From NCBI RefSeq assembly GCF_013366925.1, contig NZ_JAALDK010000001.1:372001-436000 (forward strand): a stretch of DNA of 64,000 nucleotides, read 5' to 3'. A program made the position numbers and the translations under genes. The stretch's first letter is position 1, and every line of letters starts with the position of its first letter. The stretch is from Paraburkholderia youngii (GTDB lineage: Bacteria; Pseudomonadota; Gammaproteobacteria; Burkholderiales; Burkholderiaceae). This document shows positions 1-64,000 of the stretch, piece after piece. Below the pieces are notes generated by a model. That model searched no databases, was not told the origin of the DNA, and worked only from the letters and a program-made list of their open reading frames with translations.

Positions 1-1
1 G

Positions 2-796
2 CTTTTCAACGCGGGTCACGGCGCGGTCTACACGGCGGCCGGCACGCACGAGCTCGACGCCGCGATCATGGACGGCCGCACGCTCGACGCGGGCGCGATC
101 TGCTGCGTGAAGCGCGTGCGCAATCCGGTTCTCGCCGCGCGCCGCGTGCTCGAGCGCAGCGACCACGTGCTGTTCACCGGCGAAGGCGCGGAAGCGTTCG
201 CGGCCGCGCAGGGGCTCGAGTTCGTCGATAACAGCTACTTCGGTACCGACGCGCGCTATCGCCAATGGCAGCTCGCGCGCGAGCAGCAGCGTCCGATGCT
301 CGATCACGACGCCGCGACGCTCGCGTCCGCGGCTTCGGGCAACGGCGACCCGATGCCGCACGAGCCGATCGATCCGAACCGCAAATTCGGCACCGTCGGC
401 GCGGTCGCGCTCGACCGTCACGGGCATCTCGCCGCCGCGACCTCGACGGGCGGCGTGACCAACAAGCAGGTGGGCCGTATCGGCGACACGCCGCTGATCG
501 GCGCCGGCTGCTATGCCGACGACGCGACCTGCGCGGTATCGACCACCGGCTCCGGCGAAATGTTCATGCGCATGGTCGCCGCCTACGACGTCGCCGCGCA
601 GATGGCCTATCGCCAGGTGTCGCTCGAACAGGCCGCGCACGACGTCGTGATGAACCGCTTGCCGAAGATCGACGGACGCGGCGGACTCGTCGCCGTCGAC
701 GTGCATGGCAACGTCACGCTGCCGTTCAACACCGAAGGCATGTACCGCGGTTTCGCGCGGTTGGGCGAAGCGCCGGTGACGGCGATCTATCGCTAA
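2..796 (+). CDS. iaaA: Isoaspartyl peptidase/L-asparaginase (5' truncated by window edge)
   Basis: Ntn-hydrolase that cleaves isoaspartyl dipeptides and asparagine. The reading frame is open from base 2, so the start lies outside the window. The autocleavage region is visible as [11 protein letters not shown], where the Thr after Gly becomes the N-terminal nucleophile of the beta subunit. The GGVTNK and GDTPLIGAG segments that follow are typical of the family. The gene sits 31 bp before gsiA, and iaaA-gsiABCD is the arrangement known from Escherichia coli, so it probably heads the same transcript. Identity rests on the motif and the neighbours. Plant-type asparaginase activity is expected for the family but cannot be told apart from isoaspartyl peptidase activity here. 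Confidence 0.93.
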
Positions 797-827
797 CCGC
801 GTTCGAATTCAAAGCAAAGGAATCACC

Positions 828-2750
<1,923 letters not shown>

Positions 2751-2887
2751 GGAAGCGCCGCATCGCGTTGAAGCAGAAAGAGCTGGAGCAAAACCGCAGC
2801 ACCGGCAACCGCGGCACAAACCAACTGAAGCACGAGCCAACCATAAAGACCCCGTCACACCATTAACTCGCAGCCTGGAGCAATCTC

Positions 2888-4450
2888 ATGAACCTGCTGT
2901 TCCCGTCCTCTCCGTTTCGTTTGCGCGCGCTCGTCAGCGGCGGCGCGGTGGTGTTCGCGATGCTTGCGGGCAATCTGGCGCACGCCGAAACCACGGCCGT
3001 GATGGCCGTTGCGTCGACCTTCACGACGCTCGATCCGTACGACGCGAACGACACGCTGTCGCAGGCGGTCGCGAAGTCGTTCTACCAGGGGCTGTTCGGC
3101 TTCGACAAGGACATGAAGCTCATCAACGTGCTGGCCGACAGCTATGAGGCGAGCCCCGACGCGCGCGTCTATACGATCAAGCTGCGCCACGGCGTGAAGT
3201 TCCAGGACGGCACCGACTTCAATGCGGCCGCCGTGAAGGCGAACTTCGATCGCGTGACCGATCCGGCCAACAAGCTGAAGCGCTACAACATGTTCAGCCG
3301 CATCGAGAAGACGGAAGTGGTCGATCCGTACACGGTGCGCGTCACACTGAAGGCGCCGTTCTCGGCATTCGTCAACGTGCTCGCGCATCCGTCGGCGGTG
3401 ATGATCTCGCCGGATGCACTCAAGAAGTACGGCAAGGACATCGCGTTTCATCCGGTCGGCACGGGTCCGTTCGAACTCGTGAAGTGGGACCCGGCCGGCG
3501 ACCTGACCGTGAAGAAGTTCGGCGGCTACTGGAAGAAGGGCTATCCGAAGATCGACGCGATCGACTGGAAGCCGGTCGTCGACAACAACACGCGCGCCGC
3601 GCTGATGCGCACCGGCGAGGCTGACTTCGCGTTCCAGGTGCCCTTCGAGCAGGCCGCGCAACTGCAGTCGAGTCCGAAGGTCGATCTGATCGCGGCGCCG
3701 TCGATCATCGAGCGCTACATCAGCATGAACATGAACCAGAAGCCGTTCGACAACCCGAAGGTGCGTGAGGCGCTGAACTACGCGGTCAACAAGGAAGCGC
3801 TGACCAAGGTCGCGTTCGCCGGTTACGCGACGCCGGCCGACGGCGTGGTGCCGGAAGGCGTCGACTACGCGGTCAAGCTCGGTCCGTGGCCGTACGATCC
3901 GGCGAAGGCGCGCGCACTGCTGAAGGAAGCGGGCTATCCGAACGGTTTCGAAACGACGCTGTGGTCCGCGTACAACTACTCGACCGCGCAGAAGGTGATC
4001 CAGTTCGTGCAGCAGCAGCTTGCGCAGGTCGGCATCAAGGCGAGCGTCGAGGCGCTCGAAGCGGGGCAGCGCGTCGCCAAGGTCGAAAGCGCGCAGGACC
4101 CGGCGACCGCGCCGGTGCGCATGTACTACGCGGGCTGGTCGTCGTCGACTGGCGAGGCGGACTGGGCGATCAGCCCGCTGCTGGCGGGTTACTCGATGCC
4201 GCCGAAGATGGTCAACACGTCGTACTACAAGAGCGACGCGGTGGACAACGATCTGAAGCAGGCACTCGAAACCACCGACCGCGCGCAGAAGGCCGCGCTG
4301 TACGCCGACGCGCAGAAGCGCATCTGGGCCGACGCGCCGTGGATCTTCCTCGTCAAGGAGAAGGTCGTGTATGCGCGCAGCAAGCGTCTGTCGGGCGCTT
4401 ACGTCGCGCCGGACGGCTCGTTCAACTTCGACGAGATCGCGATCAAGTGA
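2888..4450 (+). CDS. gsiB: Periplasmic solute-binding protein GsiB (SBP family 5)
   Basis: Extracytoplasmic binding protein that delivers substrate to GsiCD. The 520-residue product starts with a Sec signal peptide (basic start, hydrophobic core, cleavage near AHA-ET around residue 32). The mature part has the SBP_bac_5 layout: FYQGLFGFD near residue 75, then [15 protein letters not shown] and [11 protein letters not shown]. Length and layout match OppA/DppA/GsiB proteins. An AGGAG-like element (CTGGAG) lies about 10 bp before the ATG. It lies 137 bp after gsiA, the longest gap of the operon. Glutathione specificity is inferred from context. Confidence 0.92.
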
Positions 4451-4531
4451 TGAGCGGACGAGGCGGCACACGTTTCGTCGTGGCCCGCCTCGTTTGCCGC
4501 TCATTCGCCGCTCATTTGCCGGACTGGTTTC

Positions 4532-5452
4532 ATGCTGAACTTCCTCGTCAAACGTCTGCTGGGCCTGCTGCCGACGCTCTTCATCGTCGCCGTGCTGGTG
4601 TTCCTGTTCGTGCATCTGCTGCCGGGCGATCCGGCGCGGCTCGCCGCCGGTCCCGAAGCGGACGAAGCGACCGTCGCGCTGGTGCGCGCCGACCTCGGCC
4701 TCGACAAGCCGATGCCACAGCAGTTCGTCCGCTTCTTCTGGCGGATGGCGCACGGCGACTTCGGTGTTTCGACGCGCAGCAAGCGGCCGGTGAGCCAGGA
4801 GATCGCGGAACGCTTCTTCCCGACGCTGTGGCTGACGATCGCGAGCATGGTGTGGGCGGTCGTGATCGGCATGGCGATCGGCATCGCCTCGGCGGTGTGG
4901 CGCAATCGCTGGCCGGATCGGCTGGGCATGACGCTCGCGGTATCGGGCATTTCGTTTCCGGCGTTCGCGCTCGGCATGCTGCTGATGGAAATTTTCTCGG
5001 TGCAACTCGGCTGGCTGCCGATCGTCGGCGACGGTTCGTGGCGCAGCTACGTGCTGCCGTCACTGACGCTCGGCGCGGCGGTCGCGGCCGTGATGGCGCG
5101 CTTCACGCGGGCCTCGTTCGTCGAGGTGCTGCACGAGGACTTCGTGCGCACCGCGCGCGCGAAGGGCGTACCCGAGCGGCTCGTGATCGTCAAGCACTGC
5201 CTGCGCAACGCGCTGATTCCCGTCGTCACAATGATGGGCCTGCAGTTCGGCTTTCTGCTGGGCGGCTCGATCGTCGTCGAAGTGGTGTTCAATTGGCCGG
5301 GCCTCGGGCGCCTGCTGATCGATGCGGTGTCGATGCGCGACTATCCGATCATCCAGGCCGAGGTGCTGTTGTTCTCGCTCGAATTCATCATCATCAACCT
5401 GATCGTCGACGTGATGTACGCGGTGATCAACCCGACCATTCGTTTCAAGTGA
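4532..5452 (+). CDS. gsiC: Glutathione/peptide ABC importer permease GsiC
   Basis: Inner-membrane permease of the DppB/GsiC type, 306 residues. The first helix ([27 protein letters not shown]) ends in the conserved LPGDPA motif of this subfamily. About six transmembrane segments follow. The cytoplasmic EAA loop, which contacts the ATPase, is seen as [21 protein letters not shown] near residues 200-225. It pairs with GsiD, whose start is 7 bp downstream, which suggests translational coupling and equal stoichiometry. Confidence 0.93.
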
Positions 5453-5459
5453 GGCCCGC

Positions 5460-6365
5460 ATGAGCACCACTGCCACCGGGCCGAACGCGGCCAATCCCGC
5501 GCTCGCCGAACGCGCGATCCGCACGCCGTGGAGCGAGTTCTGGCGCAAGTTCCGCAAGCAGCATGTCGCGCTGGCCGCCGGCGTGTTCGTGCTGCTCTTG
5601 ATCGTGATCGCGATCATCGCGCCGCATATCGTGCCGTACGACCCCGAGAATTTCTTCGACTACGACGCGCTGAACGCGGGGCCGTCGCCCGCGCACTGGT
5701 TCGGCGTCGATTCGCTGGGCCGCGATATTTTCAGCCGCATCCTCGTCGGTTCGCGCATTTCGCTCGAAGCGGGCTTTCTGTCCGTTGCGATCGGCGCGGT
5801 GATCGGCACGTTCTTCGGTCTGCTTGCCGGGTACTACGAGGGCTGGTGGGATCGCATCACGATGCGCGTGGCCGATGTGCTGTTCGCGTTCCCCGGCATT
5901 CTGCTCGCGATCGGCGTGGTCGCGATTCTCGGCAACGGCATGATCAACGTGATCAGCGCGGTGGCGATCTTCAGCATCCCGGCGTTCGCGCGGCTCGTGC
6001 GCGGCAATACGCTGATGCTCAAACAGCTCACCTACATCGAAGCGGCGCGCAGCATCGGCGCGTCGGACTGGACCATCATCGTGCGGCATATTCTGCCGGG
6101 CACGATTTCATCGGTCGTCGTGTATCTGACGATGCGCATCGGCACGTCGATCATCACGGCGGCGAGCCTGTCGTTCCTCGGCCTGGGCGCGCAGCCGCCG
6201 ACGCCCGAGTGGGGCGCGATGCTCAACGAAGCGCGCGCCGATATGGTGACCGCGCCGCATATCGCGCTGTTTCCGAGCCTCGCTATTTTTCTGACCGTGC
6301 TCGCGTTCAACCTGCTCGGCGACGGTCTGCGCGATGCGCTTGACCCGAAGCTGGATCGGCCATGA
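5460..6365 (+). CDS. gsiD: Glutathione/peptide ABC importer permease GsiD
   Basis: Second permease, DppC/GsiD type, 301 residues. It has the long cytoplasmic N-terminus typical of DppC proteins, a first helix at about residues 35-55 ([18 protein letters not shown]) and the family motif [16 protein letters not shown]. The EAA loop is [18 protein letters not shown]. Its stop codon overlaps the start of the downstream peptidase gene by 4 bp, extending the operon beyond the E. coli iaaA-gsiABCD set. Confidence 0.93.
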
Positions 6366-7477
6366 GCACGAATATCCATCACTCGGCTGAGCGTGCGCCG
6401 CATATCGGCACGTTGCCGGCCGGAGCGCTCGGCACGATCGCCGACGTGGACGGCGTCAGCGTCGGTCATTGCACGCTTGCCGAAGGCGCGTTGCAAACCG
6501 GCGTCACCGTGATCCGACCGCACCGCGGCGATCCGTTCGTCGACAAGGTGCCGGCCGCCGCGTCGGTGATCAACGGCTTCGGCAAGAGCGTCGGGCTCGT
6601 GCAACTCGACGAACTCGGCGCGCTGGAGACGCCGATCGCGCTGACCAACACATTCGGCGTCGGTACGGTCGCGCAGGCGCAGATCCGCGCGGCGATTCGC
6701 GCGAATCCGCGCATCGGCCGCGAATGGTCGACCGTCAATCCGCTAGTGTTCGAATGCAACGACGGCTACCTGAACGATATTCAGGCGCTCGCCGTGACCG
6801 AACAGCATTTCAACGAAGCGTTCGATGCCGCGAGTACCGATGTCGCGAGCGGTGCGGTCGGCGCGGGGCGCGGCATGTCGTGCTTCGATCTGAAGGGCGG
6901 CATCGGCACTGCGTCAAGGGTGGTCAGTGCGGCGGGCCGTGACTACACCTTCGGTGCGCTCGTGCTGGCCAACTTCGGCCGTCTGCCGATGCTGACGATC
7001 GACGGCACGCCGCTCGGCCCCGTGCTGGCCGAACGCGCGGCTGCGGCCGAGGCGGCAAATGCTGCTAATGCTGCTGCCAGCGCAACCTCCGACAAACGCG
7101 AGCAAGGCTCGATCATCATGATCGTCGCGACCGATGCGCCGCTCGACGCGCGCCAATTGAAACGCCTGTCGTTGCGCGCGGCGGCGGGTCTCGCGCGTAC
7201 CGGCTCGGTGTACGGCCACGGCAGCGGCGATATCGCGCTGGCGTTTTCGACCGCGTACACGGTGCCGCACGGCGCGGACTTCGTCGCGCTGCCGCCGCTC
7301 GTCGCCGATCATTGTATGGACCCGCTGTTTCGCGCGTGCGCCGACAGCGTCGAACAGGCGATCGTCGATGCGTTGTGGAGCGCCGAATCCGTCACCGGCC
7401 GCGACGGCCATCGGCGGCTGTCGCTGCGCGACAGCGTGCCCGATCTTGCCCAACTGCTGAGGAATTCCGCGCGATGA
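6362..7477 (+). CDS. P1-family (DmpA-type) L-aminopeptidase/D-esterase
   Basis: Self-processing aminopeptidase of MEROPS family P1, 371 residues. Such enzymes release N-terminal residues, including D- or beta-amino acids, from small peptides. Gly249-Ser250 in [16 protein letters not shown] is the expected autoproteolysis site, and Ser250 becomes the N-terminal nucleophile; this matches the position of the DmpA nucleophile. [17 protein letters not shown] near residues 164-180 is also characteristic. A run of Ala near residues 225-240 before the cleavage site looks like a flexible linker. The gene overlaps gsiD by 4 bp at its start and the M55 gene by 4 bp at its end, so it likely hydrolyses peptides brought in by Gsi. 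Confidence 0.9.
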
Positions 7478-8307
7478 AAGTCCTGATCTCCACCGACATC
7501 GAAGGCATCGCCGGCGTGTTTCATGCCGAGCAGACGCGCGCGGGCAACGGCGAATACGAAGCCGCGCGACGCTGGATGACGCTCGAAGCCAATGCCGCCA
7601 TCGAAGGCGCGTTCGCGGGCGGCGCGACCGACGTGTGGGTCAACGATTCGCACGGCGGCTTTCGCAACCTGCTGCCCGATCTGCTCGATCCGCGCGCGCA
7701 GGTCGTGCTCGGCAAGCCGCGCACGCTCGGCATGATGGCCGGGCTCGAATACGGCGCGGCTCTCGTCTTCATGATCGGCTATCACGCGAAGGCGCAAACG
7801 CGCGGCATTCTCGCGCACACGATCAACAGCTTCGCGTTCGCGCGCGTCGCGTTCAATGGCGTGGAGCTAGGCGAAGCGGGGCTGTACGGCGCGCTCGCTG
7901 AAGAATATGGCGCACGTGTCGCGCTTTTGTCGGGTGACGACGTGTTCGCCGAGGAAACCGCGCCGCGTTTTCCAGGCGCGCGTTTCGTCGTCACAAAGAC
8001 CGCGACCGGTCAGGCCAGCGGCGTCACGCAGTCGCCCGCGAGCGTGCGCGAGGCGCTGAGGGCTGCCGCGCGCGACGTGGTCCGTCAGCATATCGAAGCG
8101 GGCCGCGCGCCTGCCGCGACGCGTGGTGAGCCGCAAGCAATCGACTGCGAACTGCGCGTGCAAACGAGCGGGCTTGCCGATCTGTTCTGCCAATGGCCGA
8201 CGCTCACGCGTGTCGATGGCGTGACGTTGCGTTTCAGTGCGGCGTCGGCCGAGCATGCGGTGCGGATGCTGAACTGTCTGTCGGCGATGTCGTTCATGTT
8301 GCGCTGA
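7474..8307 (+). CDS. dppA: M55-family D-aminopeptidase (DppA-like)
   Basis: Zinc D-aminopeptidase of the Bacillus DppA family, 277 residues, which releases D-Ala and related residues from peptides such as cell-wall fragments. Visible metal ligands are Asp8 and Glu10 in STDIEG, the His of NDSHGG near residue 60, the His of GYHAKA near 104, and the Glu of GVELGEAG near 133. I place the start at the ATG at 7474, which overlaps the upstream stop as ATGA. A longer in-frame extension from 7312 lies inside the preceding gene and is not credible. It is the last gene of the gsi operon and converges on the next gene. Confidence 0.9.
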   Translation: MKVLISTDIEGIAGVFHAEQTRAGNGEYEAARRWMTLEANAAIEGAFAGGATDVWVNDSHGGFRNLLPDLLDPRAQVVLGKPRTLGMMAGLEYGAALVFMIGYHAKAQTRGILAHTINSFAFARVAFNGVELGEAGLYGALAEEYGARVALLSGDDVFAEETAPRFPGARFVVTKTATGQASGVTQSPASVREALRAAARDVVRQHIEAGRAPAATRGEPQAIDCELRVQTSGLADLFCQWPTLTRVDGVTLRFSAASAEHAVRMLNCLSAMSFMLR

Positions 8308-8346
8308 GCCGCGGCACGCCGGCCGCTGACAGCTTATTGCGGTGGC

Positions 8347-9180
8347 CTACTGCTGCTGCTGCCGGCTCAACTCGCGCGCCGCATGATCGATCGCCTCGGC
8401 CACCGCCCCGGCGTGCGACACCGGCGCGAGGTGGCTCGACGCGACCGGCACCACCTTCGCGCCGATGCGCCCGGCGATCATTTTCTGCAAATCGGGCGAC
8501 ACCGCGCGGTCTTTCGTCGTCAGCACGTACCACGATGGTTTGTCTTTCCAGCCGACCTGATCGACCGGTTCGTCGAATGCGCTCGCGGCGATCGGTACCT
8601 GCGCGGCGGCAAGCACCCGGGTGACGGTCTCGGGCACGTCGGCGGCGAGGTCGGCGTGATAGCGCGCGCGGTCGAGCCACAAAAAACCGTTCGCGTCCTT
8701 GCTGATGCTCTGGCCGGCCGGCATCGGCCCGCCGGCCTTCATCACGTCCATCGCCGATTCGTGCAGTTGCGGCGCAAGCGCGGCAACATACACGAGCCCG
8801 GCGACGTTCGGCGCATTGGCGGCGACCTCGGTGATCACGACGCCGCCCCACGAATGTCCGACCAGCAGCACCGGGCCGTTCTCGCGATCGAGCACACGGC
8901 GGGTCGCGGCAACGTCGTCGGCGAGCGACGTCAGCGGGTTCTGCACCGAGCTCACGTGATAACCCTTTTGCTGCAGCTTCGCGACCACGCCGTTCCAGCT
9001 CGAGCCGTCGACGAACGCGCCATGCACGAGCACGATGTTGCGCACCGGGCCGCCGAGCGCGGCGGCAGGCGGCGTGCTGGCGGTAGCGGGGGCCGCCCCC
9101 GTTTGCGCAAGCGCGGGCGTACCGACGCCCGCGAAACAGAGACACAACGCAGCGGCGCAAAGCAGACGTTTGGGCAACAT
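8347..9180 (-). CDS. Exported alpha/beta hydrolase
   Basis: Secreted hydrolase of the alpha/beta fold, 277 residues. The chosen start (ATG ending at 9180) gives a clear signal peptide, MLPKRLLCAAALCLCFAGVG ending in ALAQ. An upstream in-frame extension would bury it. The oxyanion region VLVHGAFVDGSSW, the nucleophile elbow GHSWGG (Ser near residue 130) and a C-terminal His in SSHLAPVSH near 252 complete a plausible triad. Proteins of this shape are annotated as esterases or haloperoxidase-like enzymes; the substrate cannot be deduced. The C-terminus ends in a Gln run. Confidence 0.85.
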   Translation of the reverse strand: MLPKRLLCAAALCLCFAGVGTPALAQTGAAPATASTPPAAALGGPVRNIVLVHGAFVDGSSWNGVVAKLQQKGYHVSSVQNPLTSLADDVAATRRVLDRENGPVLLVGHSWGGVVITEVAANAPNVAGLVYVAALAPQLHESAMDVMKAGGPMPAGQSISKDANGFLWLDRARYHADLAADVPETVTRVLAAAQVPIAASAFDEPVDQVGWKDKPSWYVLTTKDRAVSPDLQKMIAGRIGAKVVPVASSHLAPVSHAGAVAEAIDHAARELSRQQQQ

Positions 9181-9442
9181 GTTGAAGCTCCGCAGCTTGA
9201 AAAGTGGACTCCGGCAACATACTCGCGTGCCATCCCCGTGACAATCACAATCCGCGCGCTTAAGTGCGGCGCACAACGAAGGCGGGCGGCTACGGACGTC
9301 AGAGGAATATCGGTCGGGTAAAATTATCGGTTTTGCCGGACCGGACACGTGCTGTCCGGCCGTGCAATCGGCCACAGCGCTGCCTTCGACGGCGCTCTAC
9401 ACGCAGCGGCCACACGCAGCGATCTCCACACAGCAGGGCGTA

Positions 9443-10825
9443 ATGAATAGTGCAAAGCAGCAAGAGGGCCTGAAGCGCGGGCTCAAGAATCGTCACATCC
9501 AGTTGATCGCGCTGGGTGGCGCGATCGGCACCGGCCTCTTTCTCGGCTCCGCCAGCGTGCTGCAGGCCGCGGGTCCGTCGATGATCCTTGGCTACGCGAT
9601 CGGCGGCGTCATCGCGTTCATGATCATGCGCCAGCTCGGCGAGATGGTCGCGCAGGAGCCGGTCGCCGGCTCGTTCAGCCACTTCGCATACAAGTACTGG
9701 GGCGATTTCCCGGGCTTCCTGTCGGGCTGGAACTACTGGGTGCTCTATGTGCTCGTCAGCATGGCCGAGCTGACCGCGGTCGGCACCTACGTGCATTACT
9801 GGTGGCCGGGCGTGCCGACATGGCTGTCGGCGCTGGTGTGCTTCGCGATCATCAACGCGATCAATCTCGCCAACGTGAAGGCCTACGGCGAAACCGAGTT
9901 CTGGTTCGCGATCATCAAGGTCGCGGCGGTGATCGGCATGATCGTGTTCGGCGGCTATCTGCTGATCAGCGGTCACGGCGGCCCTCAGGCGACGGTCGCG
10001 AACCTGTGGAGTCACGGCGGCTTTTTCCCGCACGGCTTTCACGGCCTGTTCATGATGCTAGCGGTGATCATTTTCTCGTTCGGCGGGCTGGAACTGATCG
10101 GCATTACGGCGGCCGAGGCCGCCGAACCGCAGAAGAGCATCCCGAAGGCCGTGAACCAGGTGATTCTGCGGATCCTGATTTTCTATATCTGCTCGCTCGC
10201 GGTGCTGCTGTCGCTGTATCCGTGGAACGAGGTGGCGGCGGGCGGCAGCCCGTTCGTGATGATCTTCTCGCAGATGGGCTCGTCGCTGACCGCCAACGTG
10301 CTGAACGTGGTCGTGCTGACCGCGGCGCTGTCGGTGTACAACAGCGGCGTCTACGCGAATAGCCGCATGCTGTACGGTCTCGCCGAGCAGGGCAACGCGC
10401 CGCGCGCGCTGCTGAAGGTCGACCGGCGCGGCGTGCCGTATCTGGCGATCGGTCTGTCCGCGCTCGCGACGTTCGCATGCGTGATCATCAACTACGTGAT
10501 CCCGGCCGAAGCGCTCGGTCTGCTGATGTCGCTGGTGGTCGCGGCGCTGGTGCTGAACTGGGCGCTGATCAGCCTCACGCATCTGAAGTCGCGCAAGGCG
10601 ATGGTGGCCGCGGGCGAGACGCTGGTGTTCCGCTCGTTCTGGTTTCCGCTCAGCAACTGGATCTGCCTCGCGTTCATGGCGCTGATCCTCGTGATTCTGG
10701 CGCTGACGCCGGGCTTGTCGGTCTCGGTTTGGCTGGTACCGGCATGGCTCGTGCTGATGTGGGGCGGCTACGTGATCAAGCGGCGCCGCGAGGCGACTCG
10801 CGCTAGCGTGGGGATTGCGAGCTGA
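9443..10825 (+). CDS. aroP: Amino acid permease, probably aromatic (AroP/PheP type)
   Basis: Inner-membrane amino acid/proton symporter of the APC superfamily, 460 residues, about 12 transmembrane helices. The N-terminus (GLKNRHIQLIALGGAIGTGL) carries the helix-1 GGAIGTGLF motif of the AAT family. FSFGGLELIGITAAEA in helix 6 and NSGVYANSRMLYGLA in helix 8 match the AroP/PheP/LysP group. I chose ATG 9443, where homology to the family N-terminus begins; 27 further in-frame codons upstream look non-coding. The closest known type is aromatic permease, but proline- or GABA-type members have similar motifs, so specificity is tentative. Confidence 0.82.
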   Translation: MNSAKQQEGLKRGLKNRHIQLIALGGAIGTGLFLGSASVLQAAGPSMILGYAIGGVIAFMIMRQLGEMVAQEPVAGSFSHFAYKYWGDFPGFLSGWNYWVLYVLVSMAELTAVGTYVHYWWPGVPTWLSALVCFAIINAINLANVKAYGETEFWFAIIKVAAVIGMIVFGGYLLISGHGGPQATVANLWSHGGFFPHGFHGLFMMLAVIIFSFGGLELIGITAAEAAEPQKSIPKAVNQVILRILIFYICSLAVLLSLYPWNEVAAGGSPFVMIFSQMGSSLTANVLNVVVLTAALSVYNSGVYANSRMLYGLAEQGNAPRALLKVDRRGVPYLAIGLSALATFACVIINYVIPAEALGLLMSLVVAALVLNWALISLTHLKSRKAMVAAGETLVFRSFWFPLSNWICLAFMALILVILALTPGLSVSVWLVPAWLVLMWGGYVIKRRREATRASVGIAS

Positions 10826-10946
10826 TCTTCACGCGGCGAAGTTCCCCACATAGGTCGATCCCGTGTGGGCGAGCGCACAGATCGATTTTTGCGAACCGGT
10901 AATCTCTGTCCGGTCGTCCGGCACGAAGCCGGCGCGGAGAGACACC

Positions 10947-12212
10947 ATGTTCAACGCAGGCGCGGTACGGACCAGGTCGAACTTCGGCGCGGGTGCCGCG
11001 CTCCTTCTGCTGATTGCGGTAGCCTGCCTCGCGCTGCGCATCCTGCACGTCGTCGCGAAGTTTCGTGGCGACGTCCCCGACGCCTTCGGCGATTTCAATT
11101 TCTACCTGTACGCATTCAACGTCGTGCTGCACGACCCGGCGCGCCTGTACGATCACGACGCGCTGATCGCGTTCTTGCAGGGCATCGGCGCGCGCTCGAC
11201 GGGCGACGACATCTTCTACGCCTACCCGCCGCAGTTCGCGCTGGTGTTTGCGCCGCTCGCGCTGCTGACGCCGCTCGCCGCGAAAATCGTCTGGGTGAGT
11301 GCGTCGATCGTGTTGTTCGCGCTGGCTTTGTATCTCGTCGTCACGATGGCGTACCGCGGCGCGGAGCGCAGCGTTAGCCTGCTGCTGGTGGCGGTCGCGC
11401 TGTTGAGCTTTCCGCTCGTCGAAGATACCTACGACGGCCAGTCCAACGAACTGCTGTTCTTCCTACTGGTTGCGACCTTCGCGCTGATCGAGCGTGGCAA
11501 ACGCTATGCCGCTGGGCTCTTTCTGGGCTTCGCGATCGCGATCAAGCTCACGCCTCTCGCCGTCGCCGGTCTGCTGTTGCTGCGCCGAGAATGGCGGACG
11601 TTCGTGATGGCGAGCGTCGTTGCGATTGCCTTGACGCTGATTACCGGAGCGCGGCTCGGCTTCGACGTTCTGTGGCACTACTTCGTGTCGGACATGCCGC
11701 GCCTGAACGGCATGGCACTGGCGATGAGCGGTGGCGGCGCGCCGATGAACAACGCCGTGCGGGGCGCGTTGCAGACGCTATCGGCGATGCTCGGCATGCC
11801 GATGTCCGGTACGTTGCTGTCGATTGTCTCGCATGCGTTGGTGCTGGCTGTCTGCCTGCTGTCCGCGTATCTGGTGTTTCGCCGCCATCGGGACAGCCGC
11901 ATCGACTACGCGCTCGCCTCGATGACGATGCTCGTGGCTTATCCGATCCTCGAGCCGATCCACATGGTGCTCGCGTTGATCCCGTTGCTGATTCTGCTGG
12001 GCACCGCATTCGAAGCGCGCGACGTGCAGTTGTCGGCGCTCGGTCCGAGACTGGAGATGCTGCTGGTCGCGGTCGTCGTGGTCTTGCTGTTCTTTGCGGC
12101 TCGGTTTGTGTCGTACACGGTCGCGGCGCTCGTCATTTACGGACTCTGTGTTGCAAGATACTTTCCACCGTCAGAGGTGGGATGGCGAGAGCGGGCTTAC
12201 CAGCCTGGATGA
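10947..12212 (+). CDS. GT87-type membrane glycosyltransferase (DUF2029)
   Basis: Polytopic membrane protein, 421 residues, with about ten hydrophobic segments. The first periplasmic loop DFNFYLYAFNVVLHDPARLYD and the motif YAYPPQFALVFAPLALL are typical of the GT87/DUF2029 family, related to polyprenol-phosphate mannosyltransferases. Such enzymes transfer sugars from lipid-linked donors at the outer face of the inner membrane; acceptor and sugar are unknown. GGAGAGACACC precedes the ATG at 10947. It is the last core gene before an accessory block, and its end (REERAYQPG-like, after base 12180) could be the original terminus or one altered by the insertion. Confidence 0.75.
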   Translation: MFNAGAVRTRSNFGAGAALLLLIAVACLALRILHVVAKFRGDVPDAFGDFNFYLYAFNVVLHDPARLYDHDALIAFLQGIGARSTGDDIFYAYPPQFALVFAPLALLTPLAAKIVWVSASIVLFALALYLVVTMAYRGAERSVSLLLVAVALLSFPLVEDTYDGQSNELLFFLLVATFALIERGKRYAAGLFLGFAIAIKLTPLAVAGLLLLRREWRTFVMASVVAIALTLITGARLGFDVLWHYFVSDMPRLNGMALAMSGGGAPMNNAVRGALQTLSAMLGMPMSGTLLSIVSHALVLAVCLLSAYLVFRRHRDSRIDYALASMTMLVAYPILEPIHMVLALIPLLILLGTAFEARDVQLSALGPRLEMLLVAVVVVLLFFAARFVSYTVAALVIYGLCVARYFPPSEVGWRERAYQPG

Positions 12213-12471
12213 ACGATCCTGGTGTGGCGCGGCTCCTCATAAGGGCTTTGCATGAAGGTGCAATGGGAATCAGAGAACTGCTCGCGGAGCAGGATGCAAA
12301 GTTCGTGAGCCTGCGGGCGCGGAGAGCCTCCATGTTCTTGCGGGGGCTTTTCTGTTTCTTCGGAAGGCGGACATTTTGGGCGGTCGCCCATGTACGGACT
12401 GCCTGTCGCACGGTAATTATCTGAATGCTGCCAACCCCGGCAGCGACTTCAGATAGACCAACGACACACCT
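12213..12471 (+). other. Intergenic stretch at the left edge of the accessory block
   Basis: No convincing gene is seen. Plus-strand codons from 12263 stay open to 12424 but have no ribosome-binding site or recognisable motif. A G-rich run followed by CTTTT near 12340 resembles the end of a terminator, but I could not build a strong stem. The composition changes from the GC-rich core here, consistent with a junction. No duplicated tRNA end was found that would mark a left attachment site. Confidence 0.4.
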
Positions 12472-13788
12472 ATGTCCCTGTCCGTATTTGAGATGCACTC
12501 CGTGGAGTTGTTCTGCCAGCGGCCACCAGGTGCCTGTTTTGTCATCTGTGACGAGCGGCACTATAAGGCGTGCCTTGGAAAGGCCGCAGACCGTCAGAGG
12601 GCCAGGGCGGAGACCCGGGAATTTCTTGAGATTGCCGCACTGAATCACAGGAAGTGGGAGGAGGACCGGAAGCTTGTCAGGCGGATCCAGAAGAGTGGCT
12701 GGCTGTTTTTCCATAGCGCGCGGCACCGCAACCCTGACACCGATGGCTGGTGGGTTATCGTGGCTCTTCTCGAAGAGGTTCGCCGGGGCAAACTGCTTGC
12801 CATTAGAGGTCCGCGTAATGGCCTGTTTCCGTCACCTTACCGCAGCATTCCGCTAAGGAATCCCGTAGCGAGGACCGGCACTCATCCGGACGGCGAACCC
12901 ATTCGGTCCGTCGAGTATGATCCGGCCACCTGGCAAGCCCAGTTAGCCGCTGCGCGCGCAGCCAGGGCGACATCGCCACACATCGAGATACCACAGGCAC
13001 TGACCAAGGCGCAGCGGTGGCAGACGCGCAAGGCGCTGATTGCGACGGGCAATGCGGCCATGTCAGGGCGCGCGCGGGCAGCGGCTGAACGGCTCGCGCG
13101 CAACAATGTCGCGGTGGAGAAGGCCAGACTCTCCGATCATGTCTACGAGCCGTCCAGTCCGGTGCCCGAAGGGTGGGCGAACCGCAGCGGGGATACGGGA
13201 TTTCTGGATCAATATCGACTTGATCCGCTTGATCTGAAAATAGAAGGTTCAAATTTCCGGGCGCAGCTATATGAACCCGATCCTGATGTCTTTGGCGGAG
13301 AGATGAAGCCCACACTCGCGTTCAAGGGAACCGAAATGACGAGCCTGAGCGACTGGTCGAACAACTTTAACCAGAGCGTGGATTGGAAATCGCCTTACTA
13401 TGAGCGTGCCGTAGATATTGGATGGAAGATGCGCCGCACACAGGCGCCAATTGATATTGCCGGACACTCGCTAGGTGGCGGTCTGTGTTCTGCCGCTTCT
13501 TTGGCCAGCGGCAAGGACTGCTGGAGCTTCAACGCCGCCGGCCTGCACCCGAAGACGGTCGAACACTACGGCGGCCAGGTCACGCCATCGAACATCAATG
13601 CCTACCATGTGAACGGCGACATTCTGACCGTCGCACAGACGTGGACGCCGCTGCCCGGTGCAGCCGGTACTCCCTATCTCCTTCCCGGCAGCGGCTCGCC
13701 CGTGTCGCGGCACTTCATCACGCAGGCAATAGACGGCATCGAGCAGCAGAAGGCGGAGGACATCACCGTACTTGAAACACTGTCATAG
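12472..13788 (+). CDS. Lipase-like protein (GHSLGG), candidate orphan type VI effector
   Basis: Putative phospholipase toxin, 438 residues, no signal peptide. The C-terminal half carries a serine-hydrolase core of the Mbeg1/DUF2974-like class: FKGTEMTSLSDWSNNFNQ near residues 283-300, nucleophile elbow IAGHSLGGGLCSA near 330-342, Asp in HVNGDILTVAQ near 381, and His in PVSRHFI near 415. The N-terminal 200 residues are charged and of unknown fold. The downstream gene, 14 bp away, encodes an exported ankyrin-repeat protein, a pairing well known for type VI lipase effectors (Tle) and their periplasmic immunity proteins. No vgrG, PAAR or other secretion gene is in the window, so delivery is unproven. 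An ordinary cytoplasmic lipase is the alternative. Confidence 0.72.
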   Translation: MSLSVFEMHSVELFCQRPPGACFVICDERHYKACLGKAADRQRARAETREFLEIAALNHRKWEEDRKLVRRIQKSGWLFFHSARHRNPDTDGWWVIVALLEEVRRGKLLAIRGPRNGLFPSPYRSIPLRNPVARTGTHPDGEPIRSVEYDPATWQAQLAAARAARATSPHIEIPQALTKAQRWQTRKALIATGNAAMSGRARAAAERLARNNVAVEKARLSDHVYEPSSPVPEGWANRSGDTGFLDQYRLDPLDLKIEGSNFRAQLYEPDPDVFGGEMKPTLAFKGTEMTSLSDWSNNFNQSVDWKSPYYERAVDIGWKMRRTQAPIDIAGHSLGGGLCSAASLASGKDCWSFNAAGLHPKTVEHYGGQVTPSNINAYHVNGDILTVAQTWTPLPGAAGTPYLLPGSGSPVSRHFITQAIDGIEQQKAEDITVLETLS

Positions 13789-13802
13789 CGAGGCTGAAAG
13801 CG

Positions 13803-14621
13803 ATGAAAGCACTCAGCCGAATCCTTATCGTGCCGGTGCTGTTACTGGCGATATTCCCTGTGGTTCATGCAATGAAAAAATTTCCCGCCACTGATTTTTT
13901 TAGCGGCCCGCAACTCGAACTGGCGCAGGCCATCGAGCGAGCTGACATGCAGCAGGTCCGGCGACTGGCTCCGAAGACGGACCTGAACACGCCCGGGCGC
14001 AAGAACATGACGATGCTGTTTTTTGCGTTTCAGGAGGCGTTGCAGCGCGACCCGCATCGGCTTGCGGTTGCGTCGGAGGTGGCGAGGGCCGGGGCCGATC
14101 CTTTGCAGACCGTACCGGATTTTGGTAGTCCCCTCGGAGTCGTGCTCAACAGCTCGCACCCGGAATTCCTGAGCGCGATGCTGGACGGCGGGGTTGATCC
14201 CAACACCATGATCGAGGGCCGCAGACCCATCATTTTCTTTGTTGCAAAAGAGTCGACATCTGGCTCACTCGAACTGCTGGTGGAGCGTGGCGCAGATGTG
14301 AACCGGCGCGATTCGTTGCGTAATTCAGTGCTGTATGAGGCGCTGGCAAATCGCGCGCTAGATCAGATTGACTACTTGCTGGATCATGGGGCGAATCCCA
14401 ACACCTACAACATTAACGGCGAGTCATTCCCATTAGGGATCTGGGACGACATTAATACCTTCGCGCCTGATTCACCGGCCTACAGGAAGCTGGTCGAAAT
14501 CCGGGATCGCATCATCAGGATGGGCGTGAAATGGCCTCCCGAGACTCCGGAACAGATAAGAGCACGTTGGGGAGCCAATCCTCCGCGCCGGCTCGATGAC
14601 AGCAAGCTTCCGCTGCCTTGA
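13803..14621 (+). CDS. Exported ankyrin-repeat protein, candidate immunity protein
   Basis: A 272-residue protein that begins with a signal peptide (MKALSRILIVPVLLLAIFPV, then VHA), so it should act in the periplasm. Three to four ankyrin repeats follow, seen as LLVERGADVNRRD, LLDHGANPNTYN and a degenerate AMLDGGVDPNTM. The C-terminus MGVKWPPETPEQIRARWGA recalls ankyrin proteins found beside type VI lipase effectors. It follows the lipase gene by 14 bp, which supports co-expression as a toxin/immunity pair. The immunity role is inferred from pairing, export and fold. The gene ends 17 bp before an integrase remnant. Confidence 0.75.
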   Translation: MKALSRILIVPVLLLAIFPVVHAMKKFPATDFFSGPQLELAQAIERADMQQVRRLAPKTDLNTPGRKNMTMLFFAFQEALQRDPHRLAVASEVARAGADPLQTVPDFGSPLGVVLNSSHPEFLSAMLDGGVDPNTMIEGRRPIIFFVAKESTSGSLELLVERGADVNRRDSLRNSVLYEALANRALDQIDYLLDHGANPNTYNINGESFPLGIWDDINTFAPDSPAYRKLVEIRDRIIRMGVKWPPETPEQIRARWGANPPRRLDDSKLPLP

Positions 14622-14638
14622 GGCAGAAACGGAAAGGG

Positions 14639-14794
14639 CTCTTCCAGTTCTTCATGCAGGATCGTGCGCGCCATCGCCCGGAAGCGGCGGCCGGTTATCT
14701 CCGTGCGCGCATCGTAGCCAAGTCGCCGAAGCGCGGCATTGGTAGCCGCTTCACTCATCGGGCGCTTGATATCGCATGCGCCTGGGAACCCGTA
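14639..14794 (-). pseudogene. Remnant of a P4-type tyrosine integrase
   Basis: The minus strand encodes about 52 residues that match the catalytic region of the integrase at 31163-32366: YGFPGACDIKRPMSEA, then ALRRLGYDARTEITG and FRAMARTILHEELEE. The complete gene has VFPGARDRKRPMSEA and ALRRLGYNTRTEITGHGFRA in the same place. The match stops on both sides, and the catalytic His/Arg box is altered (GRRFRA instead of GHGFRA). It is a dead fragment, probably of the integrase that brought the adjacent lipase/ankyrin block. Confidence 0.85.
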
Positions 14795-15048
14795 GCTTTC
14801 CGGCAAAACGGTGCTTGAAAATGCATTGCTCGCTGCTCGTTGGCGTGACGAGCAGCAGGCCGCCGCCGTACTGCTTCTGCAGTCTTTCGCCCGGTTTCGT
14901 GTTATGGATCTTGGCAACGTGCCAAACGACCCCCTGAAGGGGGTTGCAATCGCTGATGAACCCTTGGAGACCATAGCAAACAAAAACCCCGGTCAGCGCT
15001 GGCTGTCGGGGCTTCGTGGGGAACCGTTGAAACCGGTTGAAGAGTGTT

Positions 15049-15070
15049 TGGTGCCGGGGCCGGAATCGAA
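15049..15070 (-). repeat. Degenerate copy of the tRNA-Leu 3' end (candidate attachment site)
   Basis: On the minus strand this reads as a tRNA tail: TTCGATTCCGGC, then a 3' acceptor strand and CCA. It is a direct repeat of the 3' end of tRNA-Leu at 32536-32558, with one base missing and one changed. A GC-rich hairpin with flanking A/C run lies just beyond it (14990-15013), as also happens beyond the real tRNA. About 60 bp inside, ATACCACCAG-AAATACCACC recurs near 15124, similar to ATACCACCAG-ATACCACC near 32415. This fits the left end of the island. Confidence 0.6.
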
Positions 15071-15913
15071 AAATTCCTGCTATCGCCTTGCTGGAGCACG
15101 TTTGCGGAATTTTGCCTGTGCAGATACCACCAGAAATACCACCGGGCGTGGGTGCTCGCCAGAAAGAGCGAGCGAAAGCTTATCGGCGAACGAGGCATAC
15201 TGGAGTCGGCCGAGTTCGACCCTAAGCCGTCTCCCAGCGCCCACGGTTTAAAAGTCGCTTGTCGAAGTCTAGCGGGACGTCCGCCCACGCCGTCCACAGC
15301 TGCTTTTGGACTTTTCCACCGCTCGAACCCGTTCGCTTTACCGTCAGCTCACTGTCAAGCGGATGTGTGGTCAACCGCGAATAACCGCTCATGTGAAATG
15401 GCCCACGAGGCTTGAGGCACACGCTCAGACGAGGCGAAAAGCGTTGATCTTGGCGGTTAGCGGTACGTCGCGGCAGTCCCAACCACACCGGCCAGCCTCG
15501 GTTGCTCAGGCAGCATGACGCTCCCCAAGTCAGTACTGACACGCCAAAGGCAAGAATGGTGCAAAGCAACATCGCTGGCATAGTTTCGCGAGCCTATACT
15601 TCGCAAGACCGTTTCACCCTTGGGCGCTTTGCGATGATGTCATTCGCGATCGCGGACGCTGTAAAATCAATAGCATTTTCCTTGCAGGGATGCACGTCCC
15701 AGGTCGAGCAGCGCAATACGACTTACCTGCGCCGATTTTCCCCCAAGGGAGAAGCGCGTGAAATTCCGCCGCGGCGCACGGCGCGAACATGGCACATCCT
15801 GCGGGGTAGAGACCGTTGCTCCGCAACGCTGGCTACGCTGTCAGAGTGGTGCTGGGGACAAACGTAGCGGCGATCGATTGCTTTTCTCGGATGTCCGAAG
15901 AGGAGAAGCGACC
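15071..15913 (+). other. Non-coding or decayed stretch at the left end of the island
   Basis: Repeated ATACCACC units occur at 15124-15144. Minus-strand codons in 15222-15581 stay open and end in a segment (KVQKQLWTAWADVPLDFDKR) that could be a transposon remnant, but I do not recognise it. Part of 15352-15400 resembles the repeated termini of IS21-type elements; this is a weak impression. No gene with a ribosome-binding site was found. The last 60 bp hold the leader of the response regulator gene. Confidence 0.35.
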
Positions 15914-16615
15914 ATGAAAATCCTGTGGGTCGATGACCACGAACTTCTTTGCGTCGCTCTTTCCGAATATTTACAAACACACGCTTCGGAGCTGAGCGCA
16001 ACCCCAATCGATGTCACGCCCGTCTTTACGCTTGCCCGCGCGCTTGAAGAAGTCAACAAGACACCTTCCCCCGATCTGGTATTCCTGGATCTTAATCTGG
16101 ATGATGAGAACCGTGGCGCCGCGACACTTGAGCATTTCCAGGCGGGAAATCCATCTAAAGTTCCCGTGGTCGTCTGCACAGGACTCACTCCCGGGAACGA
16201 TCAGGAAGTTGAAATTTTGCGCATGTGCATGCGTGACTACGCCGCTCGGGGAATCCTGTTGAAAGGAGGCGCGCACAAAAAAATGTTCATTGGACTGAGC
16301 AGGATCCTGGGAGGTGAACTCTGGATTCCGGAAGAAGTCCTGCTCCGCTTTGCCCGCTCGACACAAGCGCCCTCAGCTAGCCGGAATGAGCACCATCTTG
16401 GGCTTTCTCCTCGAGAGTGGGACGTGGGGCGTTGCATTGCACGTGGCCTCTCGGGGAAACAGATCGCTAGAGAGCTTAACGTCACCGAAGGACATGTCAG
16501 ACAGGTATCCTGTGTTATCTACGACAAACTTCGAGTCAGAAACCGCGTAGAAGCGGCACTTAGAGTCAATGCCGAGTTGGGCGGTGGAAGCGGGCCAGAC
16601 AAGGGACCGTCATGA
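15914..16615 (+). CDS. LuxR-family two-component response regulator
   Basis: DNA-binding response regulator, 233 residues. The receiver domain (1-130) has the acidic pair in VDDHE at 7-8 and the phosphoacceptor Asp59 in LVFLDLNLDD. The C-terminal LuxR helix-turn-helix (about 160-225) is seen as LSPREWDVGRCIARGLSGKQ, then IARELNVTEGHVRQ. GAGGAGAAG precedes the ATG at 15914; the reading frame continues upstream but without homology. It converges on the fused histidine kinases, whose stop is 21 bp away, so these are its likely partners. The receiver has an unusual DENRG insertion after the phosphoacceptor. Confidence 0.9.
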   Translation: MKILWVDDHELLCVALSEYLQTHASELSATPIDVTPVFTLARALEEVNKTPSPDLVFLDLNLDDENRGAATLEHFQAGNPSKVPVVVCTGLTPGNDQEVEILRMCMRDYAARGILLKGGAHKKMFIGLSRILGGELWIPEEVLLRFARSTQAPSASRNEHHLGLSPREWDVGRCIARGLSGKQIARELNVTEGHVRQVSCVIYDKLRVRNRVEAALRVNAELGGGSGPDKGPS

Positions 16616-16636
16616 AGATCTCTGCTATACCGCGAT

Positions 16637-19600
16637 TTATGTTGCGCTGCGAACACTAGGACCCGCCTTCGGCCGATTTTCCTGAGGCTTATGTTTTGCA
16701 AGTAAGGTCAATAAGGTCTGTTCGGAAACCGGTTTCGACAAAAGCTTCATGCCGCTGGCGGCGACTTTTTTGAGCACGGCTGACGAGGTGTCCCCCGACC
16801 ACAGGATCGCCGGGATCGAAGCGTCGGTAGCCGCGCGGACCGCCAGAATCGCAGCAATACCGTCCTCGTTTTCCAGCCGGTAGTCTGAGAGGATGAAGTG
16901 AGGACCACTTGCCAGCGCTTCAATGCGCAACTGTTCGATGACGTCGGATGATGATTCCCCCGCCACGACGTAGCAGCCATGCTCGATCAGGCGCATCGAT
17001 ATTTCGATTCTCAGGTCGCTGTTGTCTTCGATGATCGCCACGACCATATCGGTCAGGTCCGCTTCGCCGTCTTCAACCGTTTGAACCTCGCCGAGCAACT
17101 CCGGCGGTATGCGTTCCACGAAGGGGACCGTCACGGAAAAACGCGATCCCCGCCCGGGTGCCGAGTTCACATCCAGTCTGTGACCAAGAAGGTTCGCGAG
17201 CCCCTGGACAATGGCCAGACCCAGTCCGAACCCTTTATCGCGATTCCTCTCGGGATTGTCGACCTGTACATAGCTTTTGAAGATATCCGCCTGTCTATCT
17301 TCAGGGATACCGATCCCGTTGTCCCAGACACTTATCCTTACGCAGGTGCCACGCCTCTGGCAACTCAACAGAACATGTCCGTTCTTTCCTCCCTGCCCGG
17401 AAGGCGTGTAACGGACCGCATTGGTCACCATATTCCGCACGATCCTGTCCAACGCATGCCGATCGGTGCGGACCAGATAGGGGCGACTATGGAGTCTTAA
17501 CCTCAGCCCCTTCGCCTCAGCCAGCGGCTGCATATCCGCAACTATGCCGCGTAAAAGGGAAGTCAGCGCTACCTCCTGAATTTCCACACTCCAGGTGCCG
17601 GACTCGAGGCGGCAGATATCCAGTGCCCCGTTAATCATCCCTTCCATCGTATCCACCTGCCTTTGCGCCATCGAGACGTCATCGACCATCCTGGTTGCTT
17701 CAATGCTCCGCTCAATGAAACTTAACTTCAGGCCGAGCGTGGTGAGCGGCTGGCGCAAGTCATGACTTATCGCAGCGACAAGCAGGCTCTTCTCCTCCTT
17801 CGCAGTTTCAGCCCGCTCTCGCGCCTCATCGAGAATAATCTCTTTGACATATGCGTGTTTCTCATTGTAAAAAACAAAAAACGCGAGTAAACAATAGCCA
17901 ACTAGTTGAGCCGTATAAAAGACCAGCATAAATGGCCGGTGAATAAACAGGGGGGGGCCAAGGCTAAATCCGAACGGGATAGCGCCGAGCACGAATGAAC
18001 CCAAATTCGCGCGAAGACTGGGGGCGAGCAGCAGCAAGGTAAATGTATGGCTGATTAGCGTGTACTCAAGGAAGCCAGAACTGGCCAATTTGACGTAGCG
18101 AGCTTGCGGCGAGATGAAATCGGGTGGGGTTAGCCCAAAGCTACCCGCTGCCCACCAGAACGATGTCAGCGTGACCAATGCAGCCCATGCCCAATCTAGC
18201 TGCTCGACCGCGCTGACGCCGGCGTGCTTCGGGAGCGCCATGGTCCTTTTCAGTAAGTATGCTGCCATGGGAGTCGCCACCCCCCACAGTCCCAGGGGCC
18301 AGACGACGCGGAACCAAAGATAGCTATCCGACGTTTTGATCCACGAGCCATACACGCACAGCAGCGAGGCTCCGACCGAGACCAGCGCGGTCCAACATAG
18401 CGCTCGCCGAGACAGCGATTGCAATAACTCGCGTTTGACGTAGAGATTCTGCTCAGCACTGAGTGCTGCAACAGGTCCCACAAAAAGATTCACAAAATCA
18501 GCGAATCTGCGGCGCCCGGTTGAGTGGGCCTTTTCATCCACTAATCGTGATGTTCTGGGCCGGGGCGGCGTTTCGCTCGCGTCAGAATCACGTGGTGTTC
18601 GAGTACAGGAAGCCATAACAGGCCGGCAATCAGGTGCGGCTTCGCTCCGTTGTGCTGGCTTCGTGTTTGCCTGCCCTCTCTTTCTCCCGTCATCGGTCAA
18701 TTTTTTTGGCTTATATTCTGCAAGTAAGGTCAATAAGGTCTGTTCGGAAACCGGTTTCGACAAAAGCTTCATGCCGCTGGCGGCGACTTTTTTGAGCACG
18801 GCTGACGAGGTGTCCCCCGACCACAGGATTGCCGGGATCGAAGCGTCGGTAGCCGCGCGGACCGCCAGAATCGCAGCAATACCGTCCTCGTTTTCCAGCC
18901 GGTAGTCTGAGAGGATGAAGTGAGGACCACTTGCCAGCGCTTCAATGCGCAACTGTTCGATGACGTCGGATGATGATTCCCCCGCCACGACGTAGCAGCC
19001 ATGCTCGATCAGGCGCATCGATATTTCGATTCTCAGGTCGCTGTTGTCTTCGATGATCGCCACGACCATATCGGTCAGGTCCGCTTCGCCGTCTTCAACC
19101 GTTTGAACCTCGCCGAGCAACTCCGGCGGTATGCGTTCCACGAAGGGGACCATCACGGAAAAACGCGATCCCCGCCCGGGTGCCGAGTTCACATCCAGTC
19201 TGTGACCAAGAAGGTTCGCGAGCCCCTGGACAATGGCCAGACCCAGTCCGAACCCTTTATCGCGATTCCTTTCGGGATTGTCGACCTGTACATAGCTTTT
19301 GAAGATATCCGCCTGTCTACCTTCCGGGATACCGATCCCGTTGTCCCAGACACTTATCCTTACGCAGGTGCCACGCCTCTGGCAACTCAACAGAACATGT
19401 CCGTTCTTTCCTCCCTGCCCGGAAGGCGTGTAACGGACCGCATTGGTCACCATATTCCGCACGATCCTGTCCAACGCATGCCGATCGGTGCGGACCAGAT
19501 AGGGGCGACTATGGAGTCTTAACCTCAGCCCCTTCGCCTCAGCCAGCGGCTGCATATCCGCAACTATGCCGCGTAAAAGGGAAGTCAGCGCTACCTCCTG

Positions 19601-20650
19601 AATTTCCACACTCCAGGTGCGGGACTCGAGGCGGCAAATATCCAGTGCCCCGTTAATCATTCCTTCCATCGCAGCCACTTGCCTTTGCGCAATTGAGACG
19701 TCTACGGCCAGGCTGGTCGATTTAACGCATCGCTCGATAAAACCTAACTTCAGGCCGAGCGTGGTGAGCGGCTGGCGCAAGTCATGGCTTATGGCAGCCA
19801 TAAACTGGTTCTTTTCCAGCATTGCCGCTACCGCCTGAGCTCGCGCTTCCTCGAGAACAACCTCTTTTACACATATGAGTTGCTGATCGTTGCAGATGTA
19901 CCAGGCGACGACGCAATAGCCAATTAGTTGAGCCGTATACCAGTCAAACATTCCCGGCCGGTGAATAAAAAACCCCGGTGCCATGTCAAATGCGAATGGG
20001 ATCGTGCCGACCAGCAGTGCACCTAAAGCCGCACGAAAACTGGGTGCGAGCAGCAGCAACGTAATTGCCTGGCCGATCATAGTCAGTTCCATGAAGCCAT
20101 ACCTGGCAAATTTGAAGTGGTGGCTATGGACGATGACGCCGATCACGTAGGTGGGTGGTATTAGCCCAAAGCTGGCCGCAGCCCACCAGAACGATGTCAG
20201 CATGACCAATGCAGCCCATGCCCAATGCAGCTGCCCGACCGCGCTGACGCCGGCGTGCTTCGGGAGCATCACTGTTTTTTTCAGTAAGTATGCTGCGAAA
20301 GGAGCGGCCAGCCCCCAGAGTCCCATGATCCAGACGACACGGAACCATGGATAGATATCCGACGTTTTGGTCCAGGCTCCAACTACGAACCAGAACGGGC
20401 TGACGACCAACAAAAGCGCGATCCAATATACCGACCGGCGGGACAGCGATTGCAATAACTTGCGTTTGACGAGGAGATTCTGTTCAGCACTGAGTGCTGC
20501 AACGGCAACCGGTCCGACAAAGAATTTTCTGAATTCAGCGAACCTGCGGCGCACGATTTCCTGAATCGTTTCACTCACGCCCACTGGTGTACTGGCCCTG
20601 ACATTTTCGCTCGCGTCGGAATCACTTGATGTTCGAGAACAGGACGCCAT
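16637..20650 (-). CDS. Fused tandem hybrid histidine kinases (two complete copies in one frame)
   Basis: One open frame of 1337 residues that contains two whole membrane hybrid kinases. Copy 1 is residues 1-678: about six membrane helices (70-255), H-box ISHDLRQPLTTLG with His289, N-box NMVTNAVRYTP, G-boxes DNGIGIP and GFGLGLAI, then a receiver with Asp582 in FILSDYRL. Copy 2 begins at Met679 (MASCTRTPRDSDAS, base 18616) and repeats the same order to residue 1337. The kinase and receiver halves are almost identical, while the membrane halves differ clearly. Copy 1 has a good Shine-Dalgarno (CCCGGAGGCCTT before ATG). The matching site of copy 2 reads GCCGGCCTGTT and is lost, and copy 1 has no stop, so copy 2 is read through. 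Convergent with the response regulator at 15914. The signal sensed is unknown. Confidence 0.88.
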   Translation of the reverse strand: MASCSRTSSDSDASENVRASTPVGVSETIQEIVRRRFAEFRKFFVGPVAVAALSAEQNLLVKRKLLQSLSRRSVYWIALLLVVSPFWFVVGAWTKTSDIYPWFRVVWIMGLWGLAAPFAAYLLKKTVMLPKHAGVSAVGQLHWAWAALVMLTSFWWAAASFGLIPPTYVIGVIVHSHHFKFARYGFMELTMIGQAITLLLLAPSFRAALGALLVGTIPFAFDMAPGFFIHRPGMFDWYTAQLIGYCVVAWYICNDQQLICVKEVVLEEARAQAVAAMLEKNQFMAAISHDLRQPLTTLGLKLGFIERCVKSTSLAVDVSIAQRQVAAMEGMINGALDICRLESRTWSVEIQEVALTSLLRGIVADMQPLAEAKGLRLRLHSRPYLVRTDRHALDRIVRNMVTNAVRYTPSGQGGKNGHVLLSCQRRGTCVRISVWDNGIGIPEGRQADIFKSYVQVDNPERNRDKGFGLGLAIVQGLANLLGHRLDVNSAPGRGSRFSVMVPFVERIPPELLGEVQTVEDGEADLTDMVVAIIEDNSDLRIEISMRLIEHGCYVVAGESSSDVIEQLRIEALASGPHFILSDYRLENEDGIAAILAVRAATDASIPAILWSGDTSSAVLKKVAASGMKLLSKPVSEQTLLTLLAEYKPKKLTDDGRKRGQANTKPAQRSEAAPDCRPVMASCTRTPRDSDASETPPRPRTSRLVDEKAHSTGRRRFADFVNLFVGPVAALSAEQNLYVKRELLQSLSRRALCWTALVSVGASLLCVYGSWIKTSDSYLWFRVVWPLGLWGVATPMAAYLLKRTMALPKHAGVSAVEQLDWAWAALVTLTSFWWAAGSFGLTPPDFISPQARYVKLASSGFLEYTLISHTFTLLLLAPSLRANLGSFVLGAIPFGFSLGPPLFIHRPFMLVFYTAQLVGYCLLAFFVFYNEKHAYVKEIILDEARERAETAKEEKSLLVAAISHDLRQPLTTLGLKLSFIERSIEATRMVDDVSMAQRQVDTMEGMINGALDICRLESGTWSVEIQEVALTSLLRGIVADMQPLAEAKGLRLRLHSRPYLVRTDRHALDRIVRNMVTNAVRYTPSGQGGKNGHVLLSCQRRGTCVRISVWDNGIGIPEDRQADIFKSYVQVDNPERNRDKGFGLGLAIVQGLANLLGHRLDVNSAPGRGSRFSVTVPFVERIPPELLGEVQTVEDGEADLTDMVVAIIEDNSDLRIEISMRLIEHGCYVVAGESSSDVIEQLRIEALASGPHFILSDYRLENEDGIAAILAVRAATDASIPAILWSGDTSSAVLKKVAASGMKLLSKPVSEQTLLTLLAKHKPQENRPKAGPSVRSAT

Positions 20651-21176
20651 AAGGCCTCCGGGCTGGAATCAGGGGCAGCTACAGACTATTGTGCTAGCAG
20701 TCCGCCAGCAAGTCGATGACAAGTGTGCTGTTTTAGGCCGAACAAATGTTCGTGATCCACGCAGGTGGTTCCAACCGCCCGCAGTACCAGCAAGCACGGC
20801 TCGCCAGTTGCGATATTGGTCGCTTCATGTATGCCGCGTCGAACTACTTCCGTAACCGGGCACGCTCCGTACTCTGACAACGGCATCATGCCGAACAATC
20901 GTAAAACGACACCGAACATTTGTTCTCCAGCAAAGGAACATTTAATACCGAACATCAAACTATCGACGCAATTACAACTGACACGGTTTCACGGCGAAAT
21001 AACGCAACATAATTTGCACAAGGAGGGCGTTAATGACTGCACAACTGGGCCGCCTTCTTCTCCTGTCGAGTTCCTATTGTGAGTACGTCTCCATAACCGG
21101 CCGGCGCGGAAAACGCAGTGCGTACGGGCGCCCGTATTGCCGCAGTGCCGGATAGACAACCATGAGGGGGTGCATC
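20651..21176. promoter_or_regulatory. Intergenic region with inverted GAAC-N4-GTTC sites
   Basis: This 526-bp region lies between the divergent kinase gene and the first DUF4148 gene. It carries CGAACAAATGTTCG at 20739-20752 and CGAACATTTGTTC at 20913-20925. The two 12-bp cores are exact reverse complements of each other, about 160 bp apart, and each is itself a GAAC/GTTC dyad. Partial copies (CCGAACAA at 20891, CCGAACAT near 20948) lie between and after them. The arrangement suggests operators for a dimeric regulator that controls both directions. No protein gene is credible here. Confidence 0.5.
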
Positions 21177-21182
21177 ATGAAG
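21131..21182 (+). repeat. Leader repeat, copy 1 (before DUF4148 gene)
   Basis: A roughly 50-bp sequence, CCCGTATTGCCGCAGTGCCG followed by GATAGACAACCATGAGGGGG and a start codon, recurs before three consecutive exported-protein genes (copies at 21623 and 22230). It contains the ribosome-binding site. The repetition shows that the genes arose by local duplication including their leaders. Confidence 0.75.
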
Positions 21183-21488
21183 TGGCTTATCCAGGCAGTT
21201 GCACTAGCGGGCGCGATCGCCGCGCCGATGGCGTCTTTCGCGCAATCGGATCAGCCGGTCACGCGTGACCAGGTCAAGGCAGAGTTGCTGCAGCTCGAAC
21301 AGAATGGCTATAACCCTGCTGCCAAAAACGATGCCCAATATCCCGCGGATATTCAGGCTGCCGAAGCGCGCGTGGCCGCGCAGCGCGCAAATGGCCAGGA
21401 TACGTCGGGATATGGGGCGCCGCTGGGCGGCTCGTCGCAATCCGGTTCTGGCCAACATCCGATGGTGGTTAATCCGGACGGTCAATGA
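21177..21488 (+). CDS. Small exported DUF4148-domain protein
   Basis: A 103-residue protein with a signal peptide (MKWLIQAVALAGAIAAPMAS, cleavage near SFAQ). The mature part has the DUF4148 signature of Burkholderiales: VTRDQVKAELLQLEQNGYNP, then YPADIQAAEARVAAQ. The tail is Gly/Ser-rich and ends in NPDGQ. The function of DUF4148 proteins is unknown; most are periplasmic. Start at 21177 after a GGGGG ribosome-binding site. It is the first of a duplicated series with the gene at 22276. Confidence 0.88.
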   Translation: MKWLIQAVALAGAIAAPMASFAQSDQPVTRDQVKAELLQLEQNGYNPAAKNDAQYPADIQAAEARVAAQRANGQDTSGYGAPLGGSSQSGSGQHPMVVNPDGQ

Positions 21489-21622
21489 CGCGTGGTGAAC
21501 GGCCTGCCGTGACGATACCGCCGCTGCGGGTCGTTTTCGTCCTTAGCGCCGCTCTGGGATTTGTCCTCGTGGCGCACGTTGTTCATTTTTTGCCATCGTC
21601 TGCCGTCTATCGTCTGTCGGCA

Positions 21623-21671
21623 CCCGTATTGCCGCAGTGCCGGATAGACCACTATGAGGGGGCCATGATGA
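21623..21671 (+). repeat. Leader repeat, copy 2
   Basis: Second copy of the leader described at 21131. It is nearly identical through GCCGCAGTGCCGGATAGAC and the GAGGGGG ribosome-binding site, but it now precedes a different small exported protein. The three-base change before the ATG gives GGGGGCCATGATG. Confidence 0.7.
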
Positions 21672-21946
21672 AGTCGCCTTACCACGCAGTTGCGAAAACT
21701 GTCGCGTACCTTTTGGTCGCATGCTCAGCATCGCTGGCTGCACCTGCTTTCGCAGGCGCGTACGTACCATGTCGCTCCGGCAGCGCAGCGACAGCAACGC
21801 AAAGCGGTAAAACGATGCCGTTGCACCACGCCAGCGTGGTTCACAAGAACAATGGCGGCGTCAACGGTGGCTTGCCGACCCCGTCGCAGTCCGGCAAACG
21901 CGTCCCCGGGGGCGACTCCATCGATCCCATGTATCGAGGAGGTTGA
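21665..21946 (+). CDS. Small exported protein of unknown function
   Basis: A 93-residue protein starting MMKSPYHAVAKTVAYLLVAC, with a hydrophobic core and AFA as a probable signal-peptide cleavage site near residue 31. The mature part is short, Ser/Gly-rich and polar (LPTPSQSGKRVPGGDSIDPM), with no known domain. One Cys falls in the hydrophobic core and one in the mature part. The start is chosen because GAGGGGG sits 3-9 bp before it and it follows the repeated leader. The frame extends upstream to 21485 without support. Probably a diverged partner of the neighbouring DUF4148 genes. Confidence 0.6.
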   Translation: MMKSPYHAVAKTVAYLLVACSASLAAPAFAGAYVPCRSGSAATATQSGKTMPLHHASVVHKNNGGVNGGLPTPSQSGKRVPGGDSIDPMYRGG

Positions 21947-22047
21947 TGCGCCCAAGCCAGCACTTCGAGAAAACTGGCACGCTGACCAGATGTTTCCGAA
22001 GCACGCTACGGCCGGGAATGGTGACCGTGCTTACGTGAGGAGGTCGC

Positions 22048-22254
22048 ATGCGCAAGTTCAAACCCGTAGTTGCGCTCACACTCGTCGCAGTGCTGCTGGG
22101 AGTCGGTCTGGCGAATTACGTCAGTCTGGCACACGACTGGCCGCCAGACCCGCTTTTCGTCCGTAACGCCGAGCCGGGGCCTGTCCTGATAAAGGACGTT
22201 CTTGACTTTCTGGTCATCGTCGATGCGCACCCGCATCGCCGCAGTACCGGATAA
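22048..22254 (+). CDS. Small membrane-anchored or exported protein, unknown
   Basis: A 68-residue protein that begins MRKFKPVVALTLVAVLLGVG, a signal anchor or signal peptide, followed by a polar, Pro/Asp-rich tail that ends HPHRRSTG. GAGGAGG lies 4-10 bp upstream of the ATG. The stop codon falls inside the third leader repeat, so the gene probably belongs to the same transcript as the DUF4148 gene that starts 21 bp later. No family recognised. Confidence 0.55.
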   Translation: MRKFKPVVALTLVAVLLGVGLANYVSLAHDWPPDPLFVRNAEPGPVLIKDVLDFLVIVDAHPHRRSTG

Positions 22255-22281
22255 ACAACTGTGTGGAGGTGCATCATGAAG
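22230..22281 (+). repeat. Leader repeat, copy 3
   Basis: Third copy of the leader at 21131, more diverged (CCCGCATCGCCGCAGTACCG, then GATAAACAACTGTGTGGAGG). It precedes the second DUF4148 gene. Here the repeat also supplies the last codons and stop of the small gene at 22048. Confidence 0.65.
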
Positions 22282-22686
22282 TCGTTTTGGCAGGCAGTAG
22301 GGCTTGCGGCCGCGATCGTCGCGCCGATCGCGTCTTTCGCACAATCGGAGCAGCCGGTCACGCGCGCGCAGGTCAAGGCGGAGATTCTGCAGCTTGAGCA
22401 GAATGGCTATAACCCGGCCAACGCGCTCGATGCCCAGTATCCCGCGGACATTCAGGCTGCCGAAGCGAAGATCGCTGCACAGGACAGCCAGCAGGCGGCC
22501 CACAGTGACCTTGGCGGCGCGACGACCAACGCCACTGCACAGGCAAGCCAGCAGGCGGGCAGCAATGAGGTTGGCGGCACGACCGTTGGCACCTCAGCTT
22601 CCGGCAGTGCCCAGCATGTGTCGAAGCCCTCGCCGTCTTCGTGCATTGGTCCCGCAAGTTACTGCAACCTTTTCTTCGGTAATTGA
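22276..22686 (+). CDS. Exported DUF4148-domain protein, second copy
   Basis: A 136-residue paralogue of the protein at 21177. The signal peptide (MKSFWQAVGLAAAIVAPIAS) and DUF4148 part (VTRAQVKAEILQLEQNGYNP) are closely similar. The tail is different: two imperfect repeats, SQQAAHSDLGGATTNATAQA and SQQAGSNEVGGTTVGTSASG, then a Cys-containing end (SSCIGPASYCNLFFGN). The repeats suggest tail growth by duplication. The start follows GGAGG in the repeated leader. Role unknown. Confidence 0.85.
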   Translation: MKSFWQAVGLAAAIVAPIASFAQSEQPVTRAQVKAEILQLEQNGYNPANALDAQYPADIQAAEAKIAAQDSQQAAHSDLGGATTNATAQASQQAGSNEVGGTTVGTSASGSAQHVSKPSPSSCIGPASYCNLFFGN

Positions 22687-22710
22687 CCGCTGATGGGCCG
22701 CCCGACACCG

Positions 22711-22749
22711 CGCCGACGATCCGGGTAACGTGCCTCTGGATCGTCGGGG
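22711..22749 (+). terminator. Inverted repeat after the DUF4148 series
   Basis: A perfect 9-bp stem, CGACGATCC (22714-22722) and GGATCGTCG (22738-22746), with a 15-nt loop. No T-run follows on the plus strand, so it may stop transcription only weakly or act as an mRNA-stabilising hairpin. It lies 25 bp after the gene end and 75 bp before lrgA. Confidence 0.5.
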
Positions 22750-22823
22750 CGTCATGGCTGTACATAGTACGACAGCTACCAGCTCGATTCGGCCCTGAAC
22801 GGTCCGCAAAATGAGGACAGTCC

Positions 22824-23294
22824 ATGGACATGAGCACAGAAACCGGCCCGGCGGCACCGACGCAGAGCGGCGTATCTGCTGCACCAAAGGCGTCGACGCC
22901 AGATAGTGGGGTCGCGCGATCGTTTGCAATCCTCCTTGGGTTTCAGTGTCTCGGCGAGTTGATCGCCTATGTCACGCGAGCTCCTGTTCCCGGACCCGTG
23001 CTTGGCATGGTGCTATTGCTTTGCCTGCTCTCGGCCAAACCCTCTGTCGTGCCTGCCGTCGAGCAGGTCTCTCGCGGACTGTTGAATCACCTTTCACTGT
23101 TTTTTGTACCCGCCGGTGTGGGCGTCATGGTCTTCGCGCCGCAGCTGAAAGGCCAACTGTCCGCACTCGCCCTTGCCATCGTTATCAGCACGATTCTTTC
23201 GATGGCGATTGCTGCGCTAGTGACAGGCATGTTGCTGACGAGGCTCGACAGAAAGCAATCACAACACAAGGCTGCGACGGCGCCACGCGCTTAG
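22824..23294 (+). CDS. lrgA: LrgA/CidA-family holin-like membrane protein
   Basis: Inner-membrane protein, 156 residues, with about four helices after a polar 30-residue N-terminal extension. LGFQCLGELIAYVTRAPVPG and PGPVLGMVLLLCLLS match the LrgA family, and HLSLFFVPAGVGVMVF is the diagnostic central motif. LrgA acts with LrgB; in other bacteria the pair affects murein hydrolase activity, programmed lysis or pyruvate transport. The stop codon lies within the 4-bp target duplication of the insertion sequence that now separates it from lrgB, so the protein is intact but the operon is interrupted. Confidence 0.88.
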   Translation: MDMSTETGPAAPTQSGVSAAPKASTPDSGVARSFAILLGFQCLGELIAYVTRAPVPGPVLGMVLLLCLLSAKPSVVPAVEQVSRGLLNHLSLFFVPAGVGVMVFAPQLKGQLSALALAIVISTILSMAIAALVTGMLLTRLDRKQSQHKAATAPRA

Positions 23295-24647
23295 CAGGCT
23301 GTTGAAAAGCGCCCCGTCATGACGACCGAAGCTATGTTCAGGAGACTTGCGCGTGCGATATTGCGCTGAATTAACGGTTCACCGCGCGATCTGCGCGGGG
23401 CAGGCGCACGCATGCGGCTCGTCTGGCGCGCAGTCTTCGCGCATTGGCGGCTCATCGCGTCGCTCCTCGCGGCACCATCCCTGGCATTCGGGCCATGCGG
23501 GTCAGATTGCTCGCAACCATCGTCAGCTTGAAGTGCTGGTCGACGCGCTTGAGGCCGCGATAGACCGTCTGCCGGATCCGCCCGATGGTTTTGCCCCAGC
23601 CGAAATGCTCTTCGATTCGTTTGCGGATGATCTGGCTAGTCCGGTAGCCCGCATGCCGCGAAGTGCGACCGTCGATGGCGCTGCCGCCCCAACGCTCATC
23701 GTTGCGCGCGACATGCGGTGTCACGTTGCGAGCGCGGCAATCGTTCACGAAGTCACGGGTGTCATACGCCTTGTCGGCGCCAACTGTCTTCGCATGAGTA
23801 CCTGGCACGCAATCGAGCAATTGCAATGCGCTGGCCCGCTCGGCAAAACCATCTGCGTGACTAACCACGGCGCCGACCACCAGCCCCGAGCGATTCTCCA
23901 TCAGGATGTGCCCGTGGTAGCACAGGATGGCCGGGCTCTTGTGGCTCTTCTTGAACAATCGCGCCTCCGGATCAGTAGTCGACTCGTGCGTGGCATTGCT
24001 ACGTCGCTCGCCTTTCCAGTCGGTGTCGGCGTTGCGGCCACCGCCGGCTGGCGGACCATCGTCCGGGCCGTCCTTGCGGCGGAAGCTTTTGTGACTGGCC
24101 CACGCCTGAATCAGCGTGCCGTCCACCGAGAAATGCTCTCTCGACAGCAAGCCCCGCTTGTCCGCCGTGCTCATGACTTCGGTGAAGAACGCTTCCACGA
24201 CTTCATGCTCCAGAAGCCGGTCGCGGTTCTTCGAGAACACCGAGTGGTCCCACACGGCGTCCTCAATCGCCAGCCCGACAAACCAGCGGAACAGCAGGTT
24301 GTAGCGCATCTGCTCCATCAGCATGCGCTCGCTGCGTACGGAGTAGAACACCTGCAACAGCAGCGCCCGCATCAGCTTCTCAGGCGCAATCGAGGCACGA
24401 CCGGTGTCCGCGTAGATGACGCTGAACAGCCCGTTGAGCCGTTTCAACGCATCATTCACCAGCAACCGGATCGGTCGCAACGGGTGATCTGCCGGGACGA
24501 AGTCCTCGAGCTTGACCGTCGTGAACAGGGGTTCCTGCATCTCGTCCATTCCGCGCATCGCATCCGCTGCCAAAGATCATGAACACGATATCCATAACGC
24601 CCGTCCTTCAAACCCCGTTTACACGGGATCCAAATTCAACAGCCTGT
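23295..24647 (-). mobile_element. IS5-family-like insertion sequence between lrgA and lrgB
   Basis: A 1353-bp element. Its ends are inverted repeats, CAGGCTGTTGAA at 23295-23306 and TTCAACAGCCTG at 24636-24647. TTAG is duplicated directly outside both ends (23291-23294 and 24648-24651), the mark of transposition into a 4-bp target. It carries one transposase gene on the minus strand. Removing the element and one TTAG would place the lrgA stop 30 bp before lrgB, restoring a normal operon, so the insertion appears recent. Confidence 0.93.
23452..24573 (-). CDS. DDE transposase of the IS5-like element
   Basis: Transposase of up to 373 residues, apparently intact. The N-terminal part (DFVPADHPLRPIRLLVNDAL, then LLLQVFYSVRSERMLMEQ) and the catalytic region (FSVDGTLIQAWASHKSF with the first Asp, TVGADKAYDTRDFV with the second, and the final Glu in RKRIEEHFGWGKTIG) match IS5/IS4-type DDE enzymes. 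A Gly/Pro-rich insert (KDGPDDGPPAGGGRNADTDW) is common in this subgroup. The true start may be one of several Met codons within the first 17 residues. Confidence 0.92.
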   Translation of the reverse strand: MAADAMRGMDEMQEPLFTTVKLEDFVPADHPLRPIRLLVNDALKRLNGLFSVIYADTGRASIAPEKLMRALLLQVFYSVRSERMLMEQMRYNLLFRWFVGLAIEDAVWDHSVFSKNRDRLLEHEVVEAFFTEVMSTADKRGLLSREHFSVDGTLIQAWASHKSFRRKDGPDDGPPAGGGRNADTDWKGERRSNATHESTTDPEARLFKKSHKSPAILCYHGHILMENRSGLVVGAVVSHADGFAERASALQLLDCVPGTHAKTVGADKAYDTRDFVNDCRARNVTPHVARNDERWGGSAIDGRTSRHAGYRTSQIIRKRIEEHFGWGKTIGRIRQTVYRGLKRVDQHFKLTMVASNLTRMARMPGMVPRGATR

Positions 24648-24681
24648 TAGGCAGATTCTGCCGCCGCAAGGAGGAGGGGCC

Positions 24682-25419
24682 ATGTCAATCGGTGAACTGC
24701 CCGTGTCTGTCAATGCGATCGTGGGCGCGTCGCCTGTGCCGGCGCTCACGGCAACCGTCGGCGTCTACATCGTTGCCTGCCGCCTTCACACTCTGGCGCG
24801 GAAGAATCCCCTGGCCAACCCGGTAGCGATCTCCGTGTTGCTCATGATCGCGATACTGTATTTGACAGGCACCTCCTACAGCGCATATTTCGCGGGCGCG
24901 AAACTGATTCACTTTCTACTGGGCCCGTCGGTCATTGCATTGGCTATTCCGCTACACCATCAGACGCCCAGGCTCAGACGCGCGCTTGTGCCGCTGCTTG
25001 GCGGGCTGATCGCGGGCTCGGCCACGGCTGTTGCCTCTGCGATTGCGATATGTGTCTGGCTACATTGTCCGTTTGTGACGGTCGCGTCGGTCGCTCCGAA
25101 GTCGGTCACTACGGCCGTAGCAATGCTGATCTCAGCAAAAATCGGTGGTTTGCCCTCGCTCACCGCGGCGATCGTCATCCTGACCGGCATTACCGGTGCG
25201 ACGCTGAGCAACGTGGTCCTGGATACCGTTGGTGTGCGGCGTGACGACGTGCGCGGCTTTGCAATGGGTGTTGCTTCCCACGGCATAGGTACTGCCAGGG
25301 CGTTTCAGATCAGCGAAGAAGCAGGCGCCTACTCGGGACTGGGCATGGCGATGAACGGCACTATGTCGGCGTTTATCCTCCCAGTGCTCCTGCCCATCCT
25401 GAGCGGTTGGTTGATTTGA
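24682..25419 (+). CDS. lrgB: LrgB/CidB-family membrane protein
   Basis: Partner of LrgA, 245 residues, with about seven membrane segments. LLGPSVIALAIPLH, SVAPKSVTTAVAM and MGVASHGIGTARAF are signature motifs of the LrgB family. AAGGAGGAGGGG precedes the ATG. It originally followed lrgA by 30 bp; the insertion sequence now lies in between, so expression must come from read-through or from an element-borne promoter. The coding sequence itself is complete. Confidence 0.9.
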   Translation: MSIGELPVSVNAIVGASPVPALTATVGVYIVACRLHTLARKNPLANPVAISVLLMIAILYLTGTSYSAYFAGAKLIHFLLGPSVIALAIPLHHQTPRLRRALVPLLGGLIAGSATAVASAIAICVWLHCPFVTVASVAPKSVTTAVAMLISAKIGGLPSLTAAIVILTGITGATLSNVVLDTVGVRRDDVRGFAMGVASHGIGTARAFQISEEAGAYSGLGMAMNGTMSAFILPVLLPILSGWLI

Positions 25420-25512
25420 CGAACTCGCTAAGCGATCAACCGATGAAGCAGTTGAAAAGGCCCGCTGTCGCGAGCTGACGACTGCGATACATTCATCGAA
25501 TGGTAGCGTCTG

Positions 25513-25728
25513 TCAGCCGAAGCGCGCCTCCAGCCAGTCCTGCGCCCAGTTCTTCGCATAGGCTATCGCGTCCTCGCGTGCGTCAAAGCCGGCCAGATCG
25601 CCGCTCGAGTGAATCTCGTACCCGGTGCCGTCCGCACGGCTGCCGCTGATGCGCGCGTGAGCCATGTACTCCCCGTCGGCCCTACGCGGTGTCGGGTCGA
25701 CAACGATCAAAGTGGAATTGAAGCGCAT
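25513..25728 (-). CDS. Small protein of an island-specific family (71 aa)
   Basis: A 71-residue soluble protein with no recognised domain. The last 25 residues (AREDAIAYAKNWAQDWLEAR) resemble the end of the protein at 29493-29717 (SEEQALQHSTQWALNWIDTR), with matching Trp and Arg spacing, which suggests a common fold ending in an amphipathic helix. AAGGAA lies about 10 bp upstream of the ATG. It stands alone, convergent with lrgB. Confidence 0.65.
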   Translation of the reverse strand: MRFNSTLIVVDPTPRRADGEYMAHARISGSRADGTGYEIHSSGDLAGFDAREDAIAYAKNWAQDWLEARFG

Positions 25729-25790
25729 AGGGGTTCCTTCAGGGTTGTCGCCCGATTGCGCTGTCGCATAGGGGCGTCGAAAAGCGAGAC

Positions 25791-26117
25791 TCAGATGCTA
25801 AGCCTGGCCATGATCTGTCCGGCCTCGTAATCCGACTCGCAGCTTGTCATGCCGTGTTCACGCAGCAACGCACGAATCGACACGAACATCAGAAACGCGT
25901 CTGAATTGACCTCGTGACGACAGTCACGGATGACGCTATCCAGTTCCGCCTCCGCGCCGGGCGGCAGAAACTGGTCGACGATGCCCGAGCCATTGCACCG
26001 GATCCATTTCAGCAGGTCATTCCTTTGCATATCAAACTCCAATGTGTGCAATGGCGCGCTGTCCACGACAAGCGGGTGAAGGTCCAGCCCGCGGTAGAGA
26101 CGGGACCGCGTTGTCAT
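25791..26117 (-). CDS. Small hypothetical protein (108 aa)
   Basis: Start chosen at Met of MTTRSRLYRGLDLHPLVVDS, because the YRG(L/F)D(L/I) opening also begins the protein at 27927. The C-terminal half is helical (AELDSVIRDCRHEVNSDAFL, then LLREHGMTSCESDYEAGQ) and contains three Cys. No known domain. An in-frame Met eight codons upstream is an alternative start. It belongs to the set of unknown small genes around the infA/rpsU/cspA paralogues. Confidence 0.55.
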   Translation of the reverse strand: MTTRSRLYRGLDLHPLVVDSAPLHTLEFDMQRNDLLKWIRCNGSGIVDQFLPPGAEAELDSVIRDCRHEVNSDAFLMFVSIRALLREHGMTSCESDYEAGQIMARLSI

Positions 26118-26499
26118 GAGGCACCTTGAAGGCCGCATCACCGTACGGCGCAGGAGAGAAAGCGTAGAGATGTGAGCCGTTGCATCGGCAGCGCTTCACA
26201 CGTTCGGCCACGTCGAGTGGTCATGGGTGAAAGCGGGAAAGTCCCGTTCCGCGGAGGGAAGCAACTATCAGGATGCCGGGAACGGCTGCAGGTCGAGCGC
26301 AGATCTCATGCTACGCCGATTGATAGATTTGTACAGAAGAACCCGTGCTTTGGGCGCCGTCGGAAAAGCACGGGGGAACGTGCAAGTCAGGTCGGTACTT
26401 ATGACCGTAGTGCCGGTGGACTGTGGTAGTCCGATGATCCGCATCCGACTGCTTCTCTTCTCGGGCTCGTCAGGTAGCGACGCACAATGCGCCATTTCG

Positions 26500-26665
26500 A
26501 CATGCGAGTCAGGAAGTCTCCACCTCAACTGTTCAACCACCGCGAAACGACGCATCTGGCTCACGCGTACGCACCCACGACCACGCCATTGTCGAGCGCT
26601 CCGATTGATGGATCGATACGCGCAGGGAGGCGACCGACGGGTGCACGTGCCAGCGGACGAGCTTC
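26500..26665 (-). pseudogene. infA: Decayed copy of the IF-1 gene
   Basis: On the minus strand, codons for [11 protein letters not shown] run straight into a stop. Bases 26563-26598 match 28871-28906, inside the intact infA, at 33 of 36 positions. A weaker match continues downstream (TRMSKWRIVRR, compare LTKGRINFR), while the N-terminal part is only vaguely similar and longer. It is a pseudogene left from duplication or replacement of infA within the island. Confidence 0.7.
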
Positions 26666-27315
26666 CCGTCGACAAGGACTACGCGCTGGCCCAGTCAGGG
26701 GGCGGCGGCCAATTCGACCTGACATTCATTCAGGCATGCGAACTGATGCGCACACCCGCATGTCCGTGTGCATGGAGTGCTAATTGAGCGGAGCCCGCGT
26801 CAGGCTCTCGCGAACGCTCGCGACAGAAGGATTGCCTCGCGGCGCAGGAAATGTCGGTCAGCGTTCCGGACGCGCGGCCGACGGCCAGCACGTGGCATGC
26901 AGAAGATTGCTCTCAGCCACTGGCCACCTTTCTGATGCAACGACAGTTAGATCGGAGACCAGGCAAAGAGCGACCCGTCGCCTGGGCACATCAGTTAGGG
27001 CCGCGCTTCAGCAGCGTTTTCATATGTCGATGACCGAAGCGCCACTCACCTTTCCGTCGACGATGTCCTTTCCCTGCTGCCGGGCGGCTCGCCTTGCCGT
27101 ACCGAAGTCGGAGAGCGCATGCGGCTGGTTGAGCCTGAAGACCCGGCTTGCGGCGGGGGTTGCTGTCACCGCCGGACGACATATCCGCACCGCAATGTCA
27201 TAACCTTCGGCGTAACGGGAATGTCCGTCAAAGCGACCGACTGAAAGTGCGGGGAAATACGAAGGGATGAAGTTCGTACCCCTTGTAGAGAAGAAACGGG
27301 TGTGTCGGCATGGTG

Positions 27316-27349
27316 CTCACTCCCTAGGGGAGGACTCACTCCCTAGGGG
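27316..27349. repeat. 15-bp direct repeat around a CCCTAGGG palindrome
   Basis: CTCACTCCCTAGGGG occurs at 27316-27330 and again at 27335-27349, a 19-bp period. Each copy contains the palindrome CCCTAGGG. It could be a pair of operator sites or a relic of an insertion; nothing nearby decides. Confidence 0.6.
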
Positions 27350-27926
27350 CGGACCCACTATACCGTGGAACGGACAGCGTCGGGCGGCCGAGACTGTTAC
27401 CAGAATTGCATTGACCGAAGGTACTGTGGCGCGTATGTTGAAACTCAAGGTTTTCAAAGCAGGTGACTGTCCGCACCGTTATCACGTTGATTTCGACGAC
27501 CTGACGACAGCTATCAGCCTCGCTCCACGTTCACGCATACGTAGCAGTTTCTTCAGGGCGCCACCGCAGCGACGGTCGGGGGCCACACGCAATGAGGCAG
27601 GCCCCGGATACCGGCTTCGTCACACAAATGACGGTGGCTGTCCGCCATGGGCTAGCGAATGCGAGGTTAGGCATGGCAGTGACCATGCTTCGTGGACTCG
27701 GGGCAGCGCGGCGCTATCGAGCAAACGAAAACGGAATGCCGCCTGAGCGAGCCCTTGCCGATATGAGACTCGAAGCTCGTGTACCGGATATCCAGCCGAC
27801 AAACTTCCTTCCGGTCACTTCGCCGCCGTCGGTGCGGCTCGTCTGGCGGTTGGTATATCGCCTTCAGTCAGATCTGTAGAACGATAAAAAAACCGGCTGC
27901 GTGCTGCGGTCCAAAGGAGTTACTTG

Positions 27927-28211
27927 ATGACAACCACTCGCCACTATCGAGGTTTCGATATTTCCCTGCTCGTGTATCCGCATTGCACGACTCAACCGGG
28001 ATATGGTCACAATTACGAGGAAGGATTCGATGCTTCGATTCGCATCAGCGACCCGGATGCCGTGACGGGCAGCCCCCGAAGCCGCTTATTCCGTGTGCCC
28101 GGCAAGCGGCCTTTCGAGAGTGCCGGCGACGCAAGGCGCGCGTCGGTGGCCTACGCCGAAATGCTGATTGACGGTGACGGATCTGAACGCACTATCTGGG
28201 AAGCGGCCTGA
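27927..28211 (+). CDS. Small hypothetical protein (94 aa)
   Basis: A 94-residue protein starting MTTTRHYRGFDISLLVYPHC. AAAGGAG lies 7 bp upstream of the ATG, a clear ribosome-binding site. The N-terminus resembles those at 25791-26117 (LYRGLDLHPLV) and 29493-29717 (HYNGYAV). The centre has several aromatic and Asp residues (GYGHNYEEGFDASIRISDPD), and the C-terminus forms a helix (SAGDARRASVAYAEMLID). No known function. Codon use is GC-rich and consistent with a real gene. Confidence 0.65.
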   Translation: MTTTRHYRGFDISLLVYPHCTTQPGYGHNYEEGFDASIRISDPDAVTGSPRSRLFRVPGKRPFESAGDARRASVAYAEMLIDGDGSERTIWEAA

Positions 28212-28390
28212 GTGCTCCAGCCACAGCAATTCGGTGCGGCACGATAACCGTGAGCAACCGTAGCACGCGGCCGTGTTCACATTGACCCGCCTTTTGAGGG
28301 GGCCCGTGCCAGTGGCCCTGCCTGCCAGGGAGATGCCACGCACAGTCCGCATAGACGGCCGCCTCAGCATGGCCGCCCGGCAGTTCCCGG

Positions 28391-28603
28391 TCAGTACCGC
28401 TTTTTCGGCGGCAACGACCGTTTGATCTGCTTGCGCAGGCGTGCCACTGCAGCAGCCTTTTTGCGTTTGCGTTCTGCGGTAGGTTTTTCATAGGCTGTCC
28501 GGACACGAAGTTCCGGAATCAGGCCTGTGCGCTCGATCGCGCGACGGAAACGGCGCAATGCAACTTCCACGGGCTCGTCGGGTTTCAGAATTACGGTAGT
28601 CAA
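28391..28603 (-). CDS. rpsU: Ribosomal protein S21 paralogue
   Basis: A 70-residue small-subunit protein that helps mRNA binding during initiation. [40 protein letters not shown] and the Lys/Arg-rich tail [17 protein letters not shown] match S21 over its full length. The start must be TTG at 28603: homology begins there, no ATG is in frame nearby, and AAGGA lies 8 bp upstream. It is 109 bp downstream of infA on the same strand and probably co-transcribed. It is likely a second copy, since Burkholderia genomes usually carry a main rpsU elsewhere. Confidence 0.93.
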
Positions 28604-28712
28604 TTTTTTTTCCTTGGTTGAGATCCGCAAGCAATTGCGAATGGTGATGCGGATGTGCACGCAGCGTCGTGGAACAGGAACGGGACACAGCCGACAGTCG
28701 CATATCGCGCTA

Positions 28713-28979
28713 TCAACGACGACGAAATGCGGCTCTTTGCGTTGCGCCGCCGCTCCGTTCATCCTTATGCCGAAAATTGATTCGGCCTTTCGTCAGGTCG
28801 TACACCGAGAGTTCAAGCGTTACCCGATCGCCTGCAAGGATGCGAATATGATTCTTGCGAATCCGACCGGACGCGTACGCCCCTACCACCACGCCATTGT
28901 CGAGCGTGACTCGGTAGCGGCTGTCTGGTAGCACTTCGTCGACGATACCGTCGAGTTCCAGCAGTTCTTCTTTGGCCAT
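28713..28979 (-). CDS. infA: Translation initiation factor IF-1 paralogue
   Basis: An 88-residue OB-fold protein. [40 protein letters not shown] and [20 protein letters not shown] follow the IF-1 family without gaps. The tail after INFRHKDE is about 16 residues longer than canonical IF-1 and basic. AGGAG lies 9 bp before the ATG. It is the variant type seen as a second infA in Burkholderia. Grouping with S21 and CspA points to adjusting initiation under stress, probably cold; this is inferred. Confidence 0.93.
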
Positions 28980-29492
28980 TCAAAGGCTCCTGATCAATTG
29001 GCGTGACATGGGCTCAGATGCCGCATTGAGGAAGAGGCCGCGAGCGTTGTTGGATATACGCTCGCGCGGAAGTGGAAGGCATGAAATCGCTGGGCAGCCC
29101 TTGCGTCCTGGAAGTCATAGGCACCGCGTGGCCCGGCCGAGAATTAGGTACGCGAGGCCGACCGGTCAGACACTGCGGCTCGCAATGCCGGCCGGATGCG
29201 AGTCGGGGCGTGCAGTCCAGCGACCGCTGCTATCGCTTGCTCACTGGACTATCAATTAAAGGAAGTGTCGCGACCAACCAACCCGCGTGTTTTAGGTGCT
29301 GTGCGAAGCGCACTAGCCCCGCATTGTAGCCGAAGACGTCATGTGCCCTGCCACTACCGGCGGGGCCAGAAGTGTTGTCAGCCATGCGTGCCGGTGATGC
29401 ACAGTTCGGGATCCTGCGTGATGTTTGGGCGGGTTTTGTTGCACCCCCTGGTGACTCAGATGCGCTGGGTGTTTTGAACCGTGGCGTCGTCT
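28980..29492. other. Intergenic region upstream of infA
   Basis: This 513-bp region holds the infA leader with a strong hairpin at 29039-29066. The rest shows no gene with a ribosome-binding site or known motif. Open codons on the minus strand at 29230-29526 have no supporting feature. Confidence 0.5.
29039..29066 (-). promoter_or_regulatory. Perfect hairpin in the infA leader
   Basis: CGCGAGCGT (29039-29047) and ACGCTCGCG (29058-29066) form a 9-bp GC-rich stem with a 10-nt loop, 60-87 bp upstream of the infA start. No T-run follows. It could act as a temperature- or protein-responsive element of the leader or as a dyad operator. Confidence 0.5.
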
Positions 29493-29717
29493 TTAACCGC
29501 GCGTATCGATCCAGTTGAGTGCCCATTGGGTTGAGTGCTGCAAGGCCTGCTCTTCACTTTTGAAGTAGTCGAGCGAATAGAACCGGTAGCGGCCTTCGGC
29601 TCGCGCGCTATCGATGCGTTCGAGCAGCAAGTTAGATGAGAAGCTACCGTCGGACAAACGATGCGCCGAGGATTGGACGGCATAGCCGTTGTAATGTTGA
29701 ATTCGTCTGTTTTGCAT
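29493..29717 (-). CDS. Small protein of an island-specific family (74 aa)
   Basis: Start chosen at Met of MQNRRIQHYNGYAVQSSAHR. The C-terminal helix (SEEQALQHSTQWALNWIDTR) resembles that of the protein at 25513-25728. The upstream DNA is AT-rich (TTTAATTTTAATGATATTT on the plus strand), which fits a promoter, but no clear ribosome-binding site is seen and longer in-frame starts exist up to 29891. Function unknown. Confidence 0.55.
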   Translation of the reverse strand: MQNRRIQHYNGYAVQSSAHRLSDGSFSSNLLLERIDSARAEGRYRFYSLDYFKSEEQALQHSTQWALNWIDTRG

Positions 29718-29997
29718 TTTAATTTTAATGATATTTGAGTGCGCACATGCCGTGCGAAAAGTGCACGGGCGCGCTGATTCAAAGCCATTCGAGCCGACTT
29801 CTGAAGCAGTCGAACAGTGAAAAATGGCGTCGAAGCCTGAGGGGAGATTGAGGTGCAAGAAGGCGTATGACGCTCTTGGCAAACTGCTCAATAAGCAGAT
29901 GCCAATCAGGCGCGATTGCTCCAGCCGAGGGAGACGAAGCTCCGCGAGGGTGTCGCTGCAACCCGGCGTCCGTTGCGGGAGGCCGGGCTCTTGAACT

Positions 29998-30201
29998 TTA
30001 CAGCGGCTTGATATTAGCCGCTTGCAGCCCCTTCGGGCCTTGCTTCGTTTCGAAGCTCACCTTCTGATTTTCAGCCAGCGTCTTGAAACCGTCGCCCCTG
30101 ATTTCGGAGAAGTGAGCAAACAGGTCGTCGCCGCCCTTGTCTGGGGTGATGAAGCCAAAGCCTTTGCTGTCGTTGAACCACTTAACGGTGCCGGTATCCA
30201 T
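29998..30201 (-). CDS. cspA: Cold-shock protein, CspA family
   Basis: A 67-residue nucleic-acid chaperone made of one cold-shock domain. [19 protein letters not shown] holds RNP1 (KGFGFI) and DDLFAHF holds RNP2; both are intact. The start at 30201 gives the family's usual length; an upstream Met would add 13 unrelated residues. A long leader runs back to a promoter at 30341-30369, giving about 135 nt of untranslated RNA, similar in scale to the E. coli cspA leader. Its neighbours S21 and IF-1 suggest a cold or stress translation set. Confidence 0.95.
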
Positions 30202-30340
30202 ACAGAATCCTTGAGAAAAAAATGCGAAAGTTTGCTCCATTAAAGAGCGCGTGAAGCTTCAAGGAGGGAGAGGACAACGAATACCGCGGAGGAGCGAGGA
30301 ATTGATGAACAGCAATCGAACTTCTTGAACTTCGGAGTGA

Positions 30341-30369
30341 ACAGTACCCGCCGGATGGACCAGCGTCAA
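30341..30369 (-). promoter_or_regulatory. Sigma-70-type promoter of cspA
   Basis: Minus strand: -35 TTGACG (30364-30369), 17-bp spacer, -10 TACTGT (30341-30346). The spacing is ideal. It implies a start near 30334 and a leader of about 135 nt before the cspA ATG. Confidence 0.6.
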
Positions 30370-30418
30370 TACTTATCTTGTAACTGTTTCACCAAGCGGC
30401 CTGTTTTGCAGGCGAAGC

Positions 30419-30532
30419 GATGCGGCCACCAGCTACAAGGACCGTAAGGCGGTTGCCACCGCGCTGCGCCCGATTTACGCCGCAGCCAGCGAACAAGGCG
30501 GCAATCAAGCTGCTGTGGCTGCCGCTTCGTGA
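30419..30532 (+). pseudogene. Fragment of an IS256-family transposase
   Basis: Plus-strand codons read SYKDRKAVATALRPIYAAAS before a stop. This matches the conserved KDRKAVA-LRPIY region of IS256-family transposases. No flanking catalytic motifs or terminal repeats are left, so it is a short relic. Confidence 0.6.
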
Positions 30533-30775
30533 TGTGATGGCCAAGTCCGTGCGAGCCGCATTCGACTGGCCATCCGCCATGAACTAAATTGCTATTCTTT
30601 TGGCGAGCGCTTCACGCACGCACGCGGACCACTCCGAAAACCGTCTCGCACACTAAATTGCGGACAGGTTCGGCCGAAAGCGCAAACCCGTCGAGATCGA
30701 CTCGCGTTTGCATCCGGCGACGAAAGCGACTGTCTCTCCCGGTACTATCGACGTTATTAGGCGAAGGAGGCAGGT

Positions 30776-31036
30776 ATGGATTTAACGGCCACTGCGCTTC
30801 GCTACGCGCTCCAGGATACGACGAAACGACGACCGCACACTCGCCGGATACGCGGCTCGCAGCAGTCACCAGACAAAGCAAACCCGCTTGTCACCCGTTC
30901 AGACCCGAGGAGGTCCGGTCATCAATCCGGTACGCGGTCGCGAACTAAGACAGAACCCGGCGACATCACACCCGGATCGATGATCGTTCAGGACGCGTTC
31001 AGTTTCCCCATTAGACCGGATACGGTCAATCTTTGA
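30776..31036 (+). CDS. Possible small protein (86 aa)
   Basis: MDLTATALRYALQDTTKRRP begins 5 bp after GAAGGAGG, an excellent ribosome-binding site. The rest is basic and low in hydrophobic residues (TRRIRGSQQSPDKANPLVTR), with no known motif, and codon usage is not clearly coding. It may be a real short gene or a chance frame. It lies between the IS256 relic and the integrase. Confidence 0.35.
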   Translation: MDLTATALRYALQDTTKRRPHTRRIRGSQQSPDKANPLVTRSDPRRSGHQSGTRSRTKTEPGDITPGSMIVQDAFSFPIRPDTVNL

Positions 31037-31162
31037 ACGCGAGAGCAATAGAGAGGGTTGCCGTAAATCAGATTGCTTCGACCATTTGAAAGTTGACTCA
31101 GCGGAGCGAGGTCATCACCAATGCGCACCTATTGGCACGCCTGAAGTGTCACTGGGCGCTCG

Positions 31163-32366
31163 TTAAGTCGCCGCTTTCCCGCTTCCAATACGAATGACCT
31201 CCGCGCCCGACCGCAGCCGATCCAGATAGTCGGCCCATTTCTGCTTCGTGCGGTTATAGGCTGTGCCGAGGCTGTCCGCTACCGTGTGAGCGAGTTGATG
31301 TTCGATCCCTTCCGGCTTCTGTTCGAGTTCCTCGTGCAGATTCGTGCGTGCCATCGCGCGAAAGCCGTGCCCGGTGATCTCCGTGCGTGTGTTGTAGCCC
31401 AATCTACGAAGTGCCGCATTGATCGTAGCTTCGCTCATCGGCCGCTTGCGATCGCGCGCGCCAGGGAACACATAGCGGCCGGCATCGGTGAGCGCGTGCA
31501 GTTCACGCAGAATGCCGACCGACTGCCTGGAAAGCGGCACCGGATGCTCAGTCCCAGTCTTGGTGACGTGGTAGCGCCATTCGCCTTTGTCCAGATCGAA
31601 TTGGGGCCATTCGGCCTGACGAAGCGCTCCGGGCCGAACAAAAAGTAGCGGCGCAAGTCTGAGCGCGCAGAGGACAGGGAAGGTGCCGGCGAACCCGTCG
31701 AACGCGCGCAGCATTTCGCCGACCCTGGTCGGTTCGGTGATCGAAGCGAAGTGGGTCGTTTGTGCCGGTGGAATGGCGCCGACCAGATCCCGTGCGGGGT
31801 TGGCCTTGCAATGTCCCTCTTTGATACCGTACCGGAATACTCTGCTGATTTCGCTGCGCACACGATGAGACGTGAAGCGGGCGCCGCGGCTATCAACGCG
31901 CTTCAGAACGACCAGAATGTCGGGCGCATCGATCTCTGTGATTGGACGTTTGCCAAGCCACGGGAACACATCGTTTTCCATACGGGCGAGGGTTTTCACA
32001 TGCTGGGCGAGCTCGACGCCGCTCTTGCGCTCATCCATCCAGCCGCGCGCGACTGCCTCGAAAGAGTTAGCCGCTGCAAGCCTGGCGGCTCGTTTTTCAA
32101 GGCGCTTGACGTTACTTGGGTCCAATCCCGCCGCCAACTTTTCGCGGGCATCGTCTCGTTTCTTCCGCGCCACTGCGAGCGACACGTCCGGATAGACGCC
32201 GAGCGCGAGCGTTTTATCCTCTCCCGGCGAACCGATAGTTCATCCGCCAGTATTTCGCGCCGGACTTGTCGAGCTGGAGATATATGCGACCGCTGTCCGC
32301 GAGACGATTGCCGGTTCCCTCGGCGTTGTAGCGTGCGTTCCTAACCTGCACATCGGTCAGCGACAT
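31163..32366 (-). pseudogene. int: P4-type tyrosine integrase with a frameshift
   Basis: Site-specific recombinase of the island. The N-terminal DUF4102 domain (MSLTDVQVRNARYNAEGTGN to MNYRFAGRG) starts at 32366 behind GGGAG and runs into a stop at 32214. The family sequence resumes in another frame as EDKTLALGVYPDVSLAVARK and continues to 31163. One extra A in GGGAGAGGATAAAA near 32222 explains the shift. The catalytic part is otherwise complete: Arg in LLFVRPGALRQAEW, GHGFRAMARTNLHEEL, and the Tyr in SLGTAYNRTKQK. It lies 170 bp from tRNA-Leu, its probable target. Unless this is a sequencing error, the integrase is inactive. Confidence 0.85.
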
Positions 32367-32465
32367 GGTGGTAGCTCCCTCTGGAAAGACCAGAAACGAG
32401 CCAGATACCAAAAATACCACCAGATACCACCGGCCGTCGACGAATCGAAACCGATCGCTGGGGAA

Positions 32466-32505
32466 TAAAAAACCCCGCAAGGCCTTGATCTTGCGGGGTT
32501 TTTCG
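32466..32505 (-). terminator. Terminator of tRNA-Leu
   Basis: AACCCCGCAAG (32471-32481) and CTTGCGGGGTT (32490-32500) form an 11-bp stem with an 8-nt loop, followed on the minus strand by a T-run (A-run at 32465-32472 on plus). It lies 35 bp beyond the tRNA 3' end, between tRNA and integrase. Confidence 0.85.
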
Positions 32506-32535
32506 GAATTTATCGGCTCTCGCCGGAACAGCTTG

Positions 32536-32620
32536 TGGTGCCCAGGGCCGGAATCGAACCGGCACGCCTTGCGGCGGGGGATTTTGAGTCCCCTGCGTCT
32601 ACCAATTTCACCACCTGGGC
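32536..32620 (-). tRNA. leuX: tRNA-Leu (anticodon CAA)
   Basis: An 85-nt tRNA including encoded CCA. The acceptor stem GCCCAGG pairs with CCTGGGC. The D arm contains AATTGGTAGACG. The anticodon stem GGGGA/TCCCC encloses CTCAAAA, giving anticodon CAA. A long variable arm (CGCCGCAAGGCG) is typical of leucine tRNAs, and the T arm is CCGGTTCGATTCCGG. The adjacent integrase points to its 3' end as the integration target. The symbol follows E. coli usage for the CAA isoacceptor. Confidence 0.95.
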
Positions 32621-32741
32621 AGATACTGCAGCGCGCATCAGAAGTTCAGCGCGCGAGGAAGACGCAGATTATGGCCGAAAATCGGTCGACGGGCAAGCCG
32701 ATTGCCTTCACCCGCCACAGTGCGTTCGCAACGAGGGGTCC

Positions 32742-34127
32742 TCAGACCGTGCGCGAGAACCGTGTGAGCGTCTGCTCGCCGAGATAGCGGTCGAATACCA
32801 TCGCGAGATTGCGTACGAGCATGCGACCAGCCATCCGCACTTCGAGCTTGCGCGTGCCGAGCGAGATCAGCCCGTGGTCCTCGAATGCACGCAGACGCGC
32901 GAGCTCCGGCGCGAACGCGTCGGCGAAGTGGATGCCGTACGCCGCCTCGAATTCGTCGAAACGCAGTTCGAGGTTGCACATCAGTTGCGTGATCACGTCG
33001 CGCCGCAGACGGTCGTCGGCGGACAGGCGGATGCCGCGCGCGATCGCGAGCCGGCTTGCGTCGATCGCGTCGGTGTAGGCGGGCAGCTGTCGCGCGTTCT
33101 GCGCGTACACGTCGCCGACCTTGCCGATCGACGAGGCGCCGAAGCCGATCAGATCGCACTCGGCCCGCGTGCTATAGCCCTGGAAATTGCGATGCAGCGT
33201 GCGCTGTGCCTGCGCGCGCGCGAGCTCGTCGGTGGGCAGCGCGAAGTGATCCATGCCGATGTACACATAACCCGCCTGCGTCAGGCGCTCGACCACCCGT
33301 TGCAGCAGCGCGAGCCGCGCCTCGCTCGACGGCAGCGTCGCGGCATCCATCTGGCGCTGCATCTTGAAGAGCTGCGGCATGTGCGCGTACGCGAACACCG
33401 ACAGCCGGTCCGGCGCGAGTTCGAGGATCGCGTCGAGCGTGCGGCTGAAGCTCGCGACCGTTTGATGCGGCAGGCCGTAAATCAGATCGACGCCGATCGA
33501 ATGAAAACCGTGCGCGCGCGCCGCTTGCATCACCGACGCGGTCATCTCGAACGGCTGGATGCGATTGATCGCCTGCTGCACGCGCGGATCGAAGTCCTGC
33601 ACGCCGAGGCTCAGCCGGTTGAAGCCGAGATGGCGCAGCAGCGCGATCGTGTCGGGCGACGCCTCGCGCGGATCGACCTCGATCGAATATTCGGCTTGAT
33701 CGTCGGGCAGCAGATTGAAGTGCTCGCGCGTTGCGGCCATCAATTCCGTCATCTCGTCATGCGACAAAAACGTCGGCGTGCCGCCGCCCCAATGCAGTTG
33801 CGACACGGGCCGCTGGGTATCGAAACACGCAGCCTGCAAGCCGATTTCGCGTTTGAGCCGTTCGAGGTACGGCCGCGCGTGCGCGCGGTTTTTTGTCACG
33901 ACCTTGTTGCAGCCGCAGTAGAAGCACACGGTGTCGCAAAACGGAATATGGAAGTACAGCGACAGATCGGTCGACGCGGAACCCGGATCGGCGGCGGCGC
34001 GGCGGTAGTCGGCGGTGTCGAACGATTCGCGGAACTGCGGCGCGGTCGGATAGGACGTATACCGGGGACCATTCGCGCTGTAGCGCGCGAGCAGGTCGGG
34101 GCGGAACAGGGTGTCGGCTAGGGACAT
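32742..34127 (-). CDS. hemN: Oxygen-independent coproporphyrinogen III dehydrogenase
   Basis: Radical-SAM enzyme of anaerobic haem synthesis that converts coproporphyrinogen III to protoporphyrinogen IX. It has 461 residues, the usual length. The iron-sulfur motif CDTVCFYCGC near residues 65-74 is intact, with GGGTPTFL as the SAM-binding segment and GVQDFDPRVQ, IGVDLIYGLP and YIGMDHFALP further on, all typical of HemN. I chose ATG 34127 (MSLADTLFRPDLLARYSANG), since homology begins there; 52 upstream in-frame codons overlap the divergent gene's leader. First core gene to the right of the island tRNA. Confidence 0.93.
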   Translation of the reverse strand: MSLADTLFRPDLLARYSANGPRYTSYPTAPQFRESFDTADYRRAAADPGSASTDLSLYFHIPFCDTVCFYCGCNKVVTKNRAHARPYLERLKREIGLQAACFDTQRPVSQLHWGGGTPTFLSHDEMTELMAATREHFNLLPDDQAEYSIEVDPREASPDTIALLRHLGFNRLSLGVQDFDPRVQQAINRIQPFEMTASVMQAARAHGFHSIGVDLIYGLPHQTVASFSRTLDAILELAPDRLSVFAYAHMPQLFKMQRQMDAATLPSSEARLALLQRVVERLTQAGYVYIGMDHFALPTDELARAQAQRTLHRNFQGYSTRAECDLIGFGASSIGKVGDVYAQNARQLPAYTDAIDASRLAIARGIRLSADDRLRRDVITQLMCNLELRFDEFEAAYGIHFADAFAPELARLRAFEDHGLISLGTRKLEVRMAGRMLVRNLAMVFDRYLGEQTLTRFSRTV

Positions 34128-34306
34128 GAGCGGTATCGGACGGTGGGCGGCTCTCGCGGCGTATCGCGTGTGCAAGGCCATTCGGGAGTTTTCAGTTTGA
34201 ATGCGCGCCTGCGGGCTCCGTTTGTGTAAAAAGGTCGCAGAGACAGGCAGTGGCACAATGCGGGTCTGGCAACGCGTTGCCAAGATTTGAGTTCAGGAAA
34301 GATGAC

Positions 34307-34609
34307 GTGGATCAAAGGTTGAAGAGCGCACGAGTGGACGATCACGCGTGCCGTCCAGATTGCGGCGCGTGCTGTATCGCGCCGTCGATTTCGAGTCCGA
34401 TTCCGGGCATGCCCAACGGCAAGCCGGCGGGCGTTCGCTGCGTGCAACTCGGCGACGATCTGCGCTGCGCGATCTTCGGCCGGCCGGAGCGGCCCGCATG
34501 CTGCTCGGGTCTGCAGCCGCAACAGGAGATGTGCGGCGCGAATCGCGGTGAAGCGCTCGCATGGCTCACGCAACTCGAAGTGCAAACGCAACCGGCATCG
34601 CATCCATGA
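34307..34609 (+). CDS. YkgJ-family cysteine cluster protein
   Basis: A 100-residue protein with the zinc- or iron-chelating motif CRPDCGACC, then [30 protein letters not shown] and C near residue 84. This is the short form of the YkgJ/UPF0153 family, whose function is unknown. GTG at 34307 is chosen because AGGAAA lies 8 bp upstream; the frame continues to 34250. It is divergent from hemN. Confidence 0.8.
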
Positions 34610-34692
34610 TGCGCGGCACGCGATAAGCGCCATCACCCACCTCAAAGCCAACGCAAGCCGATGTCCGCAAGGGCTTCCACAGGAGATTTCGC

Positions 34693-35286
34693 ATGACTCG
34701 ACCCGCAGCGCCGGCCCGGCGCCGCTTTCTGCGCGCCGCGCTGACCGGCTGCAGCGTGCTTGGCATCACCGTGTCGCTCGCGGCTTGCGCGAGCCCGACG
34801 TTTCCGTTCATGCCGTCGCAATACACGTTCTCGCAGAAGCAGGTACAGGAGGCCGTGCAGCGCAAATTCCCGTATCAGCGCACGGTGTCGCAGGTGTTCG
34901 ACGTCGCGCTGAGCAATCCGGTGGTGGGCATGCTGCCCGATGCGAACCGCGTGCAGGTGAAGCTCGACGCGCGTTTCGCCAGCCCGTTCCTGCAAGAGCC
35001 GGTCGATGGCGTGTTCACGCTGTCGAGCGAACTTGCCTACGACGCGGCGAGCCGTTCGGTAATCCTCAAGTCGCCGAGTGTCGATAACGTCAGCGTGAAC
35101 GGCCAGGCGCAGATGTACACGCAGCAGATCAACGCGGCTGCGGCGCTGCTCGCGACCCAATTGCTGACCAACTATCCGATCTACACGTTCAAGCCCGAGC
35201 AACTGCAATTTGCCGGCGTCCATTACGAACCCGGTACAATCACCATCCTTACAAACGGCATACGCGTGCAGATCGTCGAAAGATGA
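34693..35286 (+). CDS. DUF1439 lipoprotein
   Basis: A 197-residue predicted lipoprotein. The signal sequence (RRRFLRAALTGCSVLGITVS) ends in the lipobox LAAC, so the mature protein should be anchored by Cys31 or so. The mature part (YTFSQKQVQEAVQRKFPYQR and LSSELAYDAASRSVILKSP) fits DUF1439, related to E. coli YceB, a family resembling lipid-binding beta-barrel folds. An RR pair before the hydrophobic core might suit Tat export but is probably incidental. AGGAG precedes the ATG by 7 bp. Confidence 0.85.
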   Translation: MTRPAAPARRRFLRAALTGCSVLGITVSLAACASPTFPFMPSQYTFSQKQVQEAVQRKFPYQRTVSQVFDVALSNPVVGMLPDANRVQVKLDARFASPFLQEPVDGVFTLSSELAYDAASRSVILKSPSVDNVSVNGQAQMYTQQINAAAALLATQLLTNYPIYTFKPEQLQFAGVHYEPGTITILTNGIRVQIVER

Positions 35287-35376
35287 CGCGCACGCGCGGC
35301 CACGAGGGCCGCGCGTGCCAGTCATGACCGTGCCGGCCCATTTCGTTGCGACAACCAACTGCGATAAGGGGCACGG

Positions 35377-36213
35377 ATGGACTGGCTACTGGCTTGCAAA
35401 GCGCTGATTCTCGGCGTGATCGAGGGTTTGACGGAGTTCCTGCCGGTGTCGAGCACCGGGCATCTGATCGTCGTCGGCAGTCTTATCGATTTCTCCGACG
35501 AGCACGCGAAGACCTTCGATGTCGTGATCCAGCTCGGCGCGATTCTCGCGGTGTGCTGGGAGTTTCGCCGTCGCATCGGCAACGTGATCGTGGGTCTGCC
35601 GGACCGGCCCGAAGCGCGCCGCTTCGCGCTGAACGTCATCATCGCGACGATTCCGGCGGTCGTGCTGGGCCTGCTGTTCGAAAAGTCGATCAAGGAGGCG
35701 CTGTTCGCGCCGGTGCCGGTGGCGTTCGCGCTGGTTGCGGGCGGCGTTGTGATCCTGTGGGCGGAGGCGCGTCAACGTGCGCGCGGCGACGCGGCGGTGC
35801 GAGTGCGCAGCATCGACGACCTGAGCCCGCTCGATGCGCTGAAAGTCGGCCTCGCGCAGTGCTTCGCGCTGATTCCGGGGACCTCGCGCTCGGGCTCGAC
35901 GATCATCGGCGGCATGCTGTTCGGCATCGAGCGCCGCGCCGCGACCGAGTTTTCCTTCTTTCTCGCGATCCCGATCATCTTCGGCGCGACCGCCTACGAG
36001 TTGTACAAGGACTGGCATCTGCTTACCACCGACGCGCTCGGCAGCTTCGCGCTCGGCTTCGCGGCTGCGTTCGTCAGTGCGTTCATTTGCATTCGCTGGC
36101 TGCTGCGCTACGTCGCGTCGCACGACTTCACGGTGTTCGCGTGGTATCGGATCGGCTTCGGTCTGCTGATCCTGCTGATCGGTTATAGCGGCGGGTTGAG
36201 CTGGGCCGATTGA
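35377..36213 (+). CDS. uppP: Undecaprenyl-diphosphatase
   Basis: Integral membrane enzyme, 278 residues, that dephosphorylates undecaprenyl pyrophosphate to recycle the carrier lipid for peptidoglycan and polysaccharides. The two conserved motifs are present: [16 protein letters not shown] with the catalytic Glu near residue 17, and [14 protein letters not shown] with the catalytic Arg near 173. About eight helices are predicted. The gene is followed by a strong bidirectional terminator and converges with trmB. Confidence 0.95.
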
Positions 36214-36229
36214 GGCTGGCCGTGCGATG

Positions 36230-36260
36230 AAAAAAAGTCCGCGAATGCGGACCTTTTTTC
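36230..36260. terminator. Bidirectional terminator between uppP and trmB
   Basis: GTCCGC (36237-36242) and GCGGAC (36247-36252) close a 4-nt loop, with six A before and six T after, so it works for both convergent genes. Confidence 0.9.
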
Positions 36261-36282
36261 GTTGGCTTGCCGTTTCGTCGCG

Positions 36283-37089
36283 TTACGCGGCGGCGCGCTT
36301 GCGGAATACCAGGTCCCACACGCCGTGGCCGAGCCGCAGGCCGCGCCGCTCGAACTTCGTCACCGGACGATAGTCGGGCCGCGGTGCGTAGGTGTCGGCG
36401 GTGTTTTCGAGCAGCGGATTGGCACCGAGCACTTCGAGCATCTGTTCGGCGTAGTTCTGCCAGTCGGTCGCGCAATGCAGATACGCACCCGGCTTCAGAC
36501 GCGACACGAGCAGCGCGACGAACTTCGGCTGGATCAGCCGGCGTTTGTGGTGGCGCGCCTTGTGCCACGGATCGGGGAAGAAGATGTGCACGCCGTCCAG
36601 GCTGTCGGGCGCGATCATGTGTTCGAGCACTTCGACCGCGTCGTGCTGGATGATGCGGATGTTCGTCAGCGACTGCTCGCCGATCAGCTTCAGCAGCGCG
36701 CCGACGCCGGGCTCGTGGACTTCGACGCCGAGGAAGTCGTCGCCGGGACGCTGTGCGGCGATCTCCGCGGTGGTGGCGCCCATGCCGAAGCCGATCTCCA
36801 GCACGCGCGGCGCTTCGCGGCCGAACACGCCGGTCCAGTCGGGCTGCTGCGGCGCGTAGGGCACGACGAAGCGCGGGCCGAACTCATCGAGCGCGCGGCG
36901 CTGGCCGGTCGACACGCGACCCGCGCGCGTGACGAAGCTGCGGATGCGGCGGTGATGAAGCGTGTCTGCCGGTGTCGCACCGGGCGTGCCGTCGAAGTCG
37001 TTCGTCTCGTCGCGGGTGGACTGGTCTGCTGCGCTCGTGGGAGTCGGGGAGTCGTTCGGGAGACCGGAGTCGTTTGGATCGTGGATCAT
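36283..37089 (-). CDS. trmB: tRNA (guanine-N7)-methyltransferase
   Basis: SAM-dependent enzyme that forms m7G46 in tRNA variable loops. It is 268 residues; the first 55 are a polar, probably disordered extension common in Burkholderia. The core has the SAM-binding motif [15 protein letters not shown], then [15 protein letters not shown] and [18 protein letters not shown], which is diagnostic of TrmB. The C-terminal Glu-Arg-Arg ([18 protein letters not shown]) is also conserved. A tRNA-Gly gene lies just upstream on the same strand but has its own terminator. Confidence 0.94.
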
Positions 37090-37153
37090 CGTCGATGCTG
37101 CTGCAAGGGTGAGGGCTGCGCGGCTTGCGCGCTGTGCCGGGCCGTTGCCACTA

Positions 37154-37184
37154 CAAAAAAGCCGCCTTCAGGGAGGCGGCTCTT
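37154..37184 (-). terminator. Terminator of tRNA-Gly
   Basis: GCCGCCT (37161-37167) and AGGCGGC (37174-37180) form a 7-bp stem; the A6 at 37155-37160 gives a T-run on the minus strand. It lies 32 bp beyond the tRNA 3' end. Confidence 0.85.
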
Positions 37185-37215
37185 GCTAGCTTCCGCTGAA
37201 TAGTCAGCAGGAAAG

Positions 37216-37289
37216 TGGAGCGGGCGATGGGAATCGAACCCACGGCTCTAGCTTGGGAAGCTAGGGTATTACCATTATACGACGCCCGC
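37216..37289 (-). tRNA. glyU: tRNA-Gly (anticodon CCC)
   Basis: A 74-nt tRNA including CCA. The acceptor stem GCGGGCG pairs with CGCCCGC. The anticodon stem CTAGC/GCTAG encloses TTCCCAA, giving anticodon CCC. The T arm is GTGGGTTCGATTCCCAT. The structure is complete. It stands between trmB and a divergent chemoreceptor gene. Confidence 0.95.
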
Positions 37290-37513
37290 GGAACTCGCGA
37301 TTTTACAGGCTTTTGGGCGGTTTGGGCAGGGGTATGGTTCGCGCGCACGAACAGCCCGCCCGCCTGTTCGCGTTGACGGCCAGAACAGCGCGCGTCTTCA
37401 GATGGCGTCTGCGCCTGCCGTTAACCCGTGTGCTGCCCAACACCGTGCGCTTGCACACCCGCAAGCCGGCACGCCCCCGGCGCTCCCCATCCTGTTCAAG
37501 AGACTTTCCCAAG

Positions 37514-39232
37514 ATGCAGTGGTTTTCCAATCTGAAACTGAGCCACAAGCTTGTCGGCTCGTTGATGCTGTGCGCGTTGGTGACGGCCATCGTCGGCACG
37601 GTCGGTGTTCTGAAGGTGCGCGAAGTCGCGACGATGCAAACCGAAATGTACGACCGCGAATTCGTGCCGGTGCGCGACGACGGCACCGCCGCGTGGCAGG
37701 CGGCCTCGCACTTCCGCCGCCTCTATTCGTACATCCTGAATCCGGAGCCGGCGGGTCGCGCCGATACGGTGCGCCTGAATCACGGCGGTGAAGCGGCGAT
37801 CCTGGCCGCGTTCGACTACGAGCGCAAGCACGCGACCACCGACGCGCAAAAGCAATTGCTGAGCGACTTCGACGCCGCCTATCCGGCCTATATGAGCTCG
37901 GTCTCGAAGGTGATGGCGCTGGCCGACCAGGGCGATCAGACCGGCGCGCTCGCCGAGCTCAAATCGACCACCGACCCGCTGCACGTCAAGCTGCGCACAT
38001 TGATGATCAAGCTGTCGGACGTCCGGGATGAGTTGGCCAGACAGCGCGTCGCGAACGGCGTCGACATGGTTCGCTCGGTGACTTGGTGGATCGCGAGCTG
38101 CGCGCTCGTCGGCGTCGCGATTGCGATCGGCTTGGGGCTGCTGGTGACGCGGGCGGTCGTGCGGCAGATCGGCGGCGAACCGGCCGAAGTCGCGAAGGTC
38201 GTCGAGCAGATCGCGGGCGGCGACTTGAGCCAGCGCCTGAACACCGGCGCGGCCGATGAGCGCAGCATCCTGCGCGCGGTCGCGCACATGCAGGAGCGTC
38301 TCGCGTCGACGATCGGCTCGATCCGCGAAAGCGCCGAGTCGGTCAGCATCGCTTCGCAGCAGATCGCGAGCGGCAACATCGATCTGTCCGCGCGCACCGA
38401 AGAGCAGGCCGCTTCGCTCGAACAGACCGCGGCGAGCATGTCGGAGTTGACGCAGACCGTCGGCCGCAACAGCGACAACGCACGAAACGCGAGCGCGCTC
38501 GCGACTCAGGCCGCACAGGTCGTCAACACCGGCAACACGGCGGTCGAGGGCATGGTGCGCACGATCGGCGAGATCAGCGGCAGCTCGACGAAGATCTCGG
38601 AGATTACCGGCGTGATCGAAGGCATCGCGTTCCAGACGAATATTCTTGCGTTGAACGCGGCGGTCGAGGCGGCGCGCGCGGGCGAGCAGGGGCGCGGTTT
38701 CGCGGTGGTCGCGAGCGAGGTGCGTAACCTCGCGCAGCGCTCGGCCAGCGCGGCGAAGGAGATCAAGGAGATGATCACGACGTCGGTCGCGATCATCGAG
38801 GGCGGCACGCAACAGGCGGCCGAAGTCAGCACGACGATGGCGGATATCAAGGACGCGATTCATCGCGTGTCGAATATCGTCGGCGAGATAGCGACGGCCT
38901 CCGAAGAGCAGAACCGCAGCATTCACCAAGTCGGCCAGGCCGTCACGCAGATGGACGAGACCACGCAGCAGAACGCGGCCCTCGTCGAACAGGCCGCGGC
39001 GGCTGCGCAATCGCTCGAAGCGCAGGCGCGCAAGATGAAGCAGACGGTGTCGGTGTTCCGGACGGCGGAGAGCCGGGCCTTTGCGGCGGCCTTGCCAAAG
39101 CCGGCGCCCACTCAAGCGTCGGCGCGCGTGCGTGTCGACCAGCCGGCGTTGCCTCAGGCCGCGGCGGCCTTGCCTGCGCGCGAGCGCGTGGCGGCGACCC
39201 CGGCAGCGCAGAGTGACTGGAGTACGTTCTGA
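37514..39232 (+). CDS. Methyl-accepting chemotaxis protein (Tar/Tsr type)
   Basis: Transmembrane chemoreceptor, 572 residues. Helix 1 is at about 14-34 and helix 2 near 190-212; between them lies a four-helix-bundle sensor of about 150 residues. The HAMP segment ([20 protein letters not shown]) is followed by the signalling domain with the hairpin tip [20 protein letters not shown]. Methylation helices (Glu/Gln pairs such as [16 protein letters not shown]) are present. The C-terminus ends DWSTF, a likely CheR/CheB docking pentapeptide, on a Pro/Ala-rich tether. The start at 37514 is supported by the conserved [16 protein letters not shown] opening. The ligand is unknown. Confidence 0.94.
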
Positions 39233-39365
39233 TCCACGGCTCGCGACCGAGCCTGGCGATCCGGAAATTGACCGCCTGAGGCGGTCGAAGCCGCCACGGC
39301 GATCAGCAGACACGAAAACGCCGCCGCATGCAGTCGCAAGCGGCGGCGTCTCGAGCGCGATCAGC

Positions 39366-39929
39366 TCAGATCACAAAATAAGTCAGCTGAACCGCCGCGC
39401 GCGTGACGACCATCTGCAGCACCTGCACGATCACGAACAGCAGGATCGGCGACAGATCGATACCGCCGAATTTCGGCAGCACGCGGCGCAGCGGATTCAG
39501 AAACGGCGCCGTCAGCTGATACAGAATCGGCATCGCCGGCGAGCGCGGATTGAGCCACGACAGCAGCGCCATCAGGATCGTCATCCAGATGACCAGATTG
39601 AGCGCCCACTTGATCGCGGTCAGCACCGCGACGATCAGCAGCGTCGGCACGAGCGTCAGCGGATCGGCGCCGGTCATCACGATCATCAGCACGACGTAGA
39701 TAATCGCGGCGATCAGCGTCGCGGCCACGCTCGCCCAGTCGATCCTGCGCGTGCTCGGCAGAATGTGCCGCAGCGGCAGCACGATCCAGTTGGTCGCCTG
39801 CAGCACGGCGTTCGAGACCGGGTTGTACGGCGGCAGGCGCACGACCTGCAGCCACGCGCGTAACAGCAGCGCGGCGCCGAACAGCGTGAAAATGGTATTG
39901 AGCAGAAAACGGGCGATATCGCCAAACAT
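39366..39929 (-). CDS. YggT-family membrane protein
   Basis: A 187-residue inner-membrane protein with two YggT repeats, each with a pair of helices: FLLNTIFTLFGAALLLRAWL, then RLPPYNPVSNAVLQATN, and the second LLSWLNPRSPAMPILYQLTA with PFLNPLRRVLPKFGGID. The PLRR-PS/PK-GGID motif is characteristic. The role of YggT is not firmly known; it has been linked to osmotic stress and cell shape. It converges with the chemoreceptor gene. Confidence 0.9.
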   Translation of the reverse strand: MFGDIARFLLNTIFTLFGAALLLRAWLQVVRLPPYNPVSNAVLQATNWIVLPLRHILPSTRRIDWASVAATLIAAIIYVVLMIVMTGADPLTLVPTLLIVAVLTAIKWALNLVIWMTILMALLSWLNPRSPAMPILYQLTAPFLNPLRRVLPKFGGIDLSPILLFVIVQVLQMVVTRAAVQLTYFVI

Positions 39930-40086
39930 CTCGGGTCCTTATGCTTCTGATAACGGCCATCGGCGGGCCGCGGGCTGCCGGCGTCGCAAGATCGGTGCGC
40001 GCCGGCGGTTTTCTGGATTTACCTGGTTAGCCAACCGGAGGTTCGACGCCATTGCGCACCGCCTGCCGGTGGTTGTCTGTCCGGCA

Positions 40087-40407
40087 TCACACGGAAGTCC
40101 GGACCTCGCTGATCAGGATCGTGCCATTGCCGCCGTCCGTGTAGTTCGGGATATCCGCCAATAGTTGCTCGGACGCGGGCTTGAACACTTCATAGAAATC
40201 GTCCGCGCTGTCGAACAGGAAGTGACCCGCGGCCACGTAAGGAGGCGGCGTGCCGGGCGGCCCGGCGTTCAGGCCCGCGTCGACCGACCAGCCTTTCAGC
40301 GCCGGCCCGAACAGCTTCGCCGCGAGCGGCATATGGGTCGCGCAGTAGTAGTCCATGTCGAAGCGGCCATTTTCCCGGTACGGGTAGAGGATGCTGACCT
40401 TGATCAT
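40087..40407 (-). CDS. EthD-family small protein
   Basis: A 106-residue dimeric alpha/beta-barrel protein of the EthD type. MIKVSILYPYRENGRFDMDY and the HMPLAAKLFG motif match the family; AAGHFLFDSADDFYEVF is the second conserved region. EthD was first described beside an ether-degrading P450, but most relatives have no proven role. I chose the Met of MIKVSIL; 19 upstream in-frame codons are Arg-rich and unlikely. It lies between yggT and the DUF2520 gene on the same strand. Confidence 0.85.
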   Translation of the reverse strand: MIKVSILYPYRENGRFDMDYYCATHMPLAAKLFGPALKGWSVDAGLNAGPPGTPPPYVAAGHFLFDSADDFYEVFKPASEQLLADIPNYTDGGNGTILISEVRTSV

Positions 40408-40503
40408 TGTGCGTTCTCGTCTGTTGATCCCGAGGCGCGGCGCGGGTCGTCGCGTGGTTCGCATCTGCTTCGCCCGGGGCGCCGGACGTCACATTATCAC
40501 GGC

Positions 40504-41439
40504 TTACTTGACGCTTGCACCTGCTGCCGCCTGATTCAGCGAGCGGCCCAGCGATTCTTCCACAGCTTCGGAGATCGCTTCAATCGTCGCGGGCGGCGCG
40601 GCACGCCGTCGGGCGAGGTTGACCGCGCGGCGCGTCAGCAGACCGTAGAGCGCGGCATGGTCGCCGTCGAAGCTTTCGAGCAGCGCCAGCTGCTTCTCGA
40701 CGACACCTGCGTCGCCGCGCGATACCGGCCCCGCGAGCGCGTTCGGCAGGCCCTTGTCGCGCGCCGTTTCGATCGTGCCGGCGAGCATCGGCAGAAGCGC
40801 GCGCAGCGCATCGTCCTCGGCGAAGCCGAGCGTGCGCCACAACGCGACGCATTCGGCGAGGCTGCAAAGCGCAAAGCTCGCCGCGTAGTGCGCGGCGGCG
40901 TGATACAGCATGCGGCCGCCCGGCGGAATCGACAGCGGATGGCAGCGCAGCGCGAGCGCGAGCGCGGTCAGTGTCTCCTTCAGTTCGCCGTCGGCTTCGA
41001 TCGTCACCGAACAGCCGTCGATCCGCTCGAGATCCGCGAGCTCGCCGCTAAATAGATACAGCGGATGAAAGCCGCCGATCGCCGCACCCTGATCGCGCGC
41101 CGGCGCCAGCAATTCGACCGGCGACGCGCCGCTGCAGTGCACGAGCGCCTTGCCGGGGTGGCTTGCCGCATCGCCGCCAAAGCGGAGTGTGTGCGCTGTC
41201 GTACCGATGCTGTCGTCGGGAACGGCTAAAAAAACGATATCGGCCGCGTCGACGACTTGTTGCGGGTCGTCAGAGGCCATGCAGTGTGCGATCTGGGCGG
41301 CGAGCCGGCGCGCGGAATCGGCCGAGCGGCTCGCCACCGCGGTGACCGGGTAGCCGGCGCGCGCGAACGCGAGCGCGAGACAGCGCGCAAGCCGGCCCGC
41401 GCCGATGAAGCCGACGCGCGGCAAGGAAGACTGGGACAT
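40504..41439 (-). CDS. Rossmann-fold DUF2520 protein
   Basis: A 311-residue oxidoreductase-like protein. The N-terminal NAD(P)-binding motif GFIGAGRLARCLALAFARAG is followed by a helical C-terminal DUF2520 domain. HCSGASPVELLAPARDQGAA, GGFHPLYLFSG and LYHAAAHYAASFAL are conserved in these relatives of pyrroline-5-carboxylate and ketopantoate reductases. No catalytic role is established. ATG at 41439 is preferred over the GTG two codons upstream, because AGGTGACC precedes it. Confidence 0.87.
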   Translation of the reverse strand: MSQSSLPRVGFIGAGRLARCLALAFARAGYPVTAVASRSADSARRLAAQIAHCMASDDPQQVVDAADIVFLAVPDDSIGTTAHTLRFGGDAASHPGKALVHCSGASPVELLAPARDQGAAIGGFHPLYLFSGELADLERIDGCSVTIEADGELKETLTALALALRCHPLSIPPGGRMLYHAAAHYAASFALCSLAECVALWRTLGFAEDDALRALLPMLAGTIETARDKGLPNALAGPVSRGDAGVVEKQLALLESFDGDHAALYGLLTRRAVNLARRRAAPPATIEAISEAVEESLGRSLNQAAAGASVK

Positions 41440-41714
41440 GGTCACCTGCTCCAGACGGATCGTGTGAATGGGAAAGCAGCAGTATCTCGCATCCGCAAAG
41501 CGCGGGCGCGATCCTGCCCCTTGCGCGGCTCGACAGCTGTCGTCGGATGAGTTTGCGGGCGATATGGCGCCACCGGTTGGTCATCGGGCGGCGCGACGCC
41601 CACGGGTGTGAAAACTGCTCACAATCGTAGTGACAGGAACAGTGGTCGATGAGCCGGTTTTGACGGTCGTATTTTCGTACTTCGTTCGTAGTCAGAAAAT
41701 CGGGAGGGGTAGCG

Positions 41715-41876
41715 ATGAGTATTTTTTCTTACCGAAAACACTTGCGGTTCCTGACGCACGCCCAGCGCCGTCGCTGGTGGGATCAGAAAAAGCGCCTGAC
41801 GCCGCGCGTGCGGATCAGCGGCGCGTACGTGCCGCCCAATGTGTCCCGCGAATTCGTGTACGTGAAGGTCGGCTAG
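41715..41876 (+). CDS. Small basic protein (53 aa), conserved-looking
   Basis: A 53-residue product, MSIFSYRKHLRFLTHAQRRR, then WWDQKKRLTPRV and a C-terminal SREFVYVKVG. GGGAGGGG lies 5-12 bp before the ATG, and a textbook terminator begins 27 bp after the stop, so this is a complete short transcription unit. It is strongly basic, with two adjacent Trp, suggesting nucleic-acid or membrane contact. I do not recognise the family. Confidence 0.6.
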   Translation: MSIFSYRKHLRFLTHAQRRRWWDQKKRLTPRVRISGAYVPPNVSREFVYVKVG

Positions 41877-41902
41877 TCGCGCGGTCTTCGCAGGTGAGAA
41901 AG

Positions 41903-41936
41903 TGCCCGGCTCGAGCCATTGAGCCGGGCATTTTTT
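41903..41936 (+). terminator. Intrinsic terminator
   Basis: TGCCCGGCTC (41903-41912) and GAGCCGGGCA (41921-41930) form a 10-bp stem with an 8-nt loop, followed by six T. It ends the short gene at 41715. Confidence 0.93.
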
Positions 41937-42263
41937 ATTGGGAAATTCCTCCCGGCTGTCAGGATTGAAGCGAATTTGTAATTAAAGTTTACCGATGCGC
42001 GAACTCTAGCCCCTCGCGTTCGATCAGACCTATCACCCGCGGCCCGTCGCTCGCGTGCAACCCCTTGATTCACGGCTCCTTTGGCTGTCGCCGCGGCGGG
42101 GCGTGGGCGCGCACGTGCGGCGCCCGGCAAAACGCTTCGGCTTGCCCTTGCAATTTGCAACAAATGCGAACAGTTCGGCCGGGGCTTTTTAGATACATTG
42201 AGTCCACAGCATGCGAGGCATGCGCAGTCGGCGACCTTGGCAGGCCGCGCTAGGAGAATAGAA

Positions 42264-42578
42264 GTGAAAAAGATCGTTCCATTCGTCGTTGCAGCCGCAC
42301 TCGGCTTGGGACTTGCCGGGGCTGCGGAGGCAGGTGTTTCCGTTGGTATCGGCCTTGGGGTGCCGATCGCGCCGGCCTATCCGGTGTACGCGGCGCCGCC
42401 GCCCGTCTATTACGCGCCGCCGCCTCCGCCGGTGTATGCGCCGCCGGTTGTCGTCGCCCCCGCTCCAGTAGTGGTCGGAGGCTATTACGGCTATGGCCAT
42501 CCTTATTATCGTGGCTACTACCACGGCTACCGTGGCTACTATCGCGGCTGGTACGGGCACCCGTACTATCGTCATTAA
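42264..42578 (+). CDS. Exported Pro/Tyr/Gly-rich protein
   Basis: A 104-residue protein with a signal peptide (start KKIVPFVVAAALGLGLAG, cleavage near AEA-GV). The mature part is low complexity: PPPVYYAPPPPPVYAPP, then Gly/Tyr/His repeats such as GYYGYGHPYYRGYYHGYRGY. Similar exported proteins are frequent in Burkholderia, with no known function; adhesion or surface-binding is a guess. The start is GTG at 42264, with GGAG 8 bp upstream. No ATG is in frame near the signal peptide. A hairpin follows the stop. Confidence 0.8.
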   Translation: MKKIVPFVVAAALGLGLAGAAEAGVSVGIGLGVPIAPAYPVYAAPPPVYYAPPPPPVYAPPVVVAPAPVVVGGYYGYGHPYYRGYYHGYRGYYRGWYGHPYYRH

Positions 42579-42616
42579 GAAGCGCGGGCGCGTGTGACGC
42601 GCGCGGGAACCTCGAC

Positions 42617-42647
42617 GGCGTAACACCGGCTTGTGCCGGGTTACGCC
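42617..42647 (+). terminator. Hairpin after the exported protein gene
   Basis: GGCGTAAC (42617-42624) and GTTACGCC (42640-42647), with an inner CCGGC/GCCGG stem and TTGT loop. It is very stable but has no T-run, so termination efficiency is uncertain. Confidence 0.65.
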
Positions 42648-42784
42648 GCTTCCATTTGTATCGCTGGTTTTGCTTTCCGCCGTGTTTCCTCGCAGGTGTC
42701 GCGCGCTCGCGCGAGCACTGTTCCAAAGCGTGGATGAAGCTGGGAGAATGGCTGCTTCGCCATCGCTCCAGGAGAGTTTCGCCG

Positions 42785-43750
42785 ATGCAAGCGCTTCCCG
42801 CTCCCACCTTCGATGACGTCCTCGACGCCGCCACGCGTCTCGAAGGCGTCGCGCACCGTACCCCCGTTCTGACGTCGAGCACGTTCGACGAGCGCACCGG
42901 CGCGTCGGTGTTCTTCAAGTGCGAAAACTTCCAGCGCATGGGCGCGTTCAAGTTCCGCGGCGCGTACAACGCGATTTCGCATTTCGACGCAGAGCAGCGC
43001 AAGGCCGGAGTGCTGACCTATTCGTCGGGCAATCACGCGCAGGCCATCGCGTTGTCGGCGCGCCTCGCCGGCATTCGCGCGACGATCGTGATGCCCCACG
43101 ACGCGCCCGAGGCCAAGGTCGCCGCGACCAAAGGCTACGGCGGCGAAGTGATCACGTACGATCGCTACAAGGAAAATCGCGAGGAGATCGGCCGGCGCCT
43201 GGCCGAGGAGCGTGGCATGACGCTGATTCCGCCGTACGATCATCCGCACGTGATTGCCGGGCAGGGTACCGCGGTCAAAGAACTGATCGACGAAACCGGC
43301 CCGCTCGACTTGTTGTTCGTGTGCCTTGGAGGCGGTGGGTTGATCAGCGGCAGCGCGTTGTCGGCGGCCGCGCTGAGCCCTGCTTGCACGGTGATCGGCA
43401 TCGAGCCCGAAGCGGGCAACGACGGCCAGCAGTCGCTCGCGCGCGGCGAGATCGTGCATATCGATACCCCGCGCACGATCGCCGATGGCGCGGCCTCGAC
43501 GCATCTGGGCCATTACACGTTCGCGGTCATCCGTCGGCTGGTCGCGCGAATCGAAACGGTCAGCGATGCGCAACTGATCGAGACGATGCGCTTTTTCGCG
43601 CAGCGCATGAAGATCGTCGTCGAACCGACCGGTTGCCTCGCGGCGGCGGCGGTGCTGAATGGCATCGTGCCGGTGAAGGGCAAGCGCGTCGGCGTGGTGG
43701 TGAGCGGCGGCAACGTCGATTTGCCGAAGCTCGCGCAGTACCTCGCATGA
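42785..43750 (+). CDS. PLP-dependent threonine dehydratase/serine racemase-like enzyme
   Basis: A 321-residue fold-type II PLP enzyme. The cofactor Lys is in AFKFRGAYNAI near residue 58, and the phosphate-binding loop is GGGGLISGSAL near 183-193. SSGNHAQAIAL binds substrate. There is no C-terminal ACT regulatory domain, which separates it from biosynthetic IlvA and groups it with catabolic threonine dehydratase, serine racemase or threo-3-hydroxyaspartate ammonia-lyase. Those cannot be told apart here. I chose ATG 42785, with GGAGAG 10 bp upstream; the frame extends to 42656 through the preceding hairpin. Confidence 0.88.
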   Translation: MQALPAPTFDDVLDAATRLEGVAHRTPVLTSSTFDERTGASVFFKCENFQRMGAFKFRGAYNAISHFDAEQRKAGVLTYSSGNHAQAIALSARLAGIRATIVMPHDAPEAKVAATKGYGGEVITYDRYKENREEIGRRLAEERGMTLIPPYDHPHVIAGQGTAVKELIDETGPLDLLFVCLGGGGLISGSALSAAALSPACTVIGIEPEAGNDGQQSLARGEIVHIDTPRTIADGAASTHLGHYTFAVIRRLVARIETVSDAQLIETMRFFAQRMKIVVEPTGCLAAAAVLNGIVPVKGKRVGVVVSGGNVDLPKLAQYLA

Positions 43751-43819
43751 GCGACTCACGTCGAGCCGCATGAAGAAACGGCTCGCCGATGCGAGCCGCT
43801 TTCTTATGCGTGAACCGCT

Positions 43820-44497
43820 TCAGCTTGCTACTTGTGCAGTGCTTTGTACGATCAGGTCGCGATACCCGTTGACGATCACGCTGTACGAGAAATAGGCGAA
43901 CAGCAGCGCCGACAGAACGTGACACGCCCGCAGCAGACCGGCGCCCGCGCGCTTGCGTCCGTGGCTGCCGAGCCCGCAGATAAAAAGTGTCCAGCACAGG
44001 CCGCCGAGAAAGAAGCCGCCGAGGAAGATCAGCGCGGTCGTCGGGCTCGTTGCGCCGGCTTTCGCGATCAGCGCGCCGCCGACCGCCGCGAACCACAGGA
44101 TCGCCGAAGGCGACGACACCGCGAGCAGCACGCCGCGCAGGAAGCCGCGCCATGGCGACTGATGCGCAGTAGCGTCGCCTTCGCCGGCAACAGCGGGTGC
44201 CGTGGCCGGGAACATCGCTTCACGCGCCATCTTCCAGGTGAGAAACAGCAGGATCGCCGCGCCGCCGATCCACACGACCCAGCGCACCGATTCGAACTGC
44301 AGCAGCGCAGCCATGCCCGCGAGCGCGAGCGCCGCGTAAATGAGATCGCCGACGCACGAGCCGAGGCCGAGCCAGAAGCCCGGCCGGAAGCCGTGCGACA
44401 GCGTCAGCGAAATAATCGCGACGTTGACGAGACCGATATCGAGGCATAGCGACAAGGACAGAAAAAAGCCGTCCGACATCATTGAAAAAGCGTGCAT
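43820..44497 (-). CDS. LysE-family amino acid exporter
   Basis: Inner-membrane exporter, about 225 residues, six helices. FFLSLSLCLDIGLVNVAIIS, then GFRPGFWLGLGSCVGDLIYA matches the N-terminal LysE/RhtB motif (P/D-G-N at the first helix, here DIGLVN), and SPSAILWFAAVGGA is the conserved helix-5 region. The substrate is unknown. The start is placed at 44497 (MHAFSMMSDGFF); Met 44482 is an alternative. It converges with the dehydratase and lies 47 bp downstream of ubiD on the same strand. Confidence 0.83.
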   Translation of the reverse strand: MHAFSMMSDGFFLSLSLCLDIGLVNVAIISLTLSHGFRPGFWLGLGSCVGDLIYAALALAGMAALLQFESVRWVVWIGGAAILLFLTWKMAREAMFPATAPAVAGEGDATAHQSPWRGFLRGVLLAVSSPSAILWFAAVGGALIAKAGATSPTTALIFLGGFFLGGLCWTLFICGLGSHGRKRAGAGLLRACHVLSALLFAYFSYSVIVNGYRDLIVQSTAQVAS

Positions 44498-44544
44498 CCG
44501 CGCGAGCGCTCCATCCGTTATTAGTTGTGTTGTTTGGCGCGCGT

Positions 44545-46119
44545 TTACAGACCGAGGCCCAACTCGTTCCACAAGCTGTCGATACGCTGCTTGACCGCCT
44601 CGTCCATCACGATCGGGCGGCCCCATTCGCGGTCGGTTTCGCCCGGCCACTTGTTGGTCGCGTCGAGCCCCATCTTCGAACCGAGGCCGGCTACCGGCGA
44701 CGCGAAATCGAGATAGTCGATCGGCGTGCGGTCGACTAGCACCGTGTCGCGCGTCGGGTCCACTCGCGTGGTGATCGCCCAGATCACTTCGTTCCAGTCG
44801 CGGATATTGACGTCCTCATCGACGACGACGATGAACTTCGTATACATGAACTGCCGCAGGAAGCTCCACACCCCGAACATCACGCGCTTCGCATGGCCGG
44901 GGTAGCTCTTCTTCATCTGCACGATCGCCATGCGGTAGCTGCAGCCTTCGGGCGGCAAATAAAAGTCGGTGATCTCGGTGAACTGCTTCTGCAGCAGCGG
45001 CACGAAAACTTCGTTCAGCGCGACGCCGAGGACCGCGGGCTCGTCGGGCGGTTTGCCGGTGTAGGTGGAGTGATAGATCGCGTCGCGGCGCATCGTGATC
45101 CGCTCGACCGTGAAGACCGGGAACCACTCCTGTTCGTTGTAGTAGCCGGTGTGATCGCCATACGGGCCTTCGAGCGCGTGTTCGTACATGGCCGACGCAC
45201 CCTTCGACGGACGCGGCGGCGCGCCGGCCGGAGCGGACGAGGGCGCGCCTTCCTGCGGATAGATGAAGCCTTCGAGCACGATCTCGGCGCGCGCGGGCAC
45301 TTGCAGACCGTCCACGCCCGGCGTGATGCATTTCGCGAGCTCGGTGCGCCCGCCGCGCAGCAGGCCGGCGAACTGGTATTCGGACAGCGTGTCGGGCACC
45401 GGCGTGACCGCGCCGAGGGTCGTCGCCGGGTCCGCGCCGAGCACGACGGCCACTGGATACGGCTTGCCGGGATTTTTCAGCGCGAACTCGCGGAAATCGA
45501 GCGCGCCGCCGCGATGCGCGAGCCAGCGCATGATCAGTTTGTTGCGGCCAATCAGTTGCTGTCGATAGATACCCAGGTTTTGTCGGCTCTTGTTCGGCCC
45601 TTTCGTGACGGTCAGACCCCAGGTGATTAGCGGCCCGGCGTCACCGGGCCAGCACGTCTGGATGGGCAATTTTCCGAGGTCGACGTCGTGGCCTTCCCAG
45701 ACGATTTCCTGGCAGGGCGGCGCGCTGATCGTCTTCGGCGCCATGTCCCACACGGCCTTCGCTAGCGAGAGCAGCTTGCCGGCGTCCTTGAGCCCTTTCG
45801 GCGGTTCGGGTTCCTTCAGCGCGGAGAGGAGCCGGCCGACGTCGCGCAGCGATTCGAGCGCCGCCTGGTCGCCCGCGCCCGCTTCGGCATCGATGCCCAT
45901 GCCGAGCGCGACGCGGCGCGGCGTGCCGAACAGATTGCCGAGCACCGGGAACGCATGGCGCTCGGTGTTCTCGAACAGCAGAGCCGGACCGCCCGCGCGC
46001 AGTACACGGTCGCACAGTTCGGTCATTTCGAGATTCGGCGACACCTTTTGCGAAATTCGGCGCAATTCACCGATCGCCTCGAGGCGGCCGATGAAATCGC
46101 GCAAGTCTTTGTATTTCAT
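44545..46119 (-). CDS. ubiD: 4-hydroxy-3-polyprenylbenzoate decarboxylase
   Basis: Prenyl-FMN-dependent decarboxylase of ubiquinone synthesis, 524 residues, close to the E. coli length. [20 protein letters not shown] opens the chosen start at 46119. [20 protein letters not shown] and the catalytic region [18 protein letters not shown] are conserved, as are [20 protein letters not shown] and [16 protein letters not shown]. An in-frame extension to 46248 lacks homology. It should be cytoplasmic, and it needs the UbiX cofactor, which is not in this window. Confidence 0.94.
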
Positions 46120-46369
46120 CTGTGACGGGTTCAGGGCCGCATGAACGGCGCATAGGACTGAGGGCGCAGCAGTACCGGCGGTGGTATCTGCGTGGCGCAA
46201 AAAAACGATTGTCGATTTTACCTGCGTTAGCCACCGCACGTAGATCAACCAAATGATCTATCCCGAACAGTCAGGGTCGGGTCGCCTAAAACGCACATAG
46301 AACAGGGCTTCCGGCGGACTGAACACTGTTTATAATTACAAATAGTTATAGATATTGCATTCTATAGTG
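46120..46369. other. Divergent intergenic region, ubiD side
   Basis: An AT-richer stretch between ubiD and the promoter at 46370. It must hold the ubiD promoter on the minus strand, but no box could be assigned with confidence. No gene is seen. Confidence 0.4.
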
Positions 46370-46398
46370 TTGACGATCTATAAAACCGTGCATAGAAT
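46370..46398 (+). promoter_or_regulatory. Sigma-70-type promoter for the leader RNA
   Basis: -35 TTGACG (46370-46375), 17-bp spacer, -10 TAGAAT (46393-46398); five of six bases match consensus in each box. The predicted start near 46405 lies about 330 bp before the transglycosylase gene. Confidence 0.75.
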
Positions 46399-46404
46399 CC
46401 GTCG

Positions 46405-46620
46405 ACATTGGTTGCAGGGCGTTAACCTTTTTACCGTCGCCCCCGGTCCTCAGACGCAACGCGTCACCGTTTTGCTTCCCTGCAGGGTAGAACGGCATTA
46501 TTGAAGTCCCTCACCAGCGTCCACCAACGCTGGTTTTTCGCGTGGGAGCCAAGCCCGTACACATTGAGTTATGTGGGCTGTTTTTGAGATGGCTCCCCGA
46601 AACGGTATTTGTTGCCGTTT
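46405..46620 (+). ncRNA. Structured leader or small RNA with three consecutive terminator-like hairpins
   Basis: From the predicted start near 46405 the RNA meets hairpin 1, ACCAGCGT/ACGCTGGT (46513-46534) followed by T5. Hairpin 2 is AGCCC with inner CACAT/ATGTG and GGGCT (46552-46579), followed by T5 and enclosed by an outer GGGAGCC/GGCTCCC pair (46544-46550 and 46591-46597). Hairpin 3, AACGG/CCGTT near 46601-46619, is followed by TTTT. This could be a 130-nt small RNA ended at hairpin 1 with read-through to the transglycosylase, or an attenuating leader. I do not recognise the family. Confidence 0.5.
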
Positions 46621-46736
46621 TCCCGACGTCGCTGCTGCCCAACCAGAGAGCACGCGATGTCTTGACTCTGCGAGCGCGCTGTACCGCCTGATTTGACCCG
46701 GCGGAGTTCGCGGATCATGCAAGATGGGAGATCTGA

Positions 46737-47954
46737 ATGAACGCCTGGTTATCGTGGCGTCCTGATGAGCGTATTGCGCAGGTTGTGCGCGGTGCGCTGC
46801 GCCGCGGGACGCGACTGAGTCATCACCTGTTCAGCATTGTCGGCGGGATCGCCGTGGTGCTGGCTCTCGCACTGTGGCTGATGCCGACCTGGCGCGGCGC
46901 GCTGGCTGCGCGTCTGATGCCGGTCATTTCCGCCGCCGTGCAAGCGGGTCCCGCCCGCCTGCTGCAAGGCAACCCGCTGCCGGCCATCGGACCGACCAGA
47001 AACGCCGGTGCATCCTCCGACGAATCGCTGTTGGCCAATTCATCGAGCGCGCCGAACACGCCGAGCCCCGCCGATGGGTCGAGCGACGGCAGCATGACCC
47101 TGACCTCGGCGACCACCAGCTTCGACGGCGCGTTCGACAACGCTGCCACGCAGGGCACCAGCACCGTCGCGCTCAACGGCCTCGATCCGCGCACGATGCA
47201 GGGCGTCAGCGCGCTCGCGCGTCTGATTCCGCAGCAACGCGTGTCCGCCGATGCGCGGGACGACCGTGTGCTCGTGTCGAGCCACGAGCAGGACCTGGTC
47301 GCGTCGTACCTTGCGCGGCGCTATCGCGTCGCTCAGGAGCCCGTCAGCGAGCTCGTGAAGGCCGCGTTCGACACCGGCCGCGAAGTCGGCCTCGATCCGC
47401 TGCTGCTGCTCTCAGTGATGGCGATCGAATCGGGCTTCAATCCCTACGCCGAGAGCGGCGTCGGCGCACAGGGCCTGATGCAGGTGATGTCGAAGGTGCA
47501 TTCGGACAAATTTCAGTATTTCGGCGGCCAGAGCGCTGCGCTCGAACCGCTCGCGAACATCAAGGTCGGCGCGCTCGTGCTGAAGGATTGCATCGCGCGC
47601 GGCGGCTCGCTGCCGGGCGGCCTGCGTCTGTACGTCGGCTCGAGCACGCCGGACGACGGTGGCTACGGCGCGAAGGTGATGGCCGAGCGCGGTCGGCTGC
47701 GCGATGTCGCGCGCGGCCGCAAGGTGCCGATCAATGCGCCGCAGGCTCCGGTGCTGAGCGCGTCGACGACGCCGGCGCCAGCCGCCTCGACGAGCGGCGG
47801 CAACGGCAAGCGCATCCAGGTGACATTGCAGGGCGGCCACGCGCTGAGCTCGGCGACTCCGGCGGCGCACTCGCAGCCGGCCGATCAGCAGGACGACGCC
47901 AGCGCCAATTCGGCAACGCGCCATGTGGCGTCGGCGTCGGAGCTGGGGGCTTGA
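46737..47954 (+). CDS. Lytic transglycosylase (SLT domain), membrane-anchored
   Basis: Cell-wall enzyme of 405 residues that would cleave peptidoglycan glycan strands. A cytoplasmic N-terminus is followed by one helix near 34-50 (VGGIAVVLALALWLMP), then a Ser/Thr-rich linker. The SLT domain lies near 225-330, with the catalytic Glu in AIESGFNPYAES and the supporting GAQGLMQVM. The C-terminal Ala/Ser/Pro-rich tail is low complexity and probably spans the periplasm or is disordered. GGGAG lies 9 bp before the ATG. It is preceded by a 330-bp structured leader, so expression may be controlled after transcription starts. Confidence 0.9.
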   Translation: MNAWLSWRPDERIAQVVRGALRRGTRLSHHLFSIVGGIAVVLALALWLMPTWRGALAARLMPVISAAVQAGPARLLQGNPLPAIGPTRNAGASSDESLLANSSSAPNTPSPADGSSDGSMTLTSATTSFDGAFDNAATQGTSTVALNGLDPRTMQGVSALARLIPQQRVSADARDDRVLVSSHEQDLVASYLARRYRVAQEPVSELVKAAFDTGREVGLDPLLLLSVMAIESGFNPYAESGVGAQGLMQVMSKVHSDKFQYFGGQSAALEPLANIKVGALVLKDCIARGGSLPGGLRLYVGSSTPDDGGYGAKVMAERGRLRDVARGRKVPINAPQAPVLSASTTPAPAASTSGGNGKRIQVTLQGGHALSSATPAAHSQPADQQDDASANSATRHVASASELGA

Positions 47955-47977
47955 GTTAGACATTTGCTAGCCGCATG

Positions 47978-48008
47978 AAAAAAAGGACACCCGAGGTTGT
48001 CCTTTTTT
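47978..48008. terminator. Bidirectional terminator
   Basis: AAAGGACA and TGTCCTTT close a CCCGAGGT loop, with an A-run before and a T-run after. It lies between the convergent transglycosylase and aminotransferase genes. Confidence 0.9.
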
Positions 48009-48049
48009 GCGTCTGGCAGGCCGGTAGCCGCCGGCTCAGTGCCTCAACA

Positions 48050-49246
48050 TCAATGCCGCCCGAACAGCTTCGCCAGCCGCTCGACAGCCTCTTCGAGCTT
48101 CGGATACGCGGTCGCATACGACAGCCGGATGTAGTCCCTCGGCGCGTGCGTGCCGAAGTCCATGCCCGGCACCAGCACGACGCCGGCATCGTGCAGCATC
48201 GCCTTCGTGAGCGCCGCGCTGTCGCCGGCCGCGGGATGCGCGACACCGCGGCAGTCGGCGTACACATAGAACGCGCCGTCGGGCATGACGGGCACCGAGA
48301 AGCCGAGCGATTCGAGCGCCGGCGCGATGAAGTCGCGGCGGCGCTTGAATTCGAGGCGCCGCGCTTCGTAGATCGCGATCGTCTCCGGCTCGAAGCAGGC
48401 GAGCGCCGCGTGCTGCGCGAGCGCCGACGCGCAGATGAACAGGTTTTGCGCGAGCTTTTCGAACGCGCTGACCATCGCGGGCGGCACGACGAGCCAGCCG
48501 AGTCGCCAGCCGGTCATGTTGAAGTACTTCGAGAAGCTGTTGACGGTGACCACGTCGTCGCCGAACGACAGCGCCGACACGGGCTTCGCGTCGTAGCTGA
48601 GGCCCTGGTAGATCTCGTCGACGATCGTGAAGCCGCCGCGCGCGCGCACGGCCTTGACGATCCGCTCGAGTTCGGCCGGCTCGATCGACGTGCCGGTCGG
48701 ATTCGAGGGCGACGCGAGCAGCACGCCGCGGGTGCGCTCGCCCCACAGGCGTTCGACGTCGGCGGCGGTCAGCTGGAAGCGCTCGGCCGGCCCGCTCGGC
48801 ACCATTACAGGCCTGCCTTCGGCGGCGATCACGAAATGGCGGTTGCAGGGATAGCACGGGTCGGGCATCAGCACTTCGTCGTCGCGATCGACGAGCGCCG
48901 CGCACGCGAGCAGCAGCGCTGCCGACGCGCCCGCCGTGACCACGATCCGCGCCGGATCGACGTCGATGCCGTAGAACTCGGCGTAATGCGCGGAAATCGC
49001 ATCGCGCAGCTCGTGCACGCCGAGCGCGTTCGTGTATTGCGTGACGCCGCGGCGCAGCGCGCTCGCGGCCGCCTCGATGACCGGTTCGGGCGCGGTGAAA
49101 TCCGGCTCGCCGATGCCCATGTGAATGATGTCGCGCCCGGCTCGTTCGAGCATCGCGGCCTCTTTGGCCAGTTCCATCACGTAGAAAGGCTGGATGGCAT
49201 CGACGCGCGCGGCAAGCCGCACGAGAGGTTCGGTCACGGAGTTCAT
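48050..49246 (-). CDS. Class I/II PLP aminotransferase
   Basis: A 398-residue fold-type I aminotransferase. IGEPDFTAPEPVIEAA opens the domain, NPTGT and DEIYQGLSYD hold the cofactor-binding Asn and Asp/Tyr, and SFSKYFNMTGWRLGW carries the PLP Lys. The Arg of YIRLSYAT near 380 binds the substrate carboxylate. Likely substrates are aspartate, alanine or aromatic amino acids; sequence alone does not decide. It follows nusB on the same strand after 133 bp. The position beside ribH-nusB is a common Burkholderia arrangement. Confidence 0.88.
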   Translation of the reverse strand: MNSVTEPLVRLAARVDAIQPFYVMELAKEAAMLERAGRDIIHMGIGEPDFTAPEPVIEAAASALRRGVTQYTNALGVHELRDAISAHYAEFYGIDVDPARIVVTAGASAALLLACAALVDRDDEVLMPDPCYPCNRHFVIAAEGRPVMVPSGPAERFQLTAADVERLWGERTRGVLLASPSNPTGTSIEPAELERIVKAVRARGGFTIVDEIYQGLSYDAKPVSALSFGDDVVTVNSFSKYFNMTGWRLGWLVVPPAMVSAFEKLAQNLFICASALAQHAALACFEPETIAIYEARRLEFKRRRDFIAPALESLGFSVPVMPDGAFYVYADCRGVAHPAAGDSAALTKAMLHDAGVVLVPGMDFGTHAPRDYIRLSYATAYPKLEEAVERLAKLFGRH

Positions 49247-49379
49247 ACGGTCGGATCCAATTCAGAAGCAGGGAACGGCGCCCACTCATCGAATGATGCG
49301 CTCATCGATGCGCGCGGCGGCGTCCTTGCGGGCGCGGCGTGGGGGGGCGATGCACGGCATGGCCCCGCCCGCGCAGCGC

Positions 49380-49814
49380 TCAGCTCTTACGAGCCGCCTG
49401 CGTTTCGGCGGCGCGCAGTTGCGCCGAGAGCTTGTCGAGCACGCCGTTCACGTACTTGTAGCCATCCGAGCCGCCGAACGTCTTGGTCAGCTCGACCGCT
49501 TCGTTGATGACCACGCGATACGGAATGTCGACGTGATTCTTCAGTTCGAACGCGGCGACCAACAGCACCGCGCGTTCGACCGGCGACAGCTGATCGATCG
49601 GACGATCGAGGCACGGCGCGATCGCGGCGGACAATTCCTCGGAGTCGCGCATCACGCCATGCAGGATTGCGTCCAGATGCTCGTGGTCGGCCTTGTCGTA
49701 ACCTTGCGCGCCGCGCAGTTGGGCGTCGATCTCACCGCCGGGCGAGCCCGACAGCAGCCACTGGTAAAGCCCCTGCGTGGCCAGTTCGCGGGAGCGTCGG
49801 CGTGCGCTCTTCAT
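49380..49814 (-). CDS. nusB: Transcription antitermination factor NusB
   Basis: A 144-residue all-helical RNA-binding protein that, with NusE (S10), binds boxA and promotes rRNA antitermination. [20 protein letters not shown] and the C-terminal [20 protein letters not shown], then [11 protein letters not shown] are the family landmarks. Its start overlaps the ribH stop as ATGA, so translation is coupled, a widespread ribH-nusB pairing. Confidence 0.95.
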
Positions 49815-50323
49815 GCCTCTTCCTCGTCGTCTTCGTCTTCATCTTCGTCGTCATCGCCGCCGAGCTGTTCGAGCGCAACCGCGAGGTTCGCCATCTCGAC
49901 AGCCACGCGCGCGGCGTCGCGACCCTTCTCGGTCATGCGCGCGACGGCCTGCTCGTCGTTCTCGGTGGTCAGCACCGCGTTCGCGACCGGAATGCCGAAG
50001 TCGAGGCCGATGCGCGTGATGCCCGCGCCGCTTTCGTTCGACACGAGTTCGAAGTGGTACGTCTCACCGCGGATCACCGCGCCGAGCGCGATCAGCGCGT
50101 CGAATTGCGCGCTTTCAGCGAGCTTTTGCAGCGCAAGCGGGATTTCCAGCGCGCCCGGCACCGTGACGAGCAGCACGTCTTCGCCGGTCACGCCGAGGCG
50201 TTCGAGTTCTTCGATGCAGGAGTCGGCGAGGCCGTTGCAGACGGGTTCGTTAAAGCGCGCCTGGACGATGCCGATGCGCAGTCCGTCGCCGTCGAGATTC
50301 GGTTGATATTGTCCGATTTCCAT
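49811..50323 (-). CDS. ribH: 6,7-dimethyl-8-ribityllumazine synthase
   Basis: Penultimate enzyme of riboflavin synthesis, 170 residues. The substrate pocket motifs are [46 protein letters not shown] and [17 protein letters not shown]. The C-terminus is an Asp/Glu run ([16 protein letters not shown]), about 15 residues longer than usual, of unknown role. It overlaps nusB by 4 bp and lies 48 bp after the ribBA-like gene. Confidence 0.95.
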
Positions 50324-50371
50324 GTGAATTCCGTAGTGTTTGAGTGGGCGCGAGGCGCGTGAGTGGCCGGA

Positions 50372-51505
50372 TCAGACTTGCGGGGCTTGCGTTTTGCTGC
50401 CGGGCATCGGAATGAAGCCCGTGACTTCGAGACCATAACCCGACATGCTGCCGAGCTTACGAGGGTTCGACAGCACCTGCATCTTGCCGACGCCGAGTTC
50501 GCGCAGAATCTGTGCGCCGACGCCGTAGGTCTTGAAGTCGACCGGGCGGCGCTTCAGGGCGTCCGCTTTTTCCTTCGAGTCGAACGCCTTGAAGACGTCG
50601 ATCAGATGGTCTTTCGAGTCGCCGCAGTTCAGCAGCACGACCACGCCGAGATCGCGTTCCGCGATTTCTTTCATCGCCGCATCCAGCGTCCACGAGTGCG
50701 TGGATTCGCCGACTTCGAGCAGATCCAGCACCGACAGCGGCTCGTGCACGCGCACCGGCGTGTCGCGATCGGGCGATGGCGTGCCGCGCACCAGCGCGAT
50801 ATGCGGCTGGCCGCTCGGCTGGTCGAGATACATGACCGCGCGAAACGCGCCGTGCGCGGTTTGCATCGTGCGTTCGCTAATCCGCTCGACGATCGATTCC
50901 GTGCGGCTGCGATAGTGGATCAGATCGGCGATCGTGCCGGTCTTCAGGCCATGCTCCTTGCCGAACTCGAGCAAGTCCGGCAGACGCGCCATCGTGCCGT
51001 CGTCCTTGATCACTTCGCAGATCACCGCGGCGGGCGTGAGGCCCGCGAGCCTCGTGAAGTCGCAGCCGGCCTCGGTATGGCCGGCGCGCACCAGCACGCC
51101 GCCCGGCTGGGCCATGATCGGGAAGATATGGCCGGGCTGCACGATGTGTTCGGCCTTTGCGTCCGGCGCCACCGCGGCTGCGATCGTGCGGGCGCGGTCG
51201 GCTGCCGAGATGCCGGTCGTCACGCCTTCGGCCGCTTCGATGCTGACGGTGAACGCGGTGCCGTACTGCGTGCCGTTGCGGTAGGTCATCAGCGGCAGGT
51301 TCAGCTGTTTGCAGCGGTCCTGGGTCAGCGTCAGGCAGATCAGGCCGCGGCCGTAGCGAGCCATGAAATTGATCGCTTCCGGAGTGACAAACTCGGCGGC
51401 GATCACGAGGTCGCCCTCGTTTTCGCGGTCTTCTTCGTCGACGAGGATCACCATCCGGCCGGCTTTCAGTTCGGCGATGATCTCTTGGGTGGAGGCGAGC
51501 GTCAT
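50372..51505 (-). CDS. ribB: 3,4-dihydroxy-2-butanone 4-phosphate synthase with a degenerate GTP cyclohydrolase II domain
   Basis: A 377-residue two-domain protein. Residues 1-205 form an intact RibB domain: [51 protein letters not shown] and [19 protein letters not shown]. Residues 206-377 follow the RibA fold but lack the zinc cysteines ([20 protein letters not shown] where active enzymes have a Cys cluster) and the RQEGRGIG loop ([13 protein letters not shown] instead). The second domain is therefore unlikely to hydrolyse GTP. A true ribA must lie elsewhere. First gene of the ribB-ribH-nusB run. Confidence 0.92.
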
Positions 51506-51772
51506 GTTGGCGAGTTTTTCGGGAAAGCGCGTATTTTACGCCACGCGCGGGCCCAAGTCGCCTCCGCCAGACGACATAGGCGGTTTGGCCGATTGACGAA
51601 GAGCGGGGCGTGGTTGCCATCGCGGCCCGCTTTACGGACTGCAATAGTGCGGAACGGTACTTGCGCCGCAGCAGGCAGCTTCGTCTCACTACCATCCGGA
51701 GACTGCAATGTCGAGGACCGTCGGCGATTGCATCACTGTAAGGCGTCACGCGCACGTCCAAGGAGCGCGGCC

Positions 51773-52894
51773 ATGAGGCGCGGCGTCACGAGCGGGGGCT
51801 CGTCGCAGGCGCCCGTCACCGCGCTGCGCGCGAACGCGTACCGGATTCCGACCGACGCGCCGGAAGCCGACGGCACGTTCGCGTGGGAGGCGACCACGCT
51901 GGTCGTCGTCGAGGTCGACGCGGGCGGCGACACCGGCATCGGCTACACGTACAGCGACGCCTGCATCGTCGCGCTGATCCAGGGCGCGCTCGCCGCCTGC
52001 GTGCTGAATCACGACGGCCTGGACGTCGGCGCGCATTGGCAACGGCTACAACGCCAGGTGCGCAATCTCGGCCGCGCGGGACTGGCCGCCACCGCCATTT
52101 CCGCGATCGACTGCGCACTGTGGGACCTGAAGGCGAAGCTGCTCGGCGTGCCGCTCGTGGGGGTACTCGGCGCGCTGCGCCCGACCGTGCCGGTCTACGG
52201 CAGCGGCGGCTTCACCACGTACACGAACCAGCGCTTGCAGCAGCAGTTCGCTGGCTGGGTCGCGCAGGACGGCTGCCGGTGGGTCAAGATGAAAATCGGC
52301 AGCGAGCCCGACAAGGACCCTGTGCGCGTCGCGGCGGCGCGCGAGGCGATCGGCGGCGCGGGCCTGTTCGTCGACGCGAACGGCGCGTTCACGCCGCAGC
52401 GGGCGCTGTACTACGCGCAACGCTTCGCCGAGCACCAGGTAAGCTGGTTCGAGGAGCCCGTGTCGTCGGACGACGAAGCGGGCCTGCGCACCGTGCGCGA
52501 GCACGCGCCGGCCGGCATGGAGATCGCCGCCGGCGAATACGGCTATACGCTCGACGATTTCCGCCACCTGCTCGCGACCGGTGCCGTCGACGTGCTGCAG
52601 GCCGACGCGAGCCGGTGCGGGGGCATCACCGGCTTTCTGCAGGCCGCCGCGCTGTGCGACGCGTATCACGTGCCGCTGTCCGCCCACTGCGCGCCGGCGC
52701 TGCATCTGCACGTCGCGTGCGCGGCGCCGCGCTTGCGCCACCAGGAGTGGTTCCACGACCACGCCCGGATCGAAGCGATGCTGTTCGACGGCGCGCCGCG
52801 TTTGCGCGATGGCCAGATGGAGCCGGACCTGTCGCGGCCCGGTTGCGGGCTCGAGTTCAAGCATGGCGACGCCGCGCGCTACCTCATCAAATAA
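51773..52894 (+). CDS. Enolase-superfamily sugar-acid dehydratase/racemase (mandelate racemase subgroup)
   Basis: A 373-residue alpha/beta-barrel enzyme. The acid/base Lys is in WVKMKIG, metal ligands are Asp in LFVDANGAF, Glu in SWFEEPV and Glu in AAGEYGY, and the catalytic His is in LSAHCAPALHLH, which places it in the mandelate racemase group, with sugar-acid dehydratases as common members. AAGGAG lies 9 bp before the ATG at 51773; upstream codons in frame are antisense to ribB. The next three genes encode a gluconate-dehydrogenase-like system, so an aldonic acid substrate is plausible. Confidence 0.85.
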   Translation: MRRGVTSGGSSQAPVTALRANAYRIPTDAPEADGTFAWEATTLVVVEVDAGGDTGIGYTYSDACIVALIQGALAACVLNHDGLDVGAHWQRLQRQVRNLGRAGLAATAISAIDCALWDLKAKLLGVPLVGVLGALRPTVPVYGSGGFTTYTNQRLQQQFAGWVAQDGCRWVKMKIGSEPDKDPVRVAAAREAIGGAGLFVDANGAFTPQRALYYAQRFAEHQVSWFEEPVSSDDEAGLRTVREHAPAGMEIAAGEYGYTLDDFRHLLATGAVDVLQADASRCGGITGFLQAAALCDAYHVPLSAHCAPALHLHVACAAPRLRHQEWFHDHARIEAMLFDGAPRLRDGQMEPDLSRPGCGLEFKHGDAARYLIK

Positions 52895-52922
52895 AGCAAG
52901 CCAGAACAAGGAAGCGATATCG

Positions 52923-53927
52923 ATGAGCTCCTCAAGCGTACCCGGATTGCTGTACACGGCGGCGGCCATTGCTGCCGTCGCGACGTTGGCCGCGCGCGGC
53001 GCGCGAGGACCCGAGCCGCATCCCGAACCACGCGGGAGCGGCCTGCGACACCGCGAGCGTGGAGCCTCCGTGACGTTCCCGGCGCGTGTGCACACGAGAA
53101 AACCCACTGACGAGGTCCAGGCACACGTCGAAGCGGCCCGCACCTTCAACCATAGCTCCGCGCTGCTCGCGCTGTCGGTGCTCGCCGACAGCGCGATGGA
53201 GCACTATCGCGGCTCGTTCGACAATCCCGCGATGTTCGCGCCGCTCGTCAGTGCGAGCCTGTCGCTCGCCGCGGGTCTGCATGGCGGGGCGGATCGTCGC
53301 GGCCAAACGCATCGCGCACGCCATGCGATCTATCTGAGCGCGGCGGCGACCGGCATCGCCGGCACGGGGTTCCATGTCTACAACGTGATGAAGCGCCCGG
53401 GCGGCTGGAGCTGGAACAACCTGTTTCACGCGGCACCGCTCGGCGCGCCGATCGCGTTGCTGCTGTCGGGCGCGCTCGGTGCCGTCGCCGAACGGCTGCG
53501 CGACCAGCCCGCCGCCGACCCTCGACTGCTCGGCATGCCGGCCGGTCAGGCGCTCGGTCTGCTGGTCGCGGCCGGTCTCGTCGGCACCGTGGGGGAGGCC
53601 GCACTGCTGCATTTTCGCGGCGCGTTCCAGCATCGCGCGATGTACGCGCCGGTCAGCATTCCGCCCGTCACCGCGGCGCTGCTCGCGCATGCCGCGCTGG
53701 CCGCTCCGCGCGAGCGCTGGTACACGCGGCTGTGGTTGCGCATCACGACCGCGCTCGGCTTTATCGGCGCGGGTTTTCACGCGCGCGGGATCGCGCGTCG
53801 CCAGGGCGGCTGGCGCAACTGGAGCCAGAACCTGTTCGACGGGCCGCCGCTGCCCGCGCCGCCGAGCTTTTCCGCGCTGGCGCTCGCCGGGCTCGCCGCG
53901 CTGCGTCTGCGGGAGACTGAAAAATGA
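52923..53927 (+). CDS. Polytopic membrane protein linked to the GMC oxidoreductase
   Basis: A 334-residue membrane protein with about seven hydrophobic segments. Two similar halves can be seen: MEHYRGSFDNPAMFAPLVSA and LLHFRGAFQHRAMYAPVSIP, then GTGFHVYNVMKRPGGWSWNN and GAGFHARGIARRQGGWRNWS, which shows an internal duplication. Conserved His residues (GFH, HYRG/HFRG) could bind haem or quinone. It overlaps the small-subunit gene by 4 bp. It may replace the cytochrome c subunit that normally accompanies such dehydrogenases; this is inference. Confidence 0.7.
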   Translation: MSSSSVPGLLYTAAAIAAVATLAARGARGPEPHPEPRGSGLRHRERGASVTFPARVHTRKPTDEVQAHVEAARTFNHSSALLALSVLADSAMEHYRGSFDNPAMFAPLVSASLSLAAGLHGGADRRGQTHRARHAIYLSAAATGIAGTGFHVYNVMKRPGGWSWNNLFHAAPLGAPIALLLSGALGAVAERLRDQPAADPRLLGMPAGQALGLLVAAGLVGTVGEAALLHFRGAFQHRAMYAPVSIPPVTAALLAHAALAAPRERWYTRLWLRITTALGFIGAGFHARGIARRQGGWRNWSQNLFDGPPLPAPPSFSALALAGLAALRLRETEK

Positions 53928-54589
53928 CCCACCAACCACGCTCGACCCGAGCCACCCGCTATCCCGGCTACGACGTGCTCGACAAACGCGCGACGCCGTC
54001 GTGGGACGCTCACACCCGCGCGGTGATCGCCGAACGCCTCGCGACACCGCTCGAGCCGCGCTTTTTCAGCGCCGTCGAATGGCTCGCGGTCACGTCGCTG
54101 TGCGCGCGCATCGTGCCACAAGCGAACGCGCATCCGGTGGTGCCGCTCGCCGCGCTGCTCGACGCGCACCTCGCCGGCAACGGCAACGACGGCTACCGCG
54201 ACGCCCGTTTGCCGCCGATGCGCGACGCCTGGCGCATCGGCCTCGCCGCGCTCGATGCCGAATCCCGCGAGCGCGGCGGCCTGCCGTTCGCGAGCCTCGC
54301 GCACGACGCGCAGATCACGCTGCTCGGCGACATGCAGCGCGGCGAACTGACGAACCCCGCGTGGCGCGGCATGCCGTCGAAGCTGTTTTTCAGCGAGCGG
54401 GTGCTGCACGACATCTGCGGGCTCTACTACTCGCATCCGCACGCGTGGAGCGAGATCGGTTTCGGCGGCCCGGCGAATCCGCGCGGCTACGTGCGCATGT
54501 ACCTGAACCGGCGCGATCCGTGGGAGGCGGTCGAAGCGACGCCCGACACGCACGAGCAGGCCACGAGGGAGAACCGCCGTGTCCGATGA
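53924..54589 (+). CDS. Gluconate 2-dehydrogenase subunit 3 family protein
   Basis: A 221-residue small subunit. FFSAVEWLAVTSLCARIVPQ near residues 46-66, DMQRGELTNPAW and FFSERVLHDICGLYYSHPHA, then GFGGPANPRGY match the family, which assists FAD-dependent GMC dehydrogenases in the periplasm or at the membrane. Unlike many members, no Tat signal is visible at the N-terminus (MTHQPRSTRATRYPGYDVLD), so location is uncertain. It overlaps its neighbours on both sides (4 bp and 11 bp), which implies tight co-translation. Confidence 0.85.
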   Translation: MTHQPRSTRATRYPGYDVLDKRATPSWDAHTRAVIAERLATPLEPRFFSAVEWLAVTSLCARIVPQANAHPVVPLAALLDAHLAGNGNDGYRDARLPPMRDAWRIGLAALDAESRERGGLPFASLAHDAQITLLGDMQRGELTNPAWRGMPSKLFFSERVLHDICGLYYSHPHAWSEIGFGGPANPRGYVRMYLNRRDPWEAVEATPDTHEQATRENRRVR

Positions 54590-56222
54590 CGCGCAGCAAC
54601 GGCCGCGCGGCAAGGACGGCCGCGCCCCCGACGTGTTCCAGCGCGGCGGCTGGGTGCCGATGCGCACGTACTCCGACGGCGAAGAAGTAGATTTCGCGAT
54701 CGTCGGCACTGGCGCCGGCGGGGGCACGCTCGCGTGCCGGCTCGCGGAGCAAGGCTTCAGGGTAGTCGCGTTCGATGCCGGCGCGTGGTGGCGTCCGCTC
54801 GAAGAGTTCGCGTCGGACGAGGCGCATCAGGAAAAGCTGTTCTGGACCGACGAGCGCATCTGCGACGGCGACAATCCGCTGAAGCTCGGCCACAACAACA
54901 GCGGCAAGGCGGTCGGCGGCAGCACGGTCCATTTCGCGATGGTGTCGCTGCGTTTTCGGCCCGAGTGGTTCAAGTCGCGCAGCGTGCTCGGCTATGGCGC
55001 CGACTGGCCGCTCGACTGGCGCGAGATGTGGCGCTACTACGGCGAGGTCGAGGACGCGCTGAAAATCTCCGGACCGGTCAACTATCCGTGGGGCCCGAAG
55101 CGGCCGCGCTATCCGTATCGCGCGCATGAGCTGAACGCGGCGGCGCTGGTGCTCGCGCGCGGCGCCGAGGCGCTCGGCATCGGCTGGTGCCCGACGCCGC
55201 TCGCAACCATCTCCGCGCCGCGCGGCCGCGCGCATCCGTGCGTGTACCGGGGCTTTTGCGTGTCCGGCTGCGCGACCAACGCGAAGCAAAGCGCGCTCGT
55301 CACGTGGATTCCGCGTGCGCTGCGTGCCGGCGCCGAAGTGCGCGATCTGGCGATGGTCGGCCGCGTCGTCACCAACGACGCGGGGCTCGCCACCGGCGTC
55401 GAATATCTGCGCGAAGGGCATTGGCGATTCCAGCGCGCGAAGCACGTGGTGGTGGCCGGCTACGCGATCGAAACGCCGCGCCTGTTGCTGATGTCGGCCA
55501 ACAGCCGCTTTCCGGATGGACTCGCGAACAGCTCGGGACTCGTCGGCAAAAACCTGATGGCGCAGTCGAATCAGGCCGTCTACGGCACCTTCGACGAAGA
55601 CATCCGCTGGTACAAGGGCCCGCCGTCGCTCGCGCTCACCGAGCACTGGAACTACGAAGACAAGGGCAAGGACTTCTTCGGCGGCTACTGCTACATGAGC
55701 CAGGGGCCGCTGCCGAACGGCTGGGTCGCGGTGCAGAACGGCCGTGGCTTGTGGGGTGACGCGCTCGGCGCGGAGATGCTCAAGTACAACCACCAGGCGG
55801 GGCTGAAGATCGTCGGCGAGATGCTGCCGCAGCAGCGCAACCGCGTGACGCTTGCAGACGAAAAGGACCAGTACGGGCTGCCGATCGCGCGCGTCACCTA
55901 TTCATGGTGCGACAACGACAAGCGGCTCATCGCGCATTCGCTAGACTTCATGGAGCAGGCGCTCGCAGCCGCGGGGGGCAACGATATCTGGCGCGAGACC
56001 GACGACACCTGCCATCTGAACGGCACCGCCCGCATGGGCGACGATCCGGCGACGAGCGTAGTCGATGCGGACTGCCGCAGCTGGGACATCCGCAACCTGT
56101 GGGTGTGCGACGGCTCGGTGTTTCCGACCGTCGGCGGCGTGAATCCGTCGTTGACGATCCAGGCGATCGCGTTCCGCACTGCCGACCGCATCGCCGCGCT
56201 GGCCGCGCGCGGTGAGCTATAG
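54579..56222 (+). CDS. GMC-family FAD oxidoreductase, gluconate-dehydrogenase large subunit type
   Basis: A 547-residue flavoprotein. FAD is bound by FAIVGTGAGGGTLACRLAEQ near residues 39-58, and KAVGGSTVHFAM is the second GMC signature. The catalytic His is in CHLNGTARMGDDP, with Asn in GGVNPSLTIQAIAF near the C-terminus. YRGFCVSGCATNAKQS contains the paired Cys found in gluconate/sorbitol dehydrogenases. The start is GTG 54579 with GAGGGAG 5 bp upstream; it lies within the end of the small-subunit gene. Together with that gene it would oxidise a sugar or sugar acid and pass electrons to the respiratory chain. Confidence 0.88.
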   Translation: MSDDAQQRPRGKDGRAPDVFQRGGWVPMRTYSDGEEVDFAIVGTGAGGGTLACRLAEQGFRVVAFDAGAWWRPLEEFASDEAHQEKLFWTDERICDGDNPLKLGHNNSGKAVGGSTVHFAMVSLRFRPEWFKSRSVLGYGADWPLDWREMWRYYGEVEDALKISGPVNYPWGPKRPRYPYRAHELNAAALVLARGAEALGIGWCPTPLATISAPRGRAHPCVYRGFCVSGCATNAKQSALVTWIPRALRAGAEVRDLAMVGRVVTNDAGLATGVEYLREGHWRFQRAKHVVVAGYAIETPRLLLMSANSRFPDGLANSSGLVGKNLMAQSNQAVYGTFDEDIRWYKGPPSLALTEHWNYEDKGKDFFGGYCYMSQGPLPNGWVAVQNGRGLWGDALGAEMLKYNHQAGLKIVGEMLPQQRNRVTLADEKDQYGLPIARVTYSWCDNDKRLIAHSLDFMEQALAAAGGNDIWRETDDTCHLNGTARMGDDPATSVVDADCRSWDIRNLWVCDGSVFPTVGGVNPSLTIQAIAFRTADRIAALAARGEL

Positions 56223-56253
56223 GTTTCGCATCGTTCGCCGGATGGAGGCTTGC

Positions 56254-56643
56254 ATGAAGCGTACGTGGACGATCATCGGGGTCGATGACGTGGCTCGCAG
56301 CTTCGGCTGGTATCAGCAGCTGTTCGGTCAGCCGCCGACGTCGCCCGCTCACGACGACTTCGGACAGATCCGCGACACGGACGGCACCGTGTTGCTGTGT
56401 CTGCATCAGTGGGGCGCGCATGAACACCCAACGTTGACGAGCCGCGACAATGGTCTACCCGGCAACGGCCTGCTGCTGTTTTTCCGGGTGGACGATTTCG
56501 ATTCGTGCGTCGCGCGGGCCCGGGCGCTCGCCGATCGTTTCGAAGAAGAGCCGCGCATCAATTCGCACACGGGCACGCTGGAATTCGCGCTGCGCGATCC
56601 GGACGGGTACTACGTGATGGTCAGCGCGCTGTCCGAGGCGTGA
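56254..56643 (+). CDS. VOC-superfamily (glyoxalase/bleomycin-resistance) protein
   Basis: A 129-residue protein with the paired beta-alpha-beta-beta-beta fold. IIGVDDVARSFGWYQQLFGQ opens the first module and LLLFFRVDDFDSCVARARAL the second; LEFALRDPDGYYVMVS supplies the terminal metal-ligand Glu/Asp pattern. Function cannot be set: members range from lyases to antibiotic-binding proteins. GGAG lies 9 bp before the ATG. It follows the GMC gene by 31 bp and may share its transcript. Confidence 0.83.
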   Translation: MKRTWTIIGVDDVARSFGWYQQLFGQPPTSPAHDDFGQIRDTDGTVLLCLHQWGAHEHPTLTSRDNGLPGNGLLLFFRVDDFDSCVARARALADRFEEEPRINSHTGTLEFALRDPDGYYVMVSALSEA

Positions 56644-56803
56644 GGCTTTGTCGCCAGTCACACCCTACCGCGCACAACATGCTCTGCGAGCATCGAAGCT
56701 TGGCGCAGATCATGTTCGCGGCGAGAAAACGGCGTCTTTTTCAATGCGCAGCATGCATGGTGCGACGCAAAATCCATAGAAGGGCCGGGGTTGTGGGCCT
56801 CAC

Positions 56804-56870
56804 CATACCTTGAGGGTATGAAAGAGGACGGGAAAAGTATTGGACGGGCTAAATGGGCGAGGGGTATAAA
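56804..56870 (+). promoter_or_regulatory. catB promoter with a CatR-type operator
   Basis: CATACCTTGAGGGTATG (56804-56820) is a perfect palindrome of CATACC/GGTATG arms with the T-N11-A layout of LysR regulators. It resembles the CatR recognition site of Pseudomonas catBC. Possible core elements follow: TTGGAC near 56840 and TATAAA at 56865-56870. No catR gene is in the window. Confidence 0.65.
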
Positions 56871-56905
56871 AACATCCAATGAACTCACTTCCCGCCGCAG
56901 CCGCC

Positions 56906-58042
56906 ATGACCCAAGCGACCATCGAACGTATCGAAACCCGCCTCGTCGATCTGCCGACGATCCGCCCTCACAAGCTGTCGGTCGCCACGATGTACGGGCA
57001 GACGCTGATGCTGGTCAAGGTGTACTGCAGCGACGGCATCGTCGGGATCGGCGAAGGCACCACGATCGCCGGCATGGCCTATGGCCCGGAAAGCCCCGAG
57101 GCGATGAAGCTCGCGATCGACGCCTACTTCGCCCCGGCGATGATCGGCAAGGACGCGACGCAGATCCAGGCGCTGATGGCGCACCTCGGCAAGACGGTCA
57201 AGGTCAATCATTTCTCGAAGAGCGCGCTCGAAACCGCGCTGCTCGACGCGCAAGGCAAGCGCCTTGGCGTGCCGGTGAGCGAGCTGCTCGGCGGACGTCG
57301 CCGTGAGCGCCTGCCGGTTGCGTGGACGCTCGCGTCGGGCGATACCGCGAAGGACATCGCCGAAGCCGAGCACATGCTCGACGTGCGCCGCCACAAGGTC
57401 TTCAAGCTGAAGATCGGCGCGAAGGAACTGAAGGCCGACATCAATCACGTCGCCGACATCAAGAAAGCGGTCGGCGAGCGCGCCGCGGTGCGTGTCGACG
57501 TCAATATGGCGTGGAGCGAGACCCAGGCCGCCTGGGCGATTCCGGCGCTGGCCGAAGCGGGCTGCGATCTGGTCGAGCAGCCGGTTGCATCCGCCGCGGC
57601 GCTTGCGCGCCTGATGCGGCGCTTCCCGGTCGCGCTGATGGCCGACGAAGTCCTGCAAGGTCCGGACAGCGCGTTCGAGATCGCGAAGAACGGCGGCGCC
57701 GATGTGTTCGCGATCAAGATCGAACAGAGCGGCGGCCTGTTCGCCGCGCAGCGCGTGGCCACGATCGCCGATGCCGCCGGCATCGAGCTGTACGGCGGCA
57801 CGATGCTCGAAGGCGCGTTCAGCACGGTCGCGTCGGCGCATCTGTTCGCGAGCTTCGCGAACCTGCAATGGGGCACCGAACTGTTCGGGCCGTTGCTGAT
57901 CACCGAAGAAATTCTGACCACGCCGCTTGATTACAGCGACTTCGAACTGACCGTGCCGAATGGCCCGGGTCTCGGCATCGAACTCGACGAGGCGAAGGTC
58001 AAGCGATTCACTCGAGACGGGCTGATGAAGGTCACCCGCTAA
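56906..58042 (+). CDS. catB: Muconate cycloisomerase
   Basis: Converts cis,cis-muconate to muconolactone in the catechol branch of the beta-ketoadipate pathway. It is an enolase-superfamily enzyme of 378 residues. Lys pair in FKLKIGAKEL, metal ligands in VDVNMAW, LVEQPVA and LMADEVL, and the second catalytic Lys in AIKIEQSGGL define the MLE subgroup. I chose MTQATIERIETRLVDLP at 56906, since the family begins there. An ATG at 56879 in frame lies only 8 bp after the putative -10 and would make a nearly leaderless message. Confidence 0.94.
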   Translation: MTQATIERIETRLVDLPTIRPHKLSVATMYGQTLMLVKVYCSDGIVGIGEGTTIAGMAYGPESPEAMKLAIDAYFAPAMIGKDATQIQALMAHLGKTVKVNHFSKSALETALLDAQGKRLGVPVSELLGGRRRERLPVAWTLASGDTAKDIAEAEHMLDVRRHKVFKLKIGAKELKADINHVADIKKAVGERAAVRVDVNMAWSETQAAWAIPALAEAGCDLVEQPVASAAALARLMRRFPVALMADEVLQGPDSAFEIAKNGGADVFAIKIEQSGGLFAAQRVATIADAAGIELYGGTMLEGAFSTVASAHLFASFANLQWGTELFGPLLITEEILTTPLDYSDFELTVPNGPGLGIELDEAKVKRFTRDGLMKVTR

Positions 58043-58069
58043 ACGGATTCGGATCAAGAGGAGTCAACG

Positions 58070-58360
58070 ATGCTTTTCCATGTGCGAATGGACGTGAACC
58101 TGCCGGTCGACATGCCGGCCGAAGTGGCGAACGAAATCAAGACCCGCGAGAAGGCTTACTCGCAGGAACTCCAGCGTAGCGGCAAGTGGCGTCATATCTG
58201 GCGCCTCGTTGGCGAGTACGCGAATTACAGCATCTTCGATGTAGAGAGCAATGCCGAACTTCACGACATTCTGTTCGGTTTGCCTCTGTTCCCGTACATG
58301 AAGATTTCGGTGACGCCTCTGTGTCGTCACCCGTCGTCGATTCGGGACGACGACATCTGA
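58070..58360 (+). CDS. catC: Muconolactone delta-isomerase
   Basis: A 96-residue decameric enzyme that isomerises muconolactone to beta-ketoadipate enol-lactone. MLFHVRMDVNLPVDMP, KAYSQELQRSGKWRHIWRLV and SIFDVESNAELHDILFGLPL match CatC along its length. AAGAGGAG lies 6-13 bp before the ATG. It follows catB by 27 bp and precedes catA by 79 bp. Confidence 0.96.
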   Translation: MLFHVRMDVNLPVDMPAEVANEIKTREKAYSQELQRSGKWRHIWRLVGEYANYSIFDVESNAELHDILFGLPLFPYMKISVTPLCRHPSSIRDDDI

Positions 58361-58439
58361 GCCCAGGGGCCAGGCGCTGTTTGAAGGCGAGCGCATCCAA
58401 AGCCATCTTTTCCCCCTATACCAACTGGAGACAGTCATC

Positions 58440-59375
58440 GTGAGCGTCAAAGTATTTGAAACCAAAGAAGTGCAGGATCTGCTGAAGGCCGCTTCCAACG
58501 TCGATGCCGGTAACGGCAACGCACGTTTCCAGCAGATCGTTTTCCGTCTGCTGGGTGACCTGTTCAAGGCAATCGATGACCTCGACATCACGCCCGACGA
58601 AGTCTGGGCCGGCGTCAACTATCTGAACAAGCTCGGCCAGGACGGCGAAGCAGCGCTGCTCGCAGCCGGCCTCGGTCTCGAGAAGTACCTCGACATCCGC
58701 ATGGACGCCGAGGACAAGAAGATCGGTCTCGAAGGCGGCACGCCGCGCACGATCGAAGGCCCGCTGTATGTGGCCGGCGCGCCGGTGCGCGACGGCGTGT
58801 CGAAGATCGACATCAACGCCGACGAAGACGCGGGCCCGCTCGTGATCCGCGGCACGGTCAAGGATCTGGACGGCAAGCCGGTCGCCGGCGCGCTCGTCGA
58901 GTGCTGGCACGCGAACTCGAAGGGCTTCTATTCGCACTTCGATCCGACCGGCGCACAGACCGAGTTCAACCTGCGCGGCGCGGTGAAGACCGGCGCCGAC
59001 GGCAAGTACGAGTTCCGCACGCTGATGCCGGTGGGCTATGGCTGCCCGCCGCACGGCGCGACGCAGCAGCTGCTGAACGTGCTGGGCCGTCACGGCAACC
59101 GTCCGGCGCACGTGCACTTTTTCGTCAGCAGCGACGGTCATCGCAAGCTGACTACGCAGTTCAACATCGAAGGCGATCCGCTGATTTGGGACGACTTCGC
59201 GTATGCAACGCGCGAAGAGCTGATTCCGCCGGTCGTCGAGAAAACCGGTGGCGCGGCGCTGGGCCTGAAGGCCGATGCGTACAAGGACATCGAGTTCAAC
59301 TTCACGATCACGCCGCTGGTTCAAGGTAAGGACAACCAGCTCGTCTATCGTCTGCGCGCTTCGGCCGAAGCGTGA
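58440..59375 (+). CDS. catA: Catechol 1,2-dioxygenase
   Basis: Intradiol ring-cleaving non-haem iron(III) enzyme, 311 residues. The N-terminal helical dimerisation domain (KEVQDLLKAASNVDAGNGNA) is followed by the catalytic barrel. GPLYVAGAP and GYGCPPHGATQQLLN carry ligand Tyr residues, and RPAHVHFFVSSDGHRKLTTQ has the two ligand His. ECWHANSKGFYSHFD is the typical substrate loop. The start is GTG at 58440, with GGAG 10 bp upstream. It completes catBCA and supplies muconate to CatB. Confidence 0.96.
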   Translation: MSVKVFETKEVQDLLKAASNVDAGNGNARFQQIVFRLLGDLFKAIDDLDITPDEVWAGVNYLNKLGQDGEAALLAAGLGLEKYLDIRMDAEDKKIGLEGGTPRTIEGPLYVAGAPVRDGVSKIDINADEDAGPLVIRGTVKDLDGKPVAGALVECWHANSKGFYSHFDPTGAQTEFNLRGAVKTGADGKYEFRTLMPVGYGCPPHGATQQLLNVLGRHGNRPAHVHFFVSSDGHRKLTTQFNIEGDPLIWDDFAYATREELIPPVVEKTGGAALGLKADAYKDIEFNFTITPLVQGKDNQLVYRLRASAEA

Positions 59376-59478
59376 TCGCACGAGGCGGCGCCGTGGCGAC
59401 ACGGCCGCCGCCTTTCGTTGCCAACGGCCGGCAGTCCTGTCGGCCGGACCAATCCCCTGAAGCGTCGAGGAGTCGACG

Positions 59479-60735
59479 GTGTCGAGCAAACTTCGTGAGC
59501 AGGCAGCGCACGATGTCGCGTCCGTGCTGCCCGAGCGGGCCCACGATCTGGCGCGCCTGCTGATTCTGATCGACGATAGTGAACCGGTCGTCACCGTCGT
59601 CGGCAAATACAACCACGGCAAGAGCAGCCTGCTCAACGAGCTGTTGGGCCGCGATGCGTTCGCGGTGTCCGACCGGCGCGAAACGGTGCGCCTGTCCGAC
59701 AGCGTGCACCAGGGCGTGCGCTGGCTCGACGCGCCGGGACTCGACGCCGACGTCGGCAGCGAAGACGACCGCGAAGCGTTGCGCGCCGCGTGGCTGAAGT
59801 CCGACATTCGCCTGTTCGTGCACGCCGCGAAAGAGGGCGAGCTCGATGCGAAGGAACGGACGCTGCTGACCGAGCTCGACGCCGATCGCGTCAGGACCGG
59901 GCGGCAGACGCTGTTCGTGCTGTCACAAGTCGACCAGCTGCCCGACGACGCCGCGTTGCGGAACATCGGCGCAGCGATCGACCGGCAGATGCCGGGCATC
60001 ACGCTGAACGCGGTGTCGTCGATGCGGCATCGCAAGGGGCTCGACGGCGGCAAGAAACTGCTGCTTGAAAAGAGCGGCATCCCCGCGCTGCATACCGCGT
60101 TGCGCGCGGAACTCGCGCGTGTGCCGGGTGCGCGCGCTCACGAAACCACGCTGCTGATCGGCGAAATCCGCGACGAACTGCAACGGCTGCGCGCGGCACG
60201 GCTGACGTCGCTGGAGATTCTGCGCACCACGCAGCAGCAACAAAAGCAGGCCTTCGATCGGAGCCTCGCGGCCGTCATCGACAAAGTCAGCGGGGACATC
60301 GGCGCGATGTTGAATGCGCTCGGCACCGATCACGCGATCGTGCCCGATACCGCGAAGGACGCCTACGCGATCACCGCGGGCAAACTGGAGCGCGCGCACA
60401 TCCAGATTGCGTACTCGCGCGGGTGCATCGAGATCGATGCGATGCTGGCCGGGCACGGTGTCATCGGTCTGCCGGCGGAGCAGCACACCGCGGCGAAAAG
60501 CCTGAACTCGGTGATGATCGCGGTGATGGGCGTGTCGGTGAAGTATCGCAAGGATCTGCGCCGCATGTTCTGCGAAGCGACGGGACGCGAACGCATGCAG
60601 CGCGAGTTCACGCACTACTACGAGTTGTCCGCCGACCGCAAGGCGCTGGCCGCGCAGATCGCCGATACGCAAGCAGCGCTCGTCGCATCGGACGACGCGA
60701 CGGCCGCGATGCGGATACTGGAGGCGCGCGCATGA
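59479..60735 (+). CDS. Dynamin-like P-loop GTPase A
   Basis: A 418-residue GTPase. G1 is GKYNHGKSSLLNEL near residues 42-55, G3 is DAPG near 84, and G4 is SQVD near 150. A long helical region (QTLEI-type coiled coil around 225-260, LRTTQQQQKQAFDRSLAAVI) follows, as in bacterial dynamin-like proteins. No transmembrane helix is evident, apart from a weak hydrophobic stretch (SLNSVMIAVMGVSV). The start is GTG 59479 with CGAGGAG 6 bp before it. It overlaps GTPase B by 4 bp. Paired GTPases of this kind act in membrane remodelling or phage defence in other bacteria; the role here is unknown. Confidence 0.75.
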   Translation: MSSKLREQAAHDVASVLPERAHDLARLLILIDDSEPVVTVVGKYNHGKSSLLNELLGRDAFAVSDRRETVRLSDSVHQGVRWLDAPGLDADVGSEDDREALRAAWLKSDIRLFVHAAKEGELDAKERTLLTELDADRVRTGRQTLFVLSQVDQLPDDAALRNIGAAIDRQMPGITLNAVSSMRHRKGLDGGKKLLLEKSGIPALHTALRAELARVPGARAHETTLLIGEIRDELQRLRAARLTSLEILRTTQQQQKQAFDRSLAAVIDKVSGDIGAMLNALGTDHAIVPDTAKDAYAITAGKLERAHIQIAYSRGCIEIDAMLAGHGVIGLPAEQHTAAKSLNSVMIAVMGVSVKYRKDLRRMFCEATGRERMQREFTHYYELSADRKALAAQIADTQAALVASDDATAAMRILEARA

Positions 60736-62311
60736 AAGCCGACGCGAGCCACGAGCAACGATTCATCGCCGAGGTCGATGCATTCGACTTCATCGCCGAG
60801 GATACCGACGCGCTGCTGCATGCGCTGAACGACTGGCTCGCGAAGCTGAACGCCGAACGGCGGACTGGCTGTTTGACGTGCGACGGCTTGCACGCAAACA
60901 ACGCACTGGCCATTCAGGCCGACACGATCAGCACGCTGCTGCGTGACAGCGTGCAAGCATCGATGCAACAGTGGTCGAGCCTCGAAGCAGTCCGAAACCT
61001 CGCCGATTATTTCGACGATCAGGCACTGCTGCTCGTGTTCGGCAAGTTCAACGCGGGCAAGAGCTCGTTCTGCAATTTCCTCGCCGAGCGCTTCGCCGCG
61101 CACGAGCGCAGCGTGCAGTATTTCCATGTGGATGGGGGCCGCGTCGTCGAGACATCGGAGCCCTTTACCGAAGGCGCGACCGAAACGACTTCGCGGCTGC
61201 AGGGCGTGCGTCTCGGCGCAAAGCTGGTGCTGCTCGACACGCCGGGATTGCATTCGGTGACGCCGGAAAACGCAGCGCTAACGCAGCGCTTCACCGATAG
61301 CGCCGACGGTGTGTTGTGGCTGACCAGCCCCACCTCGCCCGGCCAGGTGCAGGAGCTCGACGAGCTCGGCCGCGAATTGCATCGGAACAAGCCGCTGCTG
61401 CCGGTCGTGACGCGTAGCGACGAGTACGAGGAAGACGAAGTCGACGGCGAACTCGTCAAGTGTCTGCGCAACAAGAGCGCGTCGCGTCGCGCGCTGCAGG
61501 AGCACGACGTCAGCGTGCGGGCGGAACACAAGCTCGTCGCGATGGGCGTCGACAAGGCGCTGCTGAAACCGCCGGTGTCGGTCTCAGCGTATGTGGCGCG
61601 CGAGGCGGGGCAGACCGCGGCGGCCATGAGTGACGCGGGCTTCGAGCGACTGTACGCCGCGTTGCTCGACATCGCCGGACCGGCGCTCGCGTATAAACGG
61701 CGCAAGCGGGCCGAGGTGCTGCTGCATCATCTGGAAGAGAATGTGCTCGGCAACCTGCAAAGCGATGTGCTGCCGTTGCTTGCCGAACTTGGCGAGTCGT
61801 CGCAGGCGGCGCTCGAGCGGCTCGAGCAACAGCAGGAGCAGCTGGCCAACGCGGTGTGGCGCGGCATCGTGCCGACGCTGCCCGCGTTGCTCGATGCGCA
61901 TGCGGCGACGCGTGACGTGATCGGGCTGTGCAATGCGCTGTCGCAATCGATTTCGAGCTGTATCGGCACGAGGCAGACAGGCTGCTGGGCGATTATCTGA
62001 TCGAGCCCGACGCTTCGCTCGCACGCATCGAACTCGCTGACGATGCCGGTTTCGACGATATCGTCGTCGAGCGTTTGGGCGGAAATGGACCGATGACCGA
62101 GGTCGCGGGCGTCGACTATGGCCGCCTTCACGCCGCGCTCAGCCGCGCGATTCGCGAGTGCGTGCTGAATCTGTCCAACCATGCCGCGCAACGGTGCCGC
62201 GCGTCGATCGCTCAGTTGATGAAGCTCGCGCGGCGTCTTGCAGCGTCGTTAGCGACGCATGAGGAAGGCTTGCTCGATCTGAAGTCGCAGGTGCGATCGG
62301 AATCTGTCTGA
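60732..62311 (+). pseudogene. Dynamin-like P-loop GTPase B, frameshifted
   Basis: It starts at ATG 60732, overlapping the previous stop. G1 is FGKFNAGKSSFCNFLAERF near residues 102-120, G3 is DTPGLHS and G4 is TRSD. The frame runs to a stop at 62000, but the last 20 codons (SCIGTRQTGCWAII) look spurious. In the -1 frame the protein continues as IDFELYRHEADRLLGDYLIE to 62311. The change falls near 61945-61955 in CAATCGATTTCGAG. Loss of one ATCG unit from a tandem would explain it. If real, GTPase B is truncated by about 105 residues; if a sequencing error, the intact protein has about 527 residues. Confidence 0.72.
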
Positions 62312-62392
62312 CGCGCCGCGCAAATGCCGTGTCTCACCGTTCTCATCGCGCGGCATCGGATTGGAGCGCTTGACCGCCTCGACGGCGCGTGA

Positions 62393-63028
62393 TTACTTCA
62401 ACGATTGATCGCCATCGCGCGGCGCATTGAGCATTCGCTCCACATACCGCGCAATCAGATCGATTTCCAGATTCACTTTCACGCCATCGCGCAGATGCTT
62501 GAGCGCCGTTACCTGCACGGTATGCGGAATCAGATTGATCGAAAACTCGCAGCCGTCATCGCGATCAGCGACGGAGTTCACGGTCAGGCTCACGCCGTTG
62601 ACCGTAATCGAACCCTTGTACGCGAGATAGCGGCCGATGTCGCGCGGCGCGAGGATGCGCAGCTCGTGCGATTCGCCGACCGGCGCGAAACGCGTGACGG
62701 TACCGAGCCCGTCGACGTGTCCGGACACGATATGTCCGCCGAGCCGGTCATGCGCGCGCAGCGCTTTCTCGAGATTGACCTCGCCGGTTTCGCCGAGACC
62801 GGCCGTGCGGTTCAGGCTTTCGCGCGATACGTCGACTTCGAACGAATGAGCGGTCTTCGCGACCACCGTCATGCAGGCGCCCTGGATCGTGATGCTGTCG
62901 CCGAGCTGCACGTCGGCGAGGTCGAGGCCGCCGGCTTCGACGTTCAGGCGTACGCCCGCGTCGTCGCCCGCGCCGAGCGGCTTGACTGATTCGATGCGGC
63001 CCACTGCCGCGACGATTCCTGTAAACAT
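62393..63028 (-). CDS. ribE: Riboflavin synthase alpha chain
   Basis: Last enzyme of riboflavin synthesis, 211 residues, made of two tandem lumazine-binding domains. The N-terminus MFTGIVAAVGRIESVKPLG is diagnostic. The first domain has GDSITIQGACMTVV and the second GSITVNGVSLTVNSV, with HIVSGHVDGLG at the domain boundary. It lies 15 bp downstream of ribD. The rest of the rib cluster (ribB, ribH) is 11 kb away on the same strand, separated by an opposing block. Confidence 0.95.
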   Translation of the reverse strand: MFTGIVAAVGRIESVKPLGAGDDAGVRLNVEAGGLDLADVQLGDSITIQGACMTVVAKTAHSFEVDVSRESLNRTAGLGETGEVNLEKALRAHDRLGGHIVSGHVDGLGTVTRFAPVGESHELRILAPRDIGRYLAYKGSITVNGVSLTVNSVADRDDGCEFSINLIPHTVQVTALKHLRDGVKVNLEIDLIARYVERMLNAPRDGDQSLK

Positions 63029-63043
63029 CGTGCTAATCCTTGA

Positions 63044-64000
63044 TCATTTCGAAACGGTGGGGGACACGGCGTCGGTCCCGGGTACGGGCGCCTGCGCAAA
63101 GCGCGCGAGAATCCGCAGATCGTCGCCGATCCGCTCGACCGTGTGGAAATTGAGCTTCACACGGTCTTCGAGCAGGTCGGGCGCGTCCAGATTGAACATG
63201 CTCATCGAGTCCACGCCGAGCAGGCTCGGCGCCAGATAGACGAGCAGTTCATCGACGCAGCCTTCGCGCAGCAGCGAGCCGTTCAGCTTGTAGCCGGCTT
63301 CGACGTGCAATTCGTTCACGTTGCGCTCGCCGAGCACGCTCAGCATGCGCGGCAGATCCACTTTGCCGAACGCGTTCGGCAGCGGCACGATCTCGGCGCC
63401 GCGCTCGCGCAGCGCAACCGCGCGTTCTTCGAGACGCGCATCGAGCTCGCCGCAGAAAATCAGCGTCGGCGCGCCGGCCAGGATCTGCGCGTCGAGCGGC
63501 ACGTCGAGCTGGCTGTCGATCAGCACGCGGTGCGGCTGGCGCGGCGTATCGACCGCCCGCACGGTCATGCGCGGATTGTCTTCGCGCACGGTGCCGATGC
63601 CCGTCAGGATCGCCGACGCGCGCGCACGCCACGCATGACCGTCGGCGCGCGCGGCCGCGCTCGTGATCCACTGGCTCTCACCCGAAGGCAAGCCGGTGCG
63701 GCCATCGAGCGATGCCGCCACCTTCATGCGCACCCACGGACGGCCGCGCGTCATGCGCGACACGAAGCCGATGTTCAGCTCGCGCGCTTCGTTTGCGAGC
63801 AGCCCGCAGCGCACTTCGATACCGGCTTCGCGCAGCATCGCGAGACCGCGGCCGGACACCTGTGGATTGGGATCTTCCATCGCCGCGATCACGCGGCCGA
63901 TCTGTGCTTCGATCAGCGCGCTGGCGCACGGTGGCGTGCGGCCGAAATGGCTGCACGGTTCGAGCGTCACGTAGGCGGTCGCGCCGCGCAGGTCGTGGCC
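63044..64000 (-). CDS. ribD: Bifunctional deaminase/reductase RibD (5' truncated by window edge)
   Basis: Carries out the deamination and side-chain reduction steps of riboflavin synthesis. The visible part begins inside the zinc deaminase domain (TAYVTLEPCSHFGRTPPC, with both Cys ligands) and includes the whole reductase domain: RPWVRMKVAASLDGRTGLPS, ILTGIGTVREDNPRMTVR and the C-terminal ELHVEAGYKLNGSLLREGCV. The frame is open to the window end, so the start is missing. It heads ribDE on the minus strand. Confidence 0.95.
   Translation of the reverse strand, partial: GHDLRGATAYVTLEPCSHFGRTPPCASALIEAQIGRVIAAMEDPNPQVSGRGLAMLREAGIEVRCGLLANEARELNIGFVSRMTRGRPWVRMKVAASLDGRTGLPSGESQWITSAAARADGHAWRARASAILTGIGTVREDNPRMTVRAVDTPRQPHRVLIDSQLDVPLDAQILAGAPTLIFCGELDARLEERAVALRERGAEIVPLPNAFGKVDLPRMLSVLGERNVNELHVEAGYKLNGSLLREGCVDELLVYLAPSLLGVDSMSMFNLDAPDLLEDRVKLNFHTVERIGDDLRILARFAQAPVPGTDAVSPTVSK

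Follow-up and report, generated by a model that had tools for sequence, protein, structure and literature searches.

The window, a stretch of 64,000 nucleotides from the soil bacterium Paraburkholderia youngii, carries on its minus strand a single open frame of 1337 residues that runs from an ATG at 20650-20648 to a TAA stop at 16639-16637 without any internal stop; an earlier note on this DNA had described the frame but not its strand. The domain order along the frame is sensor-kinase-receiver, twice over: Pfam HisKA, HATPase_c and Response_reg each match two stretches, and the motifs SHDLRQP, DNGIG, GFGLGL, LSDYRL and LLSKP each occur twice. Both units are hybrid histidine kinases, as shown by these three domains and their motifs, and the fused chain is a double-transmitter (TRTR) hybrid kinase with two transmitters and two receivers. 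Pfam detected no PAS domain in the frame at an E value of 0.001. The features of the locus are as follows.

16637..20650, minus strand: double hybrid histidine kinase of 1337 residues, product of the fusion (no stop within the frame; HisKA, HATPase_c and Response_reg each matched twice)
19883..20488, minus strand: sensor 1, six predicted transmembrane helices, residues 55-256 (AlphaFold2 models)
19625..19837, minus strand: DHp domain 1, residues 272-342 (Pfam HisKA; SHDLRQP at residue 288; model helices)
19784-19786, minus strand: predicted phospho-acceptor His289 of DHp 1
19121..19615, minus strand: ATP-binding (CA) domain 1, residues 346-510 (Pfam HATPase_c; DNGIG at 436, GFGLGL at 466)
18716..19069, minus strand: receiver domain 1, residues 528-645 (Pfam Response_reg at 530-642; LSDYRL at 580)
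18905-18907, minus strand: Asp582, likely phospho-Asp of receiver 1
18617..18715, minus strand: linker, residues 646-678, translated from what were the end of gene 1, the spacer and the 5' leader of gene 2 (leader alignment; junctions of relatives)
18683..18685, minus strand: AGA (Arg656) at the site of the lost gene 1 stop codon (junctions of relatives)
18617..18638, minus strand: eroded Shine-Dalgarno region of former gene 2 (anti-SD energy)
18614..18616, minus strand: internal Met679, once the start codon of gene 2; P0002 has Ile (leader alignment; comparison with P0002)
17861..18457, minus strand: sensor 2, approximately residues 732-930, six helices predicted from homology (alignment to unit 1)
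17603..17815, minus strand: DHp domain 2, residues 946-1016 (best Pfam HisKA stretch 954-1018; SHDLRQP at 962)
17762-17764, minus strand: His963 of DHp 2
17099..17593, minus strand: CA domain 2, residues 1020-1184 (best Pfam HATPase_c stretch 1063-1177)
16694..17047, minus strand: receiver domain 2, residues 1202-1319 (LSDYRL at residue 1254; one of the two Response_reg stretches)
16883-16885, minus strand: Asp1256, likely phospho-Asp of receiver 2
15914..16615, plus strand: LuxR/NarL-type response regulator, convergent with the kinase frame and its likely output partner; start codon uncertain (Pfam Response_reg and GerE)

The earlier note had counted about twelve membrane helices. Simple hydropathy does not by itself establish six per unit, because the segments that pass number five in the region of sensor 1 and four within sensor 2. 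AlphaFold2 models of residues 30-275 (mean pLDDT 88.6) and 1-650 (mean pLDDT 81.1) bear out the count for unit 1, where the former places six helices, and six in unit 2 are predicted by homology. Six helices would bring the two ends of a unit to the same face of the membrane, such that the linker, of 33 residues plus ~50 preceding helix 1 of unit 2, can be cytoplasmic. A Foldseek search of the PDB with sensor 1 gave no match at an E value of 0.001.

An alignment of the two copies spans 2021 columns with 86% DNA identity, far above chance, and starts ~45 bases upstream of each ATG, and so the copies are the tandem paralogues that had been claimed. The further claim of a gene duplication held in part, in that the duplication is ancient and the fusion alone is of recent date: Paraburkholderia, Caballeronia and Trinickia all carry a tandem pair of separate hybrid kinases adjoining a convergent LuxR-type response regulator. 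A recent duplication was rejected, as a tree of sensor plus DHp (29 rows) split 11 copy-1 rows from 11 copy-2 rows (100/99.7), seven rows from P. panacisoli, PGU19, C. sordidicola and G168 having been excluded from this test beforehand; a clade joining both window copies was likewise rejected in this tree (p-AU 2.9e-9). Both sensors of P. panacisoli and of PGU19 fall on its copy-1 side, and the single G168 row falls on its copy-2 side.

The copies differ across their first halves, the sensors having diverged by copy type, whereas the ATP-binding and receiver parts have been homogenised within most genomes. At fourfold-degenerate sites, CA1 and CA2 of the window differ at 1 of 86, and the difference between copies is at most 0.04 in 11 of 14 genomes, the higher values being 0.11 (G018), 0.12 (C. 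sordidicola) and 0.21 (G128); the window differs from other species by 0.23-0.33. Because these sites agree as well, purifying selection alone was rejected as the cause of the alike second halves, which fit the pattern that repeated gene conversion would leave, and their near-identity gives no date for the duplication. The pair is a clear example of one part of a gene pair diverging while the adjoining part remains homogenised. All four domains of both copies gave dN/dS values of 0.10-0.41 against G112, and values reached 0.61 (copy 2 DHp against P. tuberum) in a wider set of four comparators, figures that cover the time before the fusion as well. DHp1 and DHp2 of the window are 68% identical, the lowest value among 16 pairs compared, and this low identity could disfavour their pairing inside the chain.

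At the junction, the stop of copy 1 is lost and the start signals of copy 2 are eroded, much as the earlier note had read them. The window has AGA at the position of a stop codon in all 13 of the unfused genomes compared (TGA in 11, TAA in 2), its triplets being GGG AGA AAG versus GGG TGA AAG in P. tuberum. The second unit retains a Met of its own, Met679 at base 18616, but the Shine-Dalgarno region, CGGAGGCC upstream of copy 1, is GCCGGCC upstream of copy 2, and the anti-SD pairing energy falls from -9.5 to -1.7 kcal/mol; 24 other ATG-anchored starts lie between -9.5 and -11.8 kcal/mol. With the stop between the genes lost, a single double sensor is the most probable product of the fused gene.

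The fusion is genuine, judging by its presence in other sequences too. P0001, the representative of a cluster of 35 member sequences (the junction is known from P0001 itself), matches the window protein at all but 4 of 1337 residues. P0002 is 90% identical and has the linker in common, with 25 consecutive residues identical. Second initiation has been lost in two ways, through a Met-to-Ile change in P0002 and through the Shine-Dalgarno region in the window. These two proteins, with the same junction, largely answer the earlier note's concern over a stop or frameshift there, and its proposal to look for separate genes in relatives was borne out by the unfused pairs. A third protein, P0003, has a different and shorter junction (~5 residues plus the N-terminal tail), and its sensors group with those of the unfused P. 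panacisoli and PGU19; on these sequence grounds, it is an independent second fusion. A tree test rejected the grouping of the fused proteins' copy-1 sensors in one clade. Among the genomes whose loci were examined, the fusion is found only in G000, and every other complete pair consists of two separate genes.

Double kinases have mostly been met as completed proteins. At this locus, the intermediate stages of duplicating and fusing are visible in living relatives: two genes set apart by a spacer, two in one reading frame divided by a single stop, two that overlap, a fused gene whose old signals are decaying, and a further fusion that arose independently. Because all of these stages exist in living relatives, the value of covalent sensor pairing is testable by adding or removing one stop codon.

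We propose, with a probability of about 0.6, that the fused chain is a single-chain pseudo-heterodimer with two sensors that arose through stop loss and signals to the adjacent LuxR-type regulator. The ancestor would have been an ancient operon encoding two membrane-bound hybrid kinases, paralogues of one another, each with six transmembrane helices followed by DHp, CA and receiver domains, together with the convergent regulator. The stop of the first gene would have changed from TGA to AGA within a spacer that is already open and in frame in near relatives, and the initiation signals of the second gene would have decayed afterwards, so that one chain of 1337 residues is made. In this chain, the two six-helix sensors would lie side by side and DHp1 would pair with DHp2, fixing two different sensors at 1:1; the kinase halves would phosphorylate each other, the receivers would tune the phosphate or hand it on, and the output would be the adjacent response regulator. 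That regulator is the likely partner by proximity, with a homologue 80-90% identical in 17 of the 21 loci searched. An intramolecular dimer is plausible from the modelled topology and by analogy with engineered single-chain Tsr chemoreceptors, for which near-normal function is reported with linkers of at least 22 residues, very short linkers having locked the receptor on (PMC4692393). Since the P0003 linker is short, the fusions need not all work alike.

We are more tentative about a further step, and on balance doubt it, in which the fusions would retrace the route of the mammalian membrane adenylyl cyclases, with diverging sensors, a homogenised catalytic part and an obligate gate for two inputs, with no self-pairing of either sensor, an old six-helix receptor pair having become a covalent pseudo-heterodimer at least twice independently. 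The catalytic domains of the cyclases differ from the window kinases, and the structural match of a cyclase to sensor 1 lies within the range that helical bundles give without kinship, making this an analogy only.

Two-transmitter kinases are already known but rare: a survey of hybrid kinases is cited for 51 of 4,650 with two transmitters and for 262 TRTR loci in which every possible gene arrangement was present (PMC3018481). Transmitters and receivers alternate there as in the window protein, but the figures taken from that survey are counts of architectures, whereas the sequences compared here show the unfused state in relatives, the mutation that joined the genes and a second, independent occurrence. 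Unit 1 as modelled resembles CqsS and LqsS, described as a six-helix membrane anchor with a histidine kinase effector (PMC4821796); these are single units, likened to the window protein by architecture and not by sequence. The top-scoring NCBIfam model for the kinase-receiver part is the NahK/ErcS type (NF041832), although the copies singly score 263.3 and 271.9 bits, below the curated cutoff of 400, which only the two summed pass. Among the top-ranked open-licence papers listed on the subject, none dealt with a fused tandem kinase of Paraburkholderia.

The closest comparison, with TodS/TmoS of Pseudomonas, also supplies the main rival to the pseudo-heterodimer. A single TodS chain holds two kinase modules on either side of a receiver; TodS acts with a partner response regulator and is described as a His1-Asp1-His2-Asp2 relay (PMC4321377). 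The window protein shares the two receiver-separated kinase modules, but where TodS is soluble, with PAS sensors and, according to the same account, without transmembrane regions, it has two six-helix membrane sensors, as well as a second receiver and an origin from a known tandem pair. The order HK1-REC1-HK2 and the intact kinase and receiver motifs of both units would suit a relay from His289 through Asp582 and His963 to the LuxR-type regulator, the linkage then serving relay order and not sensor pairing. However, unit 2 retains full CA2 and REC2 domains that hardly differ from CA1 and REC1, so that it has not shrunk to a phosphotransfer module, and relatives cope with separate proteins; we consider a relay unlikely.

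Somewhat less likely still is a fusion tolerated without new function, the long protein being cleaved or its second half started internally, with the kinases acting as in relatives. The retained second ATG, the separate genes of relatives and the single fused genome among those examined speak for it; the missing second Shine-Dalgarno sequence, the absence of a second start codon from P0002 and the occurrence of two independent fusions speak against it. It is very improbable that slippage on an A7 run (18701-18707), whose register fits a -1 shift into a frame with an early stop, yields an additional shorter product ending past receiver 1, single and double kinase both being made, as the downstream RNA folds no better than shuffles (z -0.28), the relatives compared have no A7 at that site and the residues of P0002 there are incompatible with one. 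A sequencing or assembly error that erased a real stop codon is also very improbable: a single fused genome among those examined and near-identical repeats that might mislead assembly would allow it, but P0001 and P0002 are distinct sequences sharing one junction, the second start codon is gone from P0002 as well, the stop was altered by a substitution and not by a shift in homopolymer length, and the first halves of the copies are not alike.

As regards the surroundings, a check for island ends found no exact repeat of at least 14 bases of the tested tRNA-Leu end in the window, and a plasmid collection gave two matching records, neither reaching 80% cover. An alignment of the double protein (A2) was left unused because single kinases landed on its first half. 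The longest identical stretch between the copies reaches 321 bases, in direct orientation and 2022 bp apart, and the pair has been retained despite direct repeats that could collapse it into one kinase.

The claim of the earlier note that the kinase occupies one 1337-residue frame was borne out by an uninterrupted ORF, within which Pfam located two stretches apiece of HisKA, HATPase_c and Response_reg and a motif search recovered each catalytic motif twice.

16637-20650, minus strand: fused double hybrid histidine kinase, single open frame of 1337 residues
18683-18685, minus strand: codon 656, former copy-1 stop TGA changed to AGA, from comparison with relatives

An AlphaFold2 model of sensor 1 comprises six long helices (ORF residues 55-90, 100-127, 135-162, 183-200, 205-230 and 232-274); in a second model, of the whole of unit 1, the sixth extends into the DHp domain, and the ATP-binding (CA) domain and the receiver come after it. 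Pairwise alignment of the two copies gave 86% DNA identity across 2021 columns, and because the similarity starts ~45 bases upstream of each ATG, the stretch before Met679 is the former leader of gene 2. The units are tandem duplicates, the second with its own Met, as had been proposed.

The first copy has indeed lost its stop: AGA stands where all 13 unfused genomes compared, which have separate genes, keep a stop at the copy-1 end (TGA in 11, TAA in 2). In G018, G112 and P. tuberum, 69 bases lead from this stop to the second ATG, and the spacer can be read in the copy-2 frame, interrupted solely by the copy-1 stop; G232 and G316, among nine further loci, likewise have an in-frame spacer with one stop. 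The spacer and copy-2 start are shortened in Caballeronia arvi, C. telluris, C. catudaia and Trinickia symbiotica, with the genes abutting or overlapping, and the spacer reaches 383 bases in other unfused genomes. The window retains the second ATG, and the suggested erosion of its Shine-Dalgarno sequence is seen in an anti-SD pairing of -1.7 kcal/mol, versus -9.5 to -11.8 kcal/mol at the 24 other ATG-anchored starts; another three copy-2 starts, which belong to gene pairs that overlap and were placed by alignment, gave -5.7 to -7.7 kcal/mol. An A7 run at the junction (18701-18707), absent from the relatives shown, is in register for -1 slippage, and the copy-2 end (16637-16700) is unlike that of relatives, with the usual stop bypassed and the tail altered.

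A whole-ORF protein search that scored 7998 candidates placed three full-length fused relatives on top, with the next match, among the best 120 of 2963, at 36% identity. P0001, the representative of a 35-member sequence cluster (taken as a whole), differs from the window protein at 4 residues. P0002 (1335 residues, 90% identity) has the same linker, with 25 consecutive residues identical, and has lost the second start codon, since its internal Met is Ile. The stop loss is therefore common to the window and P0002 lineages, and second initiation disappeared by different routes, through the Shine-Dalgarno in the former and through Met to Ile in the latter. In a copy-1 search, no unfused protein >88% identical to copy 1 was found among the matches listed, the closest being the metagenome protein P0121. 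The concern that the stop might have been lost wrongly is met by P0001 and P0002, distinct sequences that share the window's junction; judged from these sequences, the frame is hardly a sequencing or assembly artefact. We conclude that it is a real gene fusion within a conserved two-kinase module.

The third relative, P0003 (Paraburkholderia sp. MM6662-R1; 1297 residues, 72% identity), has a different and shorter junction; its gene and that of P0002 are probably on one replicon, since the contigs recorded for them are equal in length. In the tree its sensors cluster with the P. panacisoli and PGU19 sensors (support 98/97), which come from separate genes, and a single clade of copy-1 sensors from the window, P0001, P0002 and P0003 was rejected (p-AU 1e-51). 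By these comparisons the fusion arose twice, as a single origin would require re-separations, given that the P0003 sensors group with unfused P. panacisoli and PGU19.

DNA matches occurred in 22 of 144 genomes of a genus scan and 46 of 398 of a family sample, many of the former and most of the latter being short. Among the strong matches read, two full copies were present in G000 (the window's genome), G018, G112, G181, G128, G129, G125, G158, G048 and G042; G168 has one full copy and one broken copy, and the G005 locus is interrupted by a contig end. The broken G168 kinase (L089, reversed 4418-7896) consists of an N-terminal part, another 394-aa open frame and a CA-receiver part. Nine loci read from the family sample held no further fusion, leaving G000 as the only fused genome among those read. 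No complete locus with a single copy was met among the loci read, although direct repeats within the pair (as many as 321 identical bases, spaced by 2022 bp) could recombine. This hints at a need for two sensors without proving it.

Comparison of 16 within-genome pairs gave copy identities of 56-80% for the sensor, 68-95% for DHp, 88-100% for CA and 81-99% for the receiver. At fourfold-degenerate sites, the two window copies disagree at 24 of 81 positions in the sensor and at 1 of 86 in CA; the CA difference is 0.23-0.33 between the window and other species and ≤0.04 between copies in 11 of 14 genomes (G018, 0.11; C. sordidicola, 0.12; G128, 0.21). The sensor tree sorts by copy type; the CA tree sorts mostly by genome (14 label changes), and a copy-1 clade in CA was rejected (p-AU 4e-44). 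As exceptions, in P. panacisoli, PGU19 and P0003 the sensors too are close to one another, the C. sordidicola copies are unpaired in CA, and G018 and G128 sort by copy in a CA-plus-receiver protein tree. A recent duplication as the origin of the pair is ruled out, since sensors sort by copy type across genomes, and gene conversion is the likely cause of the homogenised parts. Homogenisation probably continued inside the fused gene, because the CA and receiver parts of the two copies are 99% identical in the window versus 91-92% in P0002, and the copies from the window and P0001 group together to the exclusion of P0002. dN/dS was 0.10-0.41 against G112 and 0.09-0.61 across four comparators, values that include pre-fusion time and, so read, show both units under constraint.

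The gene of a convergent LuxR/NarL-type response regulator terminates 21 bases away from the stop of the kinase, and an 80-90% identical protein was found at 17 of the 21 searched loci (L050 and L086 being one place, and L090 a kinase fragment). The four loci without it are three that end with the contig and one that holds a degraded kinase copy within G000 itself. This regulator is the leading candidate output of the fused kinase. The degraded kinase copy is fragmented over three frames and lies on the second contig (G000:C2:1193587-1194413; L042 4585-5372); in PGU19, a stand-alone piece of the kinase second half (L090, G158:C3, 4591-5937) has its own response regulator copy.

Histidine kinases are dimers, formed via DHp. 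Six helices per unit (unit 1 modelled, unit 2 by homology) would put both ends of a unit on one side of the membrane, so the 33-residue linker and the unit 2 N-terminal tail could stay cytoplasmic. Passages of PMC4692393 describe engineered single-chain Tsr, a chemoreceptor, as near-normal in function with linkers of at least 22 residues and locked on with linkers of at most 9, with subunit swapping seen. Because of DHp dimerisation, the same-side ends and functional single-chain Tsr, we favour, by analogy, a covalent pseudo-heterodimer that would read two signals and drive one regulator. Against within-chain pairing counts the identity of DHp1 to DHp2 in the window (68%), the lowest of the 16 pairs; the main rival is a relay within the fused chain like that outlined for TodS, a double kinase of Pseudomonas, in portions of PMC4321377.

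The kinase locus is probably contained in a genomic island, as indicated by lower G+C at 12001-32000 (0.55-0.61 versus 0.63-0.71 elsewhere in the window), an integrase beside a tRNA and an integrase-like remnant.

14639-14794: integrase-like remnant
31163-32185: integrase, beside tRNA-Leu
32536-32620: tRNA-Leu

At 12472-14621, a predicted 438-aa protein that lacks a Pfam match precedes an ankyrin-repeat protein. An IS5-family transposase (23452-24573) separates an lrgA-like gene (22824-23294) from an lrgB-like one (24682-25419) and looks like an insertion into their operon.
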